DNA from: Sphingomonadales bacterium | GTDB lineage: Bacteria; Pseudomonadota; Alphaproteobacteria; Sphingomonadales; Sphingomonadaceae | Assembly (NCBI GenBank): GCA_027491235.1 | Contig: JAIXWO010000013.1 | Location: 124,001 to 188,000 of the forward strand | DNA length: 64,000 bases | Reading direction: 5' to 3' | Shown: piece by piece, positions 1-64,000 of the stretch | Layout: each line of letters begins with the position of its first letter | How positions within the stretch are numbered: position 1 is the first letter of the stretch | Position numbers and translations under genes: made by a program | Notes under the pieces: model-generated | Seen by the model: the letters and a program-made list of their open reading frames with translations, nothing else | Told to the model about the DNA's origin: nothing | The model's database searches: none

Positions 1-601
1 AAATGACATGCTCGCAAGTGATGTCGCCCTGATCGGTCGAGATCAGCCATTCGCCATTGGGCTGCTGCGTGATCGCCGTCACCGTCGTGTTGCGGTAAAT
101 GGTGGCGCCACGCTGGCGCGCACCCTTTGCCAGCGCCTGTGTCAGATCTGCGGGCTGAATATAGCCATCTTCAGGATGCTGGATCGCGCCGATCACGCCC
201 TCAGTGTTACAGAGCGGCCAGATTTCCTTCACCTGCTCCGGCGTCAGGAAGTTCACATCGACGCCGATGGTGCGGGCAACGCCTGCATAGTACTGATATT
301 CGTCCATCCGGTCCTGCGTCGTCGCGAGCCGGATGTTGGTCACCTGCGAAAAGCCGACGTTCAGCTCTGTCTCCGCCTCAAGGCTCGGGTAAAGCCCGAC
401 TGAATACTGATGTAGCTTGCCGACCGAATAGCTGAGGTTGAACAGCGGCAGCAGACCGGCGGCATGCCAGGTCGACCCGGATGTCAGTTCTTTGCGTTCC
501 AGAAGGACGACATCGGTCCAGCCCAGTTTTGCAAGGTGATAAAGCGTGCTGACGCCCACCACGCCACCGCCAATGACCACTGCACGCGCTGTCGATTTCA
601 T
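1..601 (-). CDS. Dimethylglycine dehydrogenase-like FAD oxidoreductase, N-terminal part (cut by window edge)
   Basis: The reverse strand opens with an ATG at 601-599 and stays open to the window edge, giving about 200 residues of the N-terminal FAD domain; the rest lies outside. A GxGxxG Rossmann motif is at residues 11-16, and SGSTWHAAG follows at about 41-49; the His (H46) matches the residue that carries covalent FAD in eukaryotic dimethylglycine and sarcosine dehydrogenases. The protein is a paralogue of the two complete genes at 11316-13760 and 13764-16181, with the same SGxTWHAAG block at the same distance from the start. Members oxidatively demethylate N-methylated glycines and pass the methylene unit to tetrahydrofolate through a C-terminal GcvT-like domain, which cannot be seen here. 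It has its own upstream gap (602-750) containing a LysR-type dyad. The exact substrate is unknown. Confidence 0.85.
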   Translation of the reverse strand, partial: MKSTARAVVIGGGVVGVSTLYHLAKLGWTDVVLLERKELTSGSTWHAAGLLPLFNLSYSVGKLHQYSVGLYPSLEAETELNVGFSQVTNIRLATTQDRMDEYQYYAGVARTIGVDVNFLTPEQVKEIWPLCNTEGVIGAIQHPEDGYIQPADLTQALAKGARQRGATIYRNTTVTAITQQPNGEWLISTDQGDITCEHVI

Positions 602-696
602 ACGTTTTAACCTGACAAAAAGAGAACCGAGAATGGCTCGGATCGCTATGTCAGCAAAAGGGTCACCGCAACCGGCGCGGCATCTCAATCACTCTT

Positions 697-713
697 CATT
701 AGCCATTCTAATG
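697..713. promoter_or_regulatory. 17-bp dyad CATTAG-N5-CTAATG, candidate LysR-type operator
   Basis: Perfect 6-bp inverted arms (697-702 and 708-713) contain a T-N11-A core, the classic LysR-regulator box. It lies about 95-112 bases upstream of the ATG of the flavoprotein at 1-601, in the 149-bp gap that separates this gene from the one at 751. CTAAT is also the half-site reported for GcvA in E. coli, and a GcvA-like LysR regulator is encoded at 20652-21596. Binding is inference only. Confidence 0.4.
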
Positions 714-750
714 TAAAATATCAGTTGAATGAGACGCCTAGTCGCCGGGC

Positions 751-3087
751 CTAAAGGAACAGCTCCGCCGCGGCATCCATAATCGCATCCGCATCAAGCC
801 GGTAGCGATGGTAGAGATCGGGCAAATCGCCTGTCTGGCCAAAACTGTCGATGCCCAGCGGGCTAACGCGCATGCCCTTCACGCCGCCCATCCAAGACAA
901 AGCGCCCGGCGATCCGTCAATGACCGTGACGAGGCCCGCTGTCGGCGACAAGACCGAGAGCAAGTCTTCCACATGGCTCTGCGGCCGCTTGCCATCCGTC
1001 CAGCGCGATGCGTGACGCGCTGACCATTCCCGGTGCAGCAAATCCGGCGATGTCACGTTCAGGAGGCCAATTCCCGGAACATCATCCGCCAATTGCTCCC
1101 AAGCACTCAGCACCTCAGGCGCGATGGCACCGGTAAAGACAATCGCGGCATCCGCATTCGGCCCCGGCTGCTTCAGCCAATAGCCGCCCTTCAGCGCATC
1201 CGCCTCCCACGCATCATCTGCGCGTTCCATCTGCGGAATAACGCGGGTGCTGAGGCGGATGTAAACGGAGCTCCCGTCCGGCTGCTGCATGTAATCAAAG
1301 GCCCACCGCATCACGAGGGCAACCTCGTCAGCCCAAGCGGGCTCAAAATAAGCGAGATTGGGCTGACCCATGCCGATAAGCGGCGTGTTGATGGACTGGT
1401 GCGCACCGCCTTCTGGCCCGAGCGTCAGCCCCGATGGCGTGCCGACCAGCAGGAAGCGGGCATCAGAATAACAACCGTAATTCAGGGCATCGAGACCGCG
1501 CGCGATGAACGGATCATAGACAGTCCCCACCGGGATCAACCGTGTCCCAAAATGCGGACCCGCCAGCCCCAAGGATGTCATGGCGAGGAAGAAGTTGTTC
1601 TCCGCAATGCCAAGCTCAATATGCTGACCTGCGGCATGGCCATCCCATTTTTGGGCGGATGGGATTTTAGCTGCACGGAAGACGTCGACCATCTCCGCGC
1701 GGCGGAACAGACCACGCTGGTTGACGAACGCACCGAGATTGGTGGTCTGCGTCACGTCTGGAGCGGTGGTGACAATGCGGTCGGCCAAGGGTTCGTCTGA
1801 TTTTGCCAGTTCGAGCAGGACATTGCCAAAGGCCGCTTGCGTGGATTGTGCATCGGACGCCGGAAAGGCCAAGCGTGCGGGCACCGGAATGGTCGGCGCA
1901 TCAGCCTCCGGCGCTTTGACCGCCAAGGCGCTGGTGGCCACAAACTCTTTTAGACGCGCGGCCTGATTGTCGCCAAGGCCGCCATAGGGTTCCCATTCAT
2001 CCCCCACAGGGATCGCAAGGCTTTGGCGCAACTGATCAATCTGCCCCGGGTTCATCATCCCCGAATGATTGTCCTTATGCCCGGCCAGCGGCAGGCCATG
2101 GCCCTTCACCGTATAGGCGATGAACAATGTCGGCAGATCATCCTGCGCACTGTCAAACGCGTCGATCAGGCTTTCCACGCAATGTCCGCCCAAATTGGTC
2201 ATCAACGTGGCCAGACCGTCATCATCAAAGCTGTCGAGCAGCGCGCGGACCTTTGCCGTGCCGCCGATATCGGCCATCAAACGCTTCCGCCATGCCGCCC
2301 CACCCTGATAAGTGAGCGCGGCGAACTCCGCATTTGGGCAATTGTCGATCCAGTCGGCAATCGCCTGCCCACCGGGCTGGGCAAAGACTTTGCGCTGCAG
2401 CTTGCCATGCTTGAGCGTGATGACACGCCAGCCGCAGGTTTCAAAGATGTCGTCGAAGCGCCGGAACATCCGGTCGGCCGTCGTGCTGTCCAGCGACTGG
2501 CGGTTATAGTCGACCACCCACCAGCAGTTGCGGATGTCGTGTTTATAGCCCTCGATCAGGCATTCGTAGATATTGCCTTCATCCAGTTCCGCATCGCCCA
2601 TCAGCGCAATCATGCGTCCGGCGTCCTGTTCAGCCATCTGGCCATGCGCGATCAGATAGTCCTGAACGAGGCTGGAAAAGGCCGTGATGGCGACACCGAG
2701 ACCAACAGACCCCGTCGAGAAATCAACGGGGATTTTGTCCTTGGTCCGCGAGGGATAGCTCTGCGCGCCACCCAATGCGCGAAAACGCTGCAACTGTTCC
2801 AGCGACTGGTTGCCCAAAAGATAGTGGATCGCCTGAAGGACGGGCCCGGCATGCGGCTTTACTGCCACCTTGTCCTGCGGGCGCAGCGCGTGGAAATAAA
2901 GCGCGGACATGATCGCCGTCATCGACGCGCAACTGGCCTGATGCCCGCCGACCTTCAGCCCATCACGCTTTTCACGGATATGGTTGGCATTGTGCACCGT
3001 CCAGGAGGAGAGCCAGCGCAGCCGGGTATCCAGCGCTTCTAACGCCGAAACAACGTCGGCGCGGCTATCCGCAGTCAGGGTAGGCAT
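751..3087 (-). CDS. AceE/MdeB-like thiamine-diphosphate 2-oxoacid dehydrogenase (E1-type, transketolase family)
   Basis: A 778-residue protein with the homodimeric pyruvate-dehydrogenase E1 architecture: an N-terminal ThDP-binding domain with GDAELDEG (about 164-171) and the closing NRQ near 195, a central pyrimidine-binding domain, and a C-terminal transketolase-like domain. It is about 100 residues shorter than AceE. No E2 or E3 gene is nearby, so it is not part of a conventional complex operon. In Pseudomonas putida the AceE homologue MdeB, with a divergent Lrp-type regulator (MdeR), serves methionine/2-oxobutyrate breakdown; here a divergent Lrp-type gene starts at 3216. It likely oxidises or decarboxylates a short 2-oxoacid, perhaps made by the amino-acid genes at 3.7-7.4 kb. 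The exact substrate is not visible. The ribosome-binding site lies inside an inverted repeat (3096-3119). Confidence 0.75.
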   Translation of the reverse strand: MPTLTADSRADVVSALEALDTRLRWLSSWTVHNANHIREKRDGLKVGGHQASCASMTAIMSALYFHALRPQDKVAVKPHAGPVLQAIHYLLGNQSLEQLQRFRALGGAQSYPSRTKDKIPVDFSTGSVGLGVAITAFSSLVQDYLIAHGQMAEQDAGRMIALMGDAELDEGNIYECLIEGYKHDIRNCWWVVDYNRQSLDSTTADRMFRRFDDIFETCGWRVITLKHGKLQRKVFAQPGGQAIADWIDNCPNAEFAALTYQGGAAWRKRLMADIGGTAKVRALLDSFDDDGLATLMTNLGGHCVESLIDAFDSAQDDLPTLFIAYTVKGHGLPLAGHKDNHSGMMNPGQIDQLRQSLAIPVGDEWEPYGGLGDNQAARLKEFVATSALAVKAPEADAPTIPVPARLAFPASDAQSTQAAFGNVLLELAKSDEPLADRIVTTAPDVTQTTNLGAFVNQRGLFRRAEMVDVFRAAKIPSAQKWDGHAAGQHIELGIAENNFFLAMTSLGLAGPHFGTRLIPVGTVYDPFIARGLDALNYGCYSDARFLLVGTPSGLTLGPEGGAHQSINTPLIGMGQPNLAYFEPAWADEVALVMRWAFDYMQQPDGSSVYIRLSTRVIPQMERADDAWEADALKGGYWLKQPGPNADAAIVFTGAIAPEVLSAWEQLADDVPGIGLLNVTSPDLLHREWSARHASRWTDGKRPQSHVEDLLSVLSPTAGLVTVIDGSPGALSWMGGVKGMRVSPLGIDSFGQTGDLPDLYHRYRLDADAIMDAAAELFL

Positions 3088-3095
3088 GGCCGGAA

Positions 3096-3119
3096 CTCCG
3101 CATGATGATCATTGCGGAG
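3096..3119 (-). promoter_or_regulatory. Inverted repeat over the ribosome-binding site of the E1-like gene
   Basis: CTCCGCA (3096-3102) and TGCGGAG (3113-3119) are perfect 7-bp arms around a 10-bp spacer. On the minus strand the gene-proximal arm supplies the GGAG Shine-Dalgarno sequence, 8 bases before the ATG at 3087. The repeat could be an operator of the divergent Lrp-type regulator or a hairpin that masks the ribosome-binding site. Confidence 0.5.
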
Positions 3120-3215
3120 TAGCGCCGATCACCGGGAAATGTCCTTGCTATTTCCACTATTCTGCATCCTCATATTGGCATATATCATTGAAAATTGACG
3201 CTATCGGAGCATTTT

Positions 3216-3692
3216 ATGCCAATATTCTCTCCAGACCTGATTGATATCAAGATTCTAGAGGCCCTTCAGGCGAATGGGCGTATCACCAATCAGGAGTTGG
3301 CAGATCAGGTGGGACTATCGCCCAGCCCCTGCCTGCGCCGCGTCCGGCATCTCGAGAGTGAGGGCGTCATATCGCGCTATGTCGCCTTGGTGGATCCTGA
3401 AGCACTCGACCTGAATGTGACGGCCTTCGTCCGCGTCCGCCTCGACCAGCAGGATGACCGCCACCTGGAAGCCTTTGAAGCGGCCATCGCCGGATTTCCG
3501 GAAGTTATGGAATGCTATTTGATGACCGGTGAGTCCGACTATCAACTGCGCGTTCTGGTCAGGTCGCTGACCCGCTTTGAGGATTTTCTGCGCAACAGCC
3601 TGACGCGCGTCCCCGGCGTGGCCAATGTCACAACAAGTTTTGCCCTGCGTCCCGTCATTTACAAAACGGCGCTGCCAACGCTAGACACCTAG
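3216..3692 (+). CDS. Lrp/AsnC-family transcriptional regulator
   Basis: A 158-residue protein with the two Lrp domains: an N-terminal winged helix-turn-helix (about 5-60, with NGRITNQELADQVGLSPSPC) and a C-terminal RAM/ACT-like ligand domain carrying an MTGESDYQL segment near residue 108. Length fits the family (150-165). The ATG at 3216 has a GGAG 8 bases upstream; an in-frame TTG at 3195 has no comparable site. It is transcribed away from the E1-like gene at 751-3087 and towards the permease at 3716, only 23 bases downstream, so it may control both directions. Lrp-type regulators normally sense an amino acid; by position a permease, aminotransferase or E1 substrate is the likely effector (inference). 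Confidence 0.9.
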   Translation: MPIFSPDLIDIKILEALQANGRITNQELADQVGLSPSPCLRRVRHLESEGVISRYVALVDPEALDLNVTAFVRVRLDQQDDRHLEAFEAAIAGFPEVMECYLMTGESDYQLRVLVRSLTRFEDFLRNSLTRVPGVANVTTSFALRPVIYKTALPTLDT

Positions 3693-3715
3693 ATAAGGGA
3701 AACAGGGGATACATA

Positions 3716-5113
3716 ATGTCTGAGGCGAGTCTGGTTGGATCGGTGCCACCCGCACCCAAGAACGAACTGAGCCGGACGCTTAAATCCCGCCATGTTTCCA
3801 TGATTACCTTTGGCGGCATCATCGGCGCCGGGCTTTTCGTAGGTTCATCAACCGCCATCAGCACCATCGGCCCGGCCGCTGTCCTCAGCTATGCGCTGGC
3901 CGGGTTCCTCGTCCTGCTTGTCATGCGGATGATTTCCGAGATGGCCATGGCCATGCCGGGTGTGCAGACCTTCCCGGAATTCGCGCGTGTTGGCGTTGGC
4001 GAATGGGCCGGCTTTCTGGTCGGATGGCTCTACTGGTATTTCTGGGTTGTCGTGATCGCAATCGAGGCGATTGCCGGTGCCAAAATCATCAACGGCTGGT
4101 TCCCGCAATTTGAAGTCTGGGAAATTGGTGTCGTCCTGATGGCGTTATTGACTGCCGTCAATCTGATGTCCGCCAAATCCTATGGCGAGTTTGAATTCTG
4201 GTTTGCCTCGACGAAGGTGGTCGCCATCATCGTCTTCATTCTGGTGGCCGCCGCCTATGCGACGGGCGTCACCTCTTCCTCCGGCCCTGTATTTGCCAAT
4301 CTGACCGCGCATGGCGGCTTTGCACCTGCAGGGATCGCCGCCATCTTTGCAGGAGTGGCCACCACGATCTTCTCGCTATGTGGTGCAGAAATCGCGACCT
4401 TGGCTGCTGCCGAGTCCGAAGCAGGTGCAAAGACCATTGCCCGCATGACGATCTCTGTGTCCGTCAGAATCCTGATCTTCTTCGTGCTTTCCATATTCCT
4501 GATTGTCTCGGTTGTGCCTTGGACGGAGATCCAGCCCGGCATCTCTCCCTTCGCGCAAGCCCTGAGCGAGATGGGCTATCCCTCAGCCGACCTCATCATG
4601 AACGCCATCGTTTTGGTCGCCGTGCTCTCCTGCCTGAATTCCGGCATCTACATCACATCGCGCGCCATGTTCGGGCTCGCAAAGAATGGAGATGCGCCCC
4701 AGTCCTGCGTCCAGTTGAGCCGGTCAAAGGTCCCTGCCCGCGCCATCCTGATCGCGAGCCTTTTCAGCTATGGGGCGCTGGCCGCCTCGGTGTTGTCACC
4801 TGACCGCGTGTTTAACTTCCTTGTCAGCTCGTCCGGCGCGATCATGCTGTTCATCTATATGCTGATCGCATGGGCCCAATTGCGGCTGCGTGCGCAGATT
4901 GAAGCGGAAGACCCCACGCGTCTGCAGGTGAAAATGTGGCTGTTCCCTTATGCAACATGGGCAACCATTGCCGGCATGGCCGCCATCTTGGTGCTGATGG
5001 GTCTGGCCGAGCGCACCGCGCTTGAGCTTGGCGCGAGCGTGTTGGTAACGCTGAGCTTCCTCATCGGCTATTGGGTGAAGACACGGCTGCAAGCGAAGGC
5101 CCAGACAGCCTGA
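3716..5113 (+). CDS. APC-superfamily amino-acid permease (GabP/MmuP-like)
   Basis: A 465-residue integral membrane protein with about 12 hydrophobic segments. The N-terminus has the family signature of a cytoplasmic LKSRHVSMITFGGIIGAGLF block near residues 22-41, where the GxIGxGLF turn of TM1 binds the substrate amino group. It belongs with the amino-acid transporter family that includes GABA, lysine and S-methylmethionine permeases. The gene follows the Lrp-type regulator by 23 bases and starts after an AGGGGA ribosome-binding site. Downstream are an omega-aminotransferase and a homocysteine S-methyltransferase, so GABA/beta-alanine-type amino acids or S-methylmethionine (as in the E. coli mmuP-mmuM pair) are plausible cargos. 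The sequence alone does not choose between them. Confidence 0.85.
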   Translation: MSEASLVGSVPPAPKNELSRTLKSRHVSMITFGGIIGAGLFVGSSTAISTIGPAAVLSYALAGFLVLLVMRMISEMAMAMPGVQTFPEFARVGVGEWAGFLVGWLYWYFWVVVIAIEAIAGAKIINGWFPQFEVWEIGVVLMALLTAVNLMSAKSYGEFEFWFASTKVVAIIVFILVAAAYATGVTSSSGPVFANLTAHGGFAPAGIAAIFAGVATTIFSLCGAEIATLAAAESEAGAKTIARMTISVSVRILIFFVLSIFLIVSVVPWTEIQPGISPFAQALSEMGYPSADLIMNAIVLVAVLSCLNSGIYITSRAMFGLAKNGDAPQSCVQLSRSKVPARAILIASLFSYGALAASVLSPDRVFNFLVSSSGAIMLFIYMLIAWAQLRLRAQIEAEDPTRLQVKMWLFPYATWATIAGMAAILVLMGLAERTALELGASVLVTLSFLIGYWVKTRLQAKAQTA

Positions 5114-5212
5114 CCACGGACGAGAATTTTCCGATCACAACATTCTTTTCAATCGCGATGAAACCGTTGCGCGTTGCATAAGCGACAAAACGACTGACGC
5201 TGGAGCCTGAAA

Positions 5213-6529
5213 ATGACCCTTCAAAACGATCCACTTGCCGCTTTGTGGATGCCCTTTACGGCAAACCGCGCGTTCAAGGCGACGCCACGCCAGCTGAAGT
5301 CGGCAAAGGACATGCACTATACCAGCGATGATGGCCGCCAGATTTTGGATGGCACCGCAGGTCTATGGGCGGTCAATGCCGGGCACTGCCGCCCTTCCAT
5401 CGTTGCGGCAATCCAAAAGACAGCGGCGGAGCTGGACTATGCGCCGCCCTTCCAATTGGGCCATCCGCTTTCGTTTGAACTGGCGACCCGCATCGCCGAT
5501 TTGATGCCGAACGGCTTGGACCGCATCTTCTTCACCAATTCCGGGTCTGAATCGGTTGATACTGCGCTGAAGATCGCGCTCGCCTATCAGCGCGCCCGCG
5601 GTCAGGGCACCCGCACCCGTCTGATCGGGCGCGAGCGCGGCTATAGCGGTGTCGGTTTTGGTGGCATTTCCGTGGGCGGGATCGTCAACAACCGCCGCCA
5701 GTTCGGAACGTTGCTCGCCGGTGTGGATCACCTGCCCCATACACACAATCTGGAGCATAACGCCTTCACCAAGGGCCGCCCGCAATGGGGCGCGCACCTT
5801 GCCGACAATCTTGAAGCCATCGTTGCGCTGCACGGTGCGGAAACCATCGCGGCGGTTATCGTCGAGCCCATGGCCGGCTCCACCGGCGTTCTAGTGCCGC
5901 CGCAGGGCTATCTCGAAAAGCTCCGCGAAATCACCACCAAACATGGCATCCTGCTGATCTTTGATGAAGTCATCACGGGCTTTGGCCGAGTGGGCGGAGC
6001 CACCGCATCTGGCACGCTGGGCGTGACGCCAGATATGATCACCATGGCGAAAGGCTTGACCAACGCCGCCGTCCCGATGGGCGCGGTTGCTGTGAGCCGC
6101 CATGTCCATGATGGCGTCGTCGAAGGCGCTGCTGACGGGATCGAACTGTTCCACGGCTATACCTATTCCGGCCACCCGCTTGCGGCAGCCGCGGGTCTTG
6201 CGACGCTCGACCTCTACAAGTCCGAAGGCATTTTTGAACATGCCGCCTCGCTGCATGGCTACTGGGAAGACGCGGTCCACAGCCTGAAGGGCAAGCGCCA
6301 CATCATCGACATCCGCAACATGGGCATCGTCGCCGGGATCGAGCTTGAGCCCCGCCCCGGTGCCCCGACCAAACGCGCGACGGAGCTTTTCCAAAAATGC
6401 TTCGACAATGGCCTGCTCGTCCGCGCAACCGGCGATATCGTCGCCCTGTCACCCCCGCTGATCTTGCAAAAGGCGCATATCGACGAAATGGTCGGGCGGA
6501 TTGCGGAGTTGGTCGAAACGATCGACTAA
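5213..6529 (+). CDS. Class III omega-aminotransferase (beta-alanine:pyruvate type)
   Basis: A 438-residue PLP-dependent fold-type I aminotransferase. The N-terminus has the WMPFTANRAFK block typical of beta-alanine/omega-amino acid:pyruvate aminotransferases, followed by LDGTAGLWAVNAGH, the FFTNSGSESVDTALK phosphate-binding region near residues 105-120, and EVITGFGR with the Schiff-base lysine in MAKGLTN (about residue 284). Such enzymes move the amino group from an omega-amino acid or amine (beta-alanine, GABA, taurine analogues) to pyruvate and release a semialdehyde. The ATG has GGAG seven bases upstream. It is 99 bases after the permease; that gap contains a GCGACAAA word also seen in the carnitine and betaine operon promoters. 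The semialdehyde could feed one of the aldehyde dehydrogenases elsewhere in the window. Confidence 0.87.
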   Translation: MTLQNDPLAALWMPFTANRAFKATPRQLKSAKDMHYTSDDGRQILDGTAGLWAVNAGHCRPSIVAAIQKTAAELDYAPPFQLGHPLSFELATRIADLMPNGLDRIFFTNSGSESVDTALKIALAYQRARGQGTRTRLIGRERGYSGVGFGGISVGGIVNNRRQFGTLLAGVDHLPHTHNLEHNAFTKGRPQWGAHLADNLEAIVALHGAETIAAVIVEPMAGSTGVLVPPQGYLEKLREITTKHGILLIFDEVITGFGRVGGATASGTLGVTPDMITMAKGLTNAAVPMGAVAVSRHVHDGVVEGAADGIELFHGYTYSGHPLAAAAGLATLDLYKSEGIFEHAASLHGYWEDAVHSLKGKRHIIDIRNMGIVAGIELEPRPGAPTKRATELFQKCFDNGLLVRATGDIVALSPPLILQKAHIDEMVGRIAELVETID

Positions 6530-6539
6530 GGAGAGTGTT

Positions 6540-7418
6540 ATGAGCGTGACGATATTGGATGGCGGCATCAGCCGCGAGCTTCAAAAGCTTGGCGCGCCGT
6601 TCCGTCAGCCTGAATGGTCCGCGCTTGCGCTCATTGAGACACCTGAGCTGGTCGGCGCGGCGCATGATCTTTTCGCGGCAGCGGGTGCCAATGTCATCAC
6701 GACCAACAGCTATGCGATTGTGCCCTTTCATTTGGGCGCAGAACGCTTTGCATCTGACGGAGCACGCTTGGCGGCGCTTTGCGGGCAACTCGCGCGCACC
6801 GTTGCGGACACGCGCGGCGTAAAGGTTGCCGCGTCCCTTCCGCCAGTGCTCGGCTCTTATCGCCCGGATCTGTTTAATGCAGACCAAGCCCGCGCGATCC
6901 TCGATGTCCTGATTGCAGGACTGTCCCCTTATGGCGACATCTGGTTGGCTGAAACGTTGAGCACCGTCGCCGAGGCCCGCTTGATTGCGGAGATGCTGGC
7001 AGACGATGCGCGGCCGCTGTGGCTCTCCTTCACTCTCGATGATGCCGTCACTGCGACATTGCGCTCCGGCGAGAGTGTTCAGGATGCCGCCGCGCTTGCC
7101 AAAGCCGTTGGCGCCGAAGCTCTTCTGTTTAATTGCAGCCGCCCTGAGGTGATGGACGCTGCCGTTCGTGAGGCCAAGGCGGCTCTCGACGGCACGGACA
7201 TCTCCATCGGCGTCTATGCGAACGGTTTCGGCCAGGAAGATGAGGGTGCGGCGAACGAAGTCATCCGTGCCATCCGCGCAGATCTAGACCCCCCGCGCTA
7301 TCTTGGCTGGGCACAGACGTGGGTCGCCTCCGGCGCGACGATTGTTGGCGGGTGTTGCGGGATTGGGCCAGACCACATTGCGGCGATGGCGGGTACTTTG
7401 AACGACCCTGACGCGTGA
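6540..7418 (+). CDS. Homocysteine S-methyltransferase family protein (MmuM/BHMT-like)
   Basis: A 292-residue TIM-barrel protein of the zinc-dependent homocysteine methyltransferase family. The N-terminal LDGGISREL block and the three zinc cysteines (one in FNCSRPE near residue 199, two in GGCCGIGPDH near 270) are intact. The ATG at 6540 follows AAGGAGAG at good spacing and starts 10 bases after the aminotransferase stop, so the two are co-transcribed. Family members make methionine from homocysteine using S-methylmethionine (MmuM) or glycine betaine (BHMT). With a permease of the MmuP superfamily upstream, S-methylmethionine is one option; with the betaine genes of this window, betaine is another, which would yield dimethylglycine. 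The sequence does not settle the donor. Confidence 0.82.
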   Translation: MSVTILDGGISRELQKLGAPFRQPEWSALALIETPELVGAAHDLFAAAGANVITTNSYAIVPFHLGAERFASDGARLAALCGQLARTVADTRGVKVAASLPPVLGSYRPDLFNADQARAILDVLIAGLSPYGDIWLAETLSTVAEARLIAEMLADDARPLWLSFTLDDAVTATLRSGESVQDAAALAKAVGAEALLFNCSRPEVMDAAVREAKAALDGTDISIGVYANGFGQEDEGAANEVIRAIRADLDPPRYLGWAQTWVASGATIVGGCCGIGPDHIAAMAGTLNDPDA

Positions 7419-7495
7419 GGCGCAATATCGCCGCCCTATCGCCGTTGGTCGAAAGGCTTGTATCTTTACGCCAAACCCTTGAATAGGATGGTTTT

Positions 7496-8437
7496 ATGAC
7501 CGCATCCGAACTCATCCAAAGCAACATCGGCCTCTATTCGGCGCTGTTCTTCTTCTTGTTGCTCGGGATTGAACTGGCGGCGATCAAGCTCTGGCGCGCC
7601 CGCGGGAAAATGCCCGCAAAGGACGCGTTGACCGGCATTGCAACGGGCTTGCTGAGTGATCCAATTAACGGATTTTCGGCGTTTATCACGCTGGGCATTC
7701 TCGCGATGGTGGCACCGTTTCAGGTCTACAGCCTGCCTGTCACCGCTGGCACTTTCCTTTTGTGCTTCTTCCTCGATGATCTGCGCTTTTACTGCCACCA
7801 CCGCGTGGCCCACCGGGTCCGCTGGGTCTGGGCGATGCATGTCGTGCATCATTCCAGTGAGGAGTATAATCTGGCCGTCGCCCTGCGGCAGGGGTGGACC
7901 AAGCACTTCACGGGCACGATGCTGTTCAAAATACCATTGGTGCTTGTCGGCTTTGATCCGGTCATGGTCACCTTCTGCGGTGTCCTCAACGCCACCTACC
8001 AATTCATGCTCCATACCGAGACCGTCAACAAACTCCCCCGCTGGGTTGAGTTCATCTTCAACACGCCGTCGCATCACCGCGTCCACCACGCCAATAACCC
8101 GCGCTATCTGGATGCCAATTATGCCGGGACGTTCATCATCTGGGACCGTCTGTTCGGCAGCTTCGTCGCGGAAGATGACAGCGAAAAGCCAGTCTATGGA
8201 CTGGTCAAAAACCTTAAGACCTTCAACATTTTGAAGGTGATCAGTCACGAGTATATCGGCATCGCCAAGGACGCGACCACACCCGGCATCACGCTGTGGC
8301 AGCGGTTTTGCTATGTATTTGCGCCGCCGGGCTGGAGCCATGATGGGTCGCGCCTGACGTCAGAAGATATCAAGCGGGAAGCAGGCCTCGGCCCGCAGGC
8401 CTTAGCGGTCGCCCCCGCCACAAACTCCGTTCGCTGA
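7496..8437 (+). CDS. Sterol desaturase/fatty-acid hydroxylase superfamily membrane protein
   Basis: A 313-residue membrane protein with the di-iron histidine boxes of the family: HHRVAH (about residue 100), HVVHH (about 117) and HHRVHH (about 193), between hydrophobic helices. Family members hydroxylate or desaturate lipids at a membrane-embedded non-haem di-iron centre; bacterial members include carotenoid hydroxylases, sphingolipid hydroxylases and alkylglycerol monooxygenase-like enzymes. It starts after an AGGATGG ribosome-binding site and its TGA overlaps the ATG of the next gene (TGATG at 8435-8439), so the two membrane proteins are made together. No neighbour identifies the lipid substrate. 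Confidence 0.85.
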   Translation: MTASELIQSNIGLYSALFFFLLLGIELAAIKLWRARGKMPAKDALTGIATGLLSDPINGFSAFITLGILAMVAPFQVYSLPVTAGTFLLCFFLDDLRFYCHHRVAHRVRWVWAMHVVHHSSEEYNLAVALRQGWTKHFTGTMLFKIPLVLVGFDPVMVTFCGVLNATYQFMLHTETVNKLPRWVEFIFNTPSHHRVHHANNPRYLDANYAGTFIIWDRLFGSFVAEDDSEKPVYGLVKNLKTFNILKVISHEYIGIAKDATTPGITLWQRFCYVFAPPGWSHDGSRLTSEDIKREAGLGPQALAVAPATNSVR

Positions 8438-8994
8438 TGCCGCTCCACTACGCGCTCACCGACGCGCTGGTCGCGCTCATTGCGGGCTGGGGCGCGCTGA
8501 AGATGTGGCGCACCGGTCGACCCTTAGCGGCACTAGGCCTTAGCCTGTTCGGCCTTGCCGGAATGATCGGGACCATCCGGATCACCAGCGGCCTGATTGA
8601 ACCTTTGGCGATGCTCCATAAAAGCGTGTCACAATTGGGCGGCCTTGCCGGGCTCGCCTTGCTGCTTGGCCACCTCCTGCGCGGCAAAGGAATCCGCCTT
8701 GGCACCGGCGTTGTTCTGGGTGCTGCGACTGCCTTGGTGGCCTTGGCTGCAGCCCTGCCCGCTATCGGCGCTGTCCTCTTTGTCCTGATGCTGATCGCCG
8801 CCATCGCGCTGTGTTTGCAAACACGCAATCATTTGGGCGTGGCGGGCTTTGCCGTGATGCTGCTGAACGTCACCCTCGTCCGGCAATCCGGCTTTATGGG
8901 CGCGGACCTGAGCTGGCACCTCTATCACCTGCTCGTCGCGACATGGTTGCTTTGCGTGACGTATGGCTTCGCGAAAGCGCCCCACGCGCCCTGA
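8437..8994 (+). CDS. Small polytopic membrane protein of unknown function
   Basis: A 185-residue, very hydrophobic protein with about five predicted membrane helices and few charged residues. I do not recognise the family. Its start codon shares bases with the stop of the sterol-desaturase-like gene, so it is translationally coupled to it and is probably a functional partner, for example a lipid-handling subunit or an electron-transfer membrane component; no haem-ligand pattern is convincing. It ends four bases before the stop of the convergent MDR oxidoreductase gene at 8999. Confidence 0.7.
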   Translation: MPLHYALTDALVALIAGWGALKMWRTGRPLAALGLSLFGLAGMIGTIRITSGLIEPLAMLHKSVSQLGGLAGLALLLGHLLRGKGIRLGTGVVLGAATALVALAAALPAIGAVLFVLMLIAAIALCLQTRNHLGVAGFAVMLLNVTLVRQSGFMGADLSWHLYHLLVATWLLCVTYGFAKAPHAP

Positions 8995-8998
8995 CCCA

Positions 8999-10069
8999 CT
9001 ATCCGGCGAGGACGATCTTGCCGACATGGCGTTTGGTCAAGAACGCCTCCTGCGCCTTGACGATGTCGAACAGCGGGAACGTCGCCGCGATGCAGGGTTT
9101 GATCTCTCCGCGCTCGATATAGCCGACGAGGTTGGCGAAGACCTCTCGCTCCAGCACGGTGCAGCCGATCAGGCGAAGATCTTTTAGGTAAAGCGTGCGG
9201 AGGTCGAGATCGACGACCGGGCCGGAGATCGCGCCCGATACCCCATAACGCCCGCCGCGCTTGAGGGTGTTGAGAATGGCAGCGAACTGCGCTCCACCCA
9301 CAACATCGACCGCCGCATCGAAATGGTCCGCACCAAAACGCGCTTCCAGATCGGCATCGCGCGGCACGATCTGGTCTGCCCCTAAGGCGCGCACAGCATC
9401 GGCCTTGTCACCGCCGACCATCGCCACGACCTCTGCCCCGCGCCGCTTGGCGAGTTGGACAGCAGCAGACCCCACGCCCCCCGACGCGCCGGTGATCAAC
9501 ACCCGCTCCCCTGCCGAAAGCGCGATGCGCGTCAAAATGTTTTCTGCTGCCGAATAGGCACAAGGGAAGCTGGCCAACTCAACATCGCTCAAGTCACACT
9601 CAATGTGGTGCGCGTGGACAGCAGGCACACAGGCGAAATCGGCAAAGGCGCCGTCAACCTCAGACCCGAAATAGCGGACATCAAAGCGATCCGCCCCGCG
9701 AAACACGGGCTCAACCAGAACGCGTTTCCCGATGCGGGCTGTGTCCACGCCCGCCCCGACCGCGACGATCCGGCCACAGGCATCCGCGCCCTGAATGCGC
9801 GGGAACTGGAAGGCTGCACCCGACCAGCCGTCGTCGCCTGCGCCCTCCATGCCGCTGGCCGCGCCCGCATCTGTCGCATCCGCCACAGCCTTGGAGTACC
9901 AGCCGATCCGCGTGTTGATATCGGTGTTATTGACCCCCGCCGCACCGACGCGGATCAGGACCTCGCCAGCTGCGGGCTGCGGGACACAAACATCGTCCCG
10001 CAGATCAAGGCAATCATACCCGCCATGCCGGGTCAGCAAGACCGCACGCATGGCAGCGGCTATGGTCAT
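8999..10069 (-). CDS. Medium-chain dehydrogenase/reductase (quinone oxidoreductase-like)
   Basis: A 356-residue MDR-superfamily protein: an N-terminal GroES-like domain with EVLIRVGAAGVNNTD, then a Rossmann domain with GASGGVGSAAVQLAKRRG near residue 200. The catalytic-zinc cysteine at the usual N-terminal site is replaced by the VNNTD sequence seen in zinc-free quinone oxidoreductases. The ATG at 10069 overlaps the TGA of the Rieske gene (ATGA at 10066-10069), which decides this start over ones further upstream and makes it the last gene of the betaine-type operon. A role as NAD(P)H-dependent enal or quinone reductase is likely. It is not the ferredoxin-reductase type that normally feeds a Rieske oxygenase, so its link with the operon is unclear. 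Confidence 0.82.
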   Translation of the reverse strand: MTIAAAMRAVLLTRHGGYDCLDLRDDVCVPQPAAGEVLIRVGAAGVNNTDINTRIGWYSKAVADATDAGAASGMEGAGDDGWSGAAFQFPRIQGADACGRIVAVGAGVDTARIGKRVLVEPVFRGADRFDVRYFGSEVDGAFADFACVPAVHAHHIECDLSDVELASFPCAYSAAENILTRIALSAGERVLITGASGGVGSAAVQLAKRRGAEVVAMVGGDKADAVRALGADQIVPRDADLEARFGADHFDAAVDVVGGAQFAAILNTLKRGGRYGVSGAISGPVVDLDLRTLYLKDLRLIGCTVLEREVFANLVGYIERGEIKPCIAATFPLFDIVKAQEAFLTKRHVGKIVLAG

Positions 10070-11316
10070 TCCGCCCGCGCAAGCCCGAACTGGTTGAGAT
10101 ACCATTTCTGGAAGTTGATCACGCTGCCTTCCTGATCGGAATAGCGGCCCGGACGATAACGGCTGGACATGATGCCGGCCTGATTATTCTCGGTGATCAC
10201 CTTATCCTGCGTCGTCGTCGCGTGATAGCCCCAGATCATCTTGTCGATATCGACCTGATCTTCCGTGGCGCGGCCATCGACCAGCCAGATCATCTCCACA
10301 TCCGTTTCAAGCGCCCCGCGCGGGGTGAACTGGAACAGGATCACGAAATGGTCATCGGCCACAATCTGGCTGAACGGGCTGAAGCTGAGATGCATTCGGC
10401 CACCATCGGCCTTTGTGCGCTTGCCCATCAACGGCGACGGCGCGGTGCCATCCTGCGTTTCGGAGGCAAAACCTTCCTTGTTCATCCGCTGCATCAAGAG
10501 GCGCAGATGGCTGCTGTCAGCGGCTTCATCGATATTGCCAATTGGGCGCCCTGCAGCGGCGGCGCTGTCTTCCCAAGCCTTCAGCTTTGGTGTGAAGCCC
10601 GCAATCGCGTCTGCCGGTCCAGACCTTGGCCCCGCGCCGACTGCCACGAGCGTTTCGGCGGCATGCATCGAACAGAATTCAGGGTGCGAAGGCACGCAGT
10701 GGTAACATTCAAAGAAGTTCTCCACCACCAGCTTCCAGTTGGCCGTCGTGGGGTAGCTTCCTGCATGGGCAATGCGCGCATCCGCCATGCCATGATAGTT
10801 GAGGATCGGCCCCATATCGCCAAAGGTCGCGTCGAAATCGACCGGTTCATCTTCGCTCATATTGATGAAGATGAGGCCGTGGAACACCCGGATATGGCAG
10901 GCAATCAGGCTATTTTCCGCCTTGTCGAAATCTTCCGGCATAAGGCGCGCGGATATCAGCCGACCATCCAGCCCGAACGTCCATGCGTGATAAGGGCAGA
11001 CAAGACGCGGCGCATTCCCGCTTTCGGCTGAACAGATGGTCGACCCACGGTGACGGCAGACATTGAAGAACGCGCGAACGCTGTCTTCATTTTCACGGAT
11101 GACGATGATCTGTTCGGACCCGATTTTGAAGAGGAAGTAATCCCCTTTCTTGGGGATGCGCGACACATGGCCCGCGACGATCCATTTCTGGCTGATCACC
11201 TGATCGAAGTCGGCCTTGAACACCGCGTCACTCGCGTAAAACTCCTGATCAAAACTATAGCCGACGCGCGTGTTGGCGGCGAGACGATGCATCAATTGGT
11301 TCTGGGTTTCAGACAT
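10066..11316 (-). CDS. Rieske oxygenase alpha subunit, glycine betaine monooxygenase-like (GbcA/CntA/Stc2 group)
   Basis: A 416-residue oxygenase with a complete Rieske [2Fe-2S] motif C87-x-H89-x17-C107-x2-H110 and a mononuclear-iron motif NWKLVVENFFECYHCVPSH, where H206 and H211 are ligands. The bridging position is Glu203 rather than the Asp usual in aromatic-ring dioxygenases; Glu is reported for carnitine oxygenase CntA. Members of this group demethylate glycine betaine or proline betaine, or cleave carnitine to trimethylamine. The start overlaps the stop of the DMGDH-like gene upstream (TGATG), and with two DMGDH-like enzymes in the same transcript, oxidative N-demethylation of glycine betaine to dimethylglycine plus formaldehyde is the best guess. 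No reductase (GbcB-type) is present in the window, so electrons must come from elsewhere. Confidence 0.85.
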   Translation of the reverse strand: MSETQNQLMHRLAANTRVGYSFDQEFYASDAVFKADFDQVISQKWIVAGHVSRIPKKGDYFLFKIGSEQIIVIRENEDSVRAFFNVCRHRGSTICSAESGNAPRLVCPYHAWTFGLDGRLISARLMPEDFDKAENSLIACHIRVFHGLIFINMSEDEPVDFDATFGDMGPILNYHGMADARIAHAGSYPTTANWKLVVENFFECYHCVPSHPEFCSMHAAETLVAVGAGPRSGPADAIAGFTPKLKAWEDSAAAAGRPIGNIDEAADSSHLRLLMQRMNKEGFASETQDGTAPSPLMGKRTKADGGRMHLSFSPFSQIVADDHFVILFQFTPRGALETDVEMIWLVDGRATEDQVDIDKMIWGYHATTTQDKVITENNQAGIMSSRYRPGRYSDQEGSVINFQKWYLNQFGLARAE

Positions 11317-13760
11317 CAGATTTTGATCCGTGCATTTGTGGGGTCATACATAGGCTTAAGAGAGGCTGTCGCGGGATAGCGGACGCCGGCGATTTCGATT
11401 TCAAAATCATCCGCGCCAATCGGGCCAACGACGCCACCGTCTGCCGCAGTCACATAGCCAAGGCCACAGGCCCCGCCGAGCATCTGGGCATACATGCCTG
11501 AGCGAATGTAACCGGCGATCCGGTCCCCCTGCCAGATGGGCTCATTGTGATAGAGCATCGGTTCCGGCGACTTGAGCAGGAACTGGACGAGCTTTTGCTT
11601 CAGCCCTTCTTCCTTCTGCTTCAGCAGCGCTTCACGCCCGATGAAGCCGCCCGGCTTGTCCATCTTCACCGCAAAGCCAAGACCCGCCTCCAGCGGGGTG
11701 TCTTCATCGGTGATGTCATGGCCCCAGTGGCGGTAGCCCTTTTCCATGCGCAGCGCGTTGAGCGCGTGATAGCCGCAATGTTTGAGGCCAAAGGCTGCCC
11801 CTGCGGCGACGATCTCGTCATAAACGCCGGTCATGAACTCGGTCGGGATGTAAAGTTCCCAGCCCAATTCCCCGACATAGGTAATGCGCGAAGCCCGAAC
11901 GATCGCATAGCCAAGCTCGATCTCCTGGCTCGTCGCAAAGGGGAAGGCTTCGTGCGACAGATCATTGGGGCAAATCGACTGGAGCAGCGCACGCGCATTT
12001 GGGCCCATGATCGAAATGACACCCATGGCGGATGACACGTTGGTCAGGATCGCGTGGGCGTCGTCAGGAACGTGCCGCGTCAGCCAGTTGAAATCCTTCA
12101 CCTCGGTCTCAGCACCCGTGACAATCAGATAGGCCGTCTGCGAAAGGCGCGTTACGGTCAGATCGGCTTCGATGCCGCCCTTTTCATTGAGCCACTGGGT
12201 GTAGATGAGCTTGCCCGGTGCCACATCGACATCGTTTGCGCAGACCCGGTTGAGCACTGCGCAAGCATCGCGCCCTTCGAGCCGGAATTTGGCAAATGAA
12301 CTTTGGTCGAAGAGGCCAACGGCTTCACGCACCGCCTTGCATTCCGCCGCATTGGCCTCGAACCAGTTCTGGCGGCCATAGCTATACTCATACTTCGGCG
12401 TGGTACCGGGTTCCGCATACCAGTTGGGACGCTCCCAACCGAAGGCCTCCCCATGGCAGGCCCCTGCCGCGACCAGCCGGTCATGGATGGCAGACCGGCG
12501 GACGCCGCGCGCGGTTTCATATTGCTTGAACGGATAATGCGTCGCGTAGAGCAGGCCGAGGCTTTCCGTCACGCGTTCGCGCAGATATTTCCGATTGATC
12601 TGGAACGGCATGTTGCGACGGATGTCGACCGTCCACAGATCGGCAGGCGGAATGCCGTCGCGGATCCAGTCGGCCATCACTTTGCCCACGCCACCGGCCG
12701 ATTGCAGGCCGATGGAGTTCAGCCCGGCGGCGACAAAGCAGCCCTTCAGTTCCGCACTCTCACCAAGATGATAGCGCACGTCTGGCGTGAAACTCTCGGG
12801 GCCGCAGAAGAACTTCTGTATGCCCGCCTTCTCCAGCGCAGGCACGCGCCGCATCGCATCCATCAACAGTGGTTCGAAATGCTCAAAGCTTCCCGCGATT
12901 TCATCGAAGCAGAAGTCTTCGGAAATGCCGTCCATGCCCCAAGGCCGGGCGTTGGGTTCAAACGCGCCAACGAGCAGCTTGCCCGCGTCGTACTTGTAAT
13001 AGCCGCAATAATCATAGTCGCGCAGCACCGGCAGAGTCGGGTCAATGCCCTCCACGCCTTCAAACAGCACATAATAATGCTCGCATGCATGGAGCGGTGC
13101 GGCAACACCGATGCTGGCCGCGAGATCACGCGTCCACATGCCGCCGCAGATGACGACATAGTCCGCGTCGATGGAGCCATCATCGGTGTCGACACCCGTT
13201 ACGCGGTCGCCATTGTGGCGAATTTTGGTGACCTTGGTGTTCTCGAAAATCTGTGCACCGCCGGTGCGGGCACCCTTGGCCAGCGCCTGCGTGATATCGA
13301 CCGCATTGGCATAGCCATCGCTTGGGATGTGGATGCCGCCGACGACATCATCAACGTTCACAATGTGCGCGAGGTCTTTGATTTCCTGCGGCGTCACGAC
13401 ATGGACGGGAAGGTCAAACACCTTCGCCATTGAGGCGCTGCGCTTCAGCTCTTCAAAGCGCTCGGCATTGGTCGCCATCGAGATGGAACCGCACTGCCGG
13501 TACCCCGTCGCCTGCCCTGTTTCAGCTTCCAGCCCGCGATAAAGCTCCCCTGTATACTTGGCGAGCTTGGTCATGTTGATCGACGGACGCAATTGCCCGA
13601 CGAGCCCGGCCGCGTGCCAGGTGGTGCCGCTGGTCAGCTGCTTGCGCTCCAGCAGGACGACATCGTCCCAGCCAATCTTGGTCAGGTGATAGGCAATCGA
13701 GCAACCGATCACACCACCGCCGACGATGACGACGCGCGCCTTTTTGGGAAGTTCAGCCAC
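11316..13760 (-). CDS. Dimethylglycine/sarcosine dehydrogenase-like flavoprotein with folate-binding GcvT domain (copy 1)
   Basis: 814 residues, the length of full DMGDH/sarcosine dehydrogenase proteins. Order: FAD-binding DAO domain with GGGVIG (14-19), TSGTTWHAAG (43-52) with the probable flavinylated His49, a FAO_M linker, then GcvT aminomethyltransferase domains from about residue 430, with MEKGYRHWGHDI near 680 and a C-terminal beta-barrel. Such proteins oxidise an N-methyl group, hand the electrons on from FAD, and form 5,10-methylene-THF from the released methylene. It begins three bases after the stop of copy 2 and its stop overlaps the Rieske start, so the three are one operon. The pairing suggests that one copy takes dimethylglycine and the other sarcosine, but which is which cannot be read from sequence. 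Confidence 0.88.
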   Translation of the reverse strand: MAELPKKARVVIVGGGVIGCSIAYHLTKIGWDDVVLLERKQLTSGTTWHAAGLVGQLRPSINMTKLAKYTGELYRGLEAETGQATGYRQCGSISMATNAERFEELKRSASMAKVFDLPVHVVTPQEIKDLAHIVNVDDVVGGIHIPSDGYANAVDITQALAKGARTGGAQIFENTKVTKIRHNGDRVTGVDTDDGSIDADYVVICGGMWTRDLAASIGVAAPLHACEHYYVLFEGVEGIDPTLPVLRDYDYCGYYKYDAGKLLVGAFEPNARPWGMDGISEDFCFDEIAGSFEHFEPLLMDAMRRVPALEKAGIQKFFCGPESFTPDVRYHLGESAELKGCFVAAGLNSIGLQSAGGVGKVMADWIRDGIPPADLWTVDIRRNMPFQINRKYLRERVTESLGLLYATHYPFKQYETARGVRRSAIHDRLVAAGACHGEAFGWERPNWYAEPGTTPKYEYSYGRQNWFEANAAECKAVREAVGLFDQSSFAKFRLEGRDACAVLNRVCANDVDVAPGKLIYTQWLNEKGGIEADLTVTRLSQTAYLIVTGAETEVKDFNWLTRHVPDDAHAILTNVSSAMGVISIMGPNARALLQSICPNDLSHEAFPFATSQEIELGYAIVRASRITYVGELGWELYIPTEFMTGVYDEIVAAGAAFGLKHCGYHALNALRMEKGYRHWGHDITDEDTPLEAGLGFAVKMDKPGGFIGREALLKQKEEGLKQKLVQFLLKSPEPMLYHNEPIWQGDRIAGYIRSGMYAQMLGGACGLGYVTAADGGVVGPIGADDFEIEIAGVRYPATASLKPMYDPTNARIKI

Positions 13761-13763
13761 CGA

Positions 13764-16181
13764 TCAAACCTTCATCTTTGAATTGTCAGGGTCATAGGCA
13801 GGGTCCGCCAATACGACGGCCGCGCGTCGTTCCCCTTGGAGATAGATATCAAATGTCGCGCCCGGCGCTGCGTTCTCAATGGGAACACAGGCGAAGAAGA
13901 GGCTCTTGCCCACGCGGTGGCCATAGCCGCCCGATGTGGTGAGCCCGATGCACGTATCACCGACCAAGCAAGGCTCTGCCCCGCGCACGTCCACATTCGT
14001 GGCGGCCACTTCACCATAGACAATGCGGAAGCGGTCTGGCGCGTCGAGCGTCGCCTGCTTGCCGACAAAGTCGTCCTTCTTGAAGTTGATGAAGCGCGGC
14101 ATATCCGCCTCGACCATCGTCAACTCGTTGGTGAGTTCAGAGCCCCAAGCCTTATAGCCCTTTTCCATCCGCATCGTGTTGGCGGCGTAGAGGCCGTAAT
14201 TGGCGATGCCGAATTCCTGACCAGCGTCCCACACGGCGTGATAAAGTGCTGCAAGGTCCTCCATCGCAGGATGCAATTCCCAGCCGAGTTCCCCCGCATA
14301 AGACACACGCAGCGCGCGCAGCTTGATGCCGGCGACGGAAATCTCCTGCCCGCTCAACCAGCGGAAGCCTTCATTACTCAGGTCCGTCTCGGTCAGCTTG
14401 GCCAGCACATCGCGGGCGCGCGGGCCGTTGAGGACGAGCACACCCAAATCCATGGTGATGTTGCGGATCGTCACATCTTCATCGGGACGCTTGCTTTGCA
14501 TCAGCAGGTCCCAATCGCGCTGTTCAGCAGCAGCGGCCGACAGGCAGTAGAAATGATCATCGGCAAAGCGCGTGACCGTCATTTCCCCATAGATGCGCCC
14601 CTGCACCGACAGCGGATGCACAAGGCCAATGCCGCCGAGCTTCTTGGGCATGCGGTTGGCGCAAATGCGGTTGAGGAACGCTTCGGCATCCGGGCCGGTG
14701 ACGTCGTATTTGGCAAAGCCGGACAGATCGAGAACCCCGACACGTTGTGAGACAGCCGCGACTTCCTTGGCCACCGCGTCAAACGTGTTGGTGCGATGAT
14801 AGCCGCCTTCTTCTTCGGCGCCGTCAAGAGAGAACCACTTCGGCCGCTCCCAGCCATAGGTTTCTCCGTAAACGGCGCCTGCGTCTTTCAGCGGCGCATA
14901 GAGCGGGCTCGTCTTCTGCGGACGGCCATCGGGCTCTTCTTCGCCCGGAAGCCGGGTGGTGAAGGTCATGCGGTAATCAAGGAACACCTTATCGCGGCTG
15001 TAATCCTCATCCGCATAGGGTCCGTAACGACGCGGATCGAACTCGGTCATGTTGATGTCGGCATCGCCGAACACCATCCACTGCGCCATATATTTGCCCG
15101 CGCCGCCGCCCTGCGCGATGCCGAAGCTGGTGCCGCAGCAATGCCAGAAATTGCGAAGGCCAACCGCAGGCCCAAGCAAGGGGCCGCCATCGGGCGTGTG
15201 CGGAATGGCACCGTTGACGAAGCGGCGCAGGCCGACTTCACCGAAGACCGGCATGCGCTCAATGGCGCGCTCCAGCCATGGGTAGATGCGTTCCAGATCT
15301 TCGGGGAACAACTCGCTGGTCGAATTCCATTCAGGATGCCCACCGCGCGGCGCCCATGCCTCGGCTAGCCCCGTGTTTTCATAAACGCCGATCAGCCCGC
15401 TCTTCTGCTCCTGCCGGAAATAGCCCGAGACATGGGGGCAGCGCATGACGGGAATTTCCTCATCGCGCTCCATGAAAGCGGGGATCGGGTCAGTGACCAC
15501 ATAATGATGTTCCATGTTGGTCACCGGAATGTCGATGCCCGCCATCTGCGCCACCTGCCGCGCATAGCAGCCTGCCGCGTTCACGACGATTTCAGCGCGG
15601 ACCGTGCCTTTTTCGGTCGCCACATCCCATTCGCCCGACGGCAGCTGGGTGAGACCGGTGACGCGGTTCTTGCGTACGATCTTGGCGCCCATATTCTTCG
15701 CACCAATGGCGAGCGCGTTGCAGATGCCCGACGGATCGGCATGGCCGTCTTCGGTGGTCCGCGCGCCCGCAATGACGCCGTCCAGCGTCATGAACGGGTT
15801 ATGCCGCAGGATTTCTTCGGGCGGAATGATCTCCATTTCGAACCCGATGATCTTGGAGAAACCCTGAATATAGCGCATCCACGCCAGTTCGCGCTCATTG
15901 GTCGCGAGCCGGATGCCACCGGATTTGTGCCAGCTGACATATTGCCCCGTCAGCCCTTCAAGCTGGGGATAGAGCTCATTTGAATAAGCGTGCATCTTGG
16001 CCAGGTTGAAGCTGCCGGTGATGTTGGGGCACTGGCCCGCGGCATGCCAGGTCGAGCCAGAGGTCAGCTCATCCTTCTCGATCAGCAGACAGTCCGTCCA
16101 GCCGAGTTCGGCCAGATGGTAGAGCAAGGATGCCCCCATGATTCCGCCGCCGATAATCACAACCCGTGCCGATGTTTGCAT
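13764..16181 (-). CDS. Dimethylglycine/sarcosine dehydrogenase-like flavoprotein with folate-binding GcvT domain (copy 2)
   Basis: 805 residues from the ATG at 16181, chosen because AGGAGCGGG lies just upstream and the FAD motif (GGGIMG, about 11-16) then sits at the usual distance; in-frame starts further upstream lack such a site. Domains match copy 1: the DAO domain with SGSTWHAAG and His46, then GcvT-like domains with GLYAANTMRMEKGYKAWGSE near residue 690. This is the first gene of the DMGDH-DMGDH-Rieske-MDR operon. It faces an SDR gene across the divergent region 16182-16345. Its N-terminal block is closer to the third copy at 1-601 (both have His46 and SGST) than to copy 1 (SGTT). The probable role is N-demethylation of a methylated glycine with transfer of C1 to THF. 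Confidence 0.88.
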   Translation of the reverse strand: MQTSARVVIIGGGIMGASLLYHLAELGWTDCLLIEKDELTSGSTWHAAGQCPNITGSFNLAKMHAYSNELYPQLEGLTGQYVSWHKSGGIRLATNERELAWMRYIQGFSKIIGFEMEIIPPEEILRHNPFMTLDGVIAGARTTEDGHADPSGICNALAIGAKNMGAKIVRKNRVTGLTQLPSGEWDVATEKGTVRAEIVVNAAGCYARQVAQMAGIDIPVTNMEHHYVVTDPIPAFMERDEEIPVMRCPHVSGYFRQEQKSGLIGVYENTGLAEAWAPRGGHPEWNSTSELFPEDLERIYPWLERAIERMPVFGEVGLRRFVNGAIPHTPDGGPLLGPAVGLRNFWHCCGTSFGIAQGGGAGKYMAQWMVFGDADINMTEFDPRRYGPYADEDYSRDKVFLDYRMTFTTRLPGEEEPDGRPQKTSPLYAPLKDAGAVYGETYGWERPKWFSLDGAEEEGGYHRTNTFDAVAKEVAAVSQRVGVLDLSGFAKYDVTGPDAEAFLNRICANRMPKKLGGIGLVHPLSVQGRIYGEMTVTRFADDHFYCLSAAAAEQRDWDLLMQSKRPDEDVTIRNITMDLGVLVLNGPRARDVLAKLTETDLSNEGFRWLSGQEISVAGIKLRALRVSYAGELGWELHPAMEDLAALYHAVWDAGQEFGIANYGLYAANTMRMEKGYKAWGSELTNELTMVEADMPRFINFKKDDFVGKQATLDAPDRFRIVYGEVAATNVDVRGAEPCLVGDTCIGLTTSGGYGHRVGKSLFFACVPIENAAPGATFDIYLQGERRAAVVLADPAYDPDNSKMKV

Positions 16182-16345
16182 GGAAAACCCGCTCCTCATG
16201 GGATATTTTGGCGCTGACAATAGGCCGCTCTATCCGATTGCGACAAATGGCCATTATGCGCGCATTGGTTCAAAAAATTTTCGGGTTACAATTTGCCCGA
16301 CTTCGCTAGGGGACGCCTGACATATTTATCAACGGGATCCAAAAT
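16182..16345. promoter_or_regulatory. Divergent promoter region of the betaine-type operon and an SDR gene
   Basis: This 164-bp gap separates the minus-strand demethylation operon from the plus-strand SDR. It carries GCGACAAATG at 16240-16249, a word found again in the carnitine operon/regulator intergenic region (54425-54434), and a 10-bp perfect palindrome ATGCGCGCAT at 16258-16267. Both are candidate regulator sites. I could not define -35/-10 boxes with confidence. Confidence 0.55.
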
Positions 16346-17110
16346 ATGAAAACAGCTGTTGTCACAGGTGCCGCACAGGGCGTTGGCCTCGCAACCTCCA
16401 AGTTGCTGGCGCAACAGGGTTATCATGTGGTGATGACGGATGTTCAGCCCCTTGGGACCCAAGAAGCCGCCCTGACCGCGCAAGGCCTTGCCGTATCGTC
16501 CATGTCCGGCGATGTCTCGTCAGAGGCATTTACAGCCGACCTTGCCGCCCACCTGTTGGCGCAACATGGTGGCGCGGATGTATTGGTGAACAATGCCGGG
16601 ATCAGCCTGATCTGCCCGGCTGAAGAAACGAGCCTTGATCAGTGGCAGCGCGTCATGTCGATCAACCTAGCAGGCCCCTTCCTGCTCTGCCGCGCGCTTG
16701 GCCAACAGATGCTGCAGAAAGGCGAAGGCAGCATCATCAATGTCGCCTCAATCGCCGGTCTGCACGGCGTCATCCACCGTGCCGCCTATAACGCCTCCAA
16801 GCATGGCCTGATTGGCCTGACGCGCACGCTGGCCGCAGAATGGGGAGGACGTGGCGTGCGTGTGAACGCTGTGTGTCCGGGCTGGATCAAAACTGAAATG
16901 GACATCGCCGATCAAGGTTCCGGCGCTTATGGCGATGATGACATTATCAACCGCGTGCCAATGGCGAAGTTTGCGACACCGGAAGATGTTGCGAGAACGA
17001 TTGCGTTTCTGGCCCGTGACGGCAGCTTCATCAATGGCGTCAGTCTTCCCGTGGACGGCGGATGGACCGCAGATGCAAGTTGGGATGCGTTGCGTTTAAA
17101 AGCCAGATAA
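16346..17110 (+). CDS. Classical short-chain dehydrogenase/reductase
   Basis: 254 residues with every classical SDR mark: the cofactor loop TGAAQGVG (about 7-14), NNAGIS (about 84-89), the catalytic Ser in NVASIAG, and Tyr-x3-Lys in YNASKHG (about 152-156), followed by the PG motif and a C-terminal PVDGGW. An Asp at the end of beta-strand 2 (TDVQ) points to NAD(H). The family oxidises or reduces secondary alcohols; closest in feel are 3-oxoacyl/3-hydroxyacid and sugar-alcohol dehydrogenases. It is divergent from the demethylation operon, so it may answer to the same regulator. The substrate cannot be named. Confidence 0.85.
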   Translation: MKTAVVTGAAQGVGLATSKLLAQQGYHVVMTDVQPLGTQEAALTAQGLAVSSMSGDVSSEAFTADLAAHLLAQHGGADVLVNNAGISLICPAEETSLDQWQRVMSINLAGPFLLCRALGQQMLQKGEGSIINVASIAGLHGVIHRAAYNASKHGLIGLTRTLAAEWGGRGVRVNAVCPGWIKTEMDIADQGSGAYGDDDIINRVPMAKFATPEDVARTIAFLARDGSFINGVSLPVDGGWTADASWDALRLKAR

Positions 17111-17122
17111 TCTCAGGATATA

Positions 17123-18004
17123 GTGGATATTCGCTTCCAATGGTCTAGATGTCGTGGCGGTGTCACATTTTTCGAGGATAAGAGTGGCATTGTTTCCCTC
17201 CGCAGCACATCGAGTTCCACATTGACGATACTCTCTGTCGCCATCCCCAAAGCTGAACCGCAGGCCTATCTGCTCTGCGCGATACGTGTGCTGTTGATCG
17301 GCCTGCCACTTCCTGTGCTGTTGCCGCTGCACCTTCTTTGGCAATTGCTGATGCTGCCCTCGCCTTGGGCCATGCTCTACCTGCGCATTGTCTCGCGGGT
17401 GCTGGGTGCACGCGTCAAAGTTCATGGAAAGCGCCTGCGCAAAGACGTTTTCTTTGTGGCAAACCATTTGTCATGGCACGATATTCCGATTTTCGGCGGC
17501 GTGACCGGAACTGCCTTTGTGGCGCAGGATGGCGTCCGTAAATGGCCGATCATCGGGTGGTTGGCGACACAGAACCGAACCATCTTTGTTAACCGTGCTG
17601 GCAAACAGCAGGTCGCAAGCCAGATCAATGTCCTGCGCGAGGCCATTGCCGAAAACTGGTCCGTGACTCTGTTTCCCGAAGGCACGACATCTGACGGTTT
17701 GGGCCTGTTGCCGTTCAAGCCATCGCTTTTTGAAACGCTTGCGCCGCCGCCCAGGCCGATCATGATCCAACCGGTGCTGCTCGACTTTGGCGATGCCGGT
17801 CGTGACATTGCTTGGCTCGGTGAAGAAACTGGCGGAGAAAGCGCTTGGCGCGCCTTCACCCGCAAGGGCAGCTACGAAGTCGGCGTCCACTTCCTTGAGC
17901 CATTTGACCCAAGCCTGTTGGCGGACCGCAAAGAAGTTTGCGCCCGCGCGCGGGCTGGCATCGCAGAGGCCCTGTCAGAGAGCTTGGGATACGTCGTCCG
18001 CTAA
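17123..18004 (+). CDS. 1-acyl-glycerol-3-phosphate acyltransferase (PlsC-like)
   Basis: A 293-residue protein with acyltransferase blocks I (NHLSWHDI, the H-x4-D catalytic pair, near residue 113), II (NRTIFVNR) and III (LFPEGTTSDG near 180), plus a hydrophobic N-terminal anchor. It acylates lysophosphatidic acid (or a lyso-lipid such as an ornithine-lipid precursor, OlsA-like) at the inner membrane. The GTG at 17123 has AGGA a few bases upstream, but the first about 33 residues are unlike the family, and a TTG at 17222 would give a more typical N-terminus. The gene starts 12 bases after the SDR stop. No OlsB-like gene is nearby, so I favour phospholipid synthesis. Confidence 0.82.
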   Translation: MDIRFQWSRCRGGVTFFEDKSGIVSLRSTSSSTLTILSVAIPKAEPQAYLLCAIRVLLIGLPLPVLLPLHLLWQLLMLPSPWAMLYLRIVSRVLGARVKVHGKRLRKDVFFVANHLSWHDIPIFGGVTGTAFVAQDGVRKWPIIGWLATQNRTIFVNRAGKQQVASQINVLREAIAENWSVTLFPEGTTSDGLGLLPFKPSLFETLAPPPRPIMIQPVLLDFGDAGRDIAWLGEETGGESAWRAFTRKGSYEVGVHFLEPFDPSLLADRKEVCARARAGIAEALSESLGYVVR

Positions 18005-18201
18005 GGATTTCCGGCGGAAGCAGGACGTGTTCCACGTCTGCAAAAAATTTCACCCCTGCGCCCAAATTTTTCAATTGTGGCTCAGCCGTAGCGGCGGCTT
18101 AACGTCCCCTTCTTTATAACAATGGCGACACCGTCTCCTTGTCTGCATCATCGCATAGGACAAGGACGGCCGCCTGAATAAATATGGTTAGGCGCGCAGA
18201 T

Positions 18202-19155
18202 ATGAAAATCGGTTTTATCGGCCTTGGCAATGTCGGCGGGAAGCTCGCCGGGAGTTTGATCCGCAACGGCCATGACGTCACGGTGCGTGATCTCGATGCC
18301 GCGCTGGTTGCCGAATATGTTAGCCGCGGCGCCAAGGAAGCGGCGAGCCCCGCCGCATTGGGTGAAGCAGTTGATGTCATTATCACCTGCCTGCCGTCGC
18401 CCGCCGCCAGCGCTGCCGTTGCTGAAGGTGAAGATGGTTTCCTCGCCGTCATGCGCCCAGGGCAGGTGTGGATGGAAATGAGCACCACCGACTATGCGGA
18501 AGTTCTGCGCCTCGGCCCGCTGGTCGAAGCCCGCGGTGGCCTTTTCATGGAATGCCCGGTTTCGGGCGGCTGCCACCGCGCCGATACCGGCAATATCTCA
18601 ATCTTTGCCGCTGGCCCGCGCGAAGGTTTTGAACGCGTGCTTCCGGTGCTCACCACGCTCGGCCGCCGCGTGCTGCACACGGGCGATTGGGGTACGGCTT
18701 CGCAGCTCAAGGTCATGACCAACTTCCTATGCACCGCACACCTCGTCGCGCTCGCCGAAGCGCTGACCGTCTGCAAGGCGATGGGTCTCGACATGAACAC
18801 GACCTATGAGGCGATCCGCATTTCCTCGGGCAACAGCTTCGTGCATGAAACCGAAAGCCAGGTCATCCTCAACGGCAGTCGTGACATCAACTTCACGATG
18901 GACCTTGTCTCTAAGGACGTTGGCCTGTTCGACAAGATCGCCAAGGAAACCGGGGTTCCGGTTGAGATGTCCCCGCTGATCGTGCGCCTGTTTAAGGAAG
19001 GCGAAGCCACCTACGGATCGCGCGAGTTTTCACCCAACATCATCCGCCGTTATGAAGAGCCGGTTGGCATCAAGGTGCTTGGCACGGGCTTCCCCGACCA
19101 GATGGTTGATGATGAGCCCGAAGAACGGGGCTATGAAGTGGTGCCGAAGCGCTAA
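18202..19155 (+). CDS. 3-hydroxyisobutyrate/6-phosphogluconate dehydrogenase-like beta-hydroxyacid dehydrogenase
   Basis: 317 residues with an N-terminal NAD(P)-binding motif GFIGLGNVGGKLAG and the family substrate motif GGCHRADTGN (replacing the common GGxxGAxxGTL), then the catalytic lysine in the GTASQLKVMTNFL helix near residue 170. The ATG at 18202 places the glycine motif where it belongs; an in-frame ATG at 18184 would add six residues. Members oxidise beta-hydroxyacids (3-hydroxyisobutyrate, tartronate semialdehyde, gamma-hydroxybutyrate). It is followed 17 bases later by an aldehyde dehydrogenase, so the pair probably runs hydroxyacid or semialdehyde steps in sequence. The altered substrate motif makes the exact substrate uncertain. 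Confidence 0.82.
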   Translation: MKIGFIGLGNVGGKLAGSLIRNGHDVTVRDLDAALVAEYVSRGAKEAASPAALGEAVDVIITCLPSPAASAAVAEGEDGFLAVMRPGQVWMEMSTTDYAEVLRLGPLVEARGGLFMECPVSGGCHRADTGNISIFAAGPREGFERVLPVLTTLGRRVLHTGDWGTASQLKVMTNFLCTAHLVALAEALTVCKAMGLDMNTTYEAIRISSGNSFVHETESQVILNGSRDINFTMDLVSKDVGLFDKIAKETGVPVEMSPLIVRLFKEGEATYGSREFSPNIIRRYEEPVGIKVLGTGFPDQMVDDEPEERGYEVVPKR

Positions 19156-19172
19156 AGCCAGAAAGGCAAGTT

Positions 19173-20681
19173 ATGACGATGGGCACGCCAGCAGATCATG
19201 CCGGATGGGTAAAGCGCGCCAACGCGCTGAAGATCGACGCTGGCCTGTTCATCGACGGCGCGTCGTGTGATGCGGCCAGCGGCGCGGTGATCGATGCGAT
19301 CAACCCGGCGACCGGAGCCCTCATCACCCAAATGGCGTGTGGCGGGGCCGAAGATATCGACCGTGCCGTCGCCTCCGCCAAACGCGCATGGGACGACCGC
19401 CGCTGGCGTGATCTGACCCCGCGCACCCGCATGGATATCTTCCGTCGTTGGGCCGATCTGGTTGAGCGTGACGCTGCCGACCTCGCGCTCATGGAAACGC
19501 TGAGCATGGGCAAGCCCGTGATGGACGCGCTCACCATTGATCTACCGGAATCGATCGTCACCATCCGCTATTTCGGCGAGGCCATTGATAAGGCGGCGGG
19601 CGCTGTCTCCAACAGCCCCAGCAATGCGGTTCACATGGTCTCGCGCGAACCACTGGGCGTCATCGGCGCCATCTCGCCCTGGAATTACCCGCTGCTCATG
19701 GCAGCCTGGAAAGTGGCCCCTGCCCTTGCGGCGGGCAATTGCGTGGTCCTCAAGCCTTCGGAAAAGGCCGCACTTTCCTGCATCAAACTCGCCCATCTGT
19801 TCGTTGAGGCGGGCGGCCCACCCGGCGTGTTCAACGTCGTGACCGGCTATGGGCAGGATGCCGGCAAGCGACTGGCCCTGCACCCTGATGTCGCCAAAAT
19901 CAGCTTCACCGGATCAACAGGGGTTGGCAAGCAATTGATGATCTATGCCGGGGAGTCCAATCTGAAGCGGGTCGCGCTTGAAACGGGCGGGAAGAGCCCG
20001 CAGATTTTCATGCCTGATCTGGCGGATATGGACGCGGCGGTGGACCGCGCCATCATGGGCATTTTCGACAATGCCGGTCAGGTCTGCAACGCGGGGTCGC
20101 GTCTGCTGGTCCATGCCGACATTCATGATGACTTCGTCGCGCGCTTCGTGAAACGGGCGGGAGAGCTTTACACAACTGGCGACCCGCTGGACCCGACGAC
20201 CAGCCTAGGCCCCGTTGTCAGCCACGGGCATCAGGCGTCCGTCCTGTCGTGCATTGAACAAGGCATCAAAGAAGGCGCGTCCATCGCGCTGGGCGGCGGC
20301 GCAGATGCAGCCCGTCCGGCTGGCGCCTATGTCACGCCAACCCTCTTTACCAATGTCACACCGGGCATGACTGTTGGTCGTGATGAGATTTTCGGTCCTG
20401 TTGCGGCCCTCTTCAAATTCAACAGCGAGGCAGAGGCCATCGCGCTTGCAAATGACTCGATCTACGGCCTTGCCGCCAGCGTTTGGACTTCAGACGTAAA
20501 GCGCGCCCACCGCATGGTGAAGGCGCTGGAAGCCGGTGTCATCTGGGTCAACTGCTTTGGCGATGGTGACATGACCCAGCCCTTTGGCGGGTATAAGCAG
20601 TCCGGCAACACGCGCGACAAGTCGATGGAATGTCTCGCGGGCTATATGCAATCAAAGTCGGCTTGGTTCAGCCTCGACTAA
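19173..20681 (+). CDS. PuuC-like aldehyde dehydrogenase
   Basis: A 502-residue NAD(P)-dependent aldehyde dehydrogenase. Visible marks are SPWNYPLLMAAWK (cofactor pocket), FTGSTGVGK, the general base Glu in ETGGKSPQ, and the catalytic Cys in GQVCNAGSR (near residue 307). The C-terminal stretch [20 protein letters not shown] and the ending YMQSKSAWFSL resemble E. coli PuuC (gamma-glutamyl-gamma-aminobutyraldehyde dehydrogenase) more than BetB. It follows the hydroxyacid dehydrogenase by 17 bases. Its 3' end overlaps the convergent LysR gene by 30 bases. Betaine aldehyde is an alternative substrate given the surroundings, but the C-terminal signature argues for a polyamine or hydroxyaldehyde-type substrate. 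Confidence 0.85.
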   Translation: MTMGTPADHAGWVKRANALKIDAGLFIDGASCDAASGAVIDAINPATGALITQMACGGAEDIDRAVASAKRAWDDRRWRDLTPRTRMDIFRRWADLVERDAADLALMETLSMGKPVMDALTIDLPESIVTIRYFGEAIDKAAGAVSNSPSNAVHMVSREPLGVIGAISPWNYPLLMAAWKVAPALAAGNCVVLKPSEKAALSCIKLAHLFVEAGGPPGVFNVVTGYGQDAGKRLALHPDVAKISFTGSTGVGKQLMIYAGESNLKRVALETGGKSPQIFMPDLADMDAAVDRAIMGIFDNAGQVCNAGSRLLVHADIHDDFVARFVKRAGELYTTGDPLDPTTSLGPVVSHGHQASVLSCIEQGIKEGASIALGGGADAARPAGAYVTPTLFTNVTPGMTVGRDEIFGPVAALFKFNSEAEAIALANDSIYGLAASVWTSDVKRAHRMVKALEAGVIWVNCFGDGDMTQPFGGYKQSGNTRDKSMECLAGYMQSKSAWFSLD

Positions 20682-21596
20682 ATTGCCCGACGCCGCGACG
20701 TTGTTCGCGACCCAGTCCATAAAGGTGCGGATCCGCAGATTTTCCCGCATCTCATTCCGGCAGATCAATCCCCATGATCCCGGGCACACGGCCTTGTGAT
20801 CGATGGGTCGAACCAACCGGCCTGAGGCGAGGTCCTGATCCACAAAGGGCCCATTGACGAGGGCAATCCCCTCCCCATTCAGCGCCATTTCCAGCGCGAC
20901 TGCCAAAGTATCTACCATCAGGAACGGGACGGACGGTTTGAAGTCCGCACCTGCCGATGTTGCCCAAGCCTCCCAATTCTGCACCTCAGTGTAGATGGCG
21001 ACCAGCGGGTGGGTCATCAGCGCATCAACGGTGACGGGCTGGCCAATCTTTTCAAGAAGGGCCGGGCTGCACACAGGGTAAAGCGCATATTCAAACAGCG
21101 GGACCCAATGATATTTCTTGGGGTTGGGGACTTCCTCACAATAGACCAGCCCCACATCGGCATGGACATCATCAAACGCCCAGTCGACCGCACAGGTGCT
21201 CAATGTCAGGTGCACTTCGGGATGGTCATGCAGGAATTGCGGAACCCGTTTCGCCAGCCAGCGGATCGACGCCGTGACATAGGTCTGCACCCGCAGCGGC
21301 TTATCGAGCGCATTGCGGTGAACGGCTTCCACGCCTTCCAGAAGCGATTCAAAGGCCGCACGGACATAAGGGTAAAGCACCCGCCCCTCATCGGTGGACA
21401 CGATGTGCCGCCCCTCCTGCGCAAACAGGGTGACGCCCAAAGCCTCTTCAATCAACTGAACCTGATGGCTAACCGCCGGGTGGGTGAGGCACAGCTCGTC
21501 GGCGGCGTCGCGGATGCTCTGATGACGGGTGGCAGCCTCAAATCCGCGCAACGCCTTAAGTGGCGGCAGCTTCCTCAACTCAATCTTGTTCTGCAT
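20652..21596 (-). CDS. LysR-family regulator (GcvA-like)
   Basis: 314 residues: an N-terminal winged helix-turn-helix with the PPLKALRGFEAATRHQSI block (about 11-28) and LTHPAVSHQVQLIEEALG recognition region, followed by a two-lobed co-inducer domain. This opening is typical of the GcvA/AmpR subgroup. It is the last gene of a long minus-strand series (TonB receptor to GMC oxidoreductase) and starts 57 bases after the GMC stop. The gap ahead of it carries a 16-bp AT-rich element (21646-21661) repeated exactly upstream of the TonB receptor, so autoregulation plus control of the receptor is a reasonable guess. Its last 30 bases overlap the end of the opposing aldehyde dehydrogenase gene. Confidence 0.88.
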   Translation of the reverse strand: MQNKIELRKLPPLKALRGFEAATRHQSIRDAADELCLTHPAVSHQVQLIEEALGVTLFAQEGRHIVSTDEGRVLYPYVRAAFESLLEGVEAVHRNALDKPLRVQTYVTASIRWLAKRVPQFLHDHPEVHLTLSTCAVDWAFDDVHADVGLVYCEEVPNPKKYHWVPLFEYALYPVCSPALLEKIGQPVTVDALMTHPLVAIYTEVQNWEAWATSAGADFKPSVPFLMVDTLAVALEMALNGEGIALVNGPFVDQDLASGRLVRPIDHKAVCPGSWGLICRNEMRENLRIRTFMDWVANNVAASGNLVEAEPSRL

Positions 21597-21645
21597 TTTG
21601 GCCGATCCCGTCCCGATTCCCGGAACTTAGCCGACGAGAACCGAC

Positions 21646-21661
21646 CGGTAAATTAAATTAA
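21646..21661 (+). repeat. 16-bp AT-rich element, copy 1 (upstream of LysR gene)
   Basis: The sequence CGGTAAATTAAATTAA occurs here and again, identically and in the same orientation, at 32191-32206 upstream of the TonB receptor. This copy sits 50-65 bases before the LysR start and runs over the last codons of the GMC gene. It may be the binding site of the LysR regulator. Confidence 0.45.
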
Positions 21662-23287
21662 CGCGTGCGACGCGCGGTCCTCCAGGATCATCGCGGCGCC
21701 TTTTTCTGCGACCATCACCGTCGGCGCGTTGATGTTGCCGGATGTGATCGTCGGGAACACCGACGCATCCACAACGCGTAAACCCTGTACGCCATGAACG
21801 CGCAGTCGCGCATCCACCACGGAAGTCGCCGGGTCCGGCCCCATCATGCAGGTGCAGGACGGATGGTAGACTGTATCGGCCCGGTTGCGGAAGTCTTCCA
21901 GCAAGGCCTCATCGCCCTGAAGATGGGCGCCGGGGACCAATTCTTCGGTAATGATATCGCTGAGCGGTGCTGTTTGGGCGATCGCGCGCAACATGCGGTT
22001 GCCAGCAATCGCCTCATCAATATCAAGCTGCGTCGACAGATAGTTGGGCTGGATCGACGGATATTCAAACGGGTCCGCCGATGTGATCTGCAAATGCCCC
22101 CGGCTGGTCGGCCGACAGCTGTTGAACGACAGCAGGAAGGCTGAAAACGGGTCCGGGTTGAGGAGCTTGCGTTCCGAAAGCGGCGTCTGTGTGTAGCTGA
22201 CCGGGCTGAAATAGAGCTGCAGGTTCACGCGCGGCGCGTCTGGCCCGCTGCGGACGAAGCCGCCCCCCTGATTAACACTCATCGACAGCGGGCCCCCGCG
22301 GTTCCACGCATAGTGCAGCCCAGCCTTGATCTTGCCCCAGAGCGGCCGCAGCTCATCATTCAGCGTTGGCACGCGCGTCTTGTAAAAATAGCTGACGGCC
22401 AGATGATCCTGCAGGTTCCGGCCCACGGCCTTTGCGTCTACCAGAACATCAATTCCAAGCGACTTCAACACCGCCGCATCGCCGATGCCGGACAGGCTGA
22501 GCAGTTGCGGAGAATTGATCGAACCGCCGGACAGGATCACTTCACGCGTTGCCCGCGCTACTAACGTCTTGCCGCCCCGCTGATAGGCGATGCCCGTCGC
22601 CCGTGTGCCTTCAAACAAGATGCGCGTCGCATGCGATTTGGTGCGCAACGTCACCCCGCCTTTGCGCAGTGCGGGCCGCAGATATTCATTGGCGGTCGAA
22701 GCGCGTCTGCCGTGCCGCGTATTGATCTGATAAATACCGACGCCCTCACCGTTCGGGCTGTTCAAGTCCGCGGCGAACGGCAGACCAAGGGCCTTGCCTG
22801 TCTCGATGAAGGTCCGGCTGAGCGGATGCGCCTTCGCGCTAATTTCTGTAACGTGTTGGGGGCCGTCAGTACCGTGATAGCTACCCGCGCCCAGATCATG
22901 GTCCTCGGCCTTCACGAAATAGGGCAAGACGTCGTCCCAGCCCCAGCCTTGGTTGCCGAGCGCTGCCCAATCATCAAAATCATGCGGCTGCCCGCGCACA
23001 TGGACCATCGCGTTGATCGATCCGGACCCGCCGATCACCTTACCGCGCGGCCAATAGCTTTCACGACCGCCAAGCCCGGGGACGGGCTGCGTATCGTACA
23101 TCCAGTTGATCTGACGATCAAAGAAGGTCCGCCCATAGCCGATAGGCAGTTGGATCCAGACGATCTGGTCAGACCCGCCGGCCTCCAGCAGGAGGACCCG
23201 TGTCTTCCCATCCGCCGAAAGCCGATTGGCCAAGACGCAGCCTGCCGTGCCTGCGCCGACAATCACATAATCAAATTCTTCGGTCAT
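21653..23287 (-). CDS. GMC-family FAD oxidoreductase (choline/alcohol dehydrogenase-like)
   Basis: 544 residues with the GMC fold: an N-terminal FAD motif VGAGTAGCVLANRL, the PRGKVIGGSGSINAM signature 1 (about 80-95), signature 2 (LSGGSINSPQLLSLSGIG, about 255-272), and the C-terminal catalytic region YHPSCTCMMG with GNINAPTVM at the end. This is the size and layout of BetA-like choline dehydrogenases and of aliphatic alcohol dehydrogenases such as AlkJ. Its ATG overlaps the stop of the enolase-superfamily gene upstream (ATGA at 23284-23287), so it is the last step of the MFS-ALDH-dehydratase-GMC operon. That context fits oxidation of a sugar-acid or alcohol as well as choline; I would not call it betA without a phylogeny. 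Confidence 0.83.
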   Translation of the reverse strand: MTEEFDYVIVGAGTAGCVLANRLSADGKTRVLLLEAGGSDQIVWIQLPIGYGRTFFDRQINWMYDTQPVPGLGGRESYWPRGKVIGGSGSINAMVHVRGQPHDFDDWAALGNQGWGWDDVLPYFVKAEDHDLGAGSYHGTDGPQHVTEISAKAHPLSRTFIETGKALGLPFAADLNSPNGEGVGIYQINTRHGRRASTANEYLRPALRKGGVTLRTKSHATRILFEGTRATGIAYQRGGKTLVARATREVILSGGSINSPQLLSLSGIGDAAVLKSLGIDVLVDAKAVGRNLQDHLAVSYFYKTRVPTLNDELRPLWGKIKAGLHYAWNRGGPLSMSVNQGGGFVRSGPDAPRVNLQLYFSPVSYTQTPLSERKLLNPDPFSAFLLSFNSCRPTSRGHLQITSADPFEYPSIQPNYLSTQLDIDEAIAGNRMLRAIAQTAPLSDIITEELVPGAHLQGDEALLEDFRNRADTVYHPSCTCMMGPDPATSVVDARLRVHGVQGLRVVDASVFPTITSGNINAPTVMVAEKGAAMILEDRASHALI

Positions 23288-24471
23288 TGAACGGGGTGCT
23301 GTGTCATCTCGAGATGCAGCATCGTGCCGGTATAGGGATTGGCGCGGGCGACCTCTTCATTGAGTTCAACGCCCAATCCCGGTGCCGTCGGCGGGATGAC
23401 ATGGCCTTCCTCAAAACGGATAGGCGCCTTCAAGATCTCGCTATGGAACCCACCCCAGGTCTCGATGCTTTCGAGGATCAGGAAGTTGGGCGAACAGGTC
23501 GCGATCTGAATATTGGCCGCACCGACAATCGGGCCGCAATAGAGATGCGGTGCGATCTGTGCGTGATGCACCTCTGCCATGCCCGCGATCTTCTTCGCTT
23601 CCAATATGCCGCCAACACGCCCCAGATTCATCTGGAGAATGGCCGCCGACCCTGCGTTCAGAAGCCGGGCAAAATCATATTTCGTGGTCAGCCGTTCGCC
23701 CGTTGCAATGGGGATGCTGGTCGCACGCGCGACCTTAGCCATTTCCTCGGGCGCATCGGGCGGCACGGGTTCTTCGAGCCAGAGCGGGTCTGCCGGTTCC
23801 AGCCGCTTTGCGAGCCGGATAGCCCCTGCCGCCGTCATCTGGCCGTGCGTGCCAAAGAGCAGATCGGCCTTTGTGCCCACGGCTTCGCGCAATGTGCGGG
23901 CAAAGCGCTCACACAGGTCCAGCGCCTCAAGCGACAACTGACGTCCGTCAAAGGCCGAATAAGGCCCCGCCGGATCAAACTTCAGCGCGGTGAACCCTTG
24001 CGCCAGATATTCAACCGAGCGTTCCGCCGCCAGATCGGGATCATGATAGACATCGGTCTGATCACCTGGGCGTGGGTAGATATAAGTGTACGCGCGCAGC
24101 CGTTCATGCACCTGCCCACCTAGAAGCTTGTAGACGGGCTGGTTGGCTTCCTTGCCGACAATATCCCAGCACGCCATTTCCAGCGCGGACAGGACACCCA
24201 TCAGCGTCAGATCAGGGTGCTGGGTGAAGCCGCTGGAATAAACGCGCCGCCAGATGCTCTCAATATCATGCGGGTCCTGCCCGGCCACATAGCGGGCGAA
24301 CACATCCTCGATCATCTTCGCGACGAGATGCGGCTCAAACGGAACGCAATAGGCCTCCCCAATGCCGGAGACCCCGCCATCGGTCGTCAGCTTCACAAAG
24401 ACGAAATAGCGCCCGCCGAAATGCGGGGGCGGATTGCCGACCACAAAGGTCTCAATATCGACAAGCTTCAT
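23284..24471 (-). CDS. Mandelate racemase/muconate lactonizing (enolase) superfamily dehydratase
   Basis: A 395-residue enolase-superfamily protein: an N-terminal capping domain and a beta/alpha barrel. Metal-binding positions are visible in LLFGTHGQ (Asp is two residues before), WLEEPVPPD and TGERLT, with a His in APHLYCGPI as the probable acid/base. This pattern fits the sugar-acid dehydratase branch (galactonate/mannonate/RspA-like). The ATG at 24471 overlaps the TGA of the aldehyde dehydrogenase (ATGA), which fixes the start; the longer reading frame would add 21 unrelated residues. With an MFS porter and an aldehyde dehydrogenase in the same operon it probably dehydrates an aldonic or related hydroxyacid to a 2-keto-3-deoxy acid. 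The substrate is not known. Confidence 0.83.
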   Translation of the reverse strand: MKLVDIETFVVGNPPPHFGGRYFVFVKLTTDGGVSGIGEAYCVPFEPHLVAKMIEDVFARYVAGQDPHDIESIWRRVYSSGFTQHPDLTLMGVLSALEMACWDIVGKEANQPVYKLLGGQVHERLRAYTYIYPRPGDQTDVYHDPDLAAERSVEYLAQGFTALKFDPAGPYSAFDGRQLSLEALDLCERFARTLREAVGTKADLLFGTHGQMTAAGAIRLAKRLEPADPLWLEEPVPPDAPEEMAKVARATSIPIATGERLTTKYDFARLLNAGSAAILQMNLGRVGGILEAKKIAGMAEVHHAQIAPHLYCGPIVGAANIQIATCSPNFLILESIETWGGFHSEILKAPIRFEEGHVIPPTAPGLGVELNEEVARANPYTGTMLHLEMTQHPVQ

Positions 24472-25907
24472 GCAGGGTAAAATCCATTGATGACTTTGAC
24501 TTCTAGGAAGTCGTGCAGGCCAAAAGCGCCCCATTCGCGGCCATTGCCGGACTGCTTATACCCACCAAAGGGGGAACAATAATCCTGTCCGTTCCCGTTC
24601 AGATAGACACTACCCGCCCGGATCTTCCGGGCGACGCGGCGCGCACGCTCAAGGTCGCCCGACTGGATGTAACCGGCCAAGCCATAAGGCGTGTCATTGG
24701 CGATGCGGATTGCGTCCGCTTCATCCTTGAACGGGATCATGACGAGCACCGGGCCGAAGATTTCTTCGCGGGCGATGGTCATATCATTGTGGACACCGGC
24801 AAAGACCGTCGGCTTCACATAATAACCCCGGTCAAAACCGTCCGCGCGGCCAACGCCACCGGCGACGACGCGTGCGCCTTCCTCAATACCGACTTGGATC
24901 AGGCCCTGAATCTTGTCGAACTGCGCCTTGCTCACCACCGGGCCGAGATGTGGGCCCTTGTCCATCGGATCCCCAAGGGTGACAGACTGCGCAACCTTGG
25001 CGGCAATCGCAACCGCCTCTTCATAAACAGACGCCTCGACGAGCATCCGAGTCGGCGCATTGCAGGATTGGCCCGTATTCCCAAAACAGTGGAGCACACC
25101 GCGCGTCACGGCAGCCTCCAGACCTGAATCCGCAAAGACGATATTGGCGGATTTTCCGCCAAGTTCCTGCGAAACGCGCTTGACGGTCTCCGCCGCCGAT
25201 TTCGCAATCTGGATGCCGGCACGTGTCGAGCCTGTGAAGGACACCATATCCACATCGGGATGGCCTGTGAGTGCCTCTCCAATCATCGCGCCGGTGCCGT
25301 GGACCATGTTGAACACACCGGTCGGGAAGCCTGCTTCGTCAATGAACTCAGCAAAGAGCTGTGCTGAAAGCGGAGACACTTCGCTCGGCTTCAGGACCAT
25401 CGTGCAGCCCGCGATCAGCGCAGGGCCGACCTTGGCTGCAAGCTGGTTCATCGGCCAGTTCCAAGGCGTGATGAGCACACAGACGCCCACCGCCTCATAG
25501 GTCAGATCACCTGTTGACCCAATCGGGCTATCCCACGCCATAGCGCGCGCAGCCTTGATCGTTTCTTTCAGATGCCCCGGCCCACATTCGGCCTGAGAAT
25601 TGAAGGACAGATCATAGGGCGCGCCCATTTCTGTCGAGATCGCGGCCACCATCTCATCATAGCGGCGTTCAAAAACCGCGATGAGTTTTTCAGTAAGCGC
25701 AATCCGCTCCTCAAGCGAGGTAGACGCATAGCCATCAAAAGCAGCTCGAGCCGCCGCCACAGCCTGATCAACGTCGTCAGGCCCGCACAGCGCGATAGTC
25801 GCACACACCTCTTCGGTTGCAGGGTTGATGGCATCCAGCGTCGCCGTTGAGGAAATCGGAGCTACCCACGTCCCGGCAATGTAAGACTTAAGCGGCATAT
25901 CAAACAT
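24468..25907 (-). CDS. NAD(P)-dependent aldehyde dehydrogenase
   Basis: 479 residues from the ATG at 25907; an upstream extension of the frame is inside the MFS gene and lacks family similarity. Marks of the superfamily: [27 protein letters not shown], Glu in QELGGKSAN, and the nucleophile Cys in [10 protein letters not shown] (about residue 287), ending with [14 protein letters not shown]. It overlaps the MFS gene by 8 bases at its start and the dehydratase by 4 at its end, showing strict co-translation. Likely job: oxidise an aldehyde or semialdehyde produced in this pathway. It belongs to the broad AldA/betaine-aldehyde branch, so substrate prediction is weak. Confidence 0.85.
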
Positions 25908-27198
25908 AGCCAACGGCGCGCTTCTGGTCTTCGATGATGTACTTGCTTGCACGCCAATAATGCCAAGCCGCCCAAAGCCCGCTGGGTGCGAGCACAAGCT
26001 GCGCGAGGCGCAGTGATTCCGCACCTGCGGGCTGCGACCCGGCAAAATAGTCACTGAGGCCGCCAACGATGGCCGGCGCAACAATGAGATTGAGCAGGTT
26101 GGCAATGATGAGCGATATGGCAATCGACATGGCGCGCATCTTGGGGGCAGCGAGGTTCTGGCAAAGCGCCATCGCTGGGCCAATGTAGAAGTAAATGGCC
26201 GGGATGAAGATCCACCACATCAGCTTGGCGACGCCCAAATCATACGTCCAATAGGCAAGGAAGGATGGAATTGTCGCAACGGCGGTGACGACGGCCAACA
26301 AATTCGAGATTTTGCGCGGGTCAGTGAAGCTCGGCCGTGCCACGACATAGGCCGTCACCAGCGACGCGCCTATACCGCCGACAAGGTAGATCTCGCCCAG
26401 CAGTCCGCCCGCCGCGCCTTCATCCATGCCATAGGTCCGCTGCAGAAACAGGGGGGTGAACCACATCAGGCCCCAACCCCAAAAGGCGGAGAGACCTGCG
26501 CCCATCATCGCATGGACAGCTGCTTTTTGGGACCAAAGGAAACGCATCGTCTCCATGACGCTGGGCGCCTTTTCTTCCACCACAGCATCAAGGCGTCCGC
26601 GCGTGGGCTCCTTGATTGTCACCATGATGATGACCGCGAGGATGATGCCCGGAACGCCAAGGACAAGAAATGCCGCACGCCAGCCGTGCAGGTTGGAGAT
26701 ATAACCGGCAAGGTCCGACCCAAGCCAGGCACCAATTGGCGCCCCGAGCGCAAAAATGGTCATGGCCATGGAACGGCGGTCTGCCGGAAAATAGTCTGCG
26801 ATGATCGAGTTGCAGGCGGGCGTTCCACCCGCTTCGCCAACACCTACGCCGATGCGCGCCAGCAGAAGATCATAATAGCCACGCGTGTAGCCTGTTAGCG
26901 CCGTCATCAGTGACCAACCCGCAACGCATGCAACCAAGAGCGTCCGCCGATTTGTTCTGTCACACAGCCAAGAGAGCGGAATACCCATAAGCACATAGAA
27001 GAGCGCCAACGGAATGCCGAGCGAGGCAGCGCCGATATCACTTAGATTCAGCTCCTTGCTGATGGGTCCAAGCAGCGTCGACAGGACATAGCGGTCCGCG
27101 ATGCTGATGGTGTAAACCAGCATCATGATGAACAGGACATACCACCGCTGTCCGAGCGTCGAAACGTCGTCCGCGTTGGCCGGTGCTTTACTCGCCAT
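25900..27198 (-). CDS. MFS transporter (spinster-like)
   Basis: A 432-residue major-facilitator protein with about 12 membrane helices and the loop 2-3 motif GIPLSWLCDRTNRR. The N-terminal YTISIADRYVLSTLLGPI stretch is typical of the spinster-like MFS proteins common in sphingomonads, often next to TonB receptors. It starts after an AGGGGA ribosome-binding site that contains the upstream TPR gene's stop codon, 11 bases after that gene, and overlaps the aldehyde dehydrogenase by 8 bases. The role is presumably inner-membrane uptake of the compound brought across the outer membrane by the receptor at 29392-32076. The substrate is unknown. Confidence 0.85.
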   Translation of the reverse strand: MASKAPANADDVSTLGQRWYVLFIMMLVYTISIADRYVLSTLLGPISKELNLSDIGAASLGIPLALFYVLMGIPLSWLCDRTNRRTLLVACVAGWSLMTALTGYTRGYYDLLLARIGVGVGEAGGTPACNSIIADYFPADRRSMAMTIFALGAPIGAWLGSDLAGYISNLHGWRAAFLVLGVPGIILAVIIMVTIKEPTRGRLDAVVEEKAPSVMETMRFLWSQKAAVHAMMGAGLSAFWGWGLMWFTPLFLQRTYGMDEGAAGGLLGEIYLVGGIGASLVTAYVVARPSFTDPRKISNLLAVVTAVATIPSFLAYWTYDLGVAKLMWWIFIPAIYFYIGPAMALCQNLAAPKMRAMSIAISLIIANLLNLIVAPAIVGGLSDYFAGSQPAGAESLRLAQLVLAPSGLWAAWHYWRASKYIIEDQKRAVGYV

Positions 27199-27209
27199 GT
27201 CTCATCCCC

Positions 27210-29276
27210 TCACAATTTGACCAATTCGGGCCCCAACGCCGTCCGCAACGGCTCAAGCCAAGGCTCAAAATTCTTCCACTGGTCCAGCCCATCACGGAAA
27301 ATCGGTTGGCGGACCTGTTCGGAGCTCGGCGTCCGTACGCTGCGCTTCGTCTTGTGGAACTCGACGCAGGCTTCCTCAAATGGGAGGCCGCAATAATCCA
27401 GAATGCGACGGACACTGCCCTCGAGATCGTCAATGACATCCTCGTGCTGAACACGCAGAACGCGCCCGGGCAGCACCGCATCCCAGTGATCCATAAGCTC
27501 AACATAGGTGCGATAATAACGCGCAATATCTTCGATGCCGTAGGTGAATTCCTGCCCCTGCGCGAACAACTGCTTAAAGTTGCTGAAGCAGCAGGCCATC
27601 GGGTCACGGCGCGCGTCAATGATCCGCGCATTCGGCAAGATCAGGTGAATCAATCCGACATGCCGGAAGTTATTGGGCATCTTATCGATGAAATGGGGGC
27701 GCCCCAAAGCCCGGTTGGGCATGGTGTCAGCGATGTACTGTTCCCCGAAGGCGCGAATAGCAGCCGCATCAAGCTCAGACAGAATGCCGGGGTAGCGCGG
27801 ATCATCAAAATTGAGTTCGCGGCCCTGCAATTCATGCACGATGCGCTGGACATCGGGCAATTCCTGCGTCCCTTCGACCATGCTGTGTGAGGCGAGGATC
27901 TGTTCGATCAGCGTCGAGCCAGAACGCGGCAAGCCAAGCACGAAGATCGGTGAGCGGTCATCCAGGCCCCAGCCGGCACGTTCCGCAAAGAACGGCGCTG
28001 TACACACGCGCTTTTGCTCACGAGTGTTCGTCTCAAAAAAGCCCGGAATATAGCCGTTGCTCGCGCGGTGCATGGTGTTGCCCTGCTCATAAGCAGCCCA
28101 TGAAGCGGCGTAGTCGCCTTTATCCTCAAGTGCCTTGCCCAGCGCAAACGCGATGTGGATACGGTCAGTTTCGGCAGTGGCGGCGTCATCAAGCCGTTCG
28201 CGCATGACGGCGATAGAAGCATCTGTGAAGCGATAGGTCTTCAGATTGGCGAGGCTCCACCAGGCATCACCGAAATCGGGCCGGTCGGCTGTGGCTGCCA
28301 TATAGGCTTCGATTGCCTCAGCGGTCCTGCCTTCGGTCTTAAGCGCATGGCCAAGCCACAGGTTTAGATCGGAGCGGCGCAACCGTGCAGAGGGCGAGTC
28401 ACCGGGAATCTCCCCCAGCATCGCGCGGTAATCCGGGATCGCCCCTTCAAAATCGCCAAGTCCGACTTGGATGGTCGCCGCCTGAATGCGGTGAGGATGG
28501 GCGGCAGGATCAACCTTGAGCAGCGGCTCAAGAGCTTCGCGGGCCTGCGGGAATTTGTGCCGCGCGATCAGCACCTGCACATATTCGCGGCGCGCTTCGT
28601 AATGGTCCGGCACCATGGCCAGCACACCGGCATAGAGCGTTTCGGCATCATCCAGCACATTGCGCATATGGCCGATCTGCGCGAGCAGACGCATCGCTTC
28701 TGGATGATCGCCGAAGTCGAGCAGGAAACGGCGGATTTGCATCTCGGCCTCATCGACCTCGCCATCCCCGAAAAGCACTTTGGCTTGAACGATCGGTGGC
28801 GGAACGCTTGTGAGATGCGCGACGTGCTTGGCTGCAACCTCCGCACTCTTTGCGTCACCCGTCATCCGGTAAAGTCCGACGAGCATATGCCAGCCCATTA
28901 AAAGGGCGGTATTGAGCATGACCGCAACGCGCAAATCGCTGATCGCAGCGGGCGCATCACGCCGTGCTACATGACAAAGCCCACGTTCAAGAAACAACTG
29001 GCTGAATTGTGGATGGTGCTGAGCCAACCGGTCGAGCATCGCGAAGGCTTCATCGGTCCGTTGGGTCATGCGCAGCGAATGTGCGGCGATAAGGAGCAGA
29101 TCCCGGTTTGTCGGTTCACCTTCAAGCAGTCGGATCGCGCCGGACAACGCGCCAGCATGATCATCATTGGCTTGAAGCGCACGCAGTCCAGCAACCTCTG
29201 CTGCCAACAGAGAGTCCGGAGCGCTCGACGTTGGCTGGGTATCGTCAGAAATCGGAAGGTCGGTTTGTGTGGCCAT
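27210..29276 (-). CDS. TPR-repeat protein with C-terminal sulfotransferase domain
   Basis: 688 residues. The first about 400 form repeated TPR-like helical hairpins; the C-terminal part is a PAPS-dependent sulfotransferase domain with the 5'-phosphosulfate loop FVLGLPRSGSTLIEQILASH near residue 445 and the later ARIIDARRDPMACC strand that binds the 3' phosphate. Genes of this build often follow TonB-dependent receptors in sphingomonads and caulobacters, where their job is unproven. It lies downstream of such a receptor but is separated from it by a strong terminator (29331-29365). No signal peptide is evident, so it probably works in the cytoplasm. Whether it sulfates a small molecule or only binds PAPS-like ligands cannot be told. 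Confidence 0.83.
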   Translation of the reverse strand: MATQTDLPISDDTQPTSSAPDSLLAAEVAGLRALQANDDHAGALSGAIRLLEGEPTNRDLLLIAAHSLRMTQRTDEAFAMLDRLAQHHPQFSQLFLERGLCHVARRDAPAAISDLRVAVMLNTALLMGWHMLVGLYRMTGDAKSAEVAAKHVAHLTSVPPPIVQAKVLFGDGEVDEAEMQIRRFLLDFGDHPEAMRLLAQIGHMRNVLDDAETLYAGVLAMVPDHYEARREYVQVLIARHKFPQAREALEPLLKVDPAAHPHRIQAATIQVGLGDFEGAIPDYRAMLGEIPGDSPSARLRRSDLNLWLGHALKTEGRTAEAIEAYMAATADRPDFGDAWWSLANLKTYRFTDASIAVMRERLDDAATAETDRIHIAFALGKALEDKGDYAASWAAYEQGNTMHRASNGYIPGFFETNTREQKRVCTAPFFAERAGWGLDDRSPIFVLGLPRSGSTLIEQILASHSMVEGTQELPDVQRIVHELQGRELNFDDPRYPGILSELDAAAIRAFGEQYIADTMPNRALGRPHFIDKMPNNFRHVGLIHLILPNARIIDARRDPMACCFSNFKQLFAQGQEFTYGIEDIARYYRTYVELMDHWDAVLPGRVLRVQHEDVIDDLEGSVRRILDYCGLPFEEACVEFHKTKRSVRTPSSEQVRQPIFRDGLDQWKNFEPWLEPLRTALGPELVKL

Positions 29277-29330
29277 GATGCCCTAATGTGTCGGCAATCG
29301 CCGGACGCTTGTCAAACTTGCGGCGCCCTG

Positions 29331-29365
29331 AAAAAGCAAGGGGCGATGCCTATGGCACCGCCCCT
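29331..29365 (-). terminator. Rho-independent terminator after the TonB receptor gene
   Basis: On the minus strand a 12-bp stem (one G-T pair) with a three-base loop, spanning 29339-29365, is followed by TGCTTTTT (29331-29338). It sits 27 bases past the receptor stop and before the TPR gene. It should end most receptor transcripts and leave limited read-through into the downstream operon. Confidence 0.85.
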
Positions 29366-29391
29366 GCCTATCACGTCATCGTGGCACGAGA

Positions 29392-32076
29392 TCAGAACTT
29401 GGTGCTGATCTTGAGGCCATAAGTGCGCGGACGCACGATCGTCGAGGTCTTGATGTACTGCGACGAGTTGGTGAACGTCGACGCGTGGCTGTTGAACAGG
29501 TTGTCACCGAAGACAGTCACCGTCCAGTCGTCACGCGTGAAGCCGATCTGCCCATCTGCAAGGGCATAGCCCGGCATCTTGTAGCGCAGAACGGTCGTGG
29601 CGGGAACGATGATCCCGTTTGGACCAAGCACGCTGCCGTTGCCGGCAACATCGCCCGACGGATAGGTCGCCGGCTGGTTGAACTGCGAACTGATGTAGTT
29701 CGCGCCACCAGCAACAAACCACTGCGCGTCAGCTGGACCGTCAAACTCGTAACGAACCCGGATGTTGCCCTGGAACTTCGGGCTGAACGGCGTGGTACCG
29801 CCGACATTACCGAACGGGCTCTGGACTGGTCTCACCTGCCCACCAGAAAACACCTGAGTGATGCACTGGCCGAAGCTTGAGACACCAGGGTTGTTGGCGA
29901 TGAAGCACGGCGCGTTGGACTGCTTGCTTTCATTGTAGGATGCAGAACCTTGAATGGTGAACCCGCGAGCAGGGCGTGCGAAGATCTGCGCCGAAAGACC
30001 CTTAATATCATAGGTCGGGCCATTCACACCGAAAGCAGTATTGCCGAAGCCCGCCGCAGGATTGAAGAAGCCGATCTGGATATTCTTCCAGGTCATGTAG
30101 TAAGCCGAGAGGTTGAAGGTCACCTTCCGGTCAAACAAATCGGTCTTCAGGCCCACTTCCCAGTTGGTCAACGTATCCGGCGCATATGCGGCGGCGACAT
30201 TCAACTGCGGGGCGTGCGGCGCTACCGGATCCGGAACGCGCTGAGACGGACCGCGGTTAAAGGCACCTGGACGGAACCCTTGGCTGAAGGTTGCGTAAAC
30301 CATCGTACCCTGTTGCGGCTTCCAAGTTACAGTACCCTTGCTTCGGAAGCCCTTAAAGGTCGACTTCAGACCAAGAGCATCGAGGTTTGACCCGGTCACG
30401 CAAACCGGAGCCTGGAAACAGCTTGCGCCATAACCAGAGTAGACCGAACCCTTCTGGTAGTTATCGTAGTAATAATAGCGCGTACCCGCTGTGATGGTTA
30501 GGTTCGGCAAGAGGTCAAAGTCGACCGAGCCGAATGCCGCATACTGCTTGTACCCGCGCTGAATGTCCTGACCGAACGCTACAGCTGGGCCGCGTGGCCC
30601 CGCAAGATTGAGGGTGGCGTCAGGGCTCGGTGCGACAAGTGCCATGCAGACCGTGCCAGCAGCTCTGATCTGCGCCGCGGTGAGCGACTGATCGCAGACA
30701 GGAACTGACCTGTAGGACCAGTCCATATTGTCTTCGATCCCGAAGCTCTCATAGTAGCCACCGACGATAGCGCGGATCCGGCCGCTGTCAGGCGACGAGA
30801 TACGGAACTCGTGGCTCTCATGCGTGTTGCGGACTTCGTCATTCCAATATCCAGTCGGTTCGTTGCAGAACTGCGCCTGGCCGGTGGATCTTAGGCCGTT
30901 AGTACCGCCCGTGCACTGGTAGAAGATGCCGTAGGTCGCACGCGCGTAGTTGGTGTAGTCGCCCTGTTGCGAGATGTTACGTGTGAGATAGGCACCCGTG
31001 TAGATCACGCTAAAATCACCGACCTTGCCGTTCAGCGTCCAAGCCGTGTTCGAATAGTCGTCCTTGTTGTACTGAGGCTTGAACAAGGTCGACGACATGC
31101 CCGTCAGCGGAGCATAATCAAAAGTATAGGTCTGGACTGCGAAGCTGCCCTTTGACTCGAGCTTCTGGTACGATTGCGTCAAAAGCAGGTCCCAGTCCGG
31201 GGTCGCCTGCCATGCAAGCGAAACACGACCGCCCGTATAATCAACCGGGTTGAAATTATCTTCGACAAACGGGGCATTGTCATACTTACCGTTGCGGCTC
31301 TGTTGGCTTGCCGGCAGCTCGTTCTGGCCGCCGTAATTCAGATAGTAAGCACCCAGATCGGTCGGCCGACGTGTGAACGTCGAATACTTGTTGTCGACAT
31401 AGCCACCACGGTGATCAGCATAAATAACCGCACGGACGGCAAGCTTGTCCTGAATGATCGGCACGTTCACCATGCCCGTGAAGGAGGCATTCGACGAACC
31501 ACCGGAGGTGCCACCGAAGCTACCTTCCATGCGACCATCAAACTTATCCGTCTTGGGCTTGTTGGTGATGTAACGGACCACACCAGCCTGCGCTCCACCG
31601 CCGAACAGCGTACCCTGCGGGCCCTCGAGAACTTCAACGCGCTCCATGTCAGCCATGTAGACGTCGGCATTACGCGCCGGGAACTGCATCGACTGATCAT
31701 CAAGATAGAGAGCGACATTCGGGAAGCCGCCAATCGTGGCCGAAGACTGCTGACCAGCAAAACCAGCCGAAAGGCCGCGCATGAAGATGGCGCCCTGGCC
31801 GGGACCGTTATTGGAGAAAGTGACGTTGGGCGTATATTTCAAAAGATCGTTGATCGTCGACACGTTCAGCTTGCTCAGCGTCTCGGTGCCGAACGCCTGC
31901 AACGTCAGCGCAGCGTCTTGGATCGATTGGTCGCGACGGTTGGCCGTCACAACGATGTCAGCGACAGCGCCATCATCGTTAGAAGCGCCCGCATCCTGCG
32001 CAAAGGCCGGACCACTGCCAGCCCCGAGAGCTGCGATAACCAGCGCAGCCGTCGTGAATTTTAGAGATGTTTTCAA
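29392..32076 (-). CDS. TonB-dependent outer-membrane receptor
   Basis: 894 residues from a TTG at 32076, preferred because GGGGAG lies 7 bases upstream and the product then starts with a classic signal peptide (LKFTTAALVIAALGAGSG ... AFAQ) directly at its N-terminus. After cleavage comes a plug domain with a TonB-box-like DIVVTA segment, the RDQSIQDAALTLQAF region and LEGPQGTLFGGGAQAG, then a 22-stranded barrel ending in a C-terminal aromatic Phe (LKISTKF). These proteins import scarce compounds across the outer membrane using TonB-ExbBD energy; sphingomonads use many for carbon sources. The neighbouring MFS, dehydratase and oxidoreductases suggest a carbon substrate rather than a siderophore. 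It is divergent from purU. Confidence 0.92.
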   Translation of the reverse strand: MKTSLKFTTAALVIAALGAGSGPAFAQDAGASNDDGAVADIVVTANRRDQSIQDAALTLQAFGTETLSKLNVSTINDLLKYTPNVTFSNNGPGQGAIFMRGLSAGFAGQQSSATIGGFPNVALYLDDQSMQFPARNADVYMADMERVEVLEGPQGTLFGGGAQAGVVRYITNKPKTDKFDGRMEGSFGGTSGGSSNASFTGMVNVPIIQDKLAVRAVIYADHRGGYVDNKYSTFTRRPTDLGAYYLNYGGQNELPASQQSRNGKYDNAPFVEDNFNPVDYTGGRVSLAWQATPDWDLLLTQSYQKLESKGSFAVQTYTFDYAPLTGMSSTLFKPQYNKDDYSNTAWTLNGKVGDFSVIYTGAYLTRNISQQGDYTNYARATYGIFYQCTGGTNGLRSTGQAQFCNEPTGYWNDEVRNTHESHEFRISSPDSGRIRAIVGGYYESFGIEDNMDWSYRSVPVCDQSLTAAQIRAAGTVCMALVAPSPDATLNLAGPRGPAVAFGQDIQRGYKQYAAFGSVDFDLLPNLTITAGTRYYYYDNYQKGSVYSGYGASCFQAPVCVTGSNLDALGLKSTFKGFRSKGTVTWKPQQGTMVYATFSQGFRPGAFNRGPSQRVPDPVAPHAPQLNVAAAYAPDTLTNWEVGLKTDLFDRKVTFNLSAYYMTWKNIQIGFFNPAAGFGNTAFGVNGPTYDIKGLSAQIFARPARGFTIQGSASYNESKQSNAPCFIANNPGVSSFGQCITQVFSGGQVRPVQSPFGNVGGTTPFSPKFQGNIRVRYEFDGPADAQWFVAGGANYISSQFNQPATYPSGDVAGNGSVLGPNGIIVPATTVLRYKMPGYALADGQIGFTRDDWTVTVFGDNLFNSHASTFTNSSQYIKTSTIVRPRTYGLKISTKF

Positions 32077-32326
32077 CGATATTCTCCCCGATTTTGGTTC
32101 GATTTGATGGTTTTGAACCAGATTTTTATACAATTCTGAGCCACGATGGATTCCAGCCCAATATCTCACAAATGAGCAAATTTTCGGCAACGGTAAATTA
32201 AATTAAGCACCCAATCACAACATCTACATCGCCGAATTAGAACACCTTATGTAGGCACGTCCCCGTTGGAAAGTGCGCCAAGGCACCGCTACGCGCAACA
32301 AAATTCAGGTTTTTGGGGAAGATAAC
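32077..32326. promoter_or_regulatory. Divergent promoter region of the TonB receptor and purU
   Basis: A 250-bp gap. It contains the second copy of the 16-bp AT-rich element (32191-32206), a dyad TGGTT-TTG-AACCA (32108-32120) overlapping a second GAACCA/TGGTTC pairing in the receptor leader (32095-32120), and the receptor Shine-Dalgarno (complement of 32084-32089). Promoter boxes could not be assigned with certainty. Confidence 0.5.
32191..32206 (+). repeat. 16-bp AT-rich element, copy 2 (upstream of TonB receptor)
   Basis: Exact copy of the element at 21646-21661, in the same orientation relative to a minus-strand gene, here 115-130 bases before the receptor start. Shared placement upstream of the first (receptor) and last (LysR) genes of the same gene series suggests a common regulator site. 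Confidence 0.45.
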
Positions 32327-33184
32327 GTGAAGCAAGCTGCCGACTTTGTCCTGCTGATTGCCAGTGTGGACCGCAAAGGAATTGTGGCGGCGGTCGCAAA
32401 ATCGATCGTCAGCCAGGACTGCAACATCGTTGAAAGCGCGCAATTCCGCGACTGCGACAGTGACCGGTTCTTCATGCGGATTGCCATTGCTGGTCCGGCA
32501 GACATGACGGCAGAGCGCTTTTCCGCGGCGTTCGCTCCCGTTGCAGCCGCGTTCGAGCTCGACTGGAGCATCCGGGACCTTAAGCGCAAGCTGCGGGCCA
32601 TGATCATGATAAGCCAGGGCGGGCACTGCCTGAACGACTTGCTCTACCGCACATCAACCCAGCGCCTGCCAATTGACGTGACCAGCGTCGTTTCTAACCA
32701 CACAACCTGGCAGCGCCGCGTTGAGCATGATGGCATTCCCTTCCATCACATGCCCATCACACCGGAAAACAAAGCCGAGCAGGAAGCCAAGCTTGTAGAG
32801 ATGGTGGAAGACCAGCAGGTCGATCTCATCATCCTCGCCCGCTACATGCAGGTGCTGTCCGACAAACTTTGTCAAAAGCTGGATGGCCGCGTGATCAACA
32901 TCCATCACAGCTTCCTGCCAGGGTTTAAGGGCGCCAAGCCTTATCACCGGGCCCATGAGCGCGGTGTCAAAATGGTCGGCGCCACGGCACATTACGTGAC
33001 AGCAGACCTTGATGAAGGGCCGATCATCACCCAAGACGTGTCTATCGTTGACCATTCCGATACCGTCGAGGATCTGATCGCGCAGGGGCAAGACACCGAA
33101 AGCCGTGTCCTCGCCCGCGCGGTCAAGCTCCACAGCGAACATCGCGTGATGCTCAACGGCAATCGCACGGTCGTCTTCAAATAG
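32327..33184 (+). CDS. purU: Formyltetrahydrofolate deformylase
   Basis: 285 residues from a GTG at 32327, preceded by GGGGAAG at good spacing; this matches the roughly 280-residue PurU family. An N-terminal ACT domain (about 1-80, starting DFVLLIASVDRKGIV) regulates activity, and the formyltransferase-like C-terminal domain has the catalytic Asn-His pair in NIHHSFLPGFKGAKPY and the Asp in TADLDEGPII. PurU hydrolyses 10-formyl-THF to formate and THF, balancing C1 and folate pools. In pseudomonads purU-type genes accompany glycine-betaine and sarcosine catabolism, where demethylation loads THF with C1 units. That fits the DMGDH-like genes here, although purU is on its own transcript. Confidence 0.92.
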   Translation: MKQAADFVLLIASVDRKGIVAAVAKSIVSQDCNIVESAQFRDCDSDRFFMRIAIAGPADMTAERFSAAFAPVAAAFELDWSIRDLKRKLRAMIMISQGGHCLNDLLYRTSTQRLPIDVTSVVSNHTTWQRRVEHDGIPFHHMPITPENKAEQEAKLVEMVEDQQVDLIILARYMQVLSDKLCQKLDGRVINIHHSFLPGFKGAKPYHRAHERGVKMVGATAHYVTADLDEGPIITQDVSIVDHSDTVEDLIAQGQDTESRVLARAVKLHSEHRVMLNGNRTVVFK

Positions 33185-33262
33185 CGTCAGAAAATCGGAG
33201 CGCTGATATACAATGGATCGTTCTAGTCCCTCAGTTCCAGCACGATGCCTTGCAGGTCCGCT

Positions 33263-34741
33263 ATGACCGGTGATCCGACGACATATGATATCGCCGTCAT
33301 CGGCGGCGGGGTGAACGGGTCTGGGATTGCCCGCGATGCAGCCGGCCGTGGCGCGCGCGTCCTGCTCCTTGAAGCGGCAGACTTAGCCAGCGGAACGTCG
33401 TCGGCCTCTACCAAGCTGATCCACGGCGGACTGCGGTACCTTGAACATTACGAATTCGCTCTTGTCCGGGAAGCCCTGAGCGAACGAGAGCGCCTTTGGT
33501 CCATCGCCCCGCACATCATCTGGCCGATGCGCTTCGTACTGCCTCATGTGGCCGGGCTTCGTCCTCGCTGGCTGCTGCGGTTGGGCTTGTTCCTCTACGA
33601 TCACATTGGCGGCCGAAAGAAGCTGGCTCCCACGAAGAGCATTGATTTGCGCCACCACGAGGCGGGCAAAGATCTGAAGCCACAGTTCAAAAACGGCTTC
33701 GCTTATTCCGATTGCTGGGTGGATGATGCGCGGCTTGTCGTGCTGAACGCCCGGGATGCGGCAGACCGTGGCGCAGACGTCCGGACGCGCTGCCGGGTCG
33801 AACGGTTGGTGCGGAAAGAGGATGCGTGGGAGATCACCACAGCTGCGGGCACGTTCACCGCTCGTGCCGTGGTCAATGCAGCTGGCCCATCGGTCATGAA
33901 CTTGCTCGATCGCTCAGAGGCGCGGAGCTCTGGTCGCATCCGCCTTGTTCGCGGATCGCACATCGTTGTGCCGCGGTTGTTCGACCATGAGTTCTCTTAC
34001 TTCTTCCAATTGCCGGACGGACGCATCTTCTTTGCCATTCCCTATGAGCAAGATTTTACGTTGGTGGGCACAACAGACCGCGATCATGAAGCGGGACCAG
34101 ACAAGGTGCAGGCCAGCGAAGAGGAAATCGCCTATCTGTGTGAGGGCGTGAACTTCTATTTCCAGAAGCCGATCTCTCCCAGTGACGTGATATGGACATT
34201 CTCTGGTGTTCGGCCATTGTTCGACGACGGATCAGAAAAGCCTGAAGCGGCGACGCGCGGCTACCGGCTCGACATGACACCTGAGGGCGAAGGCGCGCCG
34301 ATGCTGTCCATTTTTGGCGGCAAGATCACCACATATCGTCATCTCGCGCAGGAAGCCGTGGATCTACTGGCACCGCGTCTGTCGCATGTGTCAGCGGCGC
34401 ACTGGACGGACACGGCGGCACTACCCGGCGGGGACTTCCCAATCGACGGTGCGGCAAAGCTGGTCGACGAAGTGGGGCGGCTCTATCCGTTCCTTGAACA
34501 TGGCTGGGCAGCCCGATTGGTCCGCAGTTACGGCACGCTGACCGCACACATTCTCGGCGACGCAACATCGCTCGCAGATTGCGGACACCATTTCGGCCAT
34601 GGCCTGACCGAACGGGAAGTGCGCTATCTCATTGATCGCGAATGGGCGCAGTCGGCAGAAGACATCTTATGGCGCCGCAGCAAGCTGGGCCTGCACTTCA
34701 CAGCAGAGCAGACTGCGGAATTGGAACGTTTCCTCGCCTAG
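33263..34741 (+). CDS. glpD: Aerobic glycerol-3-phosphate dehydrogenase
   Basis: 492 residues from the ATG at 33263 (the frame also has an ATG at 33245). The N-terminal FAD motif VIGGGVNGSGIARDAAGRG and the block SGTSSASTKLIHGGLRYLE (about 46-64) are diagnostic for GlpD, as is the C-terminal IFGGKITTYRHLA and the GlpD C-terminal helical domain. The enzyme oxidises sn-glycerol-3-phosphate to dihydroxyacetone phosphate and reduces ubiquinone at the inner membrane. No glpK or glpF is nearby, so the substrate may come from glycerophosphodiesters rather than free glycerol; this matters because the adjacent operon looks able to use amino-alcohol head groups. It converges with the alcohol dehydrogenase gene 14 bases away. 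Confidence 0.92.
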   Translation: MTGDPTTYDIAVIGGGVNGSGIARDAAGRGARVLLLEAADLASGTSSASTKLIHGGLRYLEHYEFALVREALSERERLWSIAPHIIWPMRFVLPHVAGLRPRWLLRLGLFLYDHIGGRKKLAPTKSIDLRHHEAGKDLKPQFKNGFAYSDCWVDDARLVVLNARDAADRGADVRTRCRVERLVRKEDAWEITTAAGTFTARAVVNAAGPSVMNLLDRSEARSSGRIRLVRGSHIVVPRLFDHEFSYFFQLPDGRIFFAIPYEQDFTLVGTTDRDHEAGPDKVQASEEEIAYLCEGVNFYFQKPISPSDVIWTFSGVRPLFDDGSEKPEAATRGYRLDMTPEGEGAPMLSIFGGKITTYRHLAQEAVDLLAPRLSHVSAAHWTDTAALPGGDFPIDGAAKLVDEVGRLYPFLEHGWAARLVRSYGTLTAHILGDATSLADCGHHFGHGLTEREVRYLIDREWAQSAEDILWRRSKLGLHFTAEQTAELERFLA

Positions 34742-34755
34742 AGCAGAACCGGCCT

Positions 34756-35919
34756 TTAGCCGCCTGCGACAGCCGCCTTGAAGATGGCCGTCATGTCCGC
34801 CGGTGTTGTTGCGCGCGGGTTTCCGCCGGTCGAAGGATCACGCTGGGCGTGGTCTCCAATGATTTCGGCCTGATCATCGGGCACACCGATCTCACCGAGG
34901 CTGCCGGGAATGCCCATCTGCGCCCGGAAGGCGAGGACCCAAGCAAAGACGGCGTCGAAGCCTGTCCCTTCCAGCCCAAGATAGCGCGCAAGCGTGACCA
35001 TTTTATCTTCGATGGCTGGACGGTTGTAGACCATCACATAAGGCAGCACGATCGCATTGGTGAGGCCGTGGTGGGTGTTGTAAAACGCGCCAACCGGATG
35101 CGAGATCGAATGCACTGCACCCAAGCCCTTCTGGAACGCCGTGGCCCCCATGCTCGCTGCCGCCAGCATGCGAGAGCGCGCTTCGATGTCGCTGCCATCG
35201 GCATAAGCGCGGGGCAGGTAATCCTTCACCAGCCGCATCCCTTCCAACGCAATGCCGTCCGCCATCGGGTGAAAGCCCGGCGCGCAATAGGCTTCAAAAC
35301 AATGGACAAAGGCATCCATCCCGGTGGCCGCCGTGATGTGCGCCGGCAGCCCAACGGTCAGCTCGGGATCGGCAATGACCACGACCGGGAGCATTTTCGG
35401 GTGGAAAATGATCTTCTTTTCGTGGGTGTCTTCCTTTACGACAACCGAGGCTCGGCCCACTTCTGATCCGGTGCCTGAGGTTGTCGGCACGGCAATCACA
35501 GGCGCGATCCCGTCCGGGTCTGCCCGCGTCCACCAGTCGCCAACATCCTCAAAATCCCAAAGCGGGCGGGCTTGGCCAGCCATGAAGGCAATTGCTTTGC
35601 CGACGTCGAGACCTGAGCCGCCGCCGACCGCAATGACACCGTCATGGCCACCGCTACGGTAGAGTGCTGTGCCATCATCGACATTCTTGCCGACGGGATT
35701 GCCCTGAACTTCGGCATAGACCGCATGGGCAAGGCCTGCTTTGGCGAGGACCGCGCATACCGTCGCGATGATGCTGCTGTTCTCCAGCCCCTTGTCCGTC
35801 ACGATCAGCGGGTGGGTGATCCCGGCGACAGCACAAGCCTCGGCCAGATCAGCGATCCGGCCCGCACCGCTCCAAATTTTGGTCGGATAGTTCCAGTTTC
35901 CCGTGAGCAGAGCAGTCAT
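34756..35919 (-). CDS. Iron-containing (type III) alcohol dehydrogenase
   Basis: 387 residues with the Fe-ADH fold: an N-terminal NAD-binding domain with GGGSGLDVGKAIAFM (about 95-109) and the metal site in the helical domain, including the conserved HSISHPVGAFYNTHHGLTNA region that gives the His ligands. Its ATG lies one base after the TGA of the aldehyde dehydrogenase, within reach of an AAAGGG site, so the two are co-translated. Members oxidise primary alcohols such as ethanol, 1,3-propanediol or 4-hydroxybutyrate. As the last gene of an operon with a gamma-glutamyl ligase-like enzyme, it may oxidise the hydroxyl of a gamma-glutamylated amino alcohol (inference). Confidence 0.88.
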   Translation of the reverse strand: MTALLTGNWNYPTKIWSGAGRIADLAEACAVAGITHPLIVTDKGLENSSIIATVCAVLAKAGLAHAVYAEVQGNPVGKNVDDGTALYRSGGHDGVIAVGGGSGLDVGKAIAFMAGQARPLWDFEDVGDWWTRADPDGIAPVIAVPTTSGTGSEVGRASVVVKEDTHEKKIIFHPKMLPVVVIADPELTVGLPAHITAATGMDAFVHCFEAYCAPGFHPMADGIALEGMRLVKDYLPRAYADGSDIEARSRMLAAASMGATAFQKGLGAVHSISHPVGAFYNTHHGLTNAIVLPYVMVYNRPAIEDKMVTLARYLGLEGTGFDAVFAWVLAFRAQMGIPGSLGEIGVPDDQAEIIGDHAQRDPSTGGNPRATTPADMTAIFKAAVAGG

Positions 35920-35920
35920 A

Positions 35921-37315
35921 TCAACCCTTTGTATTTAAGCGAAAATGATGGGATTTCGGCCGTGTCAAATGTTCGTAGCCCAGAACGCCGAGCGTAGCAC
36001 CGCGTCCGGTATCCTTGACGCCTGTCCAGGCCAATGCCGGATCAAGATAGTCGCAGCGGTTGAGGAACACCGTCCCCGTTTCAATGTCGCGGGAGATGCG
36101 CTCTGCGGCCTGCGCGTCCTCGCTCCAGATCGATGCGCTGAGGCCGTACGGGCTATCATTCATGAGGCGGATCGCTTCTGCATCATCGCAGACTTTCATG
36201 ATCCCGACGACCGGGCCAAAGCTTTCATCGCGCATCACCGACATGTCATGCGACACGTTGGTCAGGACTTGCGGCGCCATATAGGGCGTGCCGGGCACAT
36301 CGGCGGCGAAGGACGCGGGGTCGATATGTGCTTTGGCCCCCCCCGTCACCGCATCCTTTATCTGGCCGCGCACAAAGTCTGCAGCGGACGCCTTGACCAT
36401 CGGCCCCAAGGTTGTGGCCGCATCCAGCGGATCGCCAAGCACATAGCTTTGCGTGAGGGCAACAAAGCCTTCGACAAAGGCGTCGAACAGGCTTTCATGG
36501 ACGTAAATCCGCTCAATCCCGCAGCAGCTTTGGCCAGAATTAAAGAAGGCCCCGTCCACCAGATTTTCAACGGCATAATCAAGATTGGCATCCGCACGGA
36601 CATAGGCCGGATCTTTGCCGCCCAGTTCGAGCCCGACATTGATGAAGCCGCCAGACGCAGCACCCTCAATGACCTTGCCGGCCTCAACCGAACCGGTGAA
36701 GCAGACCATGTCCACCGTCCGCGACCCGATCAACTGCGACGTCTGATCATGGCTGAGCGCCAGATTGCGGAATAGCCCGGCTGGGAAGACAGCCATATCG
36801 GCCGCCTTCTGAAAACGTTCCCCCACCAGCAGCGTTTGCGCCGCATGCTTCAGGATAACAGCATTGCCCGCCATCAGCGCGGGTACGATCGAATTCACTG
36901 CAGTCAGAAACGGATAGTTCCAAGGGGCAACGGTCAGCACAACGCCAAGAGGCTCACGGGTGATGTAGCGTTCAAACCCAGCGATTGCGTCCGGCACAAT
37001 TCGTGCCAGAGCGCTGTCAGCAATTGCGATCATGTGGCGAGCGCGTTCGGCAAATCCGCGCAGTTCGCCCGCGCCATAGCGCACAGGGCGCCCCATCTGC
37101 CGCGCGAGTTCGGGAACAATCTCGTCCTCCATCGACAGCATCGCATCGACGAACGCATGGCACAGCTCTGCGCGGGCGCTGATCGGCTGATTGCGCCAAT
37201 CGCGCTGGGCAGCGCGCGCCGCGGTTACTGCGGCCGCGATCTCATCCTCCGTGGCGAAGGGGCGCGTCGCGAGGACGCCATCATCTATTGGCGAAATGCA
37301 GGTGAACACAGGCAT
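35921..37315 (-). CDS. Aldehyde dehydrogenase of the gamma-glutamyl ligase operon
   Basis: 464 residues with APWNYPFLTAVNSI, FTGSVEAGK, Glu in ELGGKDPAYV, and the catalytic Cys in SGQSCCGIER (about residue 280). The C-terminus has FLNRCDYLDPALAWTGVKD followed by GRG and ends in a TRPKSHHFR block, a version of the family often found beside glutamine-synthetase-like and Fe-alcohol-dehydrogenase genes. It starts 13 bases after the ligase gene and its stop is one base from the alcohol dehydrogenase start. The most economical role is oxidation of the aldehyde made by that alcohol dehydrogenase; succinate semialdehyde-type substrates are an alternative. Confidence 0.87.
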   Translation of the reverse strand: MPVFTCISPIDDGVLATRPFATEDEIAAAVTAARAAQRDWRNQPISARAELCHAFVDAMLSMEDEIVPELARQMGRPVRYGAGELRGFAERARHMIAIADSALARIVPDAIAGFERYITREPLGVVLTVAPWNYPFLTAVNSIVPALMAGNAVILKHAAQTLLVGERFQKAADMAVFPAGLFRNLALSHDQTSQLIGSRTVDMVCFTGSVEAGKVIEGAASGGFINVGLELGGKDPAYVRADANLDYAVENLVDGAFFNSGQSCCGIERIYVHESLFDAFVEGFVALTQSYVLGDPLDAATTLGPMVKASAADFVRGQIKDAVTGGAKAHIDPASFAADVPGTPYMAPQVLTNVSHDMSVMRDESFGPVVGIMKVCDDAEAIRLMNDSPYGLSASIWSEDAQAAERISRDIETGTVFLNRCDYLDPALAWTGVKDTGRGATLGVLGYEHLTRPKSHHFRLNTKG

Positions 37316-37328
37316 GAGCTTTCTAAGG

Positions 37329-38702
37329 TCAGATGATTTCGAAATAACGCGCCAATTGCCAGTCGGTTATGGCCTTGCGCGCCTCGCGTTCTTCCCATTC
37401 GCGGGTCGCCGCATAATGATCAACAAATTTGTCGCCAAACAAAGCGCGGGCAGGCTTGGATGCCTTCAGGCGCTGCGCCGCTTCCCACAATGTCGTCGGC
37501 AGGGCCATCCGCGCCGGGAATTTCTTGGCATAAGCATTGCCCTCGATCGGGGCGGTCGGCTCGATGCGGTTCTCAATGCCCCACAGGCCCGAGCCGATGC
37601 TGGCGGCAAAGGCGATGTAGGGATTAATGTCTGCGGCGGCGATCCGGTACTCGACCCGCTGCGACTTGGGTGAGCCGCCGATGACACGCAGGGCGCAGGT
37701 GCGGTTCTCATATCCCCAGCTTGCGCTGGTCGGGGCCCACGCCCCAGGGATCAGGCGGGTATAGCTGTTGACGGTGCAGGCGATCATGCTCAAAAATTCC
37801 GGCATCAGGGCCTGCTGGCCACCGACAAACCAACGCATCGTGTCCGACATGCCAAGCGGCTTGTCAGCGTCGTAAAAGACTGGCTTGCCTGTCTTTTCGT
37901 CCACCAGCGACATATGCAGATGGCCGGACTGGCCGGGCCAGTCGTTTGACCATTTCGCCATGAAGGTCGCCATCCAGCCGCGCTTTTGCGCCAGGATCTT
38001 CGTCATGGTTTTGAACAAGGCGGCCTTATCAGCTGAGGGCATAGCATCATCGAACTTGATCGCCGCCTCCAGCACGCCAGGGCCGGTTTCGGTGTGCAGC
38101 CCTTCAATCTCCATATCCATGTCGAGACACAGCTTCATCAACTCGTGATAGAAATCGGCATGCACGCTGTTGCGTATCATTGAATAGCCGAATTCGCCCG
38201 GCGTGATGTTGTTGAGGTTCCGGAAATTCTTCGCGCGAACCGAATGCGGGGTTTCGTCGAACACGAAGAACTCAAACTCGGCGGACGATTTGACCGCAAA
38301 ACCCATCCCGCTTGCGCGTTCTAAGACACGGCGGAGCAGTGAGCGGGGGCAGACTGGCTCCATGTGGCCCGAGAACTCCCCCAGAACGAGGGGCATATTA
38401 TCCTCGAACGGGATCAGCCGGGTCGTCTCGGGCAGCAACCGCGCTTCGGCATCAGGATAGGCCGTGTGCCAGCCCGTCATCTCCACATTGTCCAGCAACT
38501 GGTCGCGGCTGTCCCAGCCCATCACGACGTCACAAAAGCCAAAGCCATTGTCCAAAGAGGAGACAAGCTTGTCGCGCGTCATATACTTCCCGCGCAGAAC
38601 GCCATCGATGTCGAACACCCCGACCTTGGCATAAGGCATCGGCGATTGCTCGACATAGGCTTTAAGTTCTGCGGCTGTGCGCGGCGCGCTGGTTTTCGTC
38701 AT
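37329..38702 (-). CDS. Glutamine synthetase-like gamma-glutamyl-amine ligase (PuuA/IpuC/GlnA4-like)
   Basis: 457 residues. The ATG at 38702 lies 10 bases from GAGG; a TTG at 38711 would sit inside that site. The protein has a beta-grasp N-terminal domain and the GS catalytic barrel: KSSAEFEFFVFDE (metal-binding Glu), GPGVLEAAIKFDDA, GQSGHLHMSL (the His equivalent of the GSGMHVHQS motif), NSYTRLIPG and ENRTCALRV. It lacks the adenylylation loop of housekeeping GS. Characterised relatives ligate glutamate to putrescine (PuuA), isopropylamine/alaninol (IpuC) or ethanolamine (GlnA4) using ATP. Its operon has an alcohol and an aldehyde dehydrogenase, a permease and an amidohydrolase, so an amino alcohol is a better candidate substrate than a diamine. 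Confidence 0.85.
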   Translation of the reverse strand: MTKTSAPRTAAELKAYVEQSPMPYAKVGVFDIDGVLRGKYMTRDKLVSSLDNGFGFCDVVMGWDSRDQLLDNVEMTGWHTAYPDAEARLLPETTRLIPFEDNMPLVLGEFSGHMEPVCPRSLLRRVLERASGMGFAVKSSAEFEFFVFDETPHSVRAKNFRNLNNITPGEFGYSMIRNSVHADFYHELMKLCLDMDMEIEGLHTETGPGVLEAAIKFDDAMPSADKAALFKTMTKILAQKRGWMATFMAKWSNDWPGQSGHLHMSLVDEKTGKPVFYDADKPLGMSDTMRWFVGGQQALMPEFLSMIACTVNSYTRLIPGAWAPTSASWGYENRTCALRVIGGSPKSQRVEYRIAAADINPYIAFAASIGSGLWGIENRIEPTAPIEGNAYAKKFPARMALPTTLWEAAQRLKASKPARALFGDKFVDHYAATREWEEREARKAITDWQLARYFEII

Positions 38703-38775
38703 TCTTATCAAACCTCAATCCGTCATGCAGAGCGAAGGGAAGGCAGCTTCTACGCTGCCTCCCCTACCCCTAATC

Positions 38776-40293
38776 CTAAGCCTCGCCGACAGCGGCTTCC
38801 GCTGCCGCAATCTCTTTCGCCCGGGCCGAAATCCGGTCCCCGACCGGTGGGCCCTTGAACCGCTTATTCTCAATGCCGAACCACGCAAGGAGTGTCAGCG
38901 CCGCAATGGCTCCAAGGACCGTCAAAGCGAAATCATTCGGCGGTTGAACGCCCACGTAGAAGATCACCCCGGCAATCCCGATGCACAGCACAGCGACGAT
39001 GCGGAACACAGGCCCCATGTCCCACGGGCCCATTTTCGTCCAGCTATTGCCATAGGCGAACAGGCCGGCCGCAATCGGCATCGCATAGGACAGATAGAGC
39101 GCGATCGACGTCACAGCGACGGCCACCGAATAGGCCCCGGCAAACGACGTGAACCCAACCGCAAGCGCGGCGCTGGTCCAGATCGCAGCGACCGGCGTCC
39201 GGTATTTCGGACTGATTGTCTTGAGGTAACGCGACCCCGGCAACCCATCGTCGCGCGCGAAGGCAAAGGTCATCCGCGATGCCGACGTTACCGTGGCGAG
39301 ACCGCAGATAAACTGGGCCACGAGGATGATAGCATAGAGCACATATTTGAGCACCGGCGGGATCGTTGCATCCATCACATAGAAGAACACGTTCCAACCC
39401 TGCTTAGCCGCCTCGCCCATATCGGGGATGGCAAGGACAAAGGCGCTGGAAAACATCCACGCAAAGAGCGCGGCCCAGAACACGGAATGGATGATCGCGG
39501 TCGGCACTTTTTTGGCGGCACCCACTGTTTCTTCAGACGTATGCGCCGACGCATCATAACCGGTTAGCGTGTAGATCGGCAGCAACAAGCCGAGGAAGAA
39601 GATCAACATCATCGAACTGGTTTCCGGCCAGACGTCGCCCCCGGCAGCCCCCGAATAGTTTGTGAACGTCCACAAGCGGCTGAAATCAAGCGACGGCGCA
39701 TAGGCCAGTAAGGACACAGTCAGCAGGACCGCCCCTGCCAGGATCAGATATCCGGACAGATCGGTCAGCTTGGTGGTCGCCTTGATGCCCAGATGGTTGA
39801 TGAGCGCCTGGATGCCCGTCATCACAATGAGGAAGATGAGCTGCGACCAATAGCCTGCCTCAATCCCCACAAAGGAACCGAAAGAGCCGACAAAGAAGTT
39901 GAACGTGCCAACGTTGATCGCCGCCAGCACCGTGATGAGACCGATCAGATTGAGCCAAGCCGTCAACCAGCCCCAAAAGCGTCCACCCAGAATTGAGCTC
40001 CAGTGATAAAGCCCGCCCGCTGTTGGAAAGGCCGACGACAGCTGGGCCATGCCGAGCGCAAAGAGCAGAGCGGCCATGCCGCCGACAATCCAGCCAATAC
40101 CAAGCGCCCCGCCACCTGCGCCGCTCGTGCCCTGCCCTAGCGAATTGATCCCGCCTGACAGAATGCAGATGATTGAAAATGAGATTGCGAAGTTGGAAAA
40201 GTGCCCCATGCGCCGGGACAGTTCCTGCGCGTACCCCATATTGTGCAAGGTCTGCACATCTTCGGAGTGAAGCGTATCATCCTGTTTTGACAT
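38776..40293 (-). CDS. APC-superfamily permease of the amino acid/choline transporter (ACT) type
   Basis: 505 residues, about 12 membrane helices. The N-terminal cytoplasmic segment LHNMGYAQELSRRMGHFSNF leading into a first helix with SGGINSLGQGTSGAGG is the pattern of the ACT family, which includes yeast Hnm1 (choline/ethanolamine) and Uga4 (GABA) and their bacterial relatives. It sits between the gamma-glutamyl ligase gene and the amidohydrolase gene in one operon and would import the amine that the ligase uses. Choline, ethanolamine or GABA-like cargo are all possible; the operon's alcohol dehydrogenase favours an amino alcohol. The gap to the ligase gene is 73 bases without a clear terminator. 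Confidence 0.85.
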   Translation of the reverse strand: MSKQDDTLHSEDVQTLHNMGYAQELSRRMGHFSNFAISFSIICILSGGINSLGQGTSGAGGGALGIGWIVGGMAALLFALGMAQLSSAFPTAGGLYHWSSILGGRFWGWLTAWLNLIGLITVLAAINVGTFNFFVGSFGSFVGIEAGYWSQLIFLIVMTGIQALINHLGIKATTKLTDLSGYLILAGAVLLTVSLLAYAPSLDFSRLWTFTNYSGAAGGDVWPETSSMMLIFFLGLLLPIYTLTGYDASAHTSEETVGAAKKVPTAIIHSVFWAALFAWMFSSAFVLAIPDMGEAAKQGWNVFFYVMDATIPPVLKYVLYAIILVAQFICGLATVTSASRMTFAFARDDGLPGSRYLKTISPKYRTPVAAIWTSAALAVGFTSFAGAYSVAVAVTSIALYLSYAMPIAAGLFAYGNSWTKMGPWDMGPVFRIVAVLCIGIAGVIFYVGVQPPNDFALTVLGAIAALTLLAWFGIENKRFKGPPVGDRISARAKEIAAAEAAVGEA

Positions 40294-40321
40294 GACTTAG
40301 TCCCCCTTTTCCAGTTTCCAA

Positions 40322-41134
40322 CTAGGCTGCCTGTCTAGCGTCCAGCCCCTCAACCGCATTCAGCAGCATCGGCGCGAGCCTTTGAGCCCAAGCGGATTGT
40401 CCAGCTTCAGTCGCGATCAAATCATTGCGGATCTCGATCATGAGCGAGGCCAATCCGTTCCTCTCGGCATGGCGCGTCAAGGTATAATAGACCCCATCGC
40501 CTGGCCCATAAGGTTCATTGTCACCGACCGTTAGGTGATCCTCAGCGCGCAGTTGCAGCGCAAGGCTATGGGCCAGCCGGTGATCGATATTATGGACGAG
40601 ACCAATATGCCAGGGCCGCTTTTTACCGTGATATTCCGGCGTAAAGCTGTGGATTGAAACCACTGCCTTCAGACGGTCAACGCCCTCGATCCGCACCGCC
40701 TCAATGCACTCATGAAAAGGCGTATGATAGGCTTCGATCCGCGCCGCGCGCTCCTCTTGAGACAGACCAACATTACCGGGGATCGGCGTCGCTTCTCCAA
40801 TCTCCACGATTGCATCCCAATCTCCCGGATCGCGGTTGCAGTCGATCAACAGGCGCGACGCAGTGGCCAATATGGCGGGACAGTCGAGCAACTGAGAGAT
40901 CTGGCGCGTCACCTCAGCCGCACCGGGATCCCATGCAAAATGGGTCTTCAGATCGTCTTGGGTAAGACCAAGCGCGCCGAAATCTTCAGGGACAAAGTTG
41001 CTGGCATGGTCACAAACCAACAGGATGGGGCCACGCCCTGCTGCATGTGACTGTTCTGGCCTCGCCACCGAAAACTTCGGAGGCTTCACCTCAGGACAAC
41101 TCGGAACGATATAGGGTCGACCTGCATGTCTCAT
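40322..41134 (-). CDS. N-formylglutamate amidohydrolase family protein
   Basis: About 270 residues from the ATG at 41134 (a TTG at 41155 is also in frame; neither has a strong ribosome-binding site). Family landmarks: LLVCDHASNFVPEDFG (zinc ligands), DPGAAEVTRQIS, SRLLIDCNRDP and VSIHSFTPEYHG. Characterised members release formate from N-formylglutamate in histidine breakdown (HutG), but no hut genes are present. Placed first in the ligase operon, it could hydrolyse the gamma-glutamyl amide at the end of the pathway and return glutamate, the job PuuD does with an unrelated fold. That role is inference. Confidence 0.82.
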   Translation of the reverse strand: MRHAGRPYIVPSCPEVKPPKFSVARPEQSHAAGRGPILLVCDHASNFVPEDFGALGLTQDDLKTHFAWDPGAAEVTRQISQLLDCPAILATASRLLIDCNRDPGDWDAIVEIGEATPIPGNVGLSQEERAARIEAYHTPFHECIEAVRIEGVDRLKAVVSIHSFTPEYHGKKRPWHIGLVHNIDHRLAHSLALQLRAEDHLTVGDNEPYGPGDGVYYTLTRHAERNGLASLMIEIRNDLIATEAGQSAWAQRLAPMLLNAVEGLDARQAA

Positions 41135-41559
41135 CCGCTGCGTTGAGTTTAACAAAGGGCATCGAGCCTGCCGTTAACCAGTAAGTCATGCCATTCCCAA
41201 GCGCGAGTCAAGGTCGAATGTCACGCTGCCAACGGATCATTTGGTGAAACGCGCCGATAAAGACCGGCAAGCCGCTGCGCGTTGCCTTATAGGGGATGGA
41301 TCAGAAGCAAGGGACAAACAAATGTTCCTCAATGCCGACTATGCGAAGAAGCCTGCGTAAAATGGGAGATAAATGGTACTTAGGGTTCAAGTCTTTATCC
41401 CTCTTGCGCAAGCCACCCTCAGCGCTAAGACCATGACAACCGCTCATCGCGTGCGATGGGAGAATGCCCGATTGCCTGACACCTTTCCGAGCGACATTCG
41501 GTGTGGACGTCTTGCAGGAATGTGCGGGCACGGAAAATAGGGCACGGTGGGGGATACAG
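41135..41559. promoter_or_regulatory. 425-bp divergent intergenic region between two operons
   Basis: I find no convincing gene here; the short reading frames lack family features or ribosome-binding sites. The region must carry the promoters of the gamma-glutamyl operon (leftward) and of the POT transporter operon (rightward). One notable element is a dyad CATCGC-GT-GCGATG at 41445-41458, about 100 bases before the POT start, a possible operator. GGGGGAT just before 41560 serves as the ribosome-binding site of the POT gene. Confidence 0.5.
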
Positions 41560-42918
41560 ATGGACAGCGCAGCGCAGCATTCTGAAAAGGTCAGTGGCCA
41601 TCCCAAGGGTGTCTATTACCTCGCTTTCACCGAGACATGGGAACGCTTTTCCTTTTACGGGATGTCGGCGCTTCTGACGCTCTACATGGTCAAAGATCTG
41701 CTGCCGAAACATGCAGCTGAGGTTGTCGGACTTTCGACGCTTCGGGGTCTGATCGGGTTTAACGGCACTATGTCCGACGTGGCCTTCGCCTCAATTGTCT
41801 ATGGCTGGTATGCCGGCCTCGTCTATTTTACGCCGCTTCTCGGCGGGTGGGTGGCTGACCGGATTTTGGGGGCAAAGCGCACCGTCATGATCGGCGTGCT
41901 GCTCATGAGTGCAGGCCATCTGGCGATGTCGTTTTATTCGACCTTCCTGCTCGCGCTCTTTTTGCTCATCCTCGGCTCGGGCTTTCTCAAGGGCAATGTT
42001 TCGGCGCAGGTCGGATCGCTTTATCCGCGCGATGATGATTCCATGCGGTCGCGTGGCTACACGATTTTTTCAACCGGCATCAACGTTGGCGCCGCGGGCG
42101 GGCCTCTCGTTACCGGGCTGGTCGCGGCCATTTATGGCTGGCACACGGGCTTTGCTGTTGCAGCGGCGCTGATGCTTCTCGCGCTGGTCAGCTACATGCT
42201 TGGCCAAAAGCACTTGCCAGACGACCGGCCGGTCCGGCGCGAGCGCGAGAAGGCCCCGCCCTTGACCGCGAGTGAGCGCACGCGCGTTCTCTTCCTTCTC
42301 TTGGTGATCGCGCTGACCATTCCGGCGGAAATCACCTATCCAATGGTGTGGAGCATCGGCATCCTTTGGGTGGATCAATATGTGAACCTTGCCACACCGC
42401 TGGGCGTGATGCCCTCAAGCTGGTTTGCGTCGATGGACTCGCTTGGGTCCGTTCTCTTCGCACCTGTCCTGGTGGTTCTCTGGAGTTGGCAGTCCAAGAG
42501 GGGCAGTGAACCGGCCAGCGTGACCAAGCAGGGGATCGGCACCGCCATCGTCGCCTTTGCAGCCTTGCTGTTTGCTTATGGCAATTGGGGCCTCACCGAA
42601 CCGGACAGTGTCCCTGCGGGCTGGGCGATTGCCGGATGGCTGGTGATGGGGCTAGGCTGGATGTATTATTGGCCAACCACTCTTGCCATTGTCAGCAAGG
42701 CAGCGCCGCCGCGTATGGCATCGACGTTGATGGGCGTGGCCTTCCTCTCGCCATTTGTTGCCCATGTGATGGCGGGCTGGGTCGGCAGCTACTTTGACCA
42801 GATGACGCCCTCGACCTTCTGGGCAATGGATGCCGCTATTGGCGCGGTGGGCGCCACGCTCATTCTGCTGTTGCGTAAGCCTTTGCAGCGGGGCCTTGAA
42901 ACCGGCCTCAATCCCTGA
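41560..42918 (+). CDS. POT/PTR2-family proton-coupled oligopeptide-type transporter
   Basis: 452 residues and about 12-14 membrane helices. The proton-coupling motif ExxERFxxYGM of the POT family is present as ETWERFSFYGM in helix 1 (about residues 27-37), and LLGGWVADRILG matches the family's loop 2-3 signature. POT proteins import di- and tripeptides; some bacterial relatives take modified amino acids. The ATG at 41560 was chosen for its GGGGGAT site and because the POT motif then lies in helix 1. The stop overlaps the class II aldolase start (TGATG), so transporter and enzyme are coupled. A gamma-glutamyl or N-acyl amino acid could be a cargo, but that is speculation. Confidence 0.87.
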   Translation: MDSAAQHSEKVSGHPKGVYYLAFTETWERFSFYGMSALLTLYMVKDLLPKHAAEVVGLSTLRGLIGFNGTMSDVAFASIVYGWYAGLVYFTPLLGGWVADRILGAKRTVMIGVLLMSAGHLAMSFYSTFLLALFLLILGSGFLKGNVSAQVGSLYPRDDDSMRSRGYTIFSTGINVGAAGGPLVTGLVAAIYGWHTGFAVAAALMLLALVSYMLGQKHLPDDRPVRREREKAPPLTASERTRVLFLLLVIALTIPAEITYPMVWSIGILWVDQYVNLATPLGVMPSSWFASMDSLGSVLFAPVLVVLWSWQSKRGSEPASVTKQGIGTAIVAFAALLFAYGNWGLTEPDSVPAGWAIAGWLVMGLGWMYYWPTTLAIVSKAAPPRMASTLMGVAFLSPFVAHVMAGWVGSYFDQMTPSTFWAMDAAIGAVGATLILLLRKPLQRGLETGLNP

Positions 42919-43673
42919 TGACGTTGGGGGGCTGTGATGCCGCCGAATGGCAGGCACGCGTAGATCTGGCAGCAGCCCACAGGCTCGCCGTGCACTATGG
43001 CTATCATGAGGGCATCGACAACCACTTCACCGTGCTTGTGCCGGGGCATGTCGACCGCTTCCTGCTCGCGCCTTTCGGCCTGCACTGGTCGGAAATTCGC
43101 GCGCGTGATTTCCTTGTGGTCGACTTTGCCGGCAACGTGCTTTCGGGCGAAGGGCCAGTTGAAGACACGGCCTTTCACATCCACGCGCCAATCCACGCAG
43201 CCCGGCCTGATGTGGCCTGTGTGATGCACACCCACATGCCCTATGCCACCGCGCTGAGCCTGTTGGAGGAACCCGAGCTCCTGATGGCGAGCCAGAACGC
43301 GATCGGCTTTGCTGGGCTGATGGCGTGCTGTGACTATTCCGGATTTGCGCTCGACAGTGGGGAAGGCCGGCGCATGGCCGCCGCGCTGGGGGATAAGGCC
43401 GTGCTGCTTCTGCGTAACCACGGTGTGGCGGTGACGGGCGTGAGCATCGCCGATGCATTCAATACGCTCTATTTCTTTGAGCGCGCCGCGATGACTCAAA
43501 TCCTCGCGCAGTCGAGCGGACAGAAGCTCCGCCTCGTGCCCGAACCCACTCTGAGCCTGACGGTCGAGCAATATTCGACGTCCGCCAAGGTCGAGGGTCT
43601 CGACCGTATTGAACTCCATTTCGCGGCACTGAAGCGCATGCTGGACCGGCAGGGATCTGACTATGCCGAGTGA
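42918..43673 (+). CDS. Class II aldolase/adducin family protein
   Basis: 251 residues of the zinc-dependent AraD/FucA/adducin head fold. The zinc His pair is seen in VMHTHMPYATALS (about residues 94-106) and a third His in LLRNHGVAVTG near 160. The N-terminus GIDNHFTVLVPG corresponds to the phosphate loop, but it lacks the SGN...S pattern of sugar-phosphate aldolases, which suggests a non-phosphorylated substrate, as in the decarboxylase/aldolase-like members. It overlaps the POT gene at its start and an ACS-type MFS gene by 11 bases at its end, so both transporters and this enzyme act together. The reaction is unknown. Confidence 0.82.
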   Translation: MTLGGCDAAEWQARVDLAAAHRLAVHYGYHEGIDNHFTVLVPGHVDRFLLAPFGLHWSEIRARDFLVVDFAGNVLSGEGPVEDTAFHIHAPIHAARPDVACVMHTHMPYATALSLLEEPELLMASQNAIGFAGLMACCDYSGFALDSGEGRRMAAALGDKAVLLLRNHGVAVTGVSIADAFNTLYFFERAAMTQILAQSSGQKLRLVPEPTLSLTVEQYSTSAKVEGLDRIELHFAALKRMLDRQGSDYAE

Positions 43674-44898
43674 GTCACGATCACCCCGCACAACGGGCGC
43701 GATTGTTCTGGTTGGCCTGATGGCGCTCAGCCTGTTCATCAACTACATCGACCGCGGCAACCTTGCGACTGGTGCGACACAGATTCGGGCCGATCTCAAT
43801 CTCTCGGCCACAGCCTATGGTGCGCTCGCGGCGGCGTTCTACTTTTCTTATGCGTTCTTCCAGCTTCCGGCGGGTGCCCTGTCGGACCGGATCGGCGGCA
43901 AGCTCGTGCTCGGCCTTGGCGCGCTCCTGTGGTCGCTCTCCACACTCCTCACCGGCTTTGTCGAAGGCTTTATGGGCTTGTTCGTCCTGCGCTTGATGCT
44001 GGGCATGGGCGAGAGTGTTGCGTTCACAACGACCTCCAAGATCATCGCCACCAATGTGCCGCGCGGGCAGATGGGCCTTGCCAATGGAGTGATCGGGTTC
44101 GGCTATCTGGTCGGCCCTGCGGTTGGCACGCTGCTCGGCGGCTTCATGATGGCCCAATGGGGCTGGCGCGCGACCTTCTTTGCCTTTGGCGCAGTTTCAC
44201 TGCTCTGGCTGATTCCATGGAGCCGGGTACGGATCAACGAGGCGAGGCCAACCGAAGGCCCTGATCAGCATCCAGTCACAATGCGCCAGATCCTCGGCAA
44301 GCGCGCCTTGTGGGGGGCCTCGCTCGGCCATTTCGCGGGCAATTGGAACTGGTATTTCATCCTCGGCTATCTGCCGATGTACCTTGAAATGCAGCGGGGC
44401 TTTTCGAAGGAGCATATGGCGGCGGTGGTTTCAAGCGCCTACCTCGTCAATGCGCTGGCTGCGCTGTTTGCCGGCTGGGCCATCGACAAGGCGATCGCGC
44501 GCGGATGGTCCCCTTCGCTCACACTCAAGGGGCCGCTCGCTTTGGCGCATCTGGCGGGCCTGGTGTGCATGCTCGCCATGCCAGCCATGCCAATCTATTG
44601 GTGCATCGCGCTGCTGTTCGTTTACCAAATCGCGCTTGGCCTTTCTTGCCCCGCCTATTTCATCATCCCGCAGATCATGGCCGGCCCCTCCGCCGCCGCG
44701 CGCTGGGTGGGGGTGCAGAATATGATGGGCAATATGCCCGGGATCATCGGCGTGTTTTTCGCCGGTGTGCTGATCGATGCGGGCGGGGGCTCTTACAGCA
44801 CCGCATTCCTGCTGGCGGGCCTCGTCAATATTCTGGGGCTCATTGGCTGGCTCGGCATCTTGCCCAAGGTTGAACCTGTGAATTGGAAAGCGGCCTAG
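43663..44898 (+). CDS. MFS transporter, anion:cation symporter (ACS)-like
   Basis: 411 residues, 12 membrane helices, with the ACS-type beginning [20 protein letters not shown] and [13 protein letters not shown] in loop 2-3. The ACS family takes up organic anions such as hexuronates, glucarate, phthalate or tartrate. Its start lies inside the end of the class II aldolase gene, so a small carboxylate used by that aldolase is a fair guess. Its TAG stop and the stop of the convergent caiD gene share the palindrome CTAG (44895-44898). Confidence 0.86.
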
Positions 44899-45674
44899 CG
44901 CCCTTTCCATTCAGGCGTGCGGCCCTCGGCGAAGGCGCGCGGGCCTTCGAGGGCATCGTCCGAAGCGAGCATCGCGCGATAAGAGGGGATCGCCCCGCTG
45001 CGCATCAACGTGTAGCCTTGTTCCACTTCTACACCCTCAGTCGCACGCAGAATGTCACGCGCGGCAGTAACGGCAAGTGGAGCGGCGCCGGCGATTGCTT
45101 CGGCCAACTCTATCGCGCTGGCGAGCAGCCCTTCGGGTTCCACCACCCGGTTCACGAGGTTCAGCGTGAGCGCCTCATCTGCCTCCAGTCGCCGTCCGGT
45201 GAGGATCATTTCCCGCGCCAGCCGTGCCGGGATGGCCTTGGGCAGCCGGAGCAGCCCACCTGAATCCGGGAGCATGCCAAGCTGCGCCTCGGGCAACCAG
45301 AAGCGCGCGGCGGTGCTCGCGATGATGAGGTCTGCGGCCAGCGCGAGCTCAAACCCACCGCCCACCGCGAGGCCGTTGACTGCCGCGATCACGGGCTTGG
45401 TCAGGCTGAAGTATTCGGTGAGGCCGGCAAAGCCGCCGGGGCCGTGGTCTGCATCAACCGCCTCGCCATCGTTTGCCGCGCCAAGGTCCCATCCAGCGGA
45501 GAAGAACCGCCCTGTGCCGGTGATGATCCCAACACGCAGCGCTGGATCATCATTCAGCGTCTTGAACGCGGCATAGAGTTCCAAGCTGGTCGCCACGTCG
45601 ATGGCATTGGCCTTGGGCCGGTCGAGCGTGATGATCAGCACATCAGCGCGGCGTTCAAGCGTGACGGCACTCAT
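44895..45674 (-). CDS. caiD: Crotonobetainyl-CoA hydratase (carnitinyl-CoA dehydratase)
   Basis: 259 residues of the crotonase family and very close to E. coli CaiD over its whole length: [14 protein letters not shown] (about 57-64), [21 protein letters not shown] with Glu109, LPEAQLG with Glu129 (the crotonase catalytic pair, 20 apart), and the C-terminal [17 protein letters not shown]. CaiD adds water to crotonobetainyl-CoA to give L-carnitinyl-CoA. It is the last gene of an eight-gene operon; its start shares bases with the ligase stop (TAATG). Upstream genes supply a CoA ligase and an acyl-CoA dehydrogenase, which together with CaiD make carnitine from gamma-butyrobetaine. This is the assignment that anchors the operon's function. 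Confidence 0.9.
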
Positions 45675-47770
45675 TATGAAGGCTCCCTCGTTCGGATCAG
45701 AGCATCCACTGCTACAGCCCCTTGGGGCAAGGCGAGCAGCGGATTGACGTCGAGTTCTTCCAGCCCCTCGCCATGCACCATGGCAAAGGCGGCAACGGCT
45801 TCAATAGCATCGACCAGGGCTGGCATATCACATCCCGCACGGCCACGATATCCGGCGAGCACGCTGTGCAGCGGCAGCCTCATCAGTGCGGCCTCAATCT
45901 CCGCGCGGCTGGCGGGCAGCAGCACTTGTTCGACCTGCCGGAGCAACTCGACGAATATGCCGCCAGCACCCAAGGTCATGAACAGGCCGAACTGCGGATC
46001 GCGGCCAACGCCGACGATCAGCTCGGCGACTGTGCCGCCGACCATTTCCTCAATCAGATAGGTGCCGCCAAGTCCGGCCATGCGACGCCCCGCCGCGAGC
46101 AAATCCACGCGGCTGGAGAGCCCGAGCGCGACCCCGCCAAGCTCGGTTTTATGAGCCAGATCGGCACCCACGGCTTTGAGCGCGAGGGGGAATGGTGCCG
46201 GCAGCGGCGCGGCGTCGTCGGCGCACAAGGCTTCCAATTCGGCCAATGTCAGCAAACACCCACGTGGCACCGGCACGCCGTGCGCGGACAGGGCCGCCTT
46301 GCTGCGCACTTCATCCCAAGTTTTCGGTTCACTCGACAAAAGCGGCGGCGATTCAGGCAAGGCCGCAGGTGCAGGGCGAGACCAAGCCGCACCAATTCCG
46401 GCAGCAGCGGCGATCGCTTGCAACGCTTCAGACAGGCCTCCAGCGGGCATGATGCCTTGAGCGATCAACTGTGAAGCGACCGCTTCGGGCAGATTCTCGG
46501 CAAGGGAACTCGCCACGATCCGCACTGTGCCCTCCGCCGCCGGACGCGCCCGCACAGCCGCGAGATAGGCCGCGATGGTCACATCCCAGTCTGCACCAGT
46601 GCAGCGGTCTGCGCGGGGGAAATCGAGGATGAGCAGCGAAGCTTCGAAATCCGCCCCAAGCATCCCGGCAAAGCACGCCGTCTGCGCCGCTTCGTCGCCC
46701 CAGATATAGGTGTGGTAATCGAGCGGATTGGCGACATTGACCCGGGGACCCAGCAACGCTTCAAGCTCTGCCTGTGTCGCTGCTGGAAAGTCCGGCGTCT
46801 CAAGCCCTGCCCGCTCGGCCAAGTCCGCGGTGAGCGAAGCTTCACCACCCGAACAACTGGCGCTGGTGACCCGTCGCCCCCGCAGAGGACCCGCAACATG
46901 GAGCAGCTTTAGTGTCTCAAGGAAACTCGCCGGATCATGCGCCCGCGCCACGCCATAGCGCGCGAACAATGCATCACACAGCGCATCAGCACCCGCGAGC
47001 GAACTGGTGTGCGACAGCGTCAGCGCCGCGCCCTTGGCCGACGCCCCGGTCTTGAGTGCCACCAACGGCACTCCGGCTGCGCGCGCGGCAAGGCACGCTT
47101 CAGAAAACCGCGCGACTGAACCCAGCCCTTCCAGGTGCAACCCGATGGCGCTGATCCGTTTGTCCTGCACCAACGCTTCGATCAGATCTGCCGGCGTCAC
47201 ATCCGCGCAATTGCCGACGGAGATGACATAGCCAATCGGCAGCCCGCGCGACTGCATGGTGAAGTTGAGCGCGAGGTTGCCGCTCTGACTGATGATTGCG
47301 ACGCCCCGAGCGCCCTTGGACCCTGCCTCAATCGGCAGGCAGCCATGTTGATCCGGCCAGAGCGCCACGCGGTCAAACAGGTTGAGCATGCCGTAGCAAT
47401 TCGGCCCGACGAGCGGCACGCCATCGGCTGCGGCAAGAAGCTCAGCCTGTCGGGCCTGCCCCACTTCACCGCTCTCGGCAAAATCGGCCGCATAGCATAT
47501 TGCACCACCGACCCCTGCAAGCTCGCCCGCCAGCGCAATCGTCGCAGGTGCTGGAGCGGCGATGAACACGGCATCCGGCGCTTCAGGCAGCGCCGCCATA
47601 TCAGCAAAGCAAGGCAGCCCACCCATTTCTGCCCGCTTTGGGTTGACCGGCCAGATTGGGCCCGCAAATCCCAATGCACGGCATTGCCGCACGGCTTCCT
47701 CGGCTGCCTTGCCGCCCACAATGGCCAAGCTACGCGGGCGCAGCAGGCGGGCTAATCTGTCTGCGCTCAT
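45674..47770 (-). CDS. ADP-forming acyl-CoA synthetase, probably gamma-butyrobetaine/crotonobetaine/carnitine CoA ligase
   Basis: 698 residues joining a CoA-binding domain ([17 protein letters not shown], about 14-30), a succinyl-CoA-ligase-like domain with [10 protein letters not shown] and the phospho-His loop in SHTSSLAG, and a C-terminal ATP-grasp domain (about 480-698, with [20 protein letters not shown]). This is the fused NDP-forming acyl-CoA synthetase architecture; it forms acyl-CoA and ADP. In E. coli the same step is done by AMP-forming CaiC or CoA transferase CaiB. Its start overlaps the acyl-CoA dehydrogenase stop (ATGA), and its stop overlaps caiD, so a betaine-type acid is the expected substrate. 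Acetyl- or other acyl-CoA formation cannot be ruled out by sequence. Confidence 0.85.
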
Positions 47771-48915
47771 ACCTCCAACGGACGCAGCAGCGCGCGGCTG
47801 ATGATGTGGCGCTGGATTTCGCTGGTGCCGTCCCAGATGCGCTCAACACGCGCGTCGCGCCAGAAGCGTTCGATGGGAAGCTCATCCATCAGCCCCATGC
47901 CGCCAAAGATCTGCAGCGCATTGTCGGTTACGCGGGCGAGCGCTTCGGAAGCGAACAGCTTAGCCATGGCCGCATCGGTATCGGTCATCATGCCCTGATC
48001 ATCCTTCCACGCGGCGCGGAGGGTGAGGAGTTCGGCGGCTTCCAGTTCGGTCTTCATGTCCGCCAGCTTGAAGCCGGTGCCCTGAAACTTGCCGATCGCC
48101 TGGCCGAATTGCTTGCGCGTCGCGGCCCACTGCGTTGCCATTTCGAGCACACGTTGGCCACGCCCGACCGACGTCGTGGCGACCTGCAGGCGGGTCGAGC
48201 CCAGCCACTGGCCCATTAGCTCAAAGCCCTTGTCGAGTTCGCCCAGCAGGCTGGAAGCTGGCACGCGGCAATCCTCAAAGATCAGCTCGCATTGGTGATA
48301 GCCCCGATGTGACACGCACTTGGGGCCCTGCCTGCGGGTGAGGCCGGGCGTGTCAAAATCGACGAGGAAGCAGCTGATTGTCTTCTTGCCGCCCGCTTCG
48401 CCCGTGGCCGCGCAGAGGATCACGAAGTCCGCCACATCGGCATGGCTGATGAAATGTTTGGAGCCGTTGATGACAAAGTCGCTGCCATCGCGGCGGGCGA
48501 ATGTCCGCATGGACCGCACGTCGGACCCGGCATCAGGCTCGGTCATGGCGAGACAGTCATGGCGCTCCCCGCGGATCGTCGGGAGCAGATAATCTTCGAT
48601 CTGGCTGCCCTCGCACCCGCGCAGGATATTGCTCGGCCGCGCAATCATCATTTGCAGGCCATAGCTGGCGCGGCCCAGTTCGCGCTCCATAAGCGTGGTG
48701 TCGAACGTCCCAAGGCCGCCACCGCCCAGCTCTGCGGGCATGTTCACGGCATAAAGCCCGAGCGCCTGTGATTTGGCGCGGATGTCGGCAGCAAGCTCAA
48801 CCGGCACATCGTCGGTCTCCTCGACCATCTTCTCGTGCGGATAGAGCTCAGTCTCGACAAAGCGTCGGACCGTTTCGACCAGCATCTGCTGTTCGGAAGA
48901 GAGTTCAAAATGCAT
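47767..48915 (-). CDS. Acyl-CoA dehydrogenase, probably gamma-butyrobetainyl-CoA dehydrogenase
   Basis: 382 residues of the acyl-CoA dehydrogenase family: an N-terminal helical domain, the middle barrel with AMTEPDAGSDVRSMRT (FAD signature 1, about 117-132), and the C-terminal helical domain with the QIFGGMGLMDELPIERFWRDARV signature and GTSEIQR (about 365), the flavin-contact block. The E. coli counterpart CaiA reduces crotonobetainyl-CoA; here, in an aerobe-like oxidative operon, oxidation of gamma-butyrobetainyl-CoA to crotonobetainyl-CoA with electrons to ETF is expected. It starts on the stop of the thioesterase gene (TGATG) and ends on the ligase start. Confidence 0.87.
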   Translation of the reverse strand: MHFELSSEQQMLVETVRRFVETELYPHEKMVEETDDVPVELAADIRAKSQALGLYAVNMPAELGGGGLGTFDTTLMERELGRASYGLQMMIARPSNILRGCEGSQIEDYLLPTIRGERHDCLAMTEPDAGSDVRSMRTFARRDGSDFVINGSKHFISHADVADFVILCAATGEAGGKKTISCFLVDFDTPGLTRRQGPKCVSHRGYHQCELIFEDCRVPASSLLGELDKGFELMGQWLGSTRLQVATTSVGRGQRVLEMATQWAATRKQFGQAIGKFQGTGFKLADMKTELEAAELLTLRAAWKDDQGMMTDTDAAMAKLFASEALARVTDNALQIFGGMGLMDELPIERFWRDARVERIWDGTSEIQRHIISRALLRPLEV

Positions 48916-49499
48916 CAGCCCGCATTCCCTTGGTGGTTCCGTTTGATGGCAATACTGCGCCCAGCCTGTGCCGGACGCGGAAGGTCTGCATGAGCGGCAA
49001 GCACAGCCTGCACGCGCGCGTTGAGATCTGGCGGCATCGGCGTGCTGCGCCCGGCCGCCATGTCGACATGGACCAGCATCTGCTCGCCGGTCGCCAGCAG
49101 TTCGCCGGTCTCGGCATTGTGCATGGCATGGAAGATGTGCAGCCGTTTCTCGTCTGCGTCGATCAAGTGGAGCGAGAGGTCAAGCCGGTCGCCAAGATGC
49201 GCTTCGGCGAGATTGAAGATCATCGTCTGCACAGTGAACAGCGAATGTCCGCCCGCGCGATAAGCCTCATCAATCCCGATCAGGCGGAAGAACGCGTCCG
49301 ACTGATCCCCGAAGGCGAGGAGGTAGCAGGACTCGCTCATGTGCCCGTTATAGTCGACCCACGCACGCGGGACGGTCGGACTGATCAGGTGCAAGGGCGC
49401 CGCAATCGTCTCACCGGGCGTGATCGGTTTAGCGGCAACGCCTTCCAGCGGCGTGTGCAGGCCGTGGCCCGTGTCTTCCAAATCACTTTGCGGCGTCAT
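48915..49499 (-). CDS. Hotdog-fold acyl-CoA thioesterase (4-hydroxybenzoyl-CoA thioesterase-like)
   Basis: 194 residues from the ATG at 49499. The segment WVDYNGHMSESCYLLAFGD is the hotdog-thioesterase signature with the catalytic-site Asp/Asn/His residues, and the C-terminal half has RLHIFHAMHNAETGE and EQMLVHVD. It is clearly homologous to the thioesterase domain fused to the carnitine dehydrogenase at 51983-53458 (WIDYNEHMTEYCYLKLFGD), so the operon has two copies of this domain. In Pseudomonas and Sinorhizobium the relatives hydrolyse betainyl-CoA. One of the two here may release carnitine from carnitinyl-CoA, the missing step between CaiD and carnitine dehydrogenase. Its first 17 bases overlap the hydrolase gene. 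Confidence 0.85.
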   Translation of the reverse strand: MTPQSDLEDTGHGLHTPLEGVAAKPITPGETIAAPLHLISPTVPRAWVDYNGHMSESCYLLAFGDQSDAFFRLIGIDEAYRAGGHSLFTVQTMIFNLAEAHLGDRLDLSLHLIDADEKRLHIFHAMHNAETGELLATGEQMLVHVDMAAGRSTPMPPDLNARVQAVLAAHADLPRPAQAGRSIAIKRNHQGNAG

Positions 49500-50544
49500 G
49501 ATCGGGCCCTTTCCTCTGTCCGGCCTGCCAGGCACAGATGCCGAGCGTCGCGCCCTTGGTGAGTTGGGCTGGCGCGACGAGACCAGCCACCAGCCGGGCG
49601 CGACCATGTTCGCAGATCAGCGTGTGGTCACCCCGCCCCGCGACATCGAGCAGTAGTTGATCCCAATGGCGGTATTGCACGTCATGGCCTTCACCGGGAT
49701 AGCGGCGGAAGGTGACTTTGCCGGCCACTTTGCTGGCCCAATACGCGCCCTGATCTGGAGGGACGAGCGCATCGGCCTCACCATAATAGAAGAAGGCTGG
49801 CGCCGGAAACGCCGCCACCGGTGCGGGCGCATCACAGAATCGACGATATTCGCGCGCGACACCGCGCGCATCGCCGCGCTGACCGGCGATGAAATAGGCA
49901 TGTGCGCCTTCATCTGCTGCGCGATCGATAAAGCCGCGAACTTTACCCGCGACGCCATCCTGAGGCATGGCCCAGAACTGACGCGGTGCGCCGACCTGTT
50001 GCGCAAGCCCCGCCTCCAGCGTGGCCTGATCGGCAGTGCAGACAGGGCTCGTTGGCGGGGCAGACGCAATGGCAGCGAGCATGTGCCAAGAGGTCACCCG
50101 CTCAGGCATGGCGGCCGCAATATGTCCAGCATAGGCACCGCCACCCGAGATCGCGACGAGCGCGAACCGCTGAACGCCAAGTTGGGCCAATACCTGCCGA
50201 ACTTCGCTGGTGTAATCGTCAAACGTCCAGGCGGGATCATAAGCTGTGTCGCCAAGACCGTTACGTTCCACCGCGATGATCCGCACCTTGAGGCGGCGGC
50301 GCAGCGTATCGAGAAAGGCGACCAGTTCTGGCGCGCGGGCGCTCGTGCCGACGCCGCCGATGAACAGCATGGGCGTCCAACCCGCCTCGCCGGTATCGGT
50401 GAAATGGACCGTGCGCCCCTCGCGGGTCTGCAGGCTCTGCAGCGGCGTGCCGATGGGATCGAATTGATCGGGAAACGCAATGGGCTGGGCAAGCGCCGGG
50501 ACCGCAAATGTCAGCGCTGCCGCAGCGAGGAGAGTCCGGATCAT
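49483..50544 (-). CDS. Secreted alpha/beta hydrolase, possible acylcarnitine esterase
   Basis: 353 residues beginning with a signal peptide (MIRTLLAAAALTFAVPALAQ), so the protein is periplasmic. The alpha/beta-hydrolase triad can be traced: Ser133 in AISGGGAY, Asp in GEADALVPP (about residue 260) and His in GEGHDVQY (about 288). Embedded in the carnitine operon (ATGA overlap with the permease before it, 17-base overlap with the thioesterase after it), it may cleave O-acylcarnitines in the periplasm and free carnitine for uptake. In Pseudomonas aeruginosa the unrelated-in-sequence or distantly related hydrolase HocS has that role. The assignment here rests on context only. Confidence 0.75.
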   Translation of the reverse strand: MIRTLLAAAALTFAVPALAQPIAFPDQFDPIGTPLQSLQTREGRTVHFTDTGEAGWTPMLFIGGVGTSARAPELVAFLDTLRRRLKVRIIAVERNGLGDTAYDPAWTFDDYTSEVRQVLAQLGVQRFALVAISGGGAYAGHIAAAMPERVTSWHMLAAIASAPPTSPVCTADQATLEAGLAQQVGAPRQFWAMPQDGVAGKVRGFIDRAADEGAHAYFIAGQRGDARGVAREYRRFCDAPAPVAAFPAPAFFYYGEADALVPPDQGAYWASKVAGKVTFRRYPGEGHDVQYRHWDQLLLDVAGRGDHTLICEHGRARLVAGLVAPAQLTKGATLGICAWQAGQRKGPDHDAAK

Positions 50545-51947
50545 CGCACGGGCTCCGTTTCCAGATTGCGGTCAAGCGCTTCGATCTGCGCCAGTTCACC
50601 CGAAAGATCGAGGCTGCGGCAAAGGATGAGATAGACCGCCGCCGAGACCGGCAAACCAATCAGCATCGAGATATCTGCACCGCCGAGCGCCTTTGCGACG
50701 GGCCCCACGTAGAGCTCCGTCTTAAAGAACGGGATCATGGCAATGAAGCCGACAGCGTAAGATGTAAGCCCGCGCCAATTCGACCGGCCATAGAGACCAT
50801 CTGCCATAAACATCGCGCGGATCGAATAGCGACCCTTCCGCACGAAGAAGAAGTCCACAAGGTTGATCGCGGTCCAAGGCGTGAAGAGGTAGACCAGCAC
50901 GGCGAGGAACGCCTCTAGCGCGTGAAGCACATTCCCACTGAGGGCGAGCGAAAGGGCCAGTGATGTCCCGAGGACGGCGACCAATGCCGCCATGCGTGAT
51001 GCTATGCCGAGCCGGATCGGGGTCACGCTATCAACGACGCTGAGCATGGTGAGCGAGGCGCCATAGAGGTTGAGCGAGGTGATCGTGATCAACCCGCCGA
51101 AGCTGCTGACCAGCATGATGACACCGAACCCGCCAAACATTGCATCCGCACTTTGGCGCAGTGCGACGACAATATCGGCGTTGGAAAAGGCCGCAGCAGC
51201 AAACGCGCCGACGAGCATCATCCACGCACCGCCGATGAAAGCCCCCCAGAAAGTCCAGAAGAACGAGGCACGGATGCCCACCTCGCGCGGCAAATAGCGC
51301 GAATAGTCCGACACATAGATGGACCAGCTCAGCTGATATCCAGCGGCGGCAAAAAACTGGACAAGGAACAATGTGGGCTTGAATGGGCCCAGCTGGAGCA
51401 GCGTTGCAAGATCAACAACGGCGAAAAACCCGACAGTATAGACCGCCAGCACCGCCAGCATGAGATAGGCGAGCAGGCGCTGCGCCTTGTGGATCAGGTC
51501 ATAGCCTGCCGCCGCGATGAGGGCCGCGAGGATTGCGAAGACGATGATCGTCGGCCCCTCCGGCAGGCCGACGAGTTCCTTGACTGTACTCGCCGCAAGC
51601 GACTGGTTGAGGGCATTAAACCCGATATAGGTTACTAGCGCGACGACCCAGACGAGGAGCGCGCCCAAATAGCCAAATTGGGGACGGGACTGGATCATCT
51701 GCGGCAGGCCCAGTTGCGGACCTTGCGAACAATGCAGCGCCATCAGCACTGTGCCGAGAATGCAGCCGCCAATGACTGCGAGGCTTGACCAGAAGAGGTC
51801 GAGCCCGCCCACCACGCTGATCGCGCCTGTGGCAAGGGTGGCCAGATGCGCGTCGCCAGTAAACCACACCGGCCAAAGATGACGCACTTCACCGCGCCGC
51901 TCCGCCAGAGGGACGTAGTCGATCGAACGGGTTTCAATCATGGCCAT
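50541..51947 (-). CDS. NCS1-family permease, candidate carnitine/gamma-butyrobetaine importer
   Basis: 468 residues from the ATG at 51947, which has GGAGAG seven bases upstream; the frame's earlier TTG has none. About 12 membrane helices with the NCS1 beginning (RHLWPVWFTGDAHLATLATG) and the family's HCSQGPQLGLPQM and TPWTAINLVDFF segments. NCS1 porters usually import cytosine, purines, hydantoins or thiamine. Here it lies between the carnitine dehydrogenase and the hydrolase, where other bacteria have a BCCT or ABC carnitine transporter, so a trimethylammonium substrate is likely. It starts 35 bases after the dehydrogenase stop and ends in an ATGA overlap with the hydrolase. Confidence 0.8.
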   Translation of the reverse strand: MAMIETRSIDYVPLAERRGEVRHLWPVWFTGDAHLATLATGAISVVGGLDLFWSSLAVIGGCILGTVLMALHCSQGPQLGLPQMIQSRPQFGYLGALLVWVVALVTYIGFNALNQSLAASTVKELVGLPEGPTIIVFAILAALIAAAGYDLIHKAQRLLAYLMLAVLAVYTVGFFAVVDLATLLQLGPFKPTLFLVQFFAAAGYQLSWSIYVSDYSRYLPREVGIRASFFWTFWGAFIGGAWMMLVGAFAAAAFSNADIVVALRQSADAMFGGFGVIMLVSSFGGLITITSLNLYGASLTMLSVVDSVTPIRLGIASRMAALVAVLGTSLALSLALSGNVLHALEAFLAVLVYLFTPWTAINLVDFFFVRKGRYSIRAMFMADGLYGRSNWRGLTSYAVGFIAMIPFFKTELYVGPVAKALGGADISMLIGLPVSAAVYLILCRSLDLSGELAQIEALDRNLETEPVR

Positions 51948-51982
51948 GCGGTATCTCTCCCCCAAAAACGTCGTCTGGCCGG

Positions 51983-53458
51983 TCAGCCGGGCATCCTGAT
52001 CTGGCGGCCCACACCCTCAGGTAGCGGCAGTTGCGCCTGACCTGCAATGAGGGCCTGTGCCACATCCTGCATGGTCTGCGGTGCCGGAGCCGACTTCTCA
52101 GCCTTGGCATCGACATGGACCAGCATATGCTCTGCAGTCGCGATGACCGCGTCCTGTTTCAGGCTGATCATTTCGTGGAACAGATGCAGGCGCTTGGCAT
52201 CGGCGGCCAGCACGCGGGTTCGGACCTCGATGGGTTCCCCCAGCCGTGATTGGCCGAGATGGCGGATGTGCGTCTCAACCGTGTACCAGGAATGGCCCGC
52301 CGCGACATAGTCTGCGCCAGCACCGATTTTGGCCAGCACCACATCCGTCGCATCGCCGAACAGCTTGAGATAGCAATATTCGGTCATGTGTTCGTTATAG
52401 TCGATCCACTCGGGTTGGACCGGCGTGGAGATGGTCAATAGCCGCCCGTCGGGTCCTGTCGAACCGATGTCGGCAGCCCCGCCATCCAGCCGCAATCGAT
52501 GCGCACGCGCCACGGCACCAGCAGCGAAATCATTGCGCTCCAACGCATGGGTTAAATCGACAAGGCAGTCGTCGCGCAGCTTTTCATAGGTGCGCAGATC
52601 GATGCCGCCCGCCTGCTCATCGGACTGGCGCGAAATCGTGTCGATCAATTCGTCCGTCAGCTTCGGGCCGATCAGCTTGGTCCAGGGCCATTCCATTGAC
52701 GGGCCGAACTGATGCAGGAAGTGCCGCATGCCATCCTCGCCGCCTGCAAGCCGGTAGACGAGGAACGTGCCCATGAAGGACCAGCGCATCCCCGCGCCAA
52801 AGCGGATCGCATCGTCAATTTCAGACGCCGTCGCGATGCCGTCATTGATCAGCCACAGCGCCTCACGCCACACGGCTTCCAGCAGGCGGTCCGCGATGAA
52901 ACCGTCAATCTCCTTGCGGACGTGCAGCACCTTCATGCCGATGCGTTCATAGACGGCGGCGGCGATGTCCTTCGTTTCCTGACTGGTCAGGTCCCCGCCG
53001 CAGATTTCGACGAGCGGCAACAAATAGACCGGATTAAACGGATGGCCGACGACCAGCCGGTCTGGCCGCGCCATGCCGGCCTGTAACTTGGTTGGAAGCA
53101 GACCCGACGTCGAGGAGCCGATCACTGCATGGGCAGGCATCGCTGCGTCAATCTCGGCGAGCAGCCGGACTTTCAGGTCCTCGCGTTCGGGCAGGCTTTC
53201 CTGAATGAAATCAGCATCGCGCACCGCATCGGCAAGCGAAGCGGCAAACGTCAAGGTGCCTTCGGCGGGCAGCGCTTGGCCGAACAGCCGGGTCAAAGCC
53301 CTGCGCGCGTTGGCGAGGACCGCGGCCGTCTTGCGCTCAATCTCTGGGTCCGGATCATAGACCGACACATCGATCCCATTGAGCGCAAAGCGCGCCGCCC
53401 AGCCCGCGCCGATGACGCCGCCGCCGACAATTCCGACTTTCCGGATCTCCTGTGTCAT
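51983..53458 (-). CDS. L-carnitine dehydrogenase fused to a thioesterase domain
   Basis: 491 residues in two parts. Residues 1-320 form a 3-hydroxyacyl-CoA-dehydrogenase-like L-carnitine 3-dehydrogenase: GIVGGGVIGAGWAARFALNG (NAD motif), SSTSGLLPT, and the catalytic His in GHPFNPVYLLPLVEI. From about 345 to the end lies a hotdog thioesterase domain with WIDYNEHMTEYCYLKLFGD. The dehydrogenase turns L-carnitine into 3-dehydrocarnitine with NAD+; the thioesterase half is expected to hydrolyse betainyl-CoA made by the next enzyme. Such fusions are known in rhizobial carnitine dehydrogenases, whereas Pseudomonas keeps CdhA and CdhB apart. The gene follows the cleavage enzyme by 13 bases. Confidence 0.93.
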   Translation of the reverse strand: MTQEIRKVGIVGGGVIGAGWAARFALNGIDVSVYDPDPEIERKTAAVLANARRALTRLFGQALPAEGTLTFAASLADAVRDADFIQESLPEREDLKVRLLAEIDAAMPAHAVIGSSTSGLLPTKLQAGMARPDRLVVGHPFNPVYLLPLVEICGGDLTSQETKDIAAAVYERIGMKVLHVRKEIDGFIADRLLEAVWREALWLINDGIATASEIDDAIRFGAGMRWSFMGTFLVYRLAGGEDGMRHFLHQFGPSMEWPWTKLIGPKLTDELIDTISRQSDEQAGGIDLRTYEKLRDDCLVDLTHALERNDFAAGAVARAHRLRLDGGAADIGSTGPDGRLLTISTPVQPEWIDYNEHMTEYCYLKLFGDATDVVLAKIGAGADYVAAGHSWYTVETHIRHLGQSRLGEPIEVRTRVLAADAKRLHLFHEMISLKQDAVIATAEHMLVHVDAKAEKSAPAPQTMQDVAQALIAGQAQLPLPEGVGRQIRMPG

Positions 53459-53471
53459 GTTCCGCTTGCTC

Positions 53472-54362
53472 CTAGCGCTTGGTCAGCTTGAGTTTGGTGC
53501 GGACTTCGGCGGGGCTCATAATGCGTGCGCCCATGCCCGTCAGGATCTGCACGGCGCGCTCGACCAGCTGGCCATTGCTCGCAAACTCACCGCGGCCGAG
53601 ATAGAGGTTGTCTTCCAGCCCGACACGCACATTGCCACCTGCAAGTGCTGCCATGGCGACGAAGGGCAGCTGGTTGCGGCCGATGGAAAAGCCGCTGAAG
53701 ATCGCTCCCGGCGGCAGCTGGTGGACCATCGCCATCGTGGTGAGGGGATCATCCGGCGCGCCATAGGGGATGCCCAAGCACAGCTGGATCATGACCGGAT
53801 CATCGAGGAGGCCGTCGCGGATCATCTCCTTCACGAAGACGAGGTGCCCGGTGTCGAACACTTCCAGTTCCGGCCGCACGCCGAGGCGCTGCACTTCTGC
53901 TGCCATGGTGCGCAGCATGCCGGGCGTGTTGGTCATGACATAATCGGCTTCGGCGAAGTTCATCGTGCCGCAGTCAAGCGTGCAGATTTCCGGCAGCAGT
54001 TCCTGCACGTGCAGCAGGCGCTCCATCGGGCCGACCATGTCAGTGCCTGCGGGATCGAGCGGGAAAGGGTTTTCGCCCGGGCCGAAAACGATATCGCCGC
54101 CCATGCCGGCCGTAAGGTTGATCACCACATCGGTGTCGCTGGCGCGTATCCGCTCCACCACTTCACGGTAGAGCCGGACATCGCGGCTTCCCTTGCCCGT
54201 TTCGGGATCGCGCACATGGATATGGGCAATTGCGGCCCCTGCGCGCGCTGCTTCAATCGCGGCATCGGCGATTTGTGCAGGCGTGATCGGCAAAGCAGGG
54301 TGCTTATCTGCGGTGGCGCCCGAGCCGGTCACGGCGCAGGTGATAAACGTTTCAAAATTCAT
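53472..54362 (-). CDS. Beta-keto acid cleavage enzyme (dehydrocarnitine:acetyl-CoA, CdhC-like)
   Basis: 296 residues from the ATG at 54362, with GAGG nine bases upstream; the longer frame adds 70 unrelated residues. This is a BKACE (formerly DUF849) barrel enzyme with the zinc His pair in [14 protein letters not shown] (about 40-53), a conserved Glu in [11 protein letters not shown], and [12 protein letters not shown] near the C-terminus. In carnitine catabolism the enzyme condenses 3-dehydrocarnitine with acetyl-CoA to yield betainyl-CoA and acetoacetate. It is the first gene of the operon, directly followed by the dehydrogenase that makes its substrate and divergent from a CdhR-like regulator, as in Pseudomonas. 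Confidence 0.93.
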
Positions 54363-54415
54363 GGCATATCCTCTTATCCTGGTCCGCAGCTTAGCTCGTG
54401 ATGTCCCGAAACAAA

Positions 54416-54450
54416 TCGTAAAAAGCGACAAATGATTGCAAAAAGCGACA
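54416..54450. promoter_or_regulatory. Two 15-bp direct repeats 20 bp apart, candidate operator of the carnitine regulator
   Basis: TCGTAAAAAGCGACA (54416-54430) and TTGCAAAAAGCGACA (54436-54450) match at 13 of 15 bases and are spaced exactly two helical turns apart, as AraC-type regulators prefer. They fill the 109-bp gap between the BKACE start and the regulator start. The 10-mer GCGACAAATG within it (54425-54434) recurs in the promoter region of the DMGDH-Rieske operon (16240-16249). Confidence 0.6.
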
Positions 54451-54471
54451 TTCCCTGACACGTCCAATGAT

Positions 54472-55422
54472 ATGACGCAGTCGCTCGCCTTCATCCTCAT
54501 GCCCGGCTTTTCAGCGATTGCATTTTTTGCCGCGCTTGAACCTCTGCGCATTGCCAACCGCCTGTCGGGCAAAGCTCTTTTTACTTGGACAATCCACGCC
54601 CCCGATGGGGACTATGCCGCGGCCTCAAACGGGATGCAGTTGCGCTCTGATGGGCCCCTGCCCGATGCGCCCCATACACTCGTGGTTTGTGCGGGCTTTG
54701 ATCCGCTCGACCGCGCCCGCCCGACCCTGCTGGGGCAGATCCGCCGAATGTGGCGCGCGGGGTGTCAGATCGGGTCCATCGATACAGGCGCCTTCGTGCT
54801 GGCCGAGGCGGGCATTTTGGGGCGGGAGATGATCACACTCCACTGGGAGGCGGCGGAAGACTTTCGTCGTCGCTATCCCCGCATACCGGTGTCGACCGAA
54901 CTCTATGAACGCCATGCCCGGCTGATCACCTGTGCAGGCGGCACTGCGGCGATGGACATGATGCTAGATGACATCGCAGCCCACCATGGTCTCACGCTCG
55001 CCCAAGCCGTTTCGGATCAATTGATCCATGATCGCATCCGCCCAGCCAGCGCGCCGCAGCGCACCGTGCTGGCCCCGCAGACACAGTTTGCAGGGCCAGT
55101 GGTCAAACGCCTTGTCACAGCAATGGAGCGGGGCATTGCCGGGGGGCGTCCGCTCTCCGCCATTCTAGCCAACGAGGGTCTCCACCGTCGTCAGGCCGAA
55201 CGCCTGTTTGAGGCCGAGTTGGGCATGAGCCCCGGGCGCTTTTACCGCACGCTGCGGATCCGCCACGCAGTCGACCTGATGCGCCAGACCGGAATGCCAG
55301 TCCACGAAGCGGCGTTGACTGCGGGCTTTTCCTCACAGCCGGTCTTTTCGCGGGCATGTCGGCAGCAATTTGGCCTCTCCCCGCGAGACATTCTCGCCGG
55401 GTCGGAACTCTCGGCCGATTGA
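54472..55422 (+). CDS. GATase1-like AraC-family regulator (CdhR/GbdR-like)
   Basis: 316 residues from the ATG at 54472; an in-frame TTG at 54436 lies inside the probable operator. The N-terminal half is a DJ-1/PfpI (class I glutamine amidotransferase-like) ligand domain (with [11 protein letters not shown] near residue 110), and the C-terminal about 100 residues are a double helix-turn-helix AraC domain with [22 protein letters not shown]. CdhR (carnitine), GbdR (betaine/dimethylglycine) and GlxA share this build. Divergent placement against the carnitine operon strongly suggests activation of that operon by carnitine or a related compound. A role in the betaine operon at 9-16 kb is possible because of the shared promoter word. 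Confidence 0.9.
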
Positions 55423-55438
55423 CCGCGCCAGTCTCTCG

Positions 55439-56230
55439 TCAGGCGTCCATATCTAGCGATAGGCTCTCGGTATGCCCGTCGATGGCTAACGCCTGACCCG
55501 AGATTCGCTGCCCGGCGGGCGAGGTGAGGAAGCGCACCATGCCCACGATATCGTCATTGGTCGCAAAGGCCCTGAGCGAGGACTGGCGCTTGTATTCGCG
55601 CTCCACCTCATCGACCGTCAGTCCGCGCGCTGCGGCATCCGCTGCGATGACCCGGTCGATCCTTGGCCCTTCGACGCTTGCGGGGCACAGCGCGTTGGCG
55701 CGGATGCCTTCGGGGCCCAATTCCATCGCCAGCGTTTTCGTGAGACCTATCAGCGCCCATTTGCTGGCCACATAAGGCCCCCGCAGCGGACAGCCCATCA
55801 GCCCGGCGTTGGAACTCATCGTGATGATTGAGCCGCCCGGTCCCTTGGCGCGCAGCAGAGGGATCGCGCGCCGCGTCATCAGGAACATGCCGCTGATATT
55901 GATATCAATGGTCCGCAGCCATGCGTCCACCGGCTGATCCTCCAGCCGCGCGGTCGGGCCGGATATGCCGGCGTTGTTGACGAGGAGATCGATGCCGGAA
56001 AGACCTGCGCGCGCCAGATCCGTCTCCACCGCATGGTAAAACGCTTCCACCGCCCCGGCGTCGCTCACATCGCAGGCATGGGCCAAGAGCGCCGGATCGG
56101 TCTGCGCCAGTGCAATCAGCGCAGTCTCATCGGAATCGCAGACATAGACTCGCCATCCGTCTGTGTTCAGGCCCCGGGCAATCGCAAGGCCAATACCGCT
56201 CGCAGCGGCGGAGATGATGGCAGTCTGCAT
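55439..56230 (-). CDS. Short-chain dehydrogenase/reductase
   Basis: 263 residues: an NAD(P) loop near the start (AIISAAASGIGLAIARGL, with the first glycine of TGxxxGxG replaced by Ala), NNAGISG (about 88-94), Ser in TMSSNAG, YVASKWAL with the catalytic Tyr and Lys (about 155-159) and a C-terminal GQALAIDGH. An Asp after strand 2 suggests NAD. It ends 16 bases from the stop of the CdhR-like gene and is transcribed towards it, after a flavoprotein gene. The AAASGIG version of the cofactor loop is unusual, but many SDRs tolerate Ala. I cannot name the substrate; 3-hydroxybutyrate or a sugar alcohol are typical for this clade. Confidence 0.82.
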   Translation of the reverse strand: MQTAIISAAASGIGLAIARGLNTDGWRVYVCDSDETALIALAQTDPALLAHACDVSDAGAVEAFYHAVETDLARAGLSGIDLLVNNAGISGPTARLEDQPVDAWLRTIDINISGMFLMTRRAIPLLRAKGPGGSIITMSSNAGLMGCPLRGPYVASKWALIGLTKTLAMELGPEGIRANALCPASVEGPRIDRVIAADAAARGLTVDEVEREYKRQSSLRAFATNDDIVGMVRFLTSPAGQRISGQALAIDGHTESLSLDMDA

Positions 56231-56315
56231 GATGTCTCAGTGTCTTAGGCGCTTCGTGCAGATGTATTGCACCGGCCGGTGTTCCCGCGCAACCGGGCCG
56301 GGTTTGGCGATCCTA

Positions 56316-57647
56316 TCAGGCGGCGGTCTGCAAGGCCGGAGCGTGGCGACGCAAAGGGTCTCCGCCAATGCCACGCATGCCTTGAGCCGCAAGCGAGGCC
56401 ACGACAACCGAATGGTCGAGCGCCTGAACCGGAAGCCCACCGGCCAGCGCCATCGCCGCAGCCGTGCCCGCCGCCTGACCCATAGCCATGCACTGCGGCA
56501 TCCCGCGTACTGAGGCGAAGGCGGCCGGATCAGCACAGACCAGCCGACCAGCGAACAGCAGGTTCCCGATGCTTTCGGGCACCATCGCGCGGAAAGGGAT
56601 GGTATAATAATCGCCCTCAGCCACAATCGCATCGTGGGTCATTTCCGTATCGCTGCGCATCACATCATCGATGGGATTGTCGCAGCACACGATGCCGTCG
56701 GCCGGCTTTGCTCCGGCAGAAAGATCGCGGGCGAGAATGCGGTGTATGGCTTCAAGCTTGCGCGTCTCTCGCACGCCGACCGTTGGGCCCAATTCGCTCA
56801 TGCGTGCCTGTTCAAAGCCCGGCGCGCTCTCGATCAGGAACCGCGCGAGCTGATGACAGCGCCGCCGCCCCTCTTGCGTCGCCTTTGCCACCTGCTGCGG
56901 ATCTGTCCCGTCCACGCCGCGGATGTGGACCGAGTTGCAGAACACTGTGTCCCGGTGAAACCCCTTCATCAGGTAGAGCTTGGCGAGGTCAGGATGCAGT
57001 CGCCCTTCAGCGATGCCTGCAGCGGCTTCCTTTGTGAAATAGGGATCGCCCTTGGCGAAGACCCGATCCCATGGGGCGTTCAGCATGGAGAAGGAGAGCG
57101 TGACCCCCATCATATTGCCGCGCCCGTCGCCGACCATGAACGGCACGCCCGCGCGGGCAGAGAGATCGCCATCGCCGGAGCAGTCGATGACCATACCGGT
57201 CTCAATCGTCATCGGCCCGGTCCGGTCGGTGCAGTCGATACGGCGGATGCGGCCCTCTTCAATCACGGGTGCTCCAGCAAACGTATTCAGATGCACATCG
57301 ACGCCTGCATCCTCAAGCATCTGAAACATCGCAAAGACAGCGGCTTCATGATCATAGATCACTTCATGCCCGAAGTTCTCAAGCGTCGAGGGACGGACCT
57401 CGGCCATGGGCGGCTGCATCGCACAGAGCTGGTCGGTCAGGTCGGCAAACACGCCGCCAATGCTCCGACCGGTTGGATAGCCACCGCCCCACGGCATGCC
57501 GGGGCAAAACGCCATCACGCCGCCGATCTTGCTGGTCACCTCAACCAACCGGACGCGCGCGCCCTGCCGCGCCGCACCAATCGCCGCGCCAAACCCGGCA
57601 GTGCCCCCACCGATCACCAGAACATCCGTTGAAATATCGCGTTGCAT
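56316..57647 (-). CDS. FAD-dependent oxidoreductase (FAD_oxidored family)
   Basis: 443 residues from the ATG at 57647. The N-terminal dinucleotide fold has VIGGGTAGFGAAIGAARQGA, the family block KIGGVMAFCPGMPWGGG, and a second FAD contact in GMVIDCSGDGDLSARAG (about 155-172); the C-terminus has LLFAGRLVCADPAAFASVRG. This is the Pfam FAD_oxidored type, widespread and poorly characterised, with members acting on sugars or in unknown catabolic pathways. It precedes the SDR by 85 bases on the same strand, so a two-step oxidation is plausible. No signal peptide. No clear link to the carnitine operon other than proximity. Confidence 0.82.
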   Translation of the reverse strand: MQRDISTDVLVIGGGTAGFGAAIGAARQGARVRLVEVTSKIGGVMAFCPGMPWGGGYPTGRSIGGVFADLTDQLCAMQPPMAEVRPSTLENFGHEVIYDHEAAVFAMFQMLEDAGVDVHLNTFAGAPVIEEGRIRRIDCTDRTGPMTIETGMVIDCSGDGDLSARAGVPFMVGDGRGNMMGVTLSFSMLNAPWDRVFAKGDPYFTKEAAAGIAEGRLHPDLAKLYLMKGFHRDTVFCNSVHIRGVDGTDPQQVAKATQEGRRRCHQLARFLIESAPGFEQARMSELGPTVGVRETRKLEAIHRILARDLSAGAKPADGIVCCDNPIDDVMRSDTEMTHDAIVAEGDYYTIPFRAMVPESIGNLLFAGRLVCADPAAFASVRGMPQCMAMGQAAGTAAAMALAGGLPVQALDHSVVVASLAAQGMRGIGGDPLRRHAPALQTAA

Positions 57648-57836
57648 CAAGTTCTTCTAACCGATTGCCCGACAAACGCCACCTATCGTCCAATCAAATT
57701 CCCTGCTTGGAGATGTTTTACCGACCAGAATGGGTTCTCGATCCGGCAATGTGGTTCATGGGACCCAAGTTCGATAGGCAGTAACAGCCCCAACGAACCA
57801 CCCGACCGCAGTCTAATCTCTTAATTTTGTGAATTT

Positions 57837-57921
57837 TGGTGCCCCTGGCCGGACTCGAACCAGCACTCCTTACGGAACTCGATTTTGAGTCGAGCGCGTC
57901 TACCAATTTCACCACAGGGGC
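57837..57921 (-). tRNA. tRNA-Leu (anticodon CAA)
   Basis: On the minus strand the 7-bp acceptor stem GCCCCTG pairs with CAGGGGC, followed by the discriminator A and an encoded CCA. The anticodon stem CTCGA/TCGAG closes the loop CTCAAAA, which puts CAA at positions 34-36, decoding UUG. A long variable arm (GTTCCGTAAGGAGT) marks a class II tRNA, and the T arm reads GCTGGTTCGAGTCCGGC. Confidence 0.96.
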
Positions 57922-57969
57922 ATCTGGCGGAGCGCCTAGCGCAGCCGCGCTTTCGGTGCAAGCTTAGCC

Positions 57970-58410
57970 CTACAATCCGCTGACGCCGCGCGGATTGGGC
58001 CCGAAACGGTTGTCCATCGGCGTTCCCGGCAGCAGGAAAAGGATAACGAGCGCAACGAAGCCGACAAGAATGGCGCCCGACACAACCAGTTCCGCATTTG
58101 GCCGATTCTGCGCAGCAACCCAGCCAATATAGGGCAGATAGAGGAGCATCATCCACCAACCAGACCGGTCACTGTCATGCAGGCGGCGCGCGCTCGTTGA
58201 AAGAAGTGGCAGAAGCGACAGAATGGAAATTGTGAGTTCCGCGGCGCCCATCCGGGCCGCGACAACCGTTCGCGTGCCATCCAGCGCATCAAAGAAATTG
58301 GCAGCAAGGACAACGACCGAATAAAGCAGGAAGAAGAACCAGAATTCCCGCCGGGTCGCCCGCCCGGTGAAATCGGCATATTTGCGGAACGGCGATGTCA
58401 TCCAGTCCAT
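57970..58410 (-). CDS. DUF805 inner-membrane protein (YhaH-like)
   Basis: 146 residues with four hydrophobic segments. The opening FRKYADFTGRATRREFWFF and the RRLHDSDRSGWW block near residue 76 are the signature of DUF805 proteins such as E. coli YhaH. Their function is unknown, though they often occur next to tRNA or housekeeping genes. It lies 48 bases upstream of tRNA-Leu on the same strand, and its ATG has no strong ribosome-binding site. Confidence 0.88.
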   Translation of the reverse strand: MDWMTSPFRKYADFTGRATRREFWFFFLLYSVVVLAANFFDALDGTRTVVAARMGAAELTISILSLLPLLSTSARRLHDSDRSGWWMMLLYLPYIGWVAAQNRPNAELVVSGAILVGFVALVILFLLPGTPMDNRFGPNPRGVSGL

Positions 58411-58481
58411 GGTCGGAAGTGGCCCTCAAAAGTCTGCGACTTTGCTACCCTTAAAAGCGTTAAGACCGCAACCCATTGGCA

Positions 58482-59990
58482 TTAATTCCTAGGTGCCTGA
58501 CGGCGATAGGAAAGCGCTTCGGCGATATGAATCCGTCCGACATGGTCGTTGCTGGCGAGGTCCGCAATCGTCCGCGCCACGCGCAGGATGCGGGTATAAC
58601 CGCGCGCAGAAAGACGCATCGCCTCTGCCGCCTGTGCCAGCAGCTTGCGTCCGGCATCATCGGGCGAACAGACCTCTGCCAACAGATCGCCGTCAACTTC
58701 GGCGTTGGCTCGAAACCCGGTTTGCGCATAGCGGTGGGTTTGCCTGTCCCGCGCGGCACAAACCCGCGCGCGCACCTCCGCCGATCCTTCCGCTGGTGGC
58801 GGTAGGATAAGGTCGGCCGCGCTCACAGCGGCAACATCGACATGCAGATCAATGCGGTCCAGCATCGGACCGGAAACCTTGGCTTGATAGTCCGCCGCAC
58901 AGCGCGGCGCGCGGGCACAGGCAAGCGACGCATCCCCCAGATGCCCGCAGCGGCACGGGTTCATCGCGGCGATCAACTGCACGCGTGCGGGAAAGGTGAC
59001 ATGGGCATTGGCGCGCGCCACGCTGACGGTGCCCGTTTCCAGCGGCTGCCGCAAAGAATCGAGCACGACCCTTTGAAACTCGGGCAGTTCATCGAGAAAG
59101 AGTACGCCCAAATGGGCAAGGCTTACCTCTCCGGGCCGAACACGCAGCCCGCCACCGACAAGGGCGGCCATTGATGCTGAATGGTGCGGAGACCGAAACG
59201 GCCGCTGCCGGACAAGGCGCCCGCCCTGCAACTCTCCTGCGACTGAGGCGACCATGGATACTTCCAGCGCCTCGGCTGCCGTAAGTTCAGGCAAAATGCC
59301 CGGAAGGCAGGCCGCCATCAGAGATTTGCCGGCACCCGGCGGGCCGCAAAACAAGAGGTTATGGCCGCCAGCGGCTGCAATCTCCAACGCGCGCTTGGCC
59401 GTTTCCTGGCCCTTTACCTGCGCCAAATCAGGACCAGGCGCATTGGCGTCGATCTGCCCCGGTGCAGGCGGGGAGATAATGGAGGTCCCTTTGAAATGGT
59501 TGAGAAGGGTCAACAGGTCCGGGGCGGCGATCACCTCAATTGTTCCAGCCCAAGCCGCCTCAGGCCCTTGTTCCGCGGGGCAAACCAGACCGAGTTGATA
59601 CTGGGACGCATGGAGAGCCGCCAGCAGAACGCCGGGCGACGCTGTCACGCGGCCATCGAGACCCAATTCCCCGACAAAGAGATAGGAGGCCATCGTTTCT
59701 GGATCGACGATTCCCATGGCACCGAGCAGCGCCACAGCGATCGGCAAATCATAGTGCGACCCTTCCTTTGGCAAATCCGCAGGAGATAGGTTCACAGTGA
59801 TACGTTTCGGGGGGAGCGACAGGCCAATCGCGGCGATGGCCGCACGCACCCGCTCCCGGCTTTCGGCGACAGCCTTGTCAGGCAAGCCGACGACAATAAA
59901 GGCCGGAACTCCGGCCGCAACCTGGCACTGCACCTCTACGCTGCGCGCTTCCAATCCGAGGTAAGCGACCGTGCGGGCAATAGCGACCAT
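58482..59990 (-). CDS. comM: YifB/ComM-family Mg-chelatase-like AAA ATPase
   Basis: About 502 residues from the ATG at 59990 (an in-frame ATG at 60014 would add eight). Domains: an N-terminal Lon-protease-like region (about 1-170), a Mg-chelatase-type AAA+ core with Walker A GPPGAGKSL (about 208-216), Walker B LFLDELPEF (about 293), a zinc-like Cys cluster NPCRCGHLGDASLACA, and a C-terminal Mg-chelatase domain with YTRILRVARTIADL. ComM is a hexameric helicase that helps branch migration when DNA taken up by natural transformation is integrated. This is a housekeeping-type gene found in most proteobacteria. Confidence 0.93.
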   Translation of the reverse strand: MVAIARTVAYLGLEARSVEVQCQVAAGVPAFIVVGLPDKAVAESRERVRAAIAAIGLSLPPKRITVNLSPADLPKEGSHYDLPIAVALLGAMGIVDPETMASYLFVGELGLDGRVTASPGVLLAALHASQYQLGLVCPAEQGPEAAWAGTIEVIAAPDLLTLLNHFKGTSIISPPAPGQIDANAPGPDLAQVKGQETAKRALEIAAAGGHNLLFCGPPGAGKSLMAACLPGILPELTAAEALEVSMVASVAGELQGGRLVRQRPFRSPHHSASMAALVGGGLRVRPGEVSLAHLGVLFLDELPEFQRVVLDSLRQPLETGTVSVARANAHVTFPARVQLIAAMNPCRCGHLGDASLACARAPRCAADYQAKVSGPMLDRIDLHVDVAAVSAADLILPPPAEGSAEVRARVCAARDRQTHRYAQTGFRANAEVDGDLLAEVCSPDDAGRKLLAQAAEAMRLSARGYTRILRVARTIADLASNDHVGRIHIAEALSYRRQAPRN

Positions 59991-60083
59991 CCGTGAGTCC
60001 CGATCCTTAAACATCCGTTAACCAGTCGCCCGAAAGTGTTGGAAAGCTTCGGCAGTGCATCTCCGTTTCGGGAGTTACTGACC

Positions 60084-60806
60084 ATGCCAAACAAACCTTC
60101 GACCCACGCTTTTCGCACTATAACTGCACTCATCAGCTTGTCGATACTTGCTGTTTCTGCGCCTGCGCAAGCAGATGATGGTAATGACCAAAGTTACACC
60201 ACAATAGAATATGCGAATGTCATTGATTCGCGGTCGAATAATGTCGGATCAGCGATCCCGATAGAACGGCAAAAGACAAGCGCTCGTCGCGCGCATCGTT
60301 ATGGACCATTTTACATCATCGATGAAAAGACAGTTGGCTTGGACAATGTGATCGACAGCATGTCGCCCAACCGGTTCCGCGCGATGATGGCGGCCTGGCC
60401 CAATATCGACACGATCAAGATCATAGAGTGCCCCGGCACGGTGGACGACGAAGCCAACCTCGTTCTTGCCCGAATGATCCGGTCCGCCGGAATGCGGACC
60501 GTGGTGCCAAGCAACGGATCAGCAAGGTCAGGCGGGGTTGAACTGTTTTTGGCGGGTGCCGAACATCGCGCAGAACCGGGCGCGGAATTGGGCGTCCATA
60601 GCTGGATCGATGAGAATGGACGTCAGGCGAAAGACTATCCCCACAACGACCCCGTCCATCAGGAATATATCCGCTATTACATCGACATGGGCTTTTCTCC
60701 TGACAAGGCGCGTGAATTTTATGCCTTCACCAACGCTGTTGCTCCGCATGATGGTATTCACTTCATGACGCGGCAGGAACTCGCCCACTTCAACATCGCG
60801 AACTGA
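60084..60806 (+). CDS. Secreted ClpP/crotonase-fold protein (COG3904-like)
   Basis: 240 residues from the ATG at 60084 with GGGAG 11 bases upstream. An N-terminal signal peptide (about 1-30, ending SAPAQA) directs export. The body shows the ClpP/crotonase-like pattern of periplasmic COG3904 proteins: IDTIKIIECPG (strand and turn), ARSGGVELFLAGAEHR with the probable nucleophile Ser, and AELGVHSW with the His. Such proteins look like serine peptidases of the SppA/ClpP type, but no substrate is known. It is transcribed away from comM and followed 31 bases later by a small membrane-protein gene. Confidence 0.75.
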   Translation: MPNKPSTHAFRTITALISLSILAVSAPAQADDGNDQSYTTIEYANVIDSRSNNVGSAIPIERQKTSARRAHRYGPFYIIDEKTVGLDNVIDSMSPNRFRAMMAAWPNIDTIKIIECPGTVDDEANLVLARMIRSAGMRTVVPSNGSARSGGVELFLAGAEHRAEPGAELGVHSWIDENGRQAKDYPHNDPVHQEYIRYYIDMGFSPDKAREFYAFTNAVAPHDGIHFMTRQELAHFNIAN

Positions 60807-60837
60807 CGCAGACACAATTCACCTTAGGAACGACACG

Positions 60838-61182
60838 TTGGCTCTTGCGGAGGCGAACAGAACCCACCACATGTCGGTCATGTCACTGCGCAGCCGTTGG
60901 AAATTGTTATTGCAGGTTCCCGCAGTCAGGCTGGTGATCCTGCTATTTGGCGGCTTGTGCATGATGTGTGCGCCGCTCGTTTCCCCGTTACCGGGCCCCG
61001 GTGGCGTTGTCCTGTTTGCGATCGGGCTTGGCCTTGTCCTTCAAACCTCTGCTTGGGCCCGACGGCGCTATGTCCGTTTCAAGCGACGCTACCCCCGACA
61101 GGGCGGTTGGACAGACTGGGGCCTGCAACGCAAGAGCCACAAAAGGCGTGAAGAGTTAAGGAAAAAGGCATCGGGCGATTGA
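60838..61182 (+). CDS. Small membrane protein with PGPGG motif (PGPGW-like)
   Basis: 114 residues from a TTG at 60838 with AGGAA seven bases upstream; an ATG at 60871 is possible but has a poorly placed site. Two membrane helices are joined by SPLPGPGGVVLFAIGLGLVL, the PGPGG turn that gives this putative transmembrane family its name. The tail is strongly basic (RRRYVRFKRRYPRQ, then KSHKRREELRKK), so it probably lies at the cytoplasmic face near nucleic acid or lipid head groups. Function unknown. A terminator follows at 61221. Confidence 0.75.
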   Translation: MALAEANRTHHMSVMSLRSRWKLLLQVPAVRLVILLFGGLCMMCAPLVSPLPGPGGVVLFAIGLGLVLQTSAWARRRYVRFKRRYPRQGGWTDWGLQRKSHKRREELRKKASGD

Positions 61183-61220
61183 CTCTTGGCGATGATCCGC
61201 ATAACGGACGCTGCATCAAG

Positions 61221-61245
61221 GCCGCCGCTTTCGGGGCGGCTTTTT
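61221..61245 (+). terminator. Rho-independent terminator before rpmH
   Basis: GCCGCC (61221-61226) and GGCGGC (61235-61240) pair around an 8-base loop and are followed by TTTTT (61241-61245). It ends the upstream small membrane-protein transcript and isolates the rpmH operon, which must start from a promoter within or just after it. Confidence 0.75.
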
Positions 61246-61268
61246 CATTTTGATTTGTTTTTGAGGGC

Positions 61269-61733
61269 ATGAGCGATGAAGCGCACCTTCCAGCCGAGCA
61301 ACTTGGTTCGCGCACGGCGTCACGGTTTTCGGGCTCGCATGGCGACCGTCGGTGGCCGTGCAGTTATCCGGGGCCGTCGTGCTCGCGGTCGCAAGAAGCT
61401 GTCCGCCTGATCACCCTGAATAAGCGGTCAGATTTTCTGGCCGCCAATTCTGGAAAACGGGCTGCCTTTGGCGGCCTCGTTTTGCTTGTCCGCGATCGGC
61501 AGGATGCCACCGCGCAGATTCGCGTGGGGTATACCGTCACCAAAAAAGTTGGCAACGCGGTCATCCGCAACCGGGTGAAGCGCCGTTTTCGGGAACTTGC
61601 CCGGGAGCTTCTGCCTGAGGCAGGAATCGCTGGGGCAGACCATGTGATCATCGGCCGCAACAGTGCGGTTGAAAGGGACTTTGCCAAGCTCCGCAGTGAC
61701 CTCGCCAAGGCTTTGGCGAAGGTTGCGGAATGA
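61269..61733 (+). CDS. rnpA: Ribonuclease P protein component, with an open frame running back through rpmH
   Basis: The RnpA core is plain from about 61407: [39 protein letters not shown] (the RNR basic patch) and the C-terminal helix. RnpA binds RNase P RNA and aids 5' tRNA maturation. In this frame there is no ATG, GTG or TTG between 61269 and the codons inside the core, so the only standard start before the conserved part is the ATG at 61269, seven bases ahead of rpmH. That would give 154 residues with an Arg/Ser-rich leader encoded over rpmH, as in Thermus. The Shine-Dalgarno GAGGG is only one base from this ATG, so a CTG at 61407, on the rpmH stop (CTGA), is the main alternative and would give about 108 residues. 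Confidence 0.85.
61276..61410 (+). CDS. rpmH: 50S ribosomal protein L34
   Basis: The 44-residue product (starts [20 protein letters not shown], ends [12 protein letters not shown]) has the invariant L34 pattern and is of sphingomonad type. It is a structural protein of the large ribosomal subunit. GAGGG at 61263-61267 lies eight bases before the ATG. It starts 31 bases after a terminator and heads the rpmH-rnpA-yidD-yidC-engB operon. The gene is too short to have been called by length-limited ORF searches. Its whole length is overlapped, in another frame, by the extended rnpA reading frame. Confidence 0.97.
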
Positions 61734-61942
61734 CCGCGCGGCTCCTCATCTGGCTCGCAAAAGCGTGGCAGTGGGGCCCATCTGCCATTTTACCCCCGAC
61801 ATGCAGGTATCAACCCTCCTGTTCGGCCTATGCAATTGAGGCCTTGGGGCGCTATGGCGCGCTCAAAGGAAGCTGGCTTTCCGTCCGTCGTATCTTGCGC
61901 TGCCACCCCTGGGGCGGCCAAGGCTATGATCCGGTGCCGTGA
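61730..61942 (+). CDS. yidD: Membrane protein insertion efficiency factor
   Basis: 70 residues with the YidD signature: [22 protein letters not shown] (Cys and Tyr positions conserved) and the ending [16 protein letters not shown]. YidD is a small, inner-membrane-associated protein that helps YidC and Sec insert membrane proteins. Its ATG overlaps the rnpA stop (ATGA at 61730-61733) and it is followed 18 bases later by yidC, the standard order in bacteria. Confidence 0.95.
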
Positions 61943-61960
61943 GTTTATTGGGGAATTGAG

Positions 61961-63694
61961 TTGAGCGAGAATCGCAACTTCGTGCTGGCCATCCTGCTGT
62001 CGGCGCTTGTCCTGTTTGGCTGGACCTATCTTGGCGAGAAGTTCTTCCCGCAGCCCAAGACGCCGCCTGCGGCCACGCAGACCGCGCAATCCGCAGCAGC
62101 GGGCGTGCCGGCGGCGGCTGCCACGCCAGCGGTTTCTAAGCCACGCGACGTGAACGCTGTCCTGATCGAGAGCGGCCGCGTCACGATTGAAACGCCGAAG
62201 CTGAAAGGCTCAATCAGCCTGAAGGGCGCGCGTTTCGATGATCTGATTCTGCCACTCCACACGCTGACGGTGAAGAAAGATTCGCCGCCGGTCCGCATCC
62301 TCTCCCCATTGGGTACCGAGCACAGCCAGTTTGCCGGTTTCGGTTGGACCGGAACCGGTGGCGCCTTCCCGGATGGCAACACCGTCTGGAAGGCAAGCGC
62401 CCCGAAGCTGACTCCGTCCTCTCCCGTCACGCTCAGTTGGGACAATGGTCAGGGACAGCTGTTCGAGATCAGGCTCTCGGTTGACGACGACTATATGTTC
62501 ACGGTCGATCAGAGCATCGTGAACAAGGGCACCGGCCCCATCGCTGTCCGTCCTTTTGGCTATATCAACCGCGGCTTTGCAACGGTTGGCCAGTCGAGCG
62601 CACTCGCCGGACCACGCCATGACGTAGACAGCTGGACGATCCATGTCGGCCCTATCGGCACGTTCAACAATGCGACCAATTACGACGTCAACTATCCAGA
62701 CCTCGACGAACAACCCGCCGGCGAGCGCTTCAAATCAACCGGTGGCTGGCTCGGCTTTGGGGACACCTATTGGTTGACGGCCATGGCGCCGGCACAGACG
62801 GCCCATATGGACGCCGGATTCCGCAAGGGTGGCGGCGCCTATCAGGCCGACTTCGCACTCGACAACAATGTCGTCGCCCCCGGGCAGACCAACACGGTCA
62901 AAACCCACTTCTTCGCAGGCGCAAAGGAAGTGCCGGTACTCGATAACTATATGGACAAGCTTAGCATCCAACAGTTTGGGAACGCGATTGACTGGGGCTG
63001 GTTCAAGATGTTCGCAAAGCCGATCTTCTATCTGCTCGACGCCCTGTTCAAACTGGTGAAGAATTTCGGCGTTGCGATCATCCTGCTGACCTTGATCATC
63101 AAGCTGGCCATGTTCCCGATCGCCCAGCGCCAGTTCGCCTCTATGGCGGCGATGCGTGTCGTGCAACCGAAGGTGAAAGCCCTTCAGGAGCGTTACAAAG
63201 ACGATAAGCCGAAGATGCAGCAGGCGATGATGGAGCTGTATCAGAAGGAAAAGATCAACCCGATGGCGGGCTGCCTTCCCATCTTCATCCAGATCCCGGT
63301 CTTCTATGCCCTTTACAAGGTGCTGCTGCTGACCATCGAAATGCGACATCAGCCTTTCGCGCTCTGGATCAAGGATTTGTCCGCGCCAGATCCGCTCACC
63401 CCGGTCAATCTGTTCGGCCTGTTGCCCTTCACGCCGCCGTCGATCATCGCACTCGGCGTGCTGCCAATCCTACTTGGCATCACGATGTACATTCAGTTCA
63501 AGCTGAACCCGGCACCGGTTGATCCCGTCCAACAACAGGTCTTCTCCATCATGCCCTGGATCATGATGTTCCTTATGGCCCCGTTCGCGGCCGGCTTGCA
63601 GCTTTACTGGGTGGTCAACAACCTGCTGACGATTGCCCAGCAGAAGTTCCTGTACAGCCGTCATCCGGGGATGAAGGAAAGCCCCGGCGCGTGA
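61961..63694 (+). CDS. yidC: Membrane protein insertase
   Basis: 577 residues from a TTG at 61961 with GGGGA six bases upstream. A first membrane helix (about residues 6-24) anchors the protein, followed by the large periplasmic domain of Gram-negative YidC (about 60-340) and five C-terminal helices with the family's [20 protein letters not shown], the cytoplasmic hairpin ([20 protein letters not shown]), [20 protein letters not shown] and the [13 protein letters not shown] end. The hydrophilic-groove Arg is in the MFPIAQRQ region. YidC inserts and folds inner-membrane proteins alone or with SecYEG. Its TGA overlaps the GTG start of engB. Confidence 0.96.
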
Positions 63695-64000
63695 CGTTTA
63701 CAGATGACCAGATCGAGACGGCCCGGAAGCTCTTTTCCGGGCCCATCGCCTTCCTCAAATCCGCACCGGACCTAAAGTTCCTGCCGGATGCGAACGTGAA
63801 CGAAGTCGCATTTGCGGGACGCTCCAATGTGGGCAAGTCCTCGCTGATCAATGCGCTCACCAACCGCAACGCCTTGGCACGCACGTCCAACACGCCGGGC
63901 CGCACGCAAGAATTGAACTTCTTCGATGTTGGGGAGCCGCTGCAATTCCGACTGGTCGACATGCCCGGCTATGGCTTCGCAGAAGCGCCGAAAGATATCG
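63691..64000 (+). CDS. engB: GTP-binding protein EngB (YsxC/YihA), N-terminal part
   Basis: The start is a GTG at 63691 overlapping the yidC stop (GTGA); the frame runs off the window after about 103 residues. G1 [10 protein letters not shown] (about residues 45-54), the switch I segment [12 protein letters not shown] and G3 [10 protein letters not shown] are intact, leaving only G4/G5 outside. EngB is an essential circularly arranged-type Era-like GTPase used in assembly of the large ribosomal subunit. In sphingomonads it commonly follows yidC. Confidence 0.95.

Follow-up and report, generated by a model that had tools for sequence, protein, structure and literature searches.

The described system closest to the locus analyzed here is that of Sinorhizobium meliloti, in which BKACE, a carnitine 3-dehydrogenase fused to a thioesterase (LcdH-TE; SM2011_c01638), an acyl-CoA dehydrogenase, a CoA ligase of the ADP-forming type and CaiD are encoded in one cluster with a divergent AraC-type regulator. 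The LcdH-TE of S. meliloti is reportedly bifunctional. CaiD is also part of the caiTABCDE system of E. coli, which runs in the opposite physiological direction. The S. meliloti ligase, BcoAB, has been described as a gamma-butyrobetaine:CoA ligase that forms the CoA ester in vitro (PMC8364193). In Pseudomonas aeruginosa, the caiX-cdhCAB-hocS operon is described as serving the hydrolysis of short-chain acylcarnitines as well (PMC5806209). This operon and its regulator CdhR resemble our locus in leading from carnitine to glycine betaine and in having a divergent AraC-type regulator and direct repeats, but no butyrobetaine module is named for it, and a CaiX binding protein and an ABC porter are found where our locus has an NCS1-family permease.

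We analyzed a window of 64,000 nucleotides (the whole stretch of DNA), the minus strand of which had been claimed in an initial annotation to carry an eight-gene operon. The operon proved to be real, as all of the eight open reading frames (ORFs) and their named domains were found in the ORF list and domain searches. The order of transcription is BKACE, LcdH fused to a hotdog thioesterase (LcdH-TE1), the NCS1 permease, an alpha/beta hydrolase, a stand-alone hotdog thioesterase (TE2), acyl-CoA dehydrogenase, ligase and CaiD. The junctions are, in the same order, gaps of 13 bp and 35 bp, ATGA, a 17 bp overlap, TGATG, ATGA and TAATG, amounting to overlaps in five of the seven and short gaps in the remaining two. 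The 35 bp gap between LcdH-TE1 and NCS1 becomes 17 bp if the latter starts from TTG at 51965, and ATG at 49499 fits better as the start of TE2 than position 49607 of the mechanical ORF list. Scans of positions 44000-55500 found two promoter and five terminator sites against 2.5 and 7.8 in shuffled sequences, respectively, and thus no excess of either. The window also contains a pair of TonB receptor and TPR-sulfotransferase genes, but such a pair, where inserted in the operons of G127 and L115, shares only 34% and 48% identity with it, and the window pair was therefore left out of the system.

The five enzyme types linked in the S. meliloti cluster are linked in the window in the same order. 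The p42c operon of Rhizobium etli shares with the window the arrangement regulator/BKACE/LcdH-thioesterase/acyl-CoA dehydrogenase/ligase/CaiD, and its orthologous ligase is intact as one gene, as in the window, while that of S. meliloti is split into two ORFs. ABC transporter genes follow the S. meliloti cluster, whereas NCS1 lies inside the operon in the window, and the S. meliloti cluster has neither TE2 nor a match to the alpha/beta hydrolase of the window. In both rhizobial records, the annotation places a hydrolase gene of the CocE/NonD family approximately 8 kb further downstream. The initial annotation had regarded the combination of an ADP-forming ligase with CaiD and LcdH as possibly undescribed. 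This claim does not stand, because the ligase has an orthologue in the same operon in the rhizobia and S. meliloti BcoAB has been published as a gamma-butyrobetaine:CoA ligase (PMC8364193). Thus, the core pathway and the ligase are already known from rhizobia, and what is new is TE2, NCS1 and the hydrolase around this core, together with candidate genes for glycine betaine degradation elsewhere on the contig.

Divergent from the operon, a long ORF (54436-55422, plus strand; likely ATG at 54472) encodes an AraC-family regulator with a GATase-1-like domain (54472..55422), which resembles CdhR and GbdR. Pfam HTH_18 was detected above the cut-off and DJ-1_PfpI slightly below it (25.9 vs. 26.6), and the closest curated model was that of GbdR (NF052371; 238 bits, under the cut-off of 480). 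Upstream of BKACE, we found an exact direct repeat, TGTCGC-N14-TGTCGC (54425..54450, minus strand), as a candidate operator; the half-site given for P. aeruginosa CdhR is GGTCGC with a 15 bp spacer (PMC5806209). The repeat is weak evidence by itself, since two copies were found against 0.82 expected with up to one mismatch allowed. Five of the six sphingomonad relatives with the divergent regulator share this form and none of the nine without it does. None of the 16 regulator-bearing loci outside sphingomonads showed the repeat upstream of BKACE, and it was not seen on the N. capsulatum plasmid either. A looser version permitting GG at the start of the half-site matched six of 40 loci in which no divergent regulator is adjacent.

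The ligase (45674..47770, minus strand) possesses CoA_binding_2, Succ_CoA_lig and ATP-grasp_5 domains together with the phosphohistidine, His254, as ADP-forming acyl-CoA synthetases do. This agrees with the family assigned initially, from which ADP would be the expected product. Among the 97 orthologous ligase sequences with ORFs of 640-760 aa and no stops, His254 and W357 were found in all (the window counted), Y352 in 95 and W395 in 91. None of the 31 paralogues had W357 or Y352, and the position of W395 was a gap in 29 of them and Trp in two. The three aromatic residues appear suited to a trimethylammonium group. In S. meliloti, two ORFs between the dehydrogenase and CaiD genes align to the window ligase, one of 480 aa to residues 6-467 (45% identity) and the other of 228 aa to residues 474-696 (41% identity). 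By our own identification, these ORFs are BcoA and BcoB, and, judging from the alignment, the window ligase is a fused version of BcoAB.

The CaiD-like protein (44895..45674, minus strand) matched the equivalog model NF002936 with 352.6 bits, below the curated cut-off of 500. Its identity to CaiD of E. coli K-12 amounts to 58.3% across 259 positions, and Glu109 and Glu129 are kept in all of the 95 aligned relatives including the window. Given this identity and the two Glu residues, the protein should work like E. coli CaiD, namely as a crotonobetainyl-CoA hydratase. As initially claimed, none of the eight genes belongs to the CaiB, CaiC or CaiT families, in which respect the operon differs from caiTABCDE. 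The acyl-CoA dehydrogenase (47767..48915, minus strand), recognized by Pfam, scored under its nearest curated cut-off and is 32.1% identical to E. coli CaiA, which has Gly at the position of the base. We take Asp362 of the window enzyme to sit at the place of the usual catalytic Glu; this position was Asp in 86 and Glu in nine of the 95 aligned rows. The alignments of both proteins comprised rows within set lengths and identities. We propose the flavoprotein to be a gamma-butyrobetainyl-CoA dehydrogenase.

LcdH-TE1 (51983..53458, minus strand) scored 662.1 bits against the carnitine 3-dehydrogenase model NF005716, over the cut-off of 592. BKACE (53472..54362, minus strand; PF05853, 333 bits) has 3c6c as its best relative in PDB (E 2.6e-87) and likely converts 3-dehydrocarnitine and acetyl-CoA to betainyl-CoA and acetoacetate. 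In the thioesterase phylogeny, constructed from the hits with a clear neighbour (three without one were left out), 63 of the 64 sequences of TE2 (48915..49499, minus strand; PF13279) formed a single clade with supports of 100/99, apart from the LcdH-fused domain. The sole exception, L117, is a fragment at a contig end with a very long branch. In actinomycetes as well as in alpha- and betaproteobacteria, members of the TE2 clade adjoin the dehydrogenase. We propose that TE2 acts on L-carnitinyl-CoA and the TE1 domain on betainyl-CoA. TE2 need not be essential, because the fused thioesterase alone suffices in S. meliloti. The picture of the thioesterases is not uniform, as four f11 loci (L184, L185, L187 and L188) possess the five other enzymes with an LcdH in which no hotdog domain was detected and no match to TE2. 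An activity called 'carnitinyl-CoA hydrolase' is mentioned in a review with no gene assigned to it (PMC2131755), and the titles and abstract starts of the listed open-licence papers contained nothing under the term carnitinyl-CoA thioesterase.

The NCS1 family is known for nucleobase and hydantoin substrates. The NCS1 permease of the window (50541..51947, minus strand) scored 163.7 bits against PF02133 (Transp_cyt_pur; cut-off 23.5) but fell under the cut-off of the subfamily model TIGR00800 (94.4 vs. 353), and no match in PDB was found at E 0.001. We propose this permease as a carnitine/betaine porter; nothing on carnitine transport by NCS1 appeared in the titles and abstract starts of the listed open-licence papers. 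The alpha/beta hydrolase (49483..50544, minus strand; PF00561) is probably exported, as its N-terminus, judged by eye, resembles a signal peptide. The residues of its catalytic triad, Ser133, Asp258 and His287, are invariant in alignments of 15 and 14 rows, and the structural model (pLDDT 73) has only a generic esterase-like fold. We propose an acylcarnitine esterase. The LcdH fusion, NCS1 and the hydrolase were found in exactly the same three of the 199 family genomes, so that the initial placement of NCS1 in the set is borne out in three of three genomes. One of the three has no ligase, one has a different gene arrangement, and NCS1 and the hydrolase are again beside LcdH on the N. capsulatum plasmid. 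Among the 80 named loci, NCS1 and the hydrolase occurred in 15 and 18, respectively, all of the sphingomonad type, and neither was found in the 20 loci of the phylum sample. The loci of N. fuchskuhlense (L114) and N. sediminis (L122) possess the complete set of eight genes. The two genes thus appear to go with the carnitine half of the pathway, not with the butyrobetaine half.

Co-occurrence was examined in named loci fetched with the ligase alone. In the 40 loci flanked by 6.5 kb or more on each side (fully flanked), the dehydrogenase and CaiD genes constantly adjoined the ligase gene, while LcdH and BKACE were found in 32 and 30 loci, respectively. Such constancy is more than chance. In the phylum sample of 20 loci, 19 were fully flanked (loci with short flanks were left out of both counts), and ten of the 19 had no LcdH within 9 kb, although four of these ten genomes (G206, G264, G280 and G295) have a match to LcdH elsewhere. 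Three loci (L196, L197 and L198) lacked a close CaiD and one of them lacked the dehydrogenase as well. Given such loci, the link between the ligase group and this pathway does not hold everywhere.

Altogether, the operon very likely serves to break down gamma-butyrobetaine and L-carnitine aerobically to glycine betaine by two joined modules, a route that had been claimed initially and is well supported by the protein families, gene order, catalytic residues and co-occurrence. In module A (TE2, dehydrogenase, ligase and CaiD), the fused BcoAB-type ligase would convert gamma-butyrobetaine, ATP and CoA to the CoA ester and ADP via phosphohistidine, the flavoprotein would oxidize gamma-butyrobetainyl-CoA to crotonobetainyl-CoA, CaiD would hydrate the latter to carnitinyl-CoA, and TE2 would release L-carnitine. 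Module B comprises BKACE and LcdH-TE1 and, in this lineage, also NCS1 and the hydrolase. The permease would import carnitine or butyrobetaine, and the hydrolase would yield carnitine from acylcarnitines in the periplasm. Carnitine would then be oxidized by LcdH to 3-dehydrocarnitine, which BKACE would convert with acetyl-CoA to betainyl-CoA and acetoacetate, and TE1 would liberate glycine betaine. The final product may enter a Rieske demethylase, dimethylglycine/sarcosine dehydrogenase and sarcosine oxidase, for which candidate genes are located at a distance of 29-65 kb on this contig.

The same chemistry could have another trimethylammonium acid, such as crotonobetaine or a longer betaine, as its main entry substrate, or supply carnitine and glycine betaine as osmoprotectants, not for growth. 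Substrate chain length cannot be read from these enzyme sequences, and a BCCT porter gene is located approximately 53 kb off on the contig. Seven actinobacterial loci among the 40 carry module A with no LcdH inside 9 kb, besides the ten loci of the phylum sample. Nevertheless, an LcdH-like gene (44-47% identity) was found outside the stretch first examined in all of the eight actinobacterial genomes queried, in one case approximately 10 kb from the module. S. meliloti BcoAB is described as accepting gamma-butyrobetaine (PMC8364193), and the soxB genes on the contig, which score over the family cut-off, and the demethylase-like genes favour catabolism. We regard a different entry substrate or an osmoprotective role as quite unlikely. 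It is far less probable still that the ligase acts as a DMSP lyase of the DddX type, or that some other ADP-forming ligase happens to be encoded here by chance. DddX, an ATP-dependent enzyme which ligates CoA to DMSP, a sulfonium betaine, is the nearest solved structure to the ligase by phmmer and Foldseek (26-27% identity, TM 0.83); in a VIA-align comparison of the ligase model (pLDDT 91, with the loop 252-257 as a low-confidence segment), it tied with 2csu_A (Z 38.9 and 39.1, respectively), the latter spanning the first 465 residues only. The two ligases share the superfamily, the conserved phospho-His and an aromatic residue at the place of Phe435, whereas the place of Trp391 of DddX is taken by His353, with Tyr352 and Trp357 close by. 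The base for elimination in DddX, Glu432, aligns with Gly392 and is Glu in only one of the 97 orthologous sequences; the DMSP-lyase reading was rejected on this missing base, and the recurrence of the dehydrogenase and CaiD at 40 of 40 loci argues against chance placement.

TE2, NCS1 and the hydrolase might instead have nothing to do with carnitine and be accessory genes (encoding, for instance, a broad thioesterase, a nucleobase porter and a detoxifying esterase) kept only by their position in the operon. No homologue of known substrate was found, NCS1 having no match in PDB and the hydrolase only a generic fold, and the restriction of these two to sphingomonad-type loci is also consistent with this idea. 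On the other hand, their joint occurrence with the LcdH fusion in three of 199 genomes, one of which is differently arranged, and on the N. capsulatum plasmid speaks for a tie to carnitine, as does the single TE2 clade beside the dehydrogenase across alpha- and betaproteobacteria and actinomycetes. We consider the accessory role unlikely, though a real possibility. For the carnitine-related roles, we tentatively suggest, with reservations outweighing confidence by a little, that the operon includes the first NCS1 member to transport carnitine/gamma-butyrobetaine and, in TE2, a thioesterase dedicated to L-carnitinyl-CoA. Two related hotdog thioesterases would then share the two hydrolysis steps done by one fused enzyme in S. 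meliloti, and a periplasmic esterase would channel acylcarnitines into the pathway.

The CoA-dependent route from butyrobetaine and carnitine, elucidated in a single rhizobium, appears to be built of two separable modules and to span sphingomonads, Comamonadaceae and actinomycetes, many of which are represented by metagenome assemblies; the titles and abstract starts of the listed open-licence papers held nothing on butyrobetaine use by Novosphingobium. The W357/W395 signature may allow better naming of a group of proteins annotated as 'acetate--CoA ligase family'. The NCS1 permease offers a testable substrate for a subfamily outside nucleobases and hydantoins, and the operon with two thioesterases is a possible case of thioesterase specialisation.

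The operon at 44895-54362 on the minus strand is real, and its eight genes were found in the order and on the strand given in the initial annotation, with the tight junctions described there. Five of the seven junctions are overlapping: two ATGA, one TGATG, one TAATG and one of 17 bp where the stand-alone thioesterase (TE2) begins, provided that its start is placed at 49499. At the first two junctions, the genes are 13 and 35 bp apart. The unit is completed by a divergent gene for an AraC/GATase-type regulator (54472-55422), and the window is part of contig C8 of a genome of 3.39 Mb.

LcdH, the carnitine 3-dehydrogenase fused to a hotdog thioesterase domain (TE1), scored above the curated cut-off for its family (662 vs 592 bits), and BKACE exceeded the Pfam cut-off, with 3c6c being the nearest PDB entry. 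CaiD shared 58.3% identity with E. coli K-12 CaiD and scored under the NCBIfam equivalog cut-off (353 vs 500), while both catalytic glutamates were present in 95/95 aligned relatives (window counted). Given what is established for these families, the assignments fix the chemistry, from crotonobetaine and carnitine to betainyl-CoA and glycine betaine. In the acyl-CoA dehydrogenase (47767-48915), residue 362, which we take to be the place of the usual Glu base, is Asp in an IWDGTSEIQ motif; among 95 relatives, Asp was found in 86 and Glu in 9. E. coli CaiA differs from the window protein in bearing Gly at this position.

The ligase bears all three domains of ADP-forming acyl-CoA synthetases and belongs to an orthologue group (42-93% identity) separate from paralogues at 30-37%. 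Its named relatives at 64-93% identity are mostly records of Novosphingobium and other Sphingomonadales, so that the host is probably a Novosphingobium-like sphingomonad. We retrieved 80 named loci with the ligase alone (the best 80 of 359, hence biased to close relatives), 40 of which were fully flanked, with at least 6.5 kb on each side. In all of these 40 loci, the dehydrogenase and CaiD lay within 3.5 kb of the ligase, LcdH (32) and BKACE (30) each being found within 9 kb. Another 20 loci were drawn from a phylum-wide sample of 398 genomes; 19 of them were fully flanked, with the dehydrogenase in 18, a close CaiD in 16 and LcdH in 9. Of the ten loci without an adjacent LcdH, four genomes were queried (G206, G264, G280 and G295), and an LcdH match was found elsewhere in each. 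Since two loci of family f44 (L196 and L197) have a distant CaiD only, and neither dehydrogenase nor CaiD lies beside the ligase in another phylum locus (L198), the ligase group is not tied to the butyrobetaine/carnitine pathway everywhere.

The abstract of Bazire et al. 2019 reportedly describes five enzymes that take gamma-butyrobetaine to glycine betaine in seven steps. The same operon occurs on R. etli p42c, where the ligase is annotated as 'acetate--CoA ligase family protein'. In S. meliloti Ak57, two ORFs occupy the place of the ligase between the dehydrogenase and CaiD, one of 480 aa (45% to residues 6-467 of the window ligase) and the other of 228 aa (41% to residues 474-696). The Ak57 record (L205, CP090106.1) is titled pSymB yet has a length of 3.7 Mb. 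This title seems to be misassigned, as the reference strain has the cluster's SMc genes on its chromosome. From the two gene names, the two ORFs and their correct position, we infer that the ORFs are BcoA and BcoB; 'gammabb:CoA ligase S. meliloti BcoAB' was used with ATP and CoA for making gammabb-CoA, according to a PNAS paper (PMC8364193). Thus, the ligase combination, initially regarded as possibly undescribed, has rhizobial orthologues in the same operon and a published counterpart. Another paper assigns both carnitine dehydrogenation and the conversion of betainyl-CoA to glycine betaine to S. meliloti SM2011_c01638 (PMC12482172).

DddX was the solved structure closest to the ligase both by sequence (E 4.6e-55) and in Foldseek with the ligase model (pLDDT 91.3; E 3.2e-49, TM 0.83). 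DddX catalyses CoA ligation to DMSP, a sulfonium betaine, followed by elimination of DMS (PMC8163506). Residues were mapped by hand from the printed alignment. The phospho-His292 of DddX corresponds to His254, kept in 97/97 orthologous sequences (window counted), and the cation-pi Phe435 to Trp395, which is Trp in 91/97. Trp391 corresponds to His353, flanked by Tyr352 (95/97) and Trp357 (97/97 orthologous sequences, 0/31 paralogues). In contrast, the elimination base Glu432 is replaced by Gly392, Glu being found in just 1/97. Such a residue pattern would be expected for a trimethylammonium-acid ligase without lyase activity.

A CoA ester is hydrolysed at two steps of the route, L-carnitinyl-CoA at one and betainyl-CoA at the other. 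A tree was built from 124 hotdog domains, 60 of them fused or linked to LcdH and 64 dehydrogenase-linked, i.e., TE2; in it, 63 of the 64 TE2 rows, from alpha- and betaproteobacteria and actinomycetes, formed a single clade (support 100/99), the sole exception being a contig-end fragment. The sister of this clade was the LcdH-linked domain of the Kiloniella-type clusters (L168, L170, L173 and L177), in which TE2 is absent. In the R. etli and S. meliloti records and several loci of families f14/f24 (L189, L191, L200, L202 and L203), the LcdH-linked domain alone was seen, and TE2 is present on some Hyphomicrobiales contigs (L133, L145, L147 and L151). We infer that TE2 hydrolyses L-carnitinyl-CoA in the butyrobetaine module; the fused domain would retain betainyl-CoA where TE2 also exists. 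Four loci of family f11 (L184, L185, L187 and L188) comprise LcdH, BKACE, dehydrogenase, ligase and CaiD, and queries with the window domains detected neither the LcdH hotdog domain nor TE2; another type of thioesterase, or a different route, is therefore to be expected there. The butyrobetaine and carnitine modules can be unlinked, as 8/8 actinobacterial genomes with a TE2-dehydrogenase-ligase-CaiD stretch lacking LcdH hold an LcdH-like gene (44-47% identity) outside it, about 10 kb off the module in L183 by contig coordinates.

Among 199 family genomes, the full-length LcdH fusion and NCS1 (both at E 1e-60) and the hydrolase (E 1e-20) were found in the same three, G000, G127 and G140; two additional genomes gave a mere 39-40% match to the first 300 residues of LcdH. 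Of the three, only G000 and G127 possess a close ligase orthologue. In G140, which gave no ligase match at E 1e-60, BKACE and LcdH share a strand, and NCS1 and the hydrolase lie on the opposite one. A plasmid of N. capsulatum holds a similar set, with a TonB receptor adjoining NCS1, the hydrolase after LcdH and no ligase within the 25 kb fetched. Thus, NCS1 and the hydrolase are members of the carnitine half. Ser133, Asp258 and His287 of the hydrolase were kept in 15/15 aligned sequences, and its predicted model has an esterase-like fold. By analogy with hocS, which serves short-chain acylcarnitines in the P. aeruginosa carnitine operon (PMC5806209), acylcarnitine may serve as a first guess for the substrate. 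Separately, a phosphocholine-specific phospholipase C and the TonB receptor lie beside NCS1 on the N. capsulatum plasmid (L206, 3860-9832), and in two relatives (L035, 14418-18979; L115, 3389-7977) a TonB-dependent receptor with an adjoining TPR-sulfotransferase separates the hydrolase from TE2; the window has a distant pair at 27210-32190 (34% and 48%).

A direct repeat, TGTCGC-N14-TGTCGC (54425-54450), upstream of BKACE is a candidate operator, resembling the site of P. aeruginosa CdhR, which has a GGTCGC half-site and a spacer of 15 bp (PMC5806209). The window match alone is not beyond chance. A repeat of the same form was found in 5/6 other sphingomonad clusters with the divergent regulator, in 0/9 without it and in 0/16 regulator-bearing loci from other groups. 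Nine Novosphingobium-type clusters (L106, L108, L109, L111-L114, L120 and L122) have neither an adjacent AraC-type regulator nor the repeat. Another motif near BKACE, about AATTCGSCATTCC, occurs in most of the upstream stretches inspected in such clusters, suggesting a different regulator.

The glycine betaine formed by the operon can plausibly be taken further, to glycine, given the candidate genes that its contig bears 29-65 kb away from it. Two Rieske demethylase-like genes matched GbcA best (284 and 416 bits, cut-off 670), a likeness pointing only to a shared family. Inside the window lie two dimethylglycine/sarcosine dehydrogenase-like genes and PurU, formyltetrahydrofolate deformylase (32273-33184), and the contig bears two soxB above their cut-off, two soxA, one of them above its own cut-off, and a BCCT porter gene. 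Together, the Rieske, dehydrogenase-like and BCCT genes and the two soxBA sets make up a quaternary-amine demethylation island left of the operon (window 8999-16220 and C8:104100-124000, L218). A homocysteine S-methyltransferase family gene (6501-7418), 60% identical to one a few kb from the operon of L105, may act on a betaine or on S-methylmethionine.

The conversion of gamma-butyrobetaine and carnitine to glycine betaine is well supported as the function of the operon. As a system, it is a variant of the route published for S. meliloti, with TE2, NCS1 and the hydrolase as its new testable elements.
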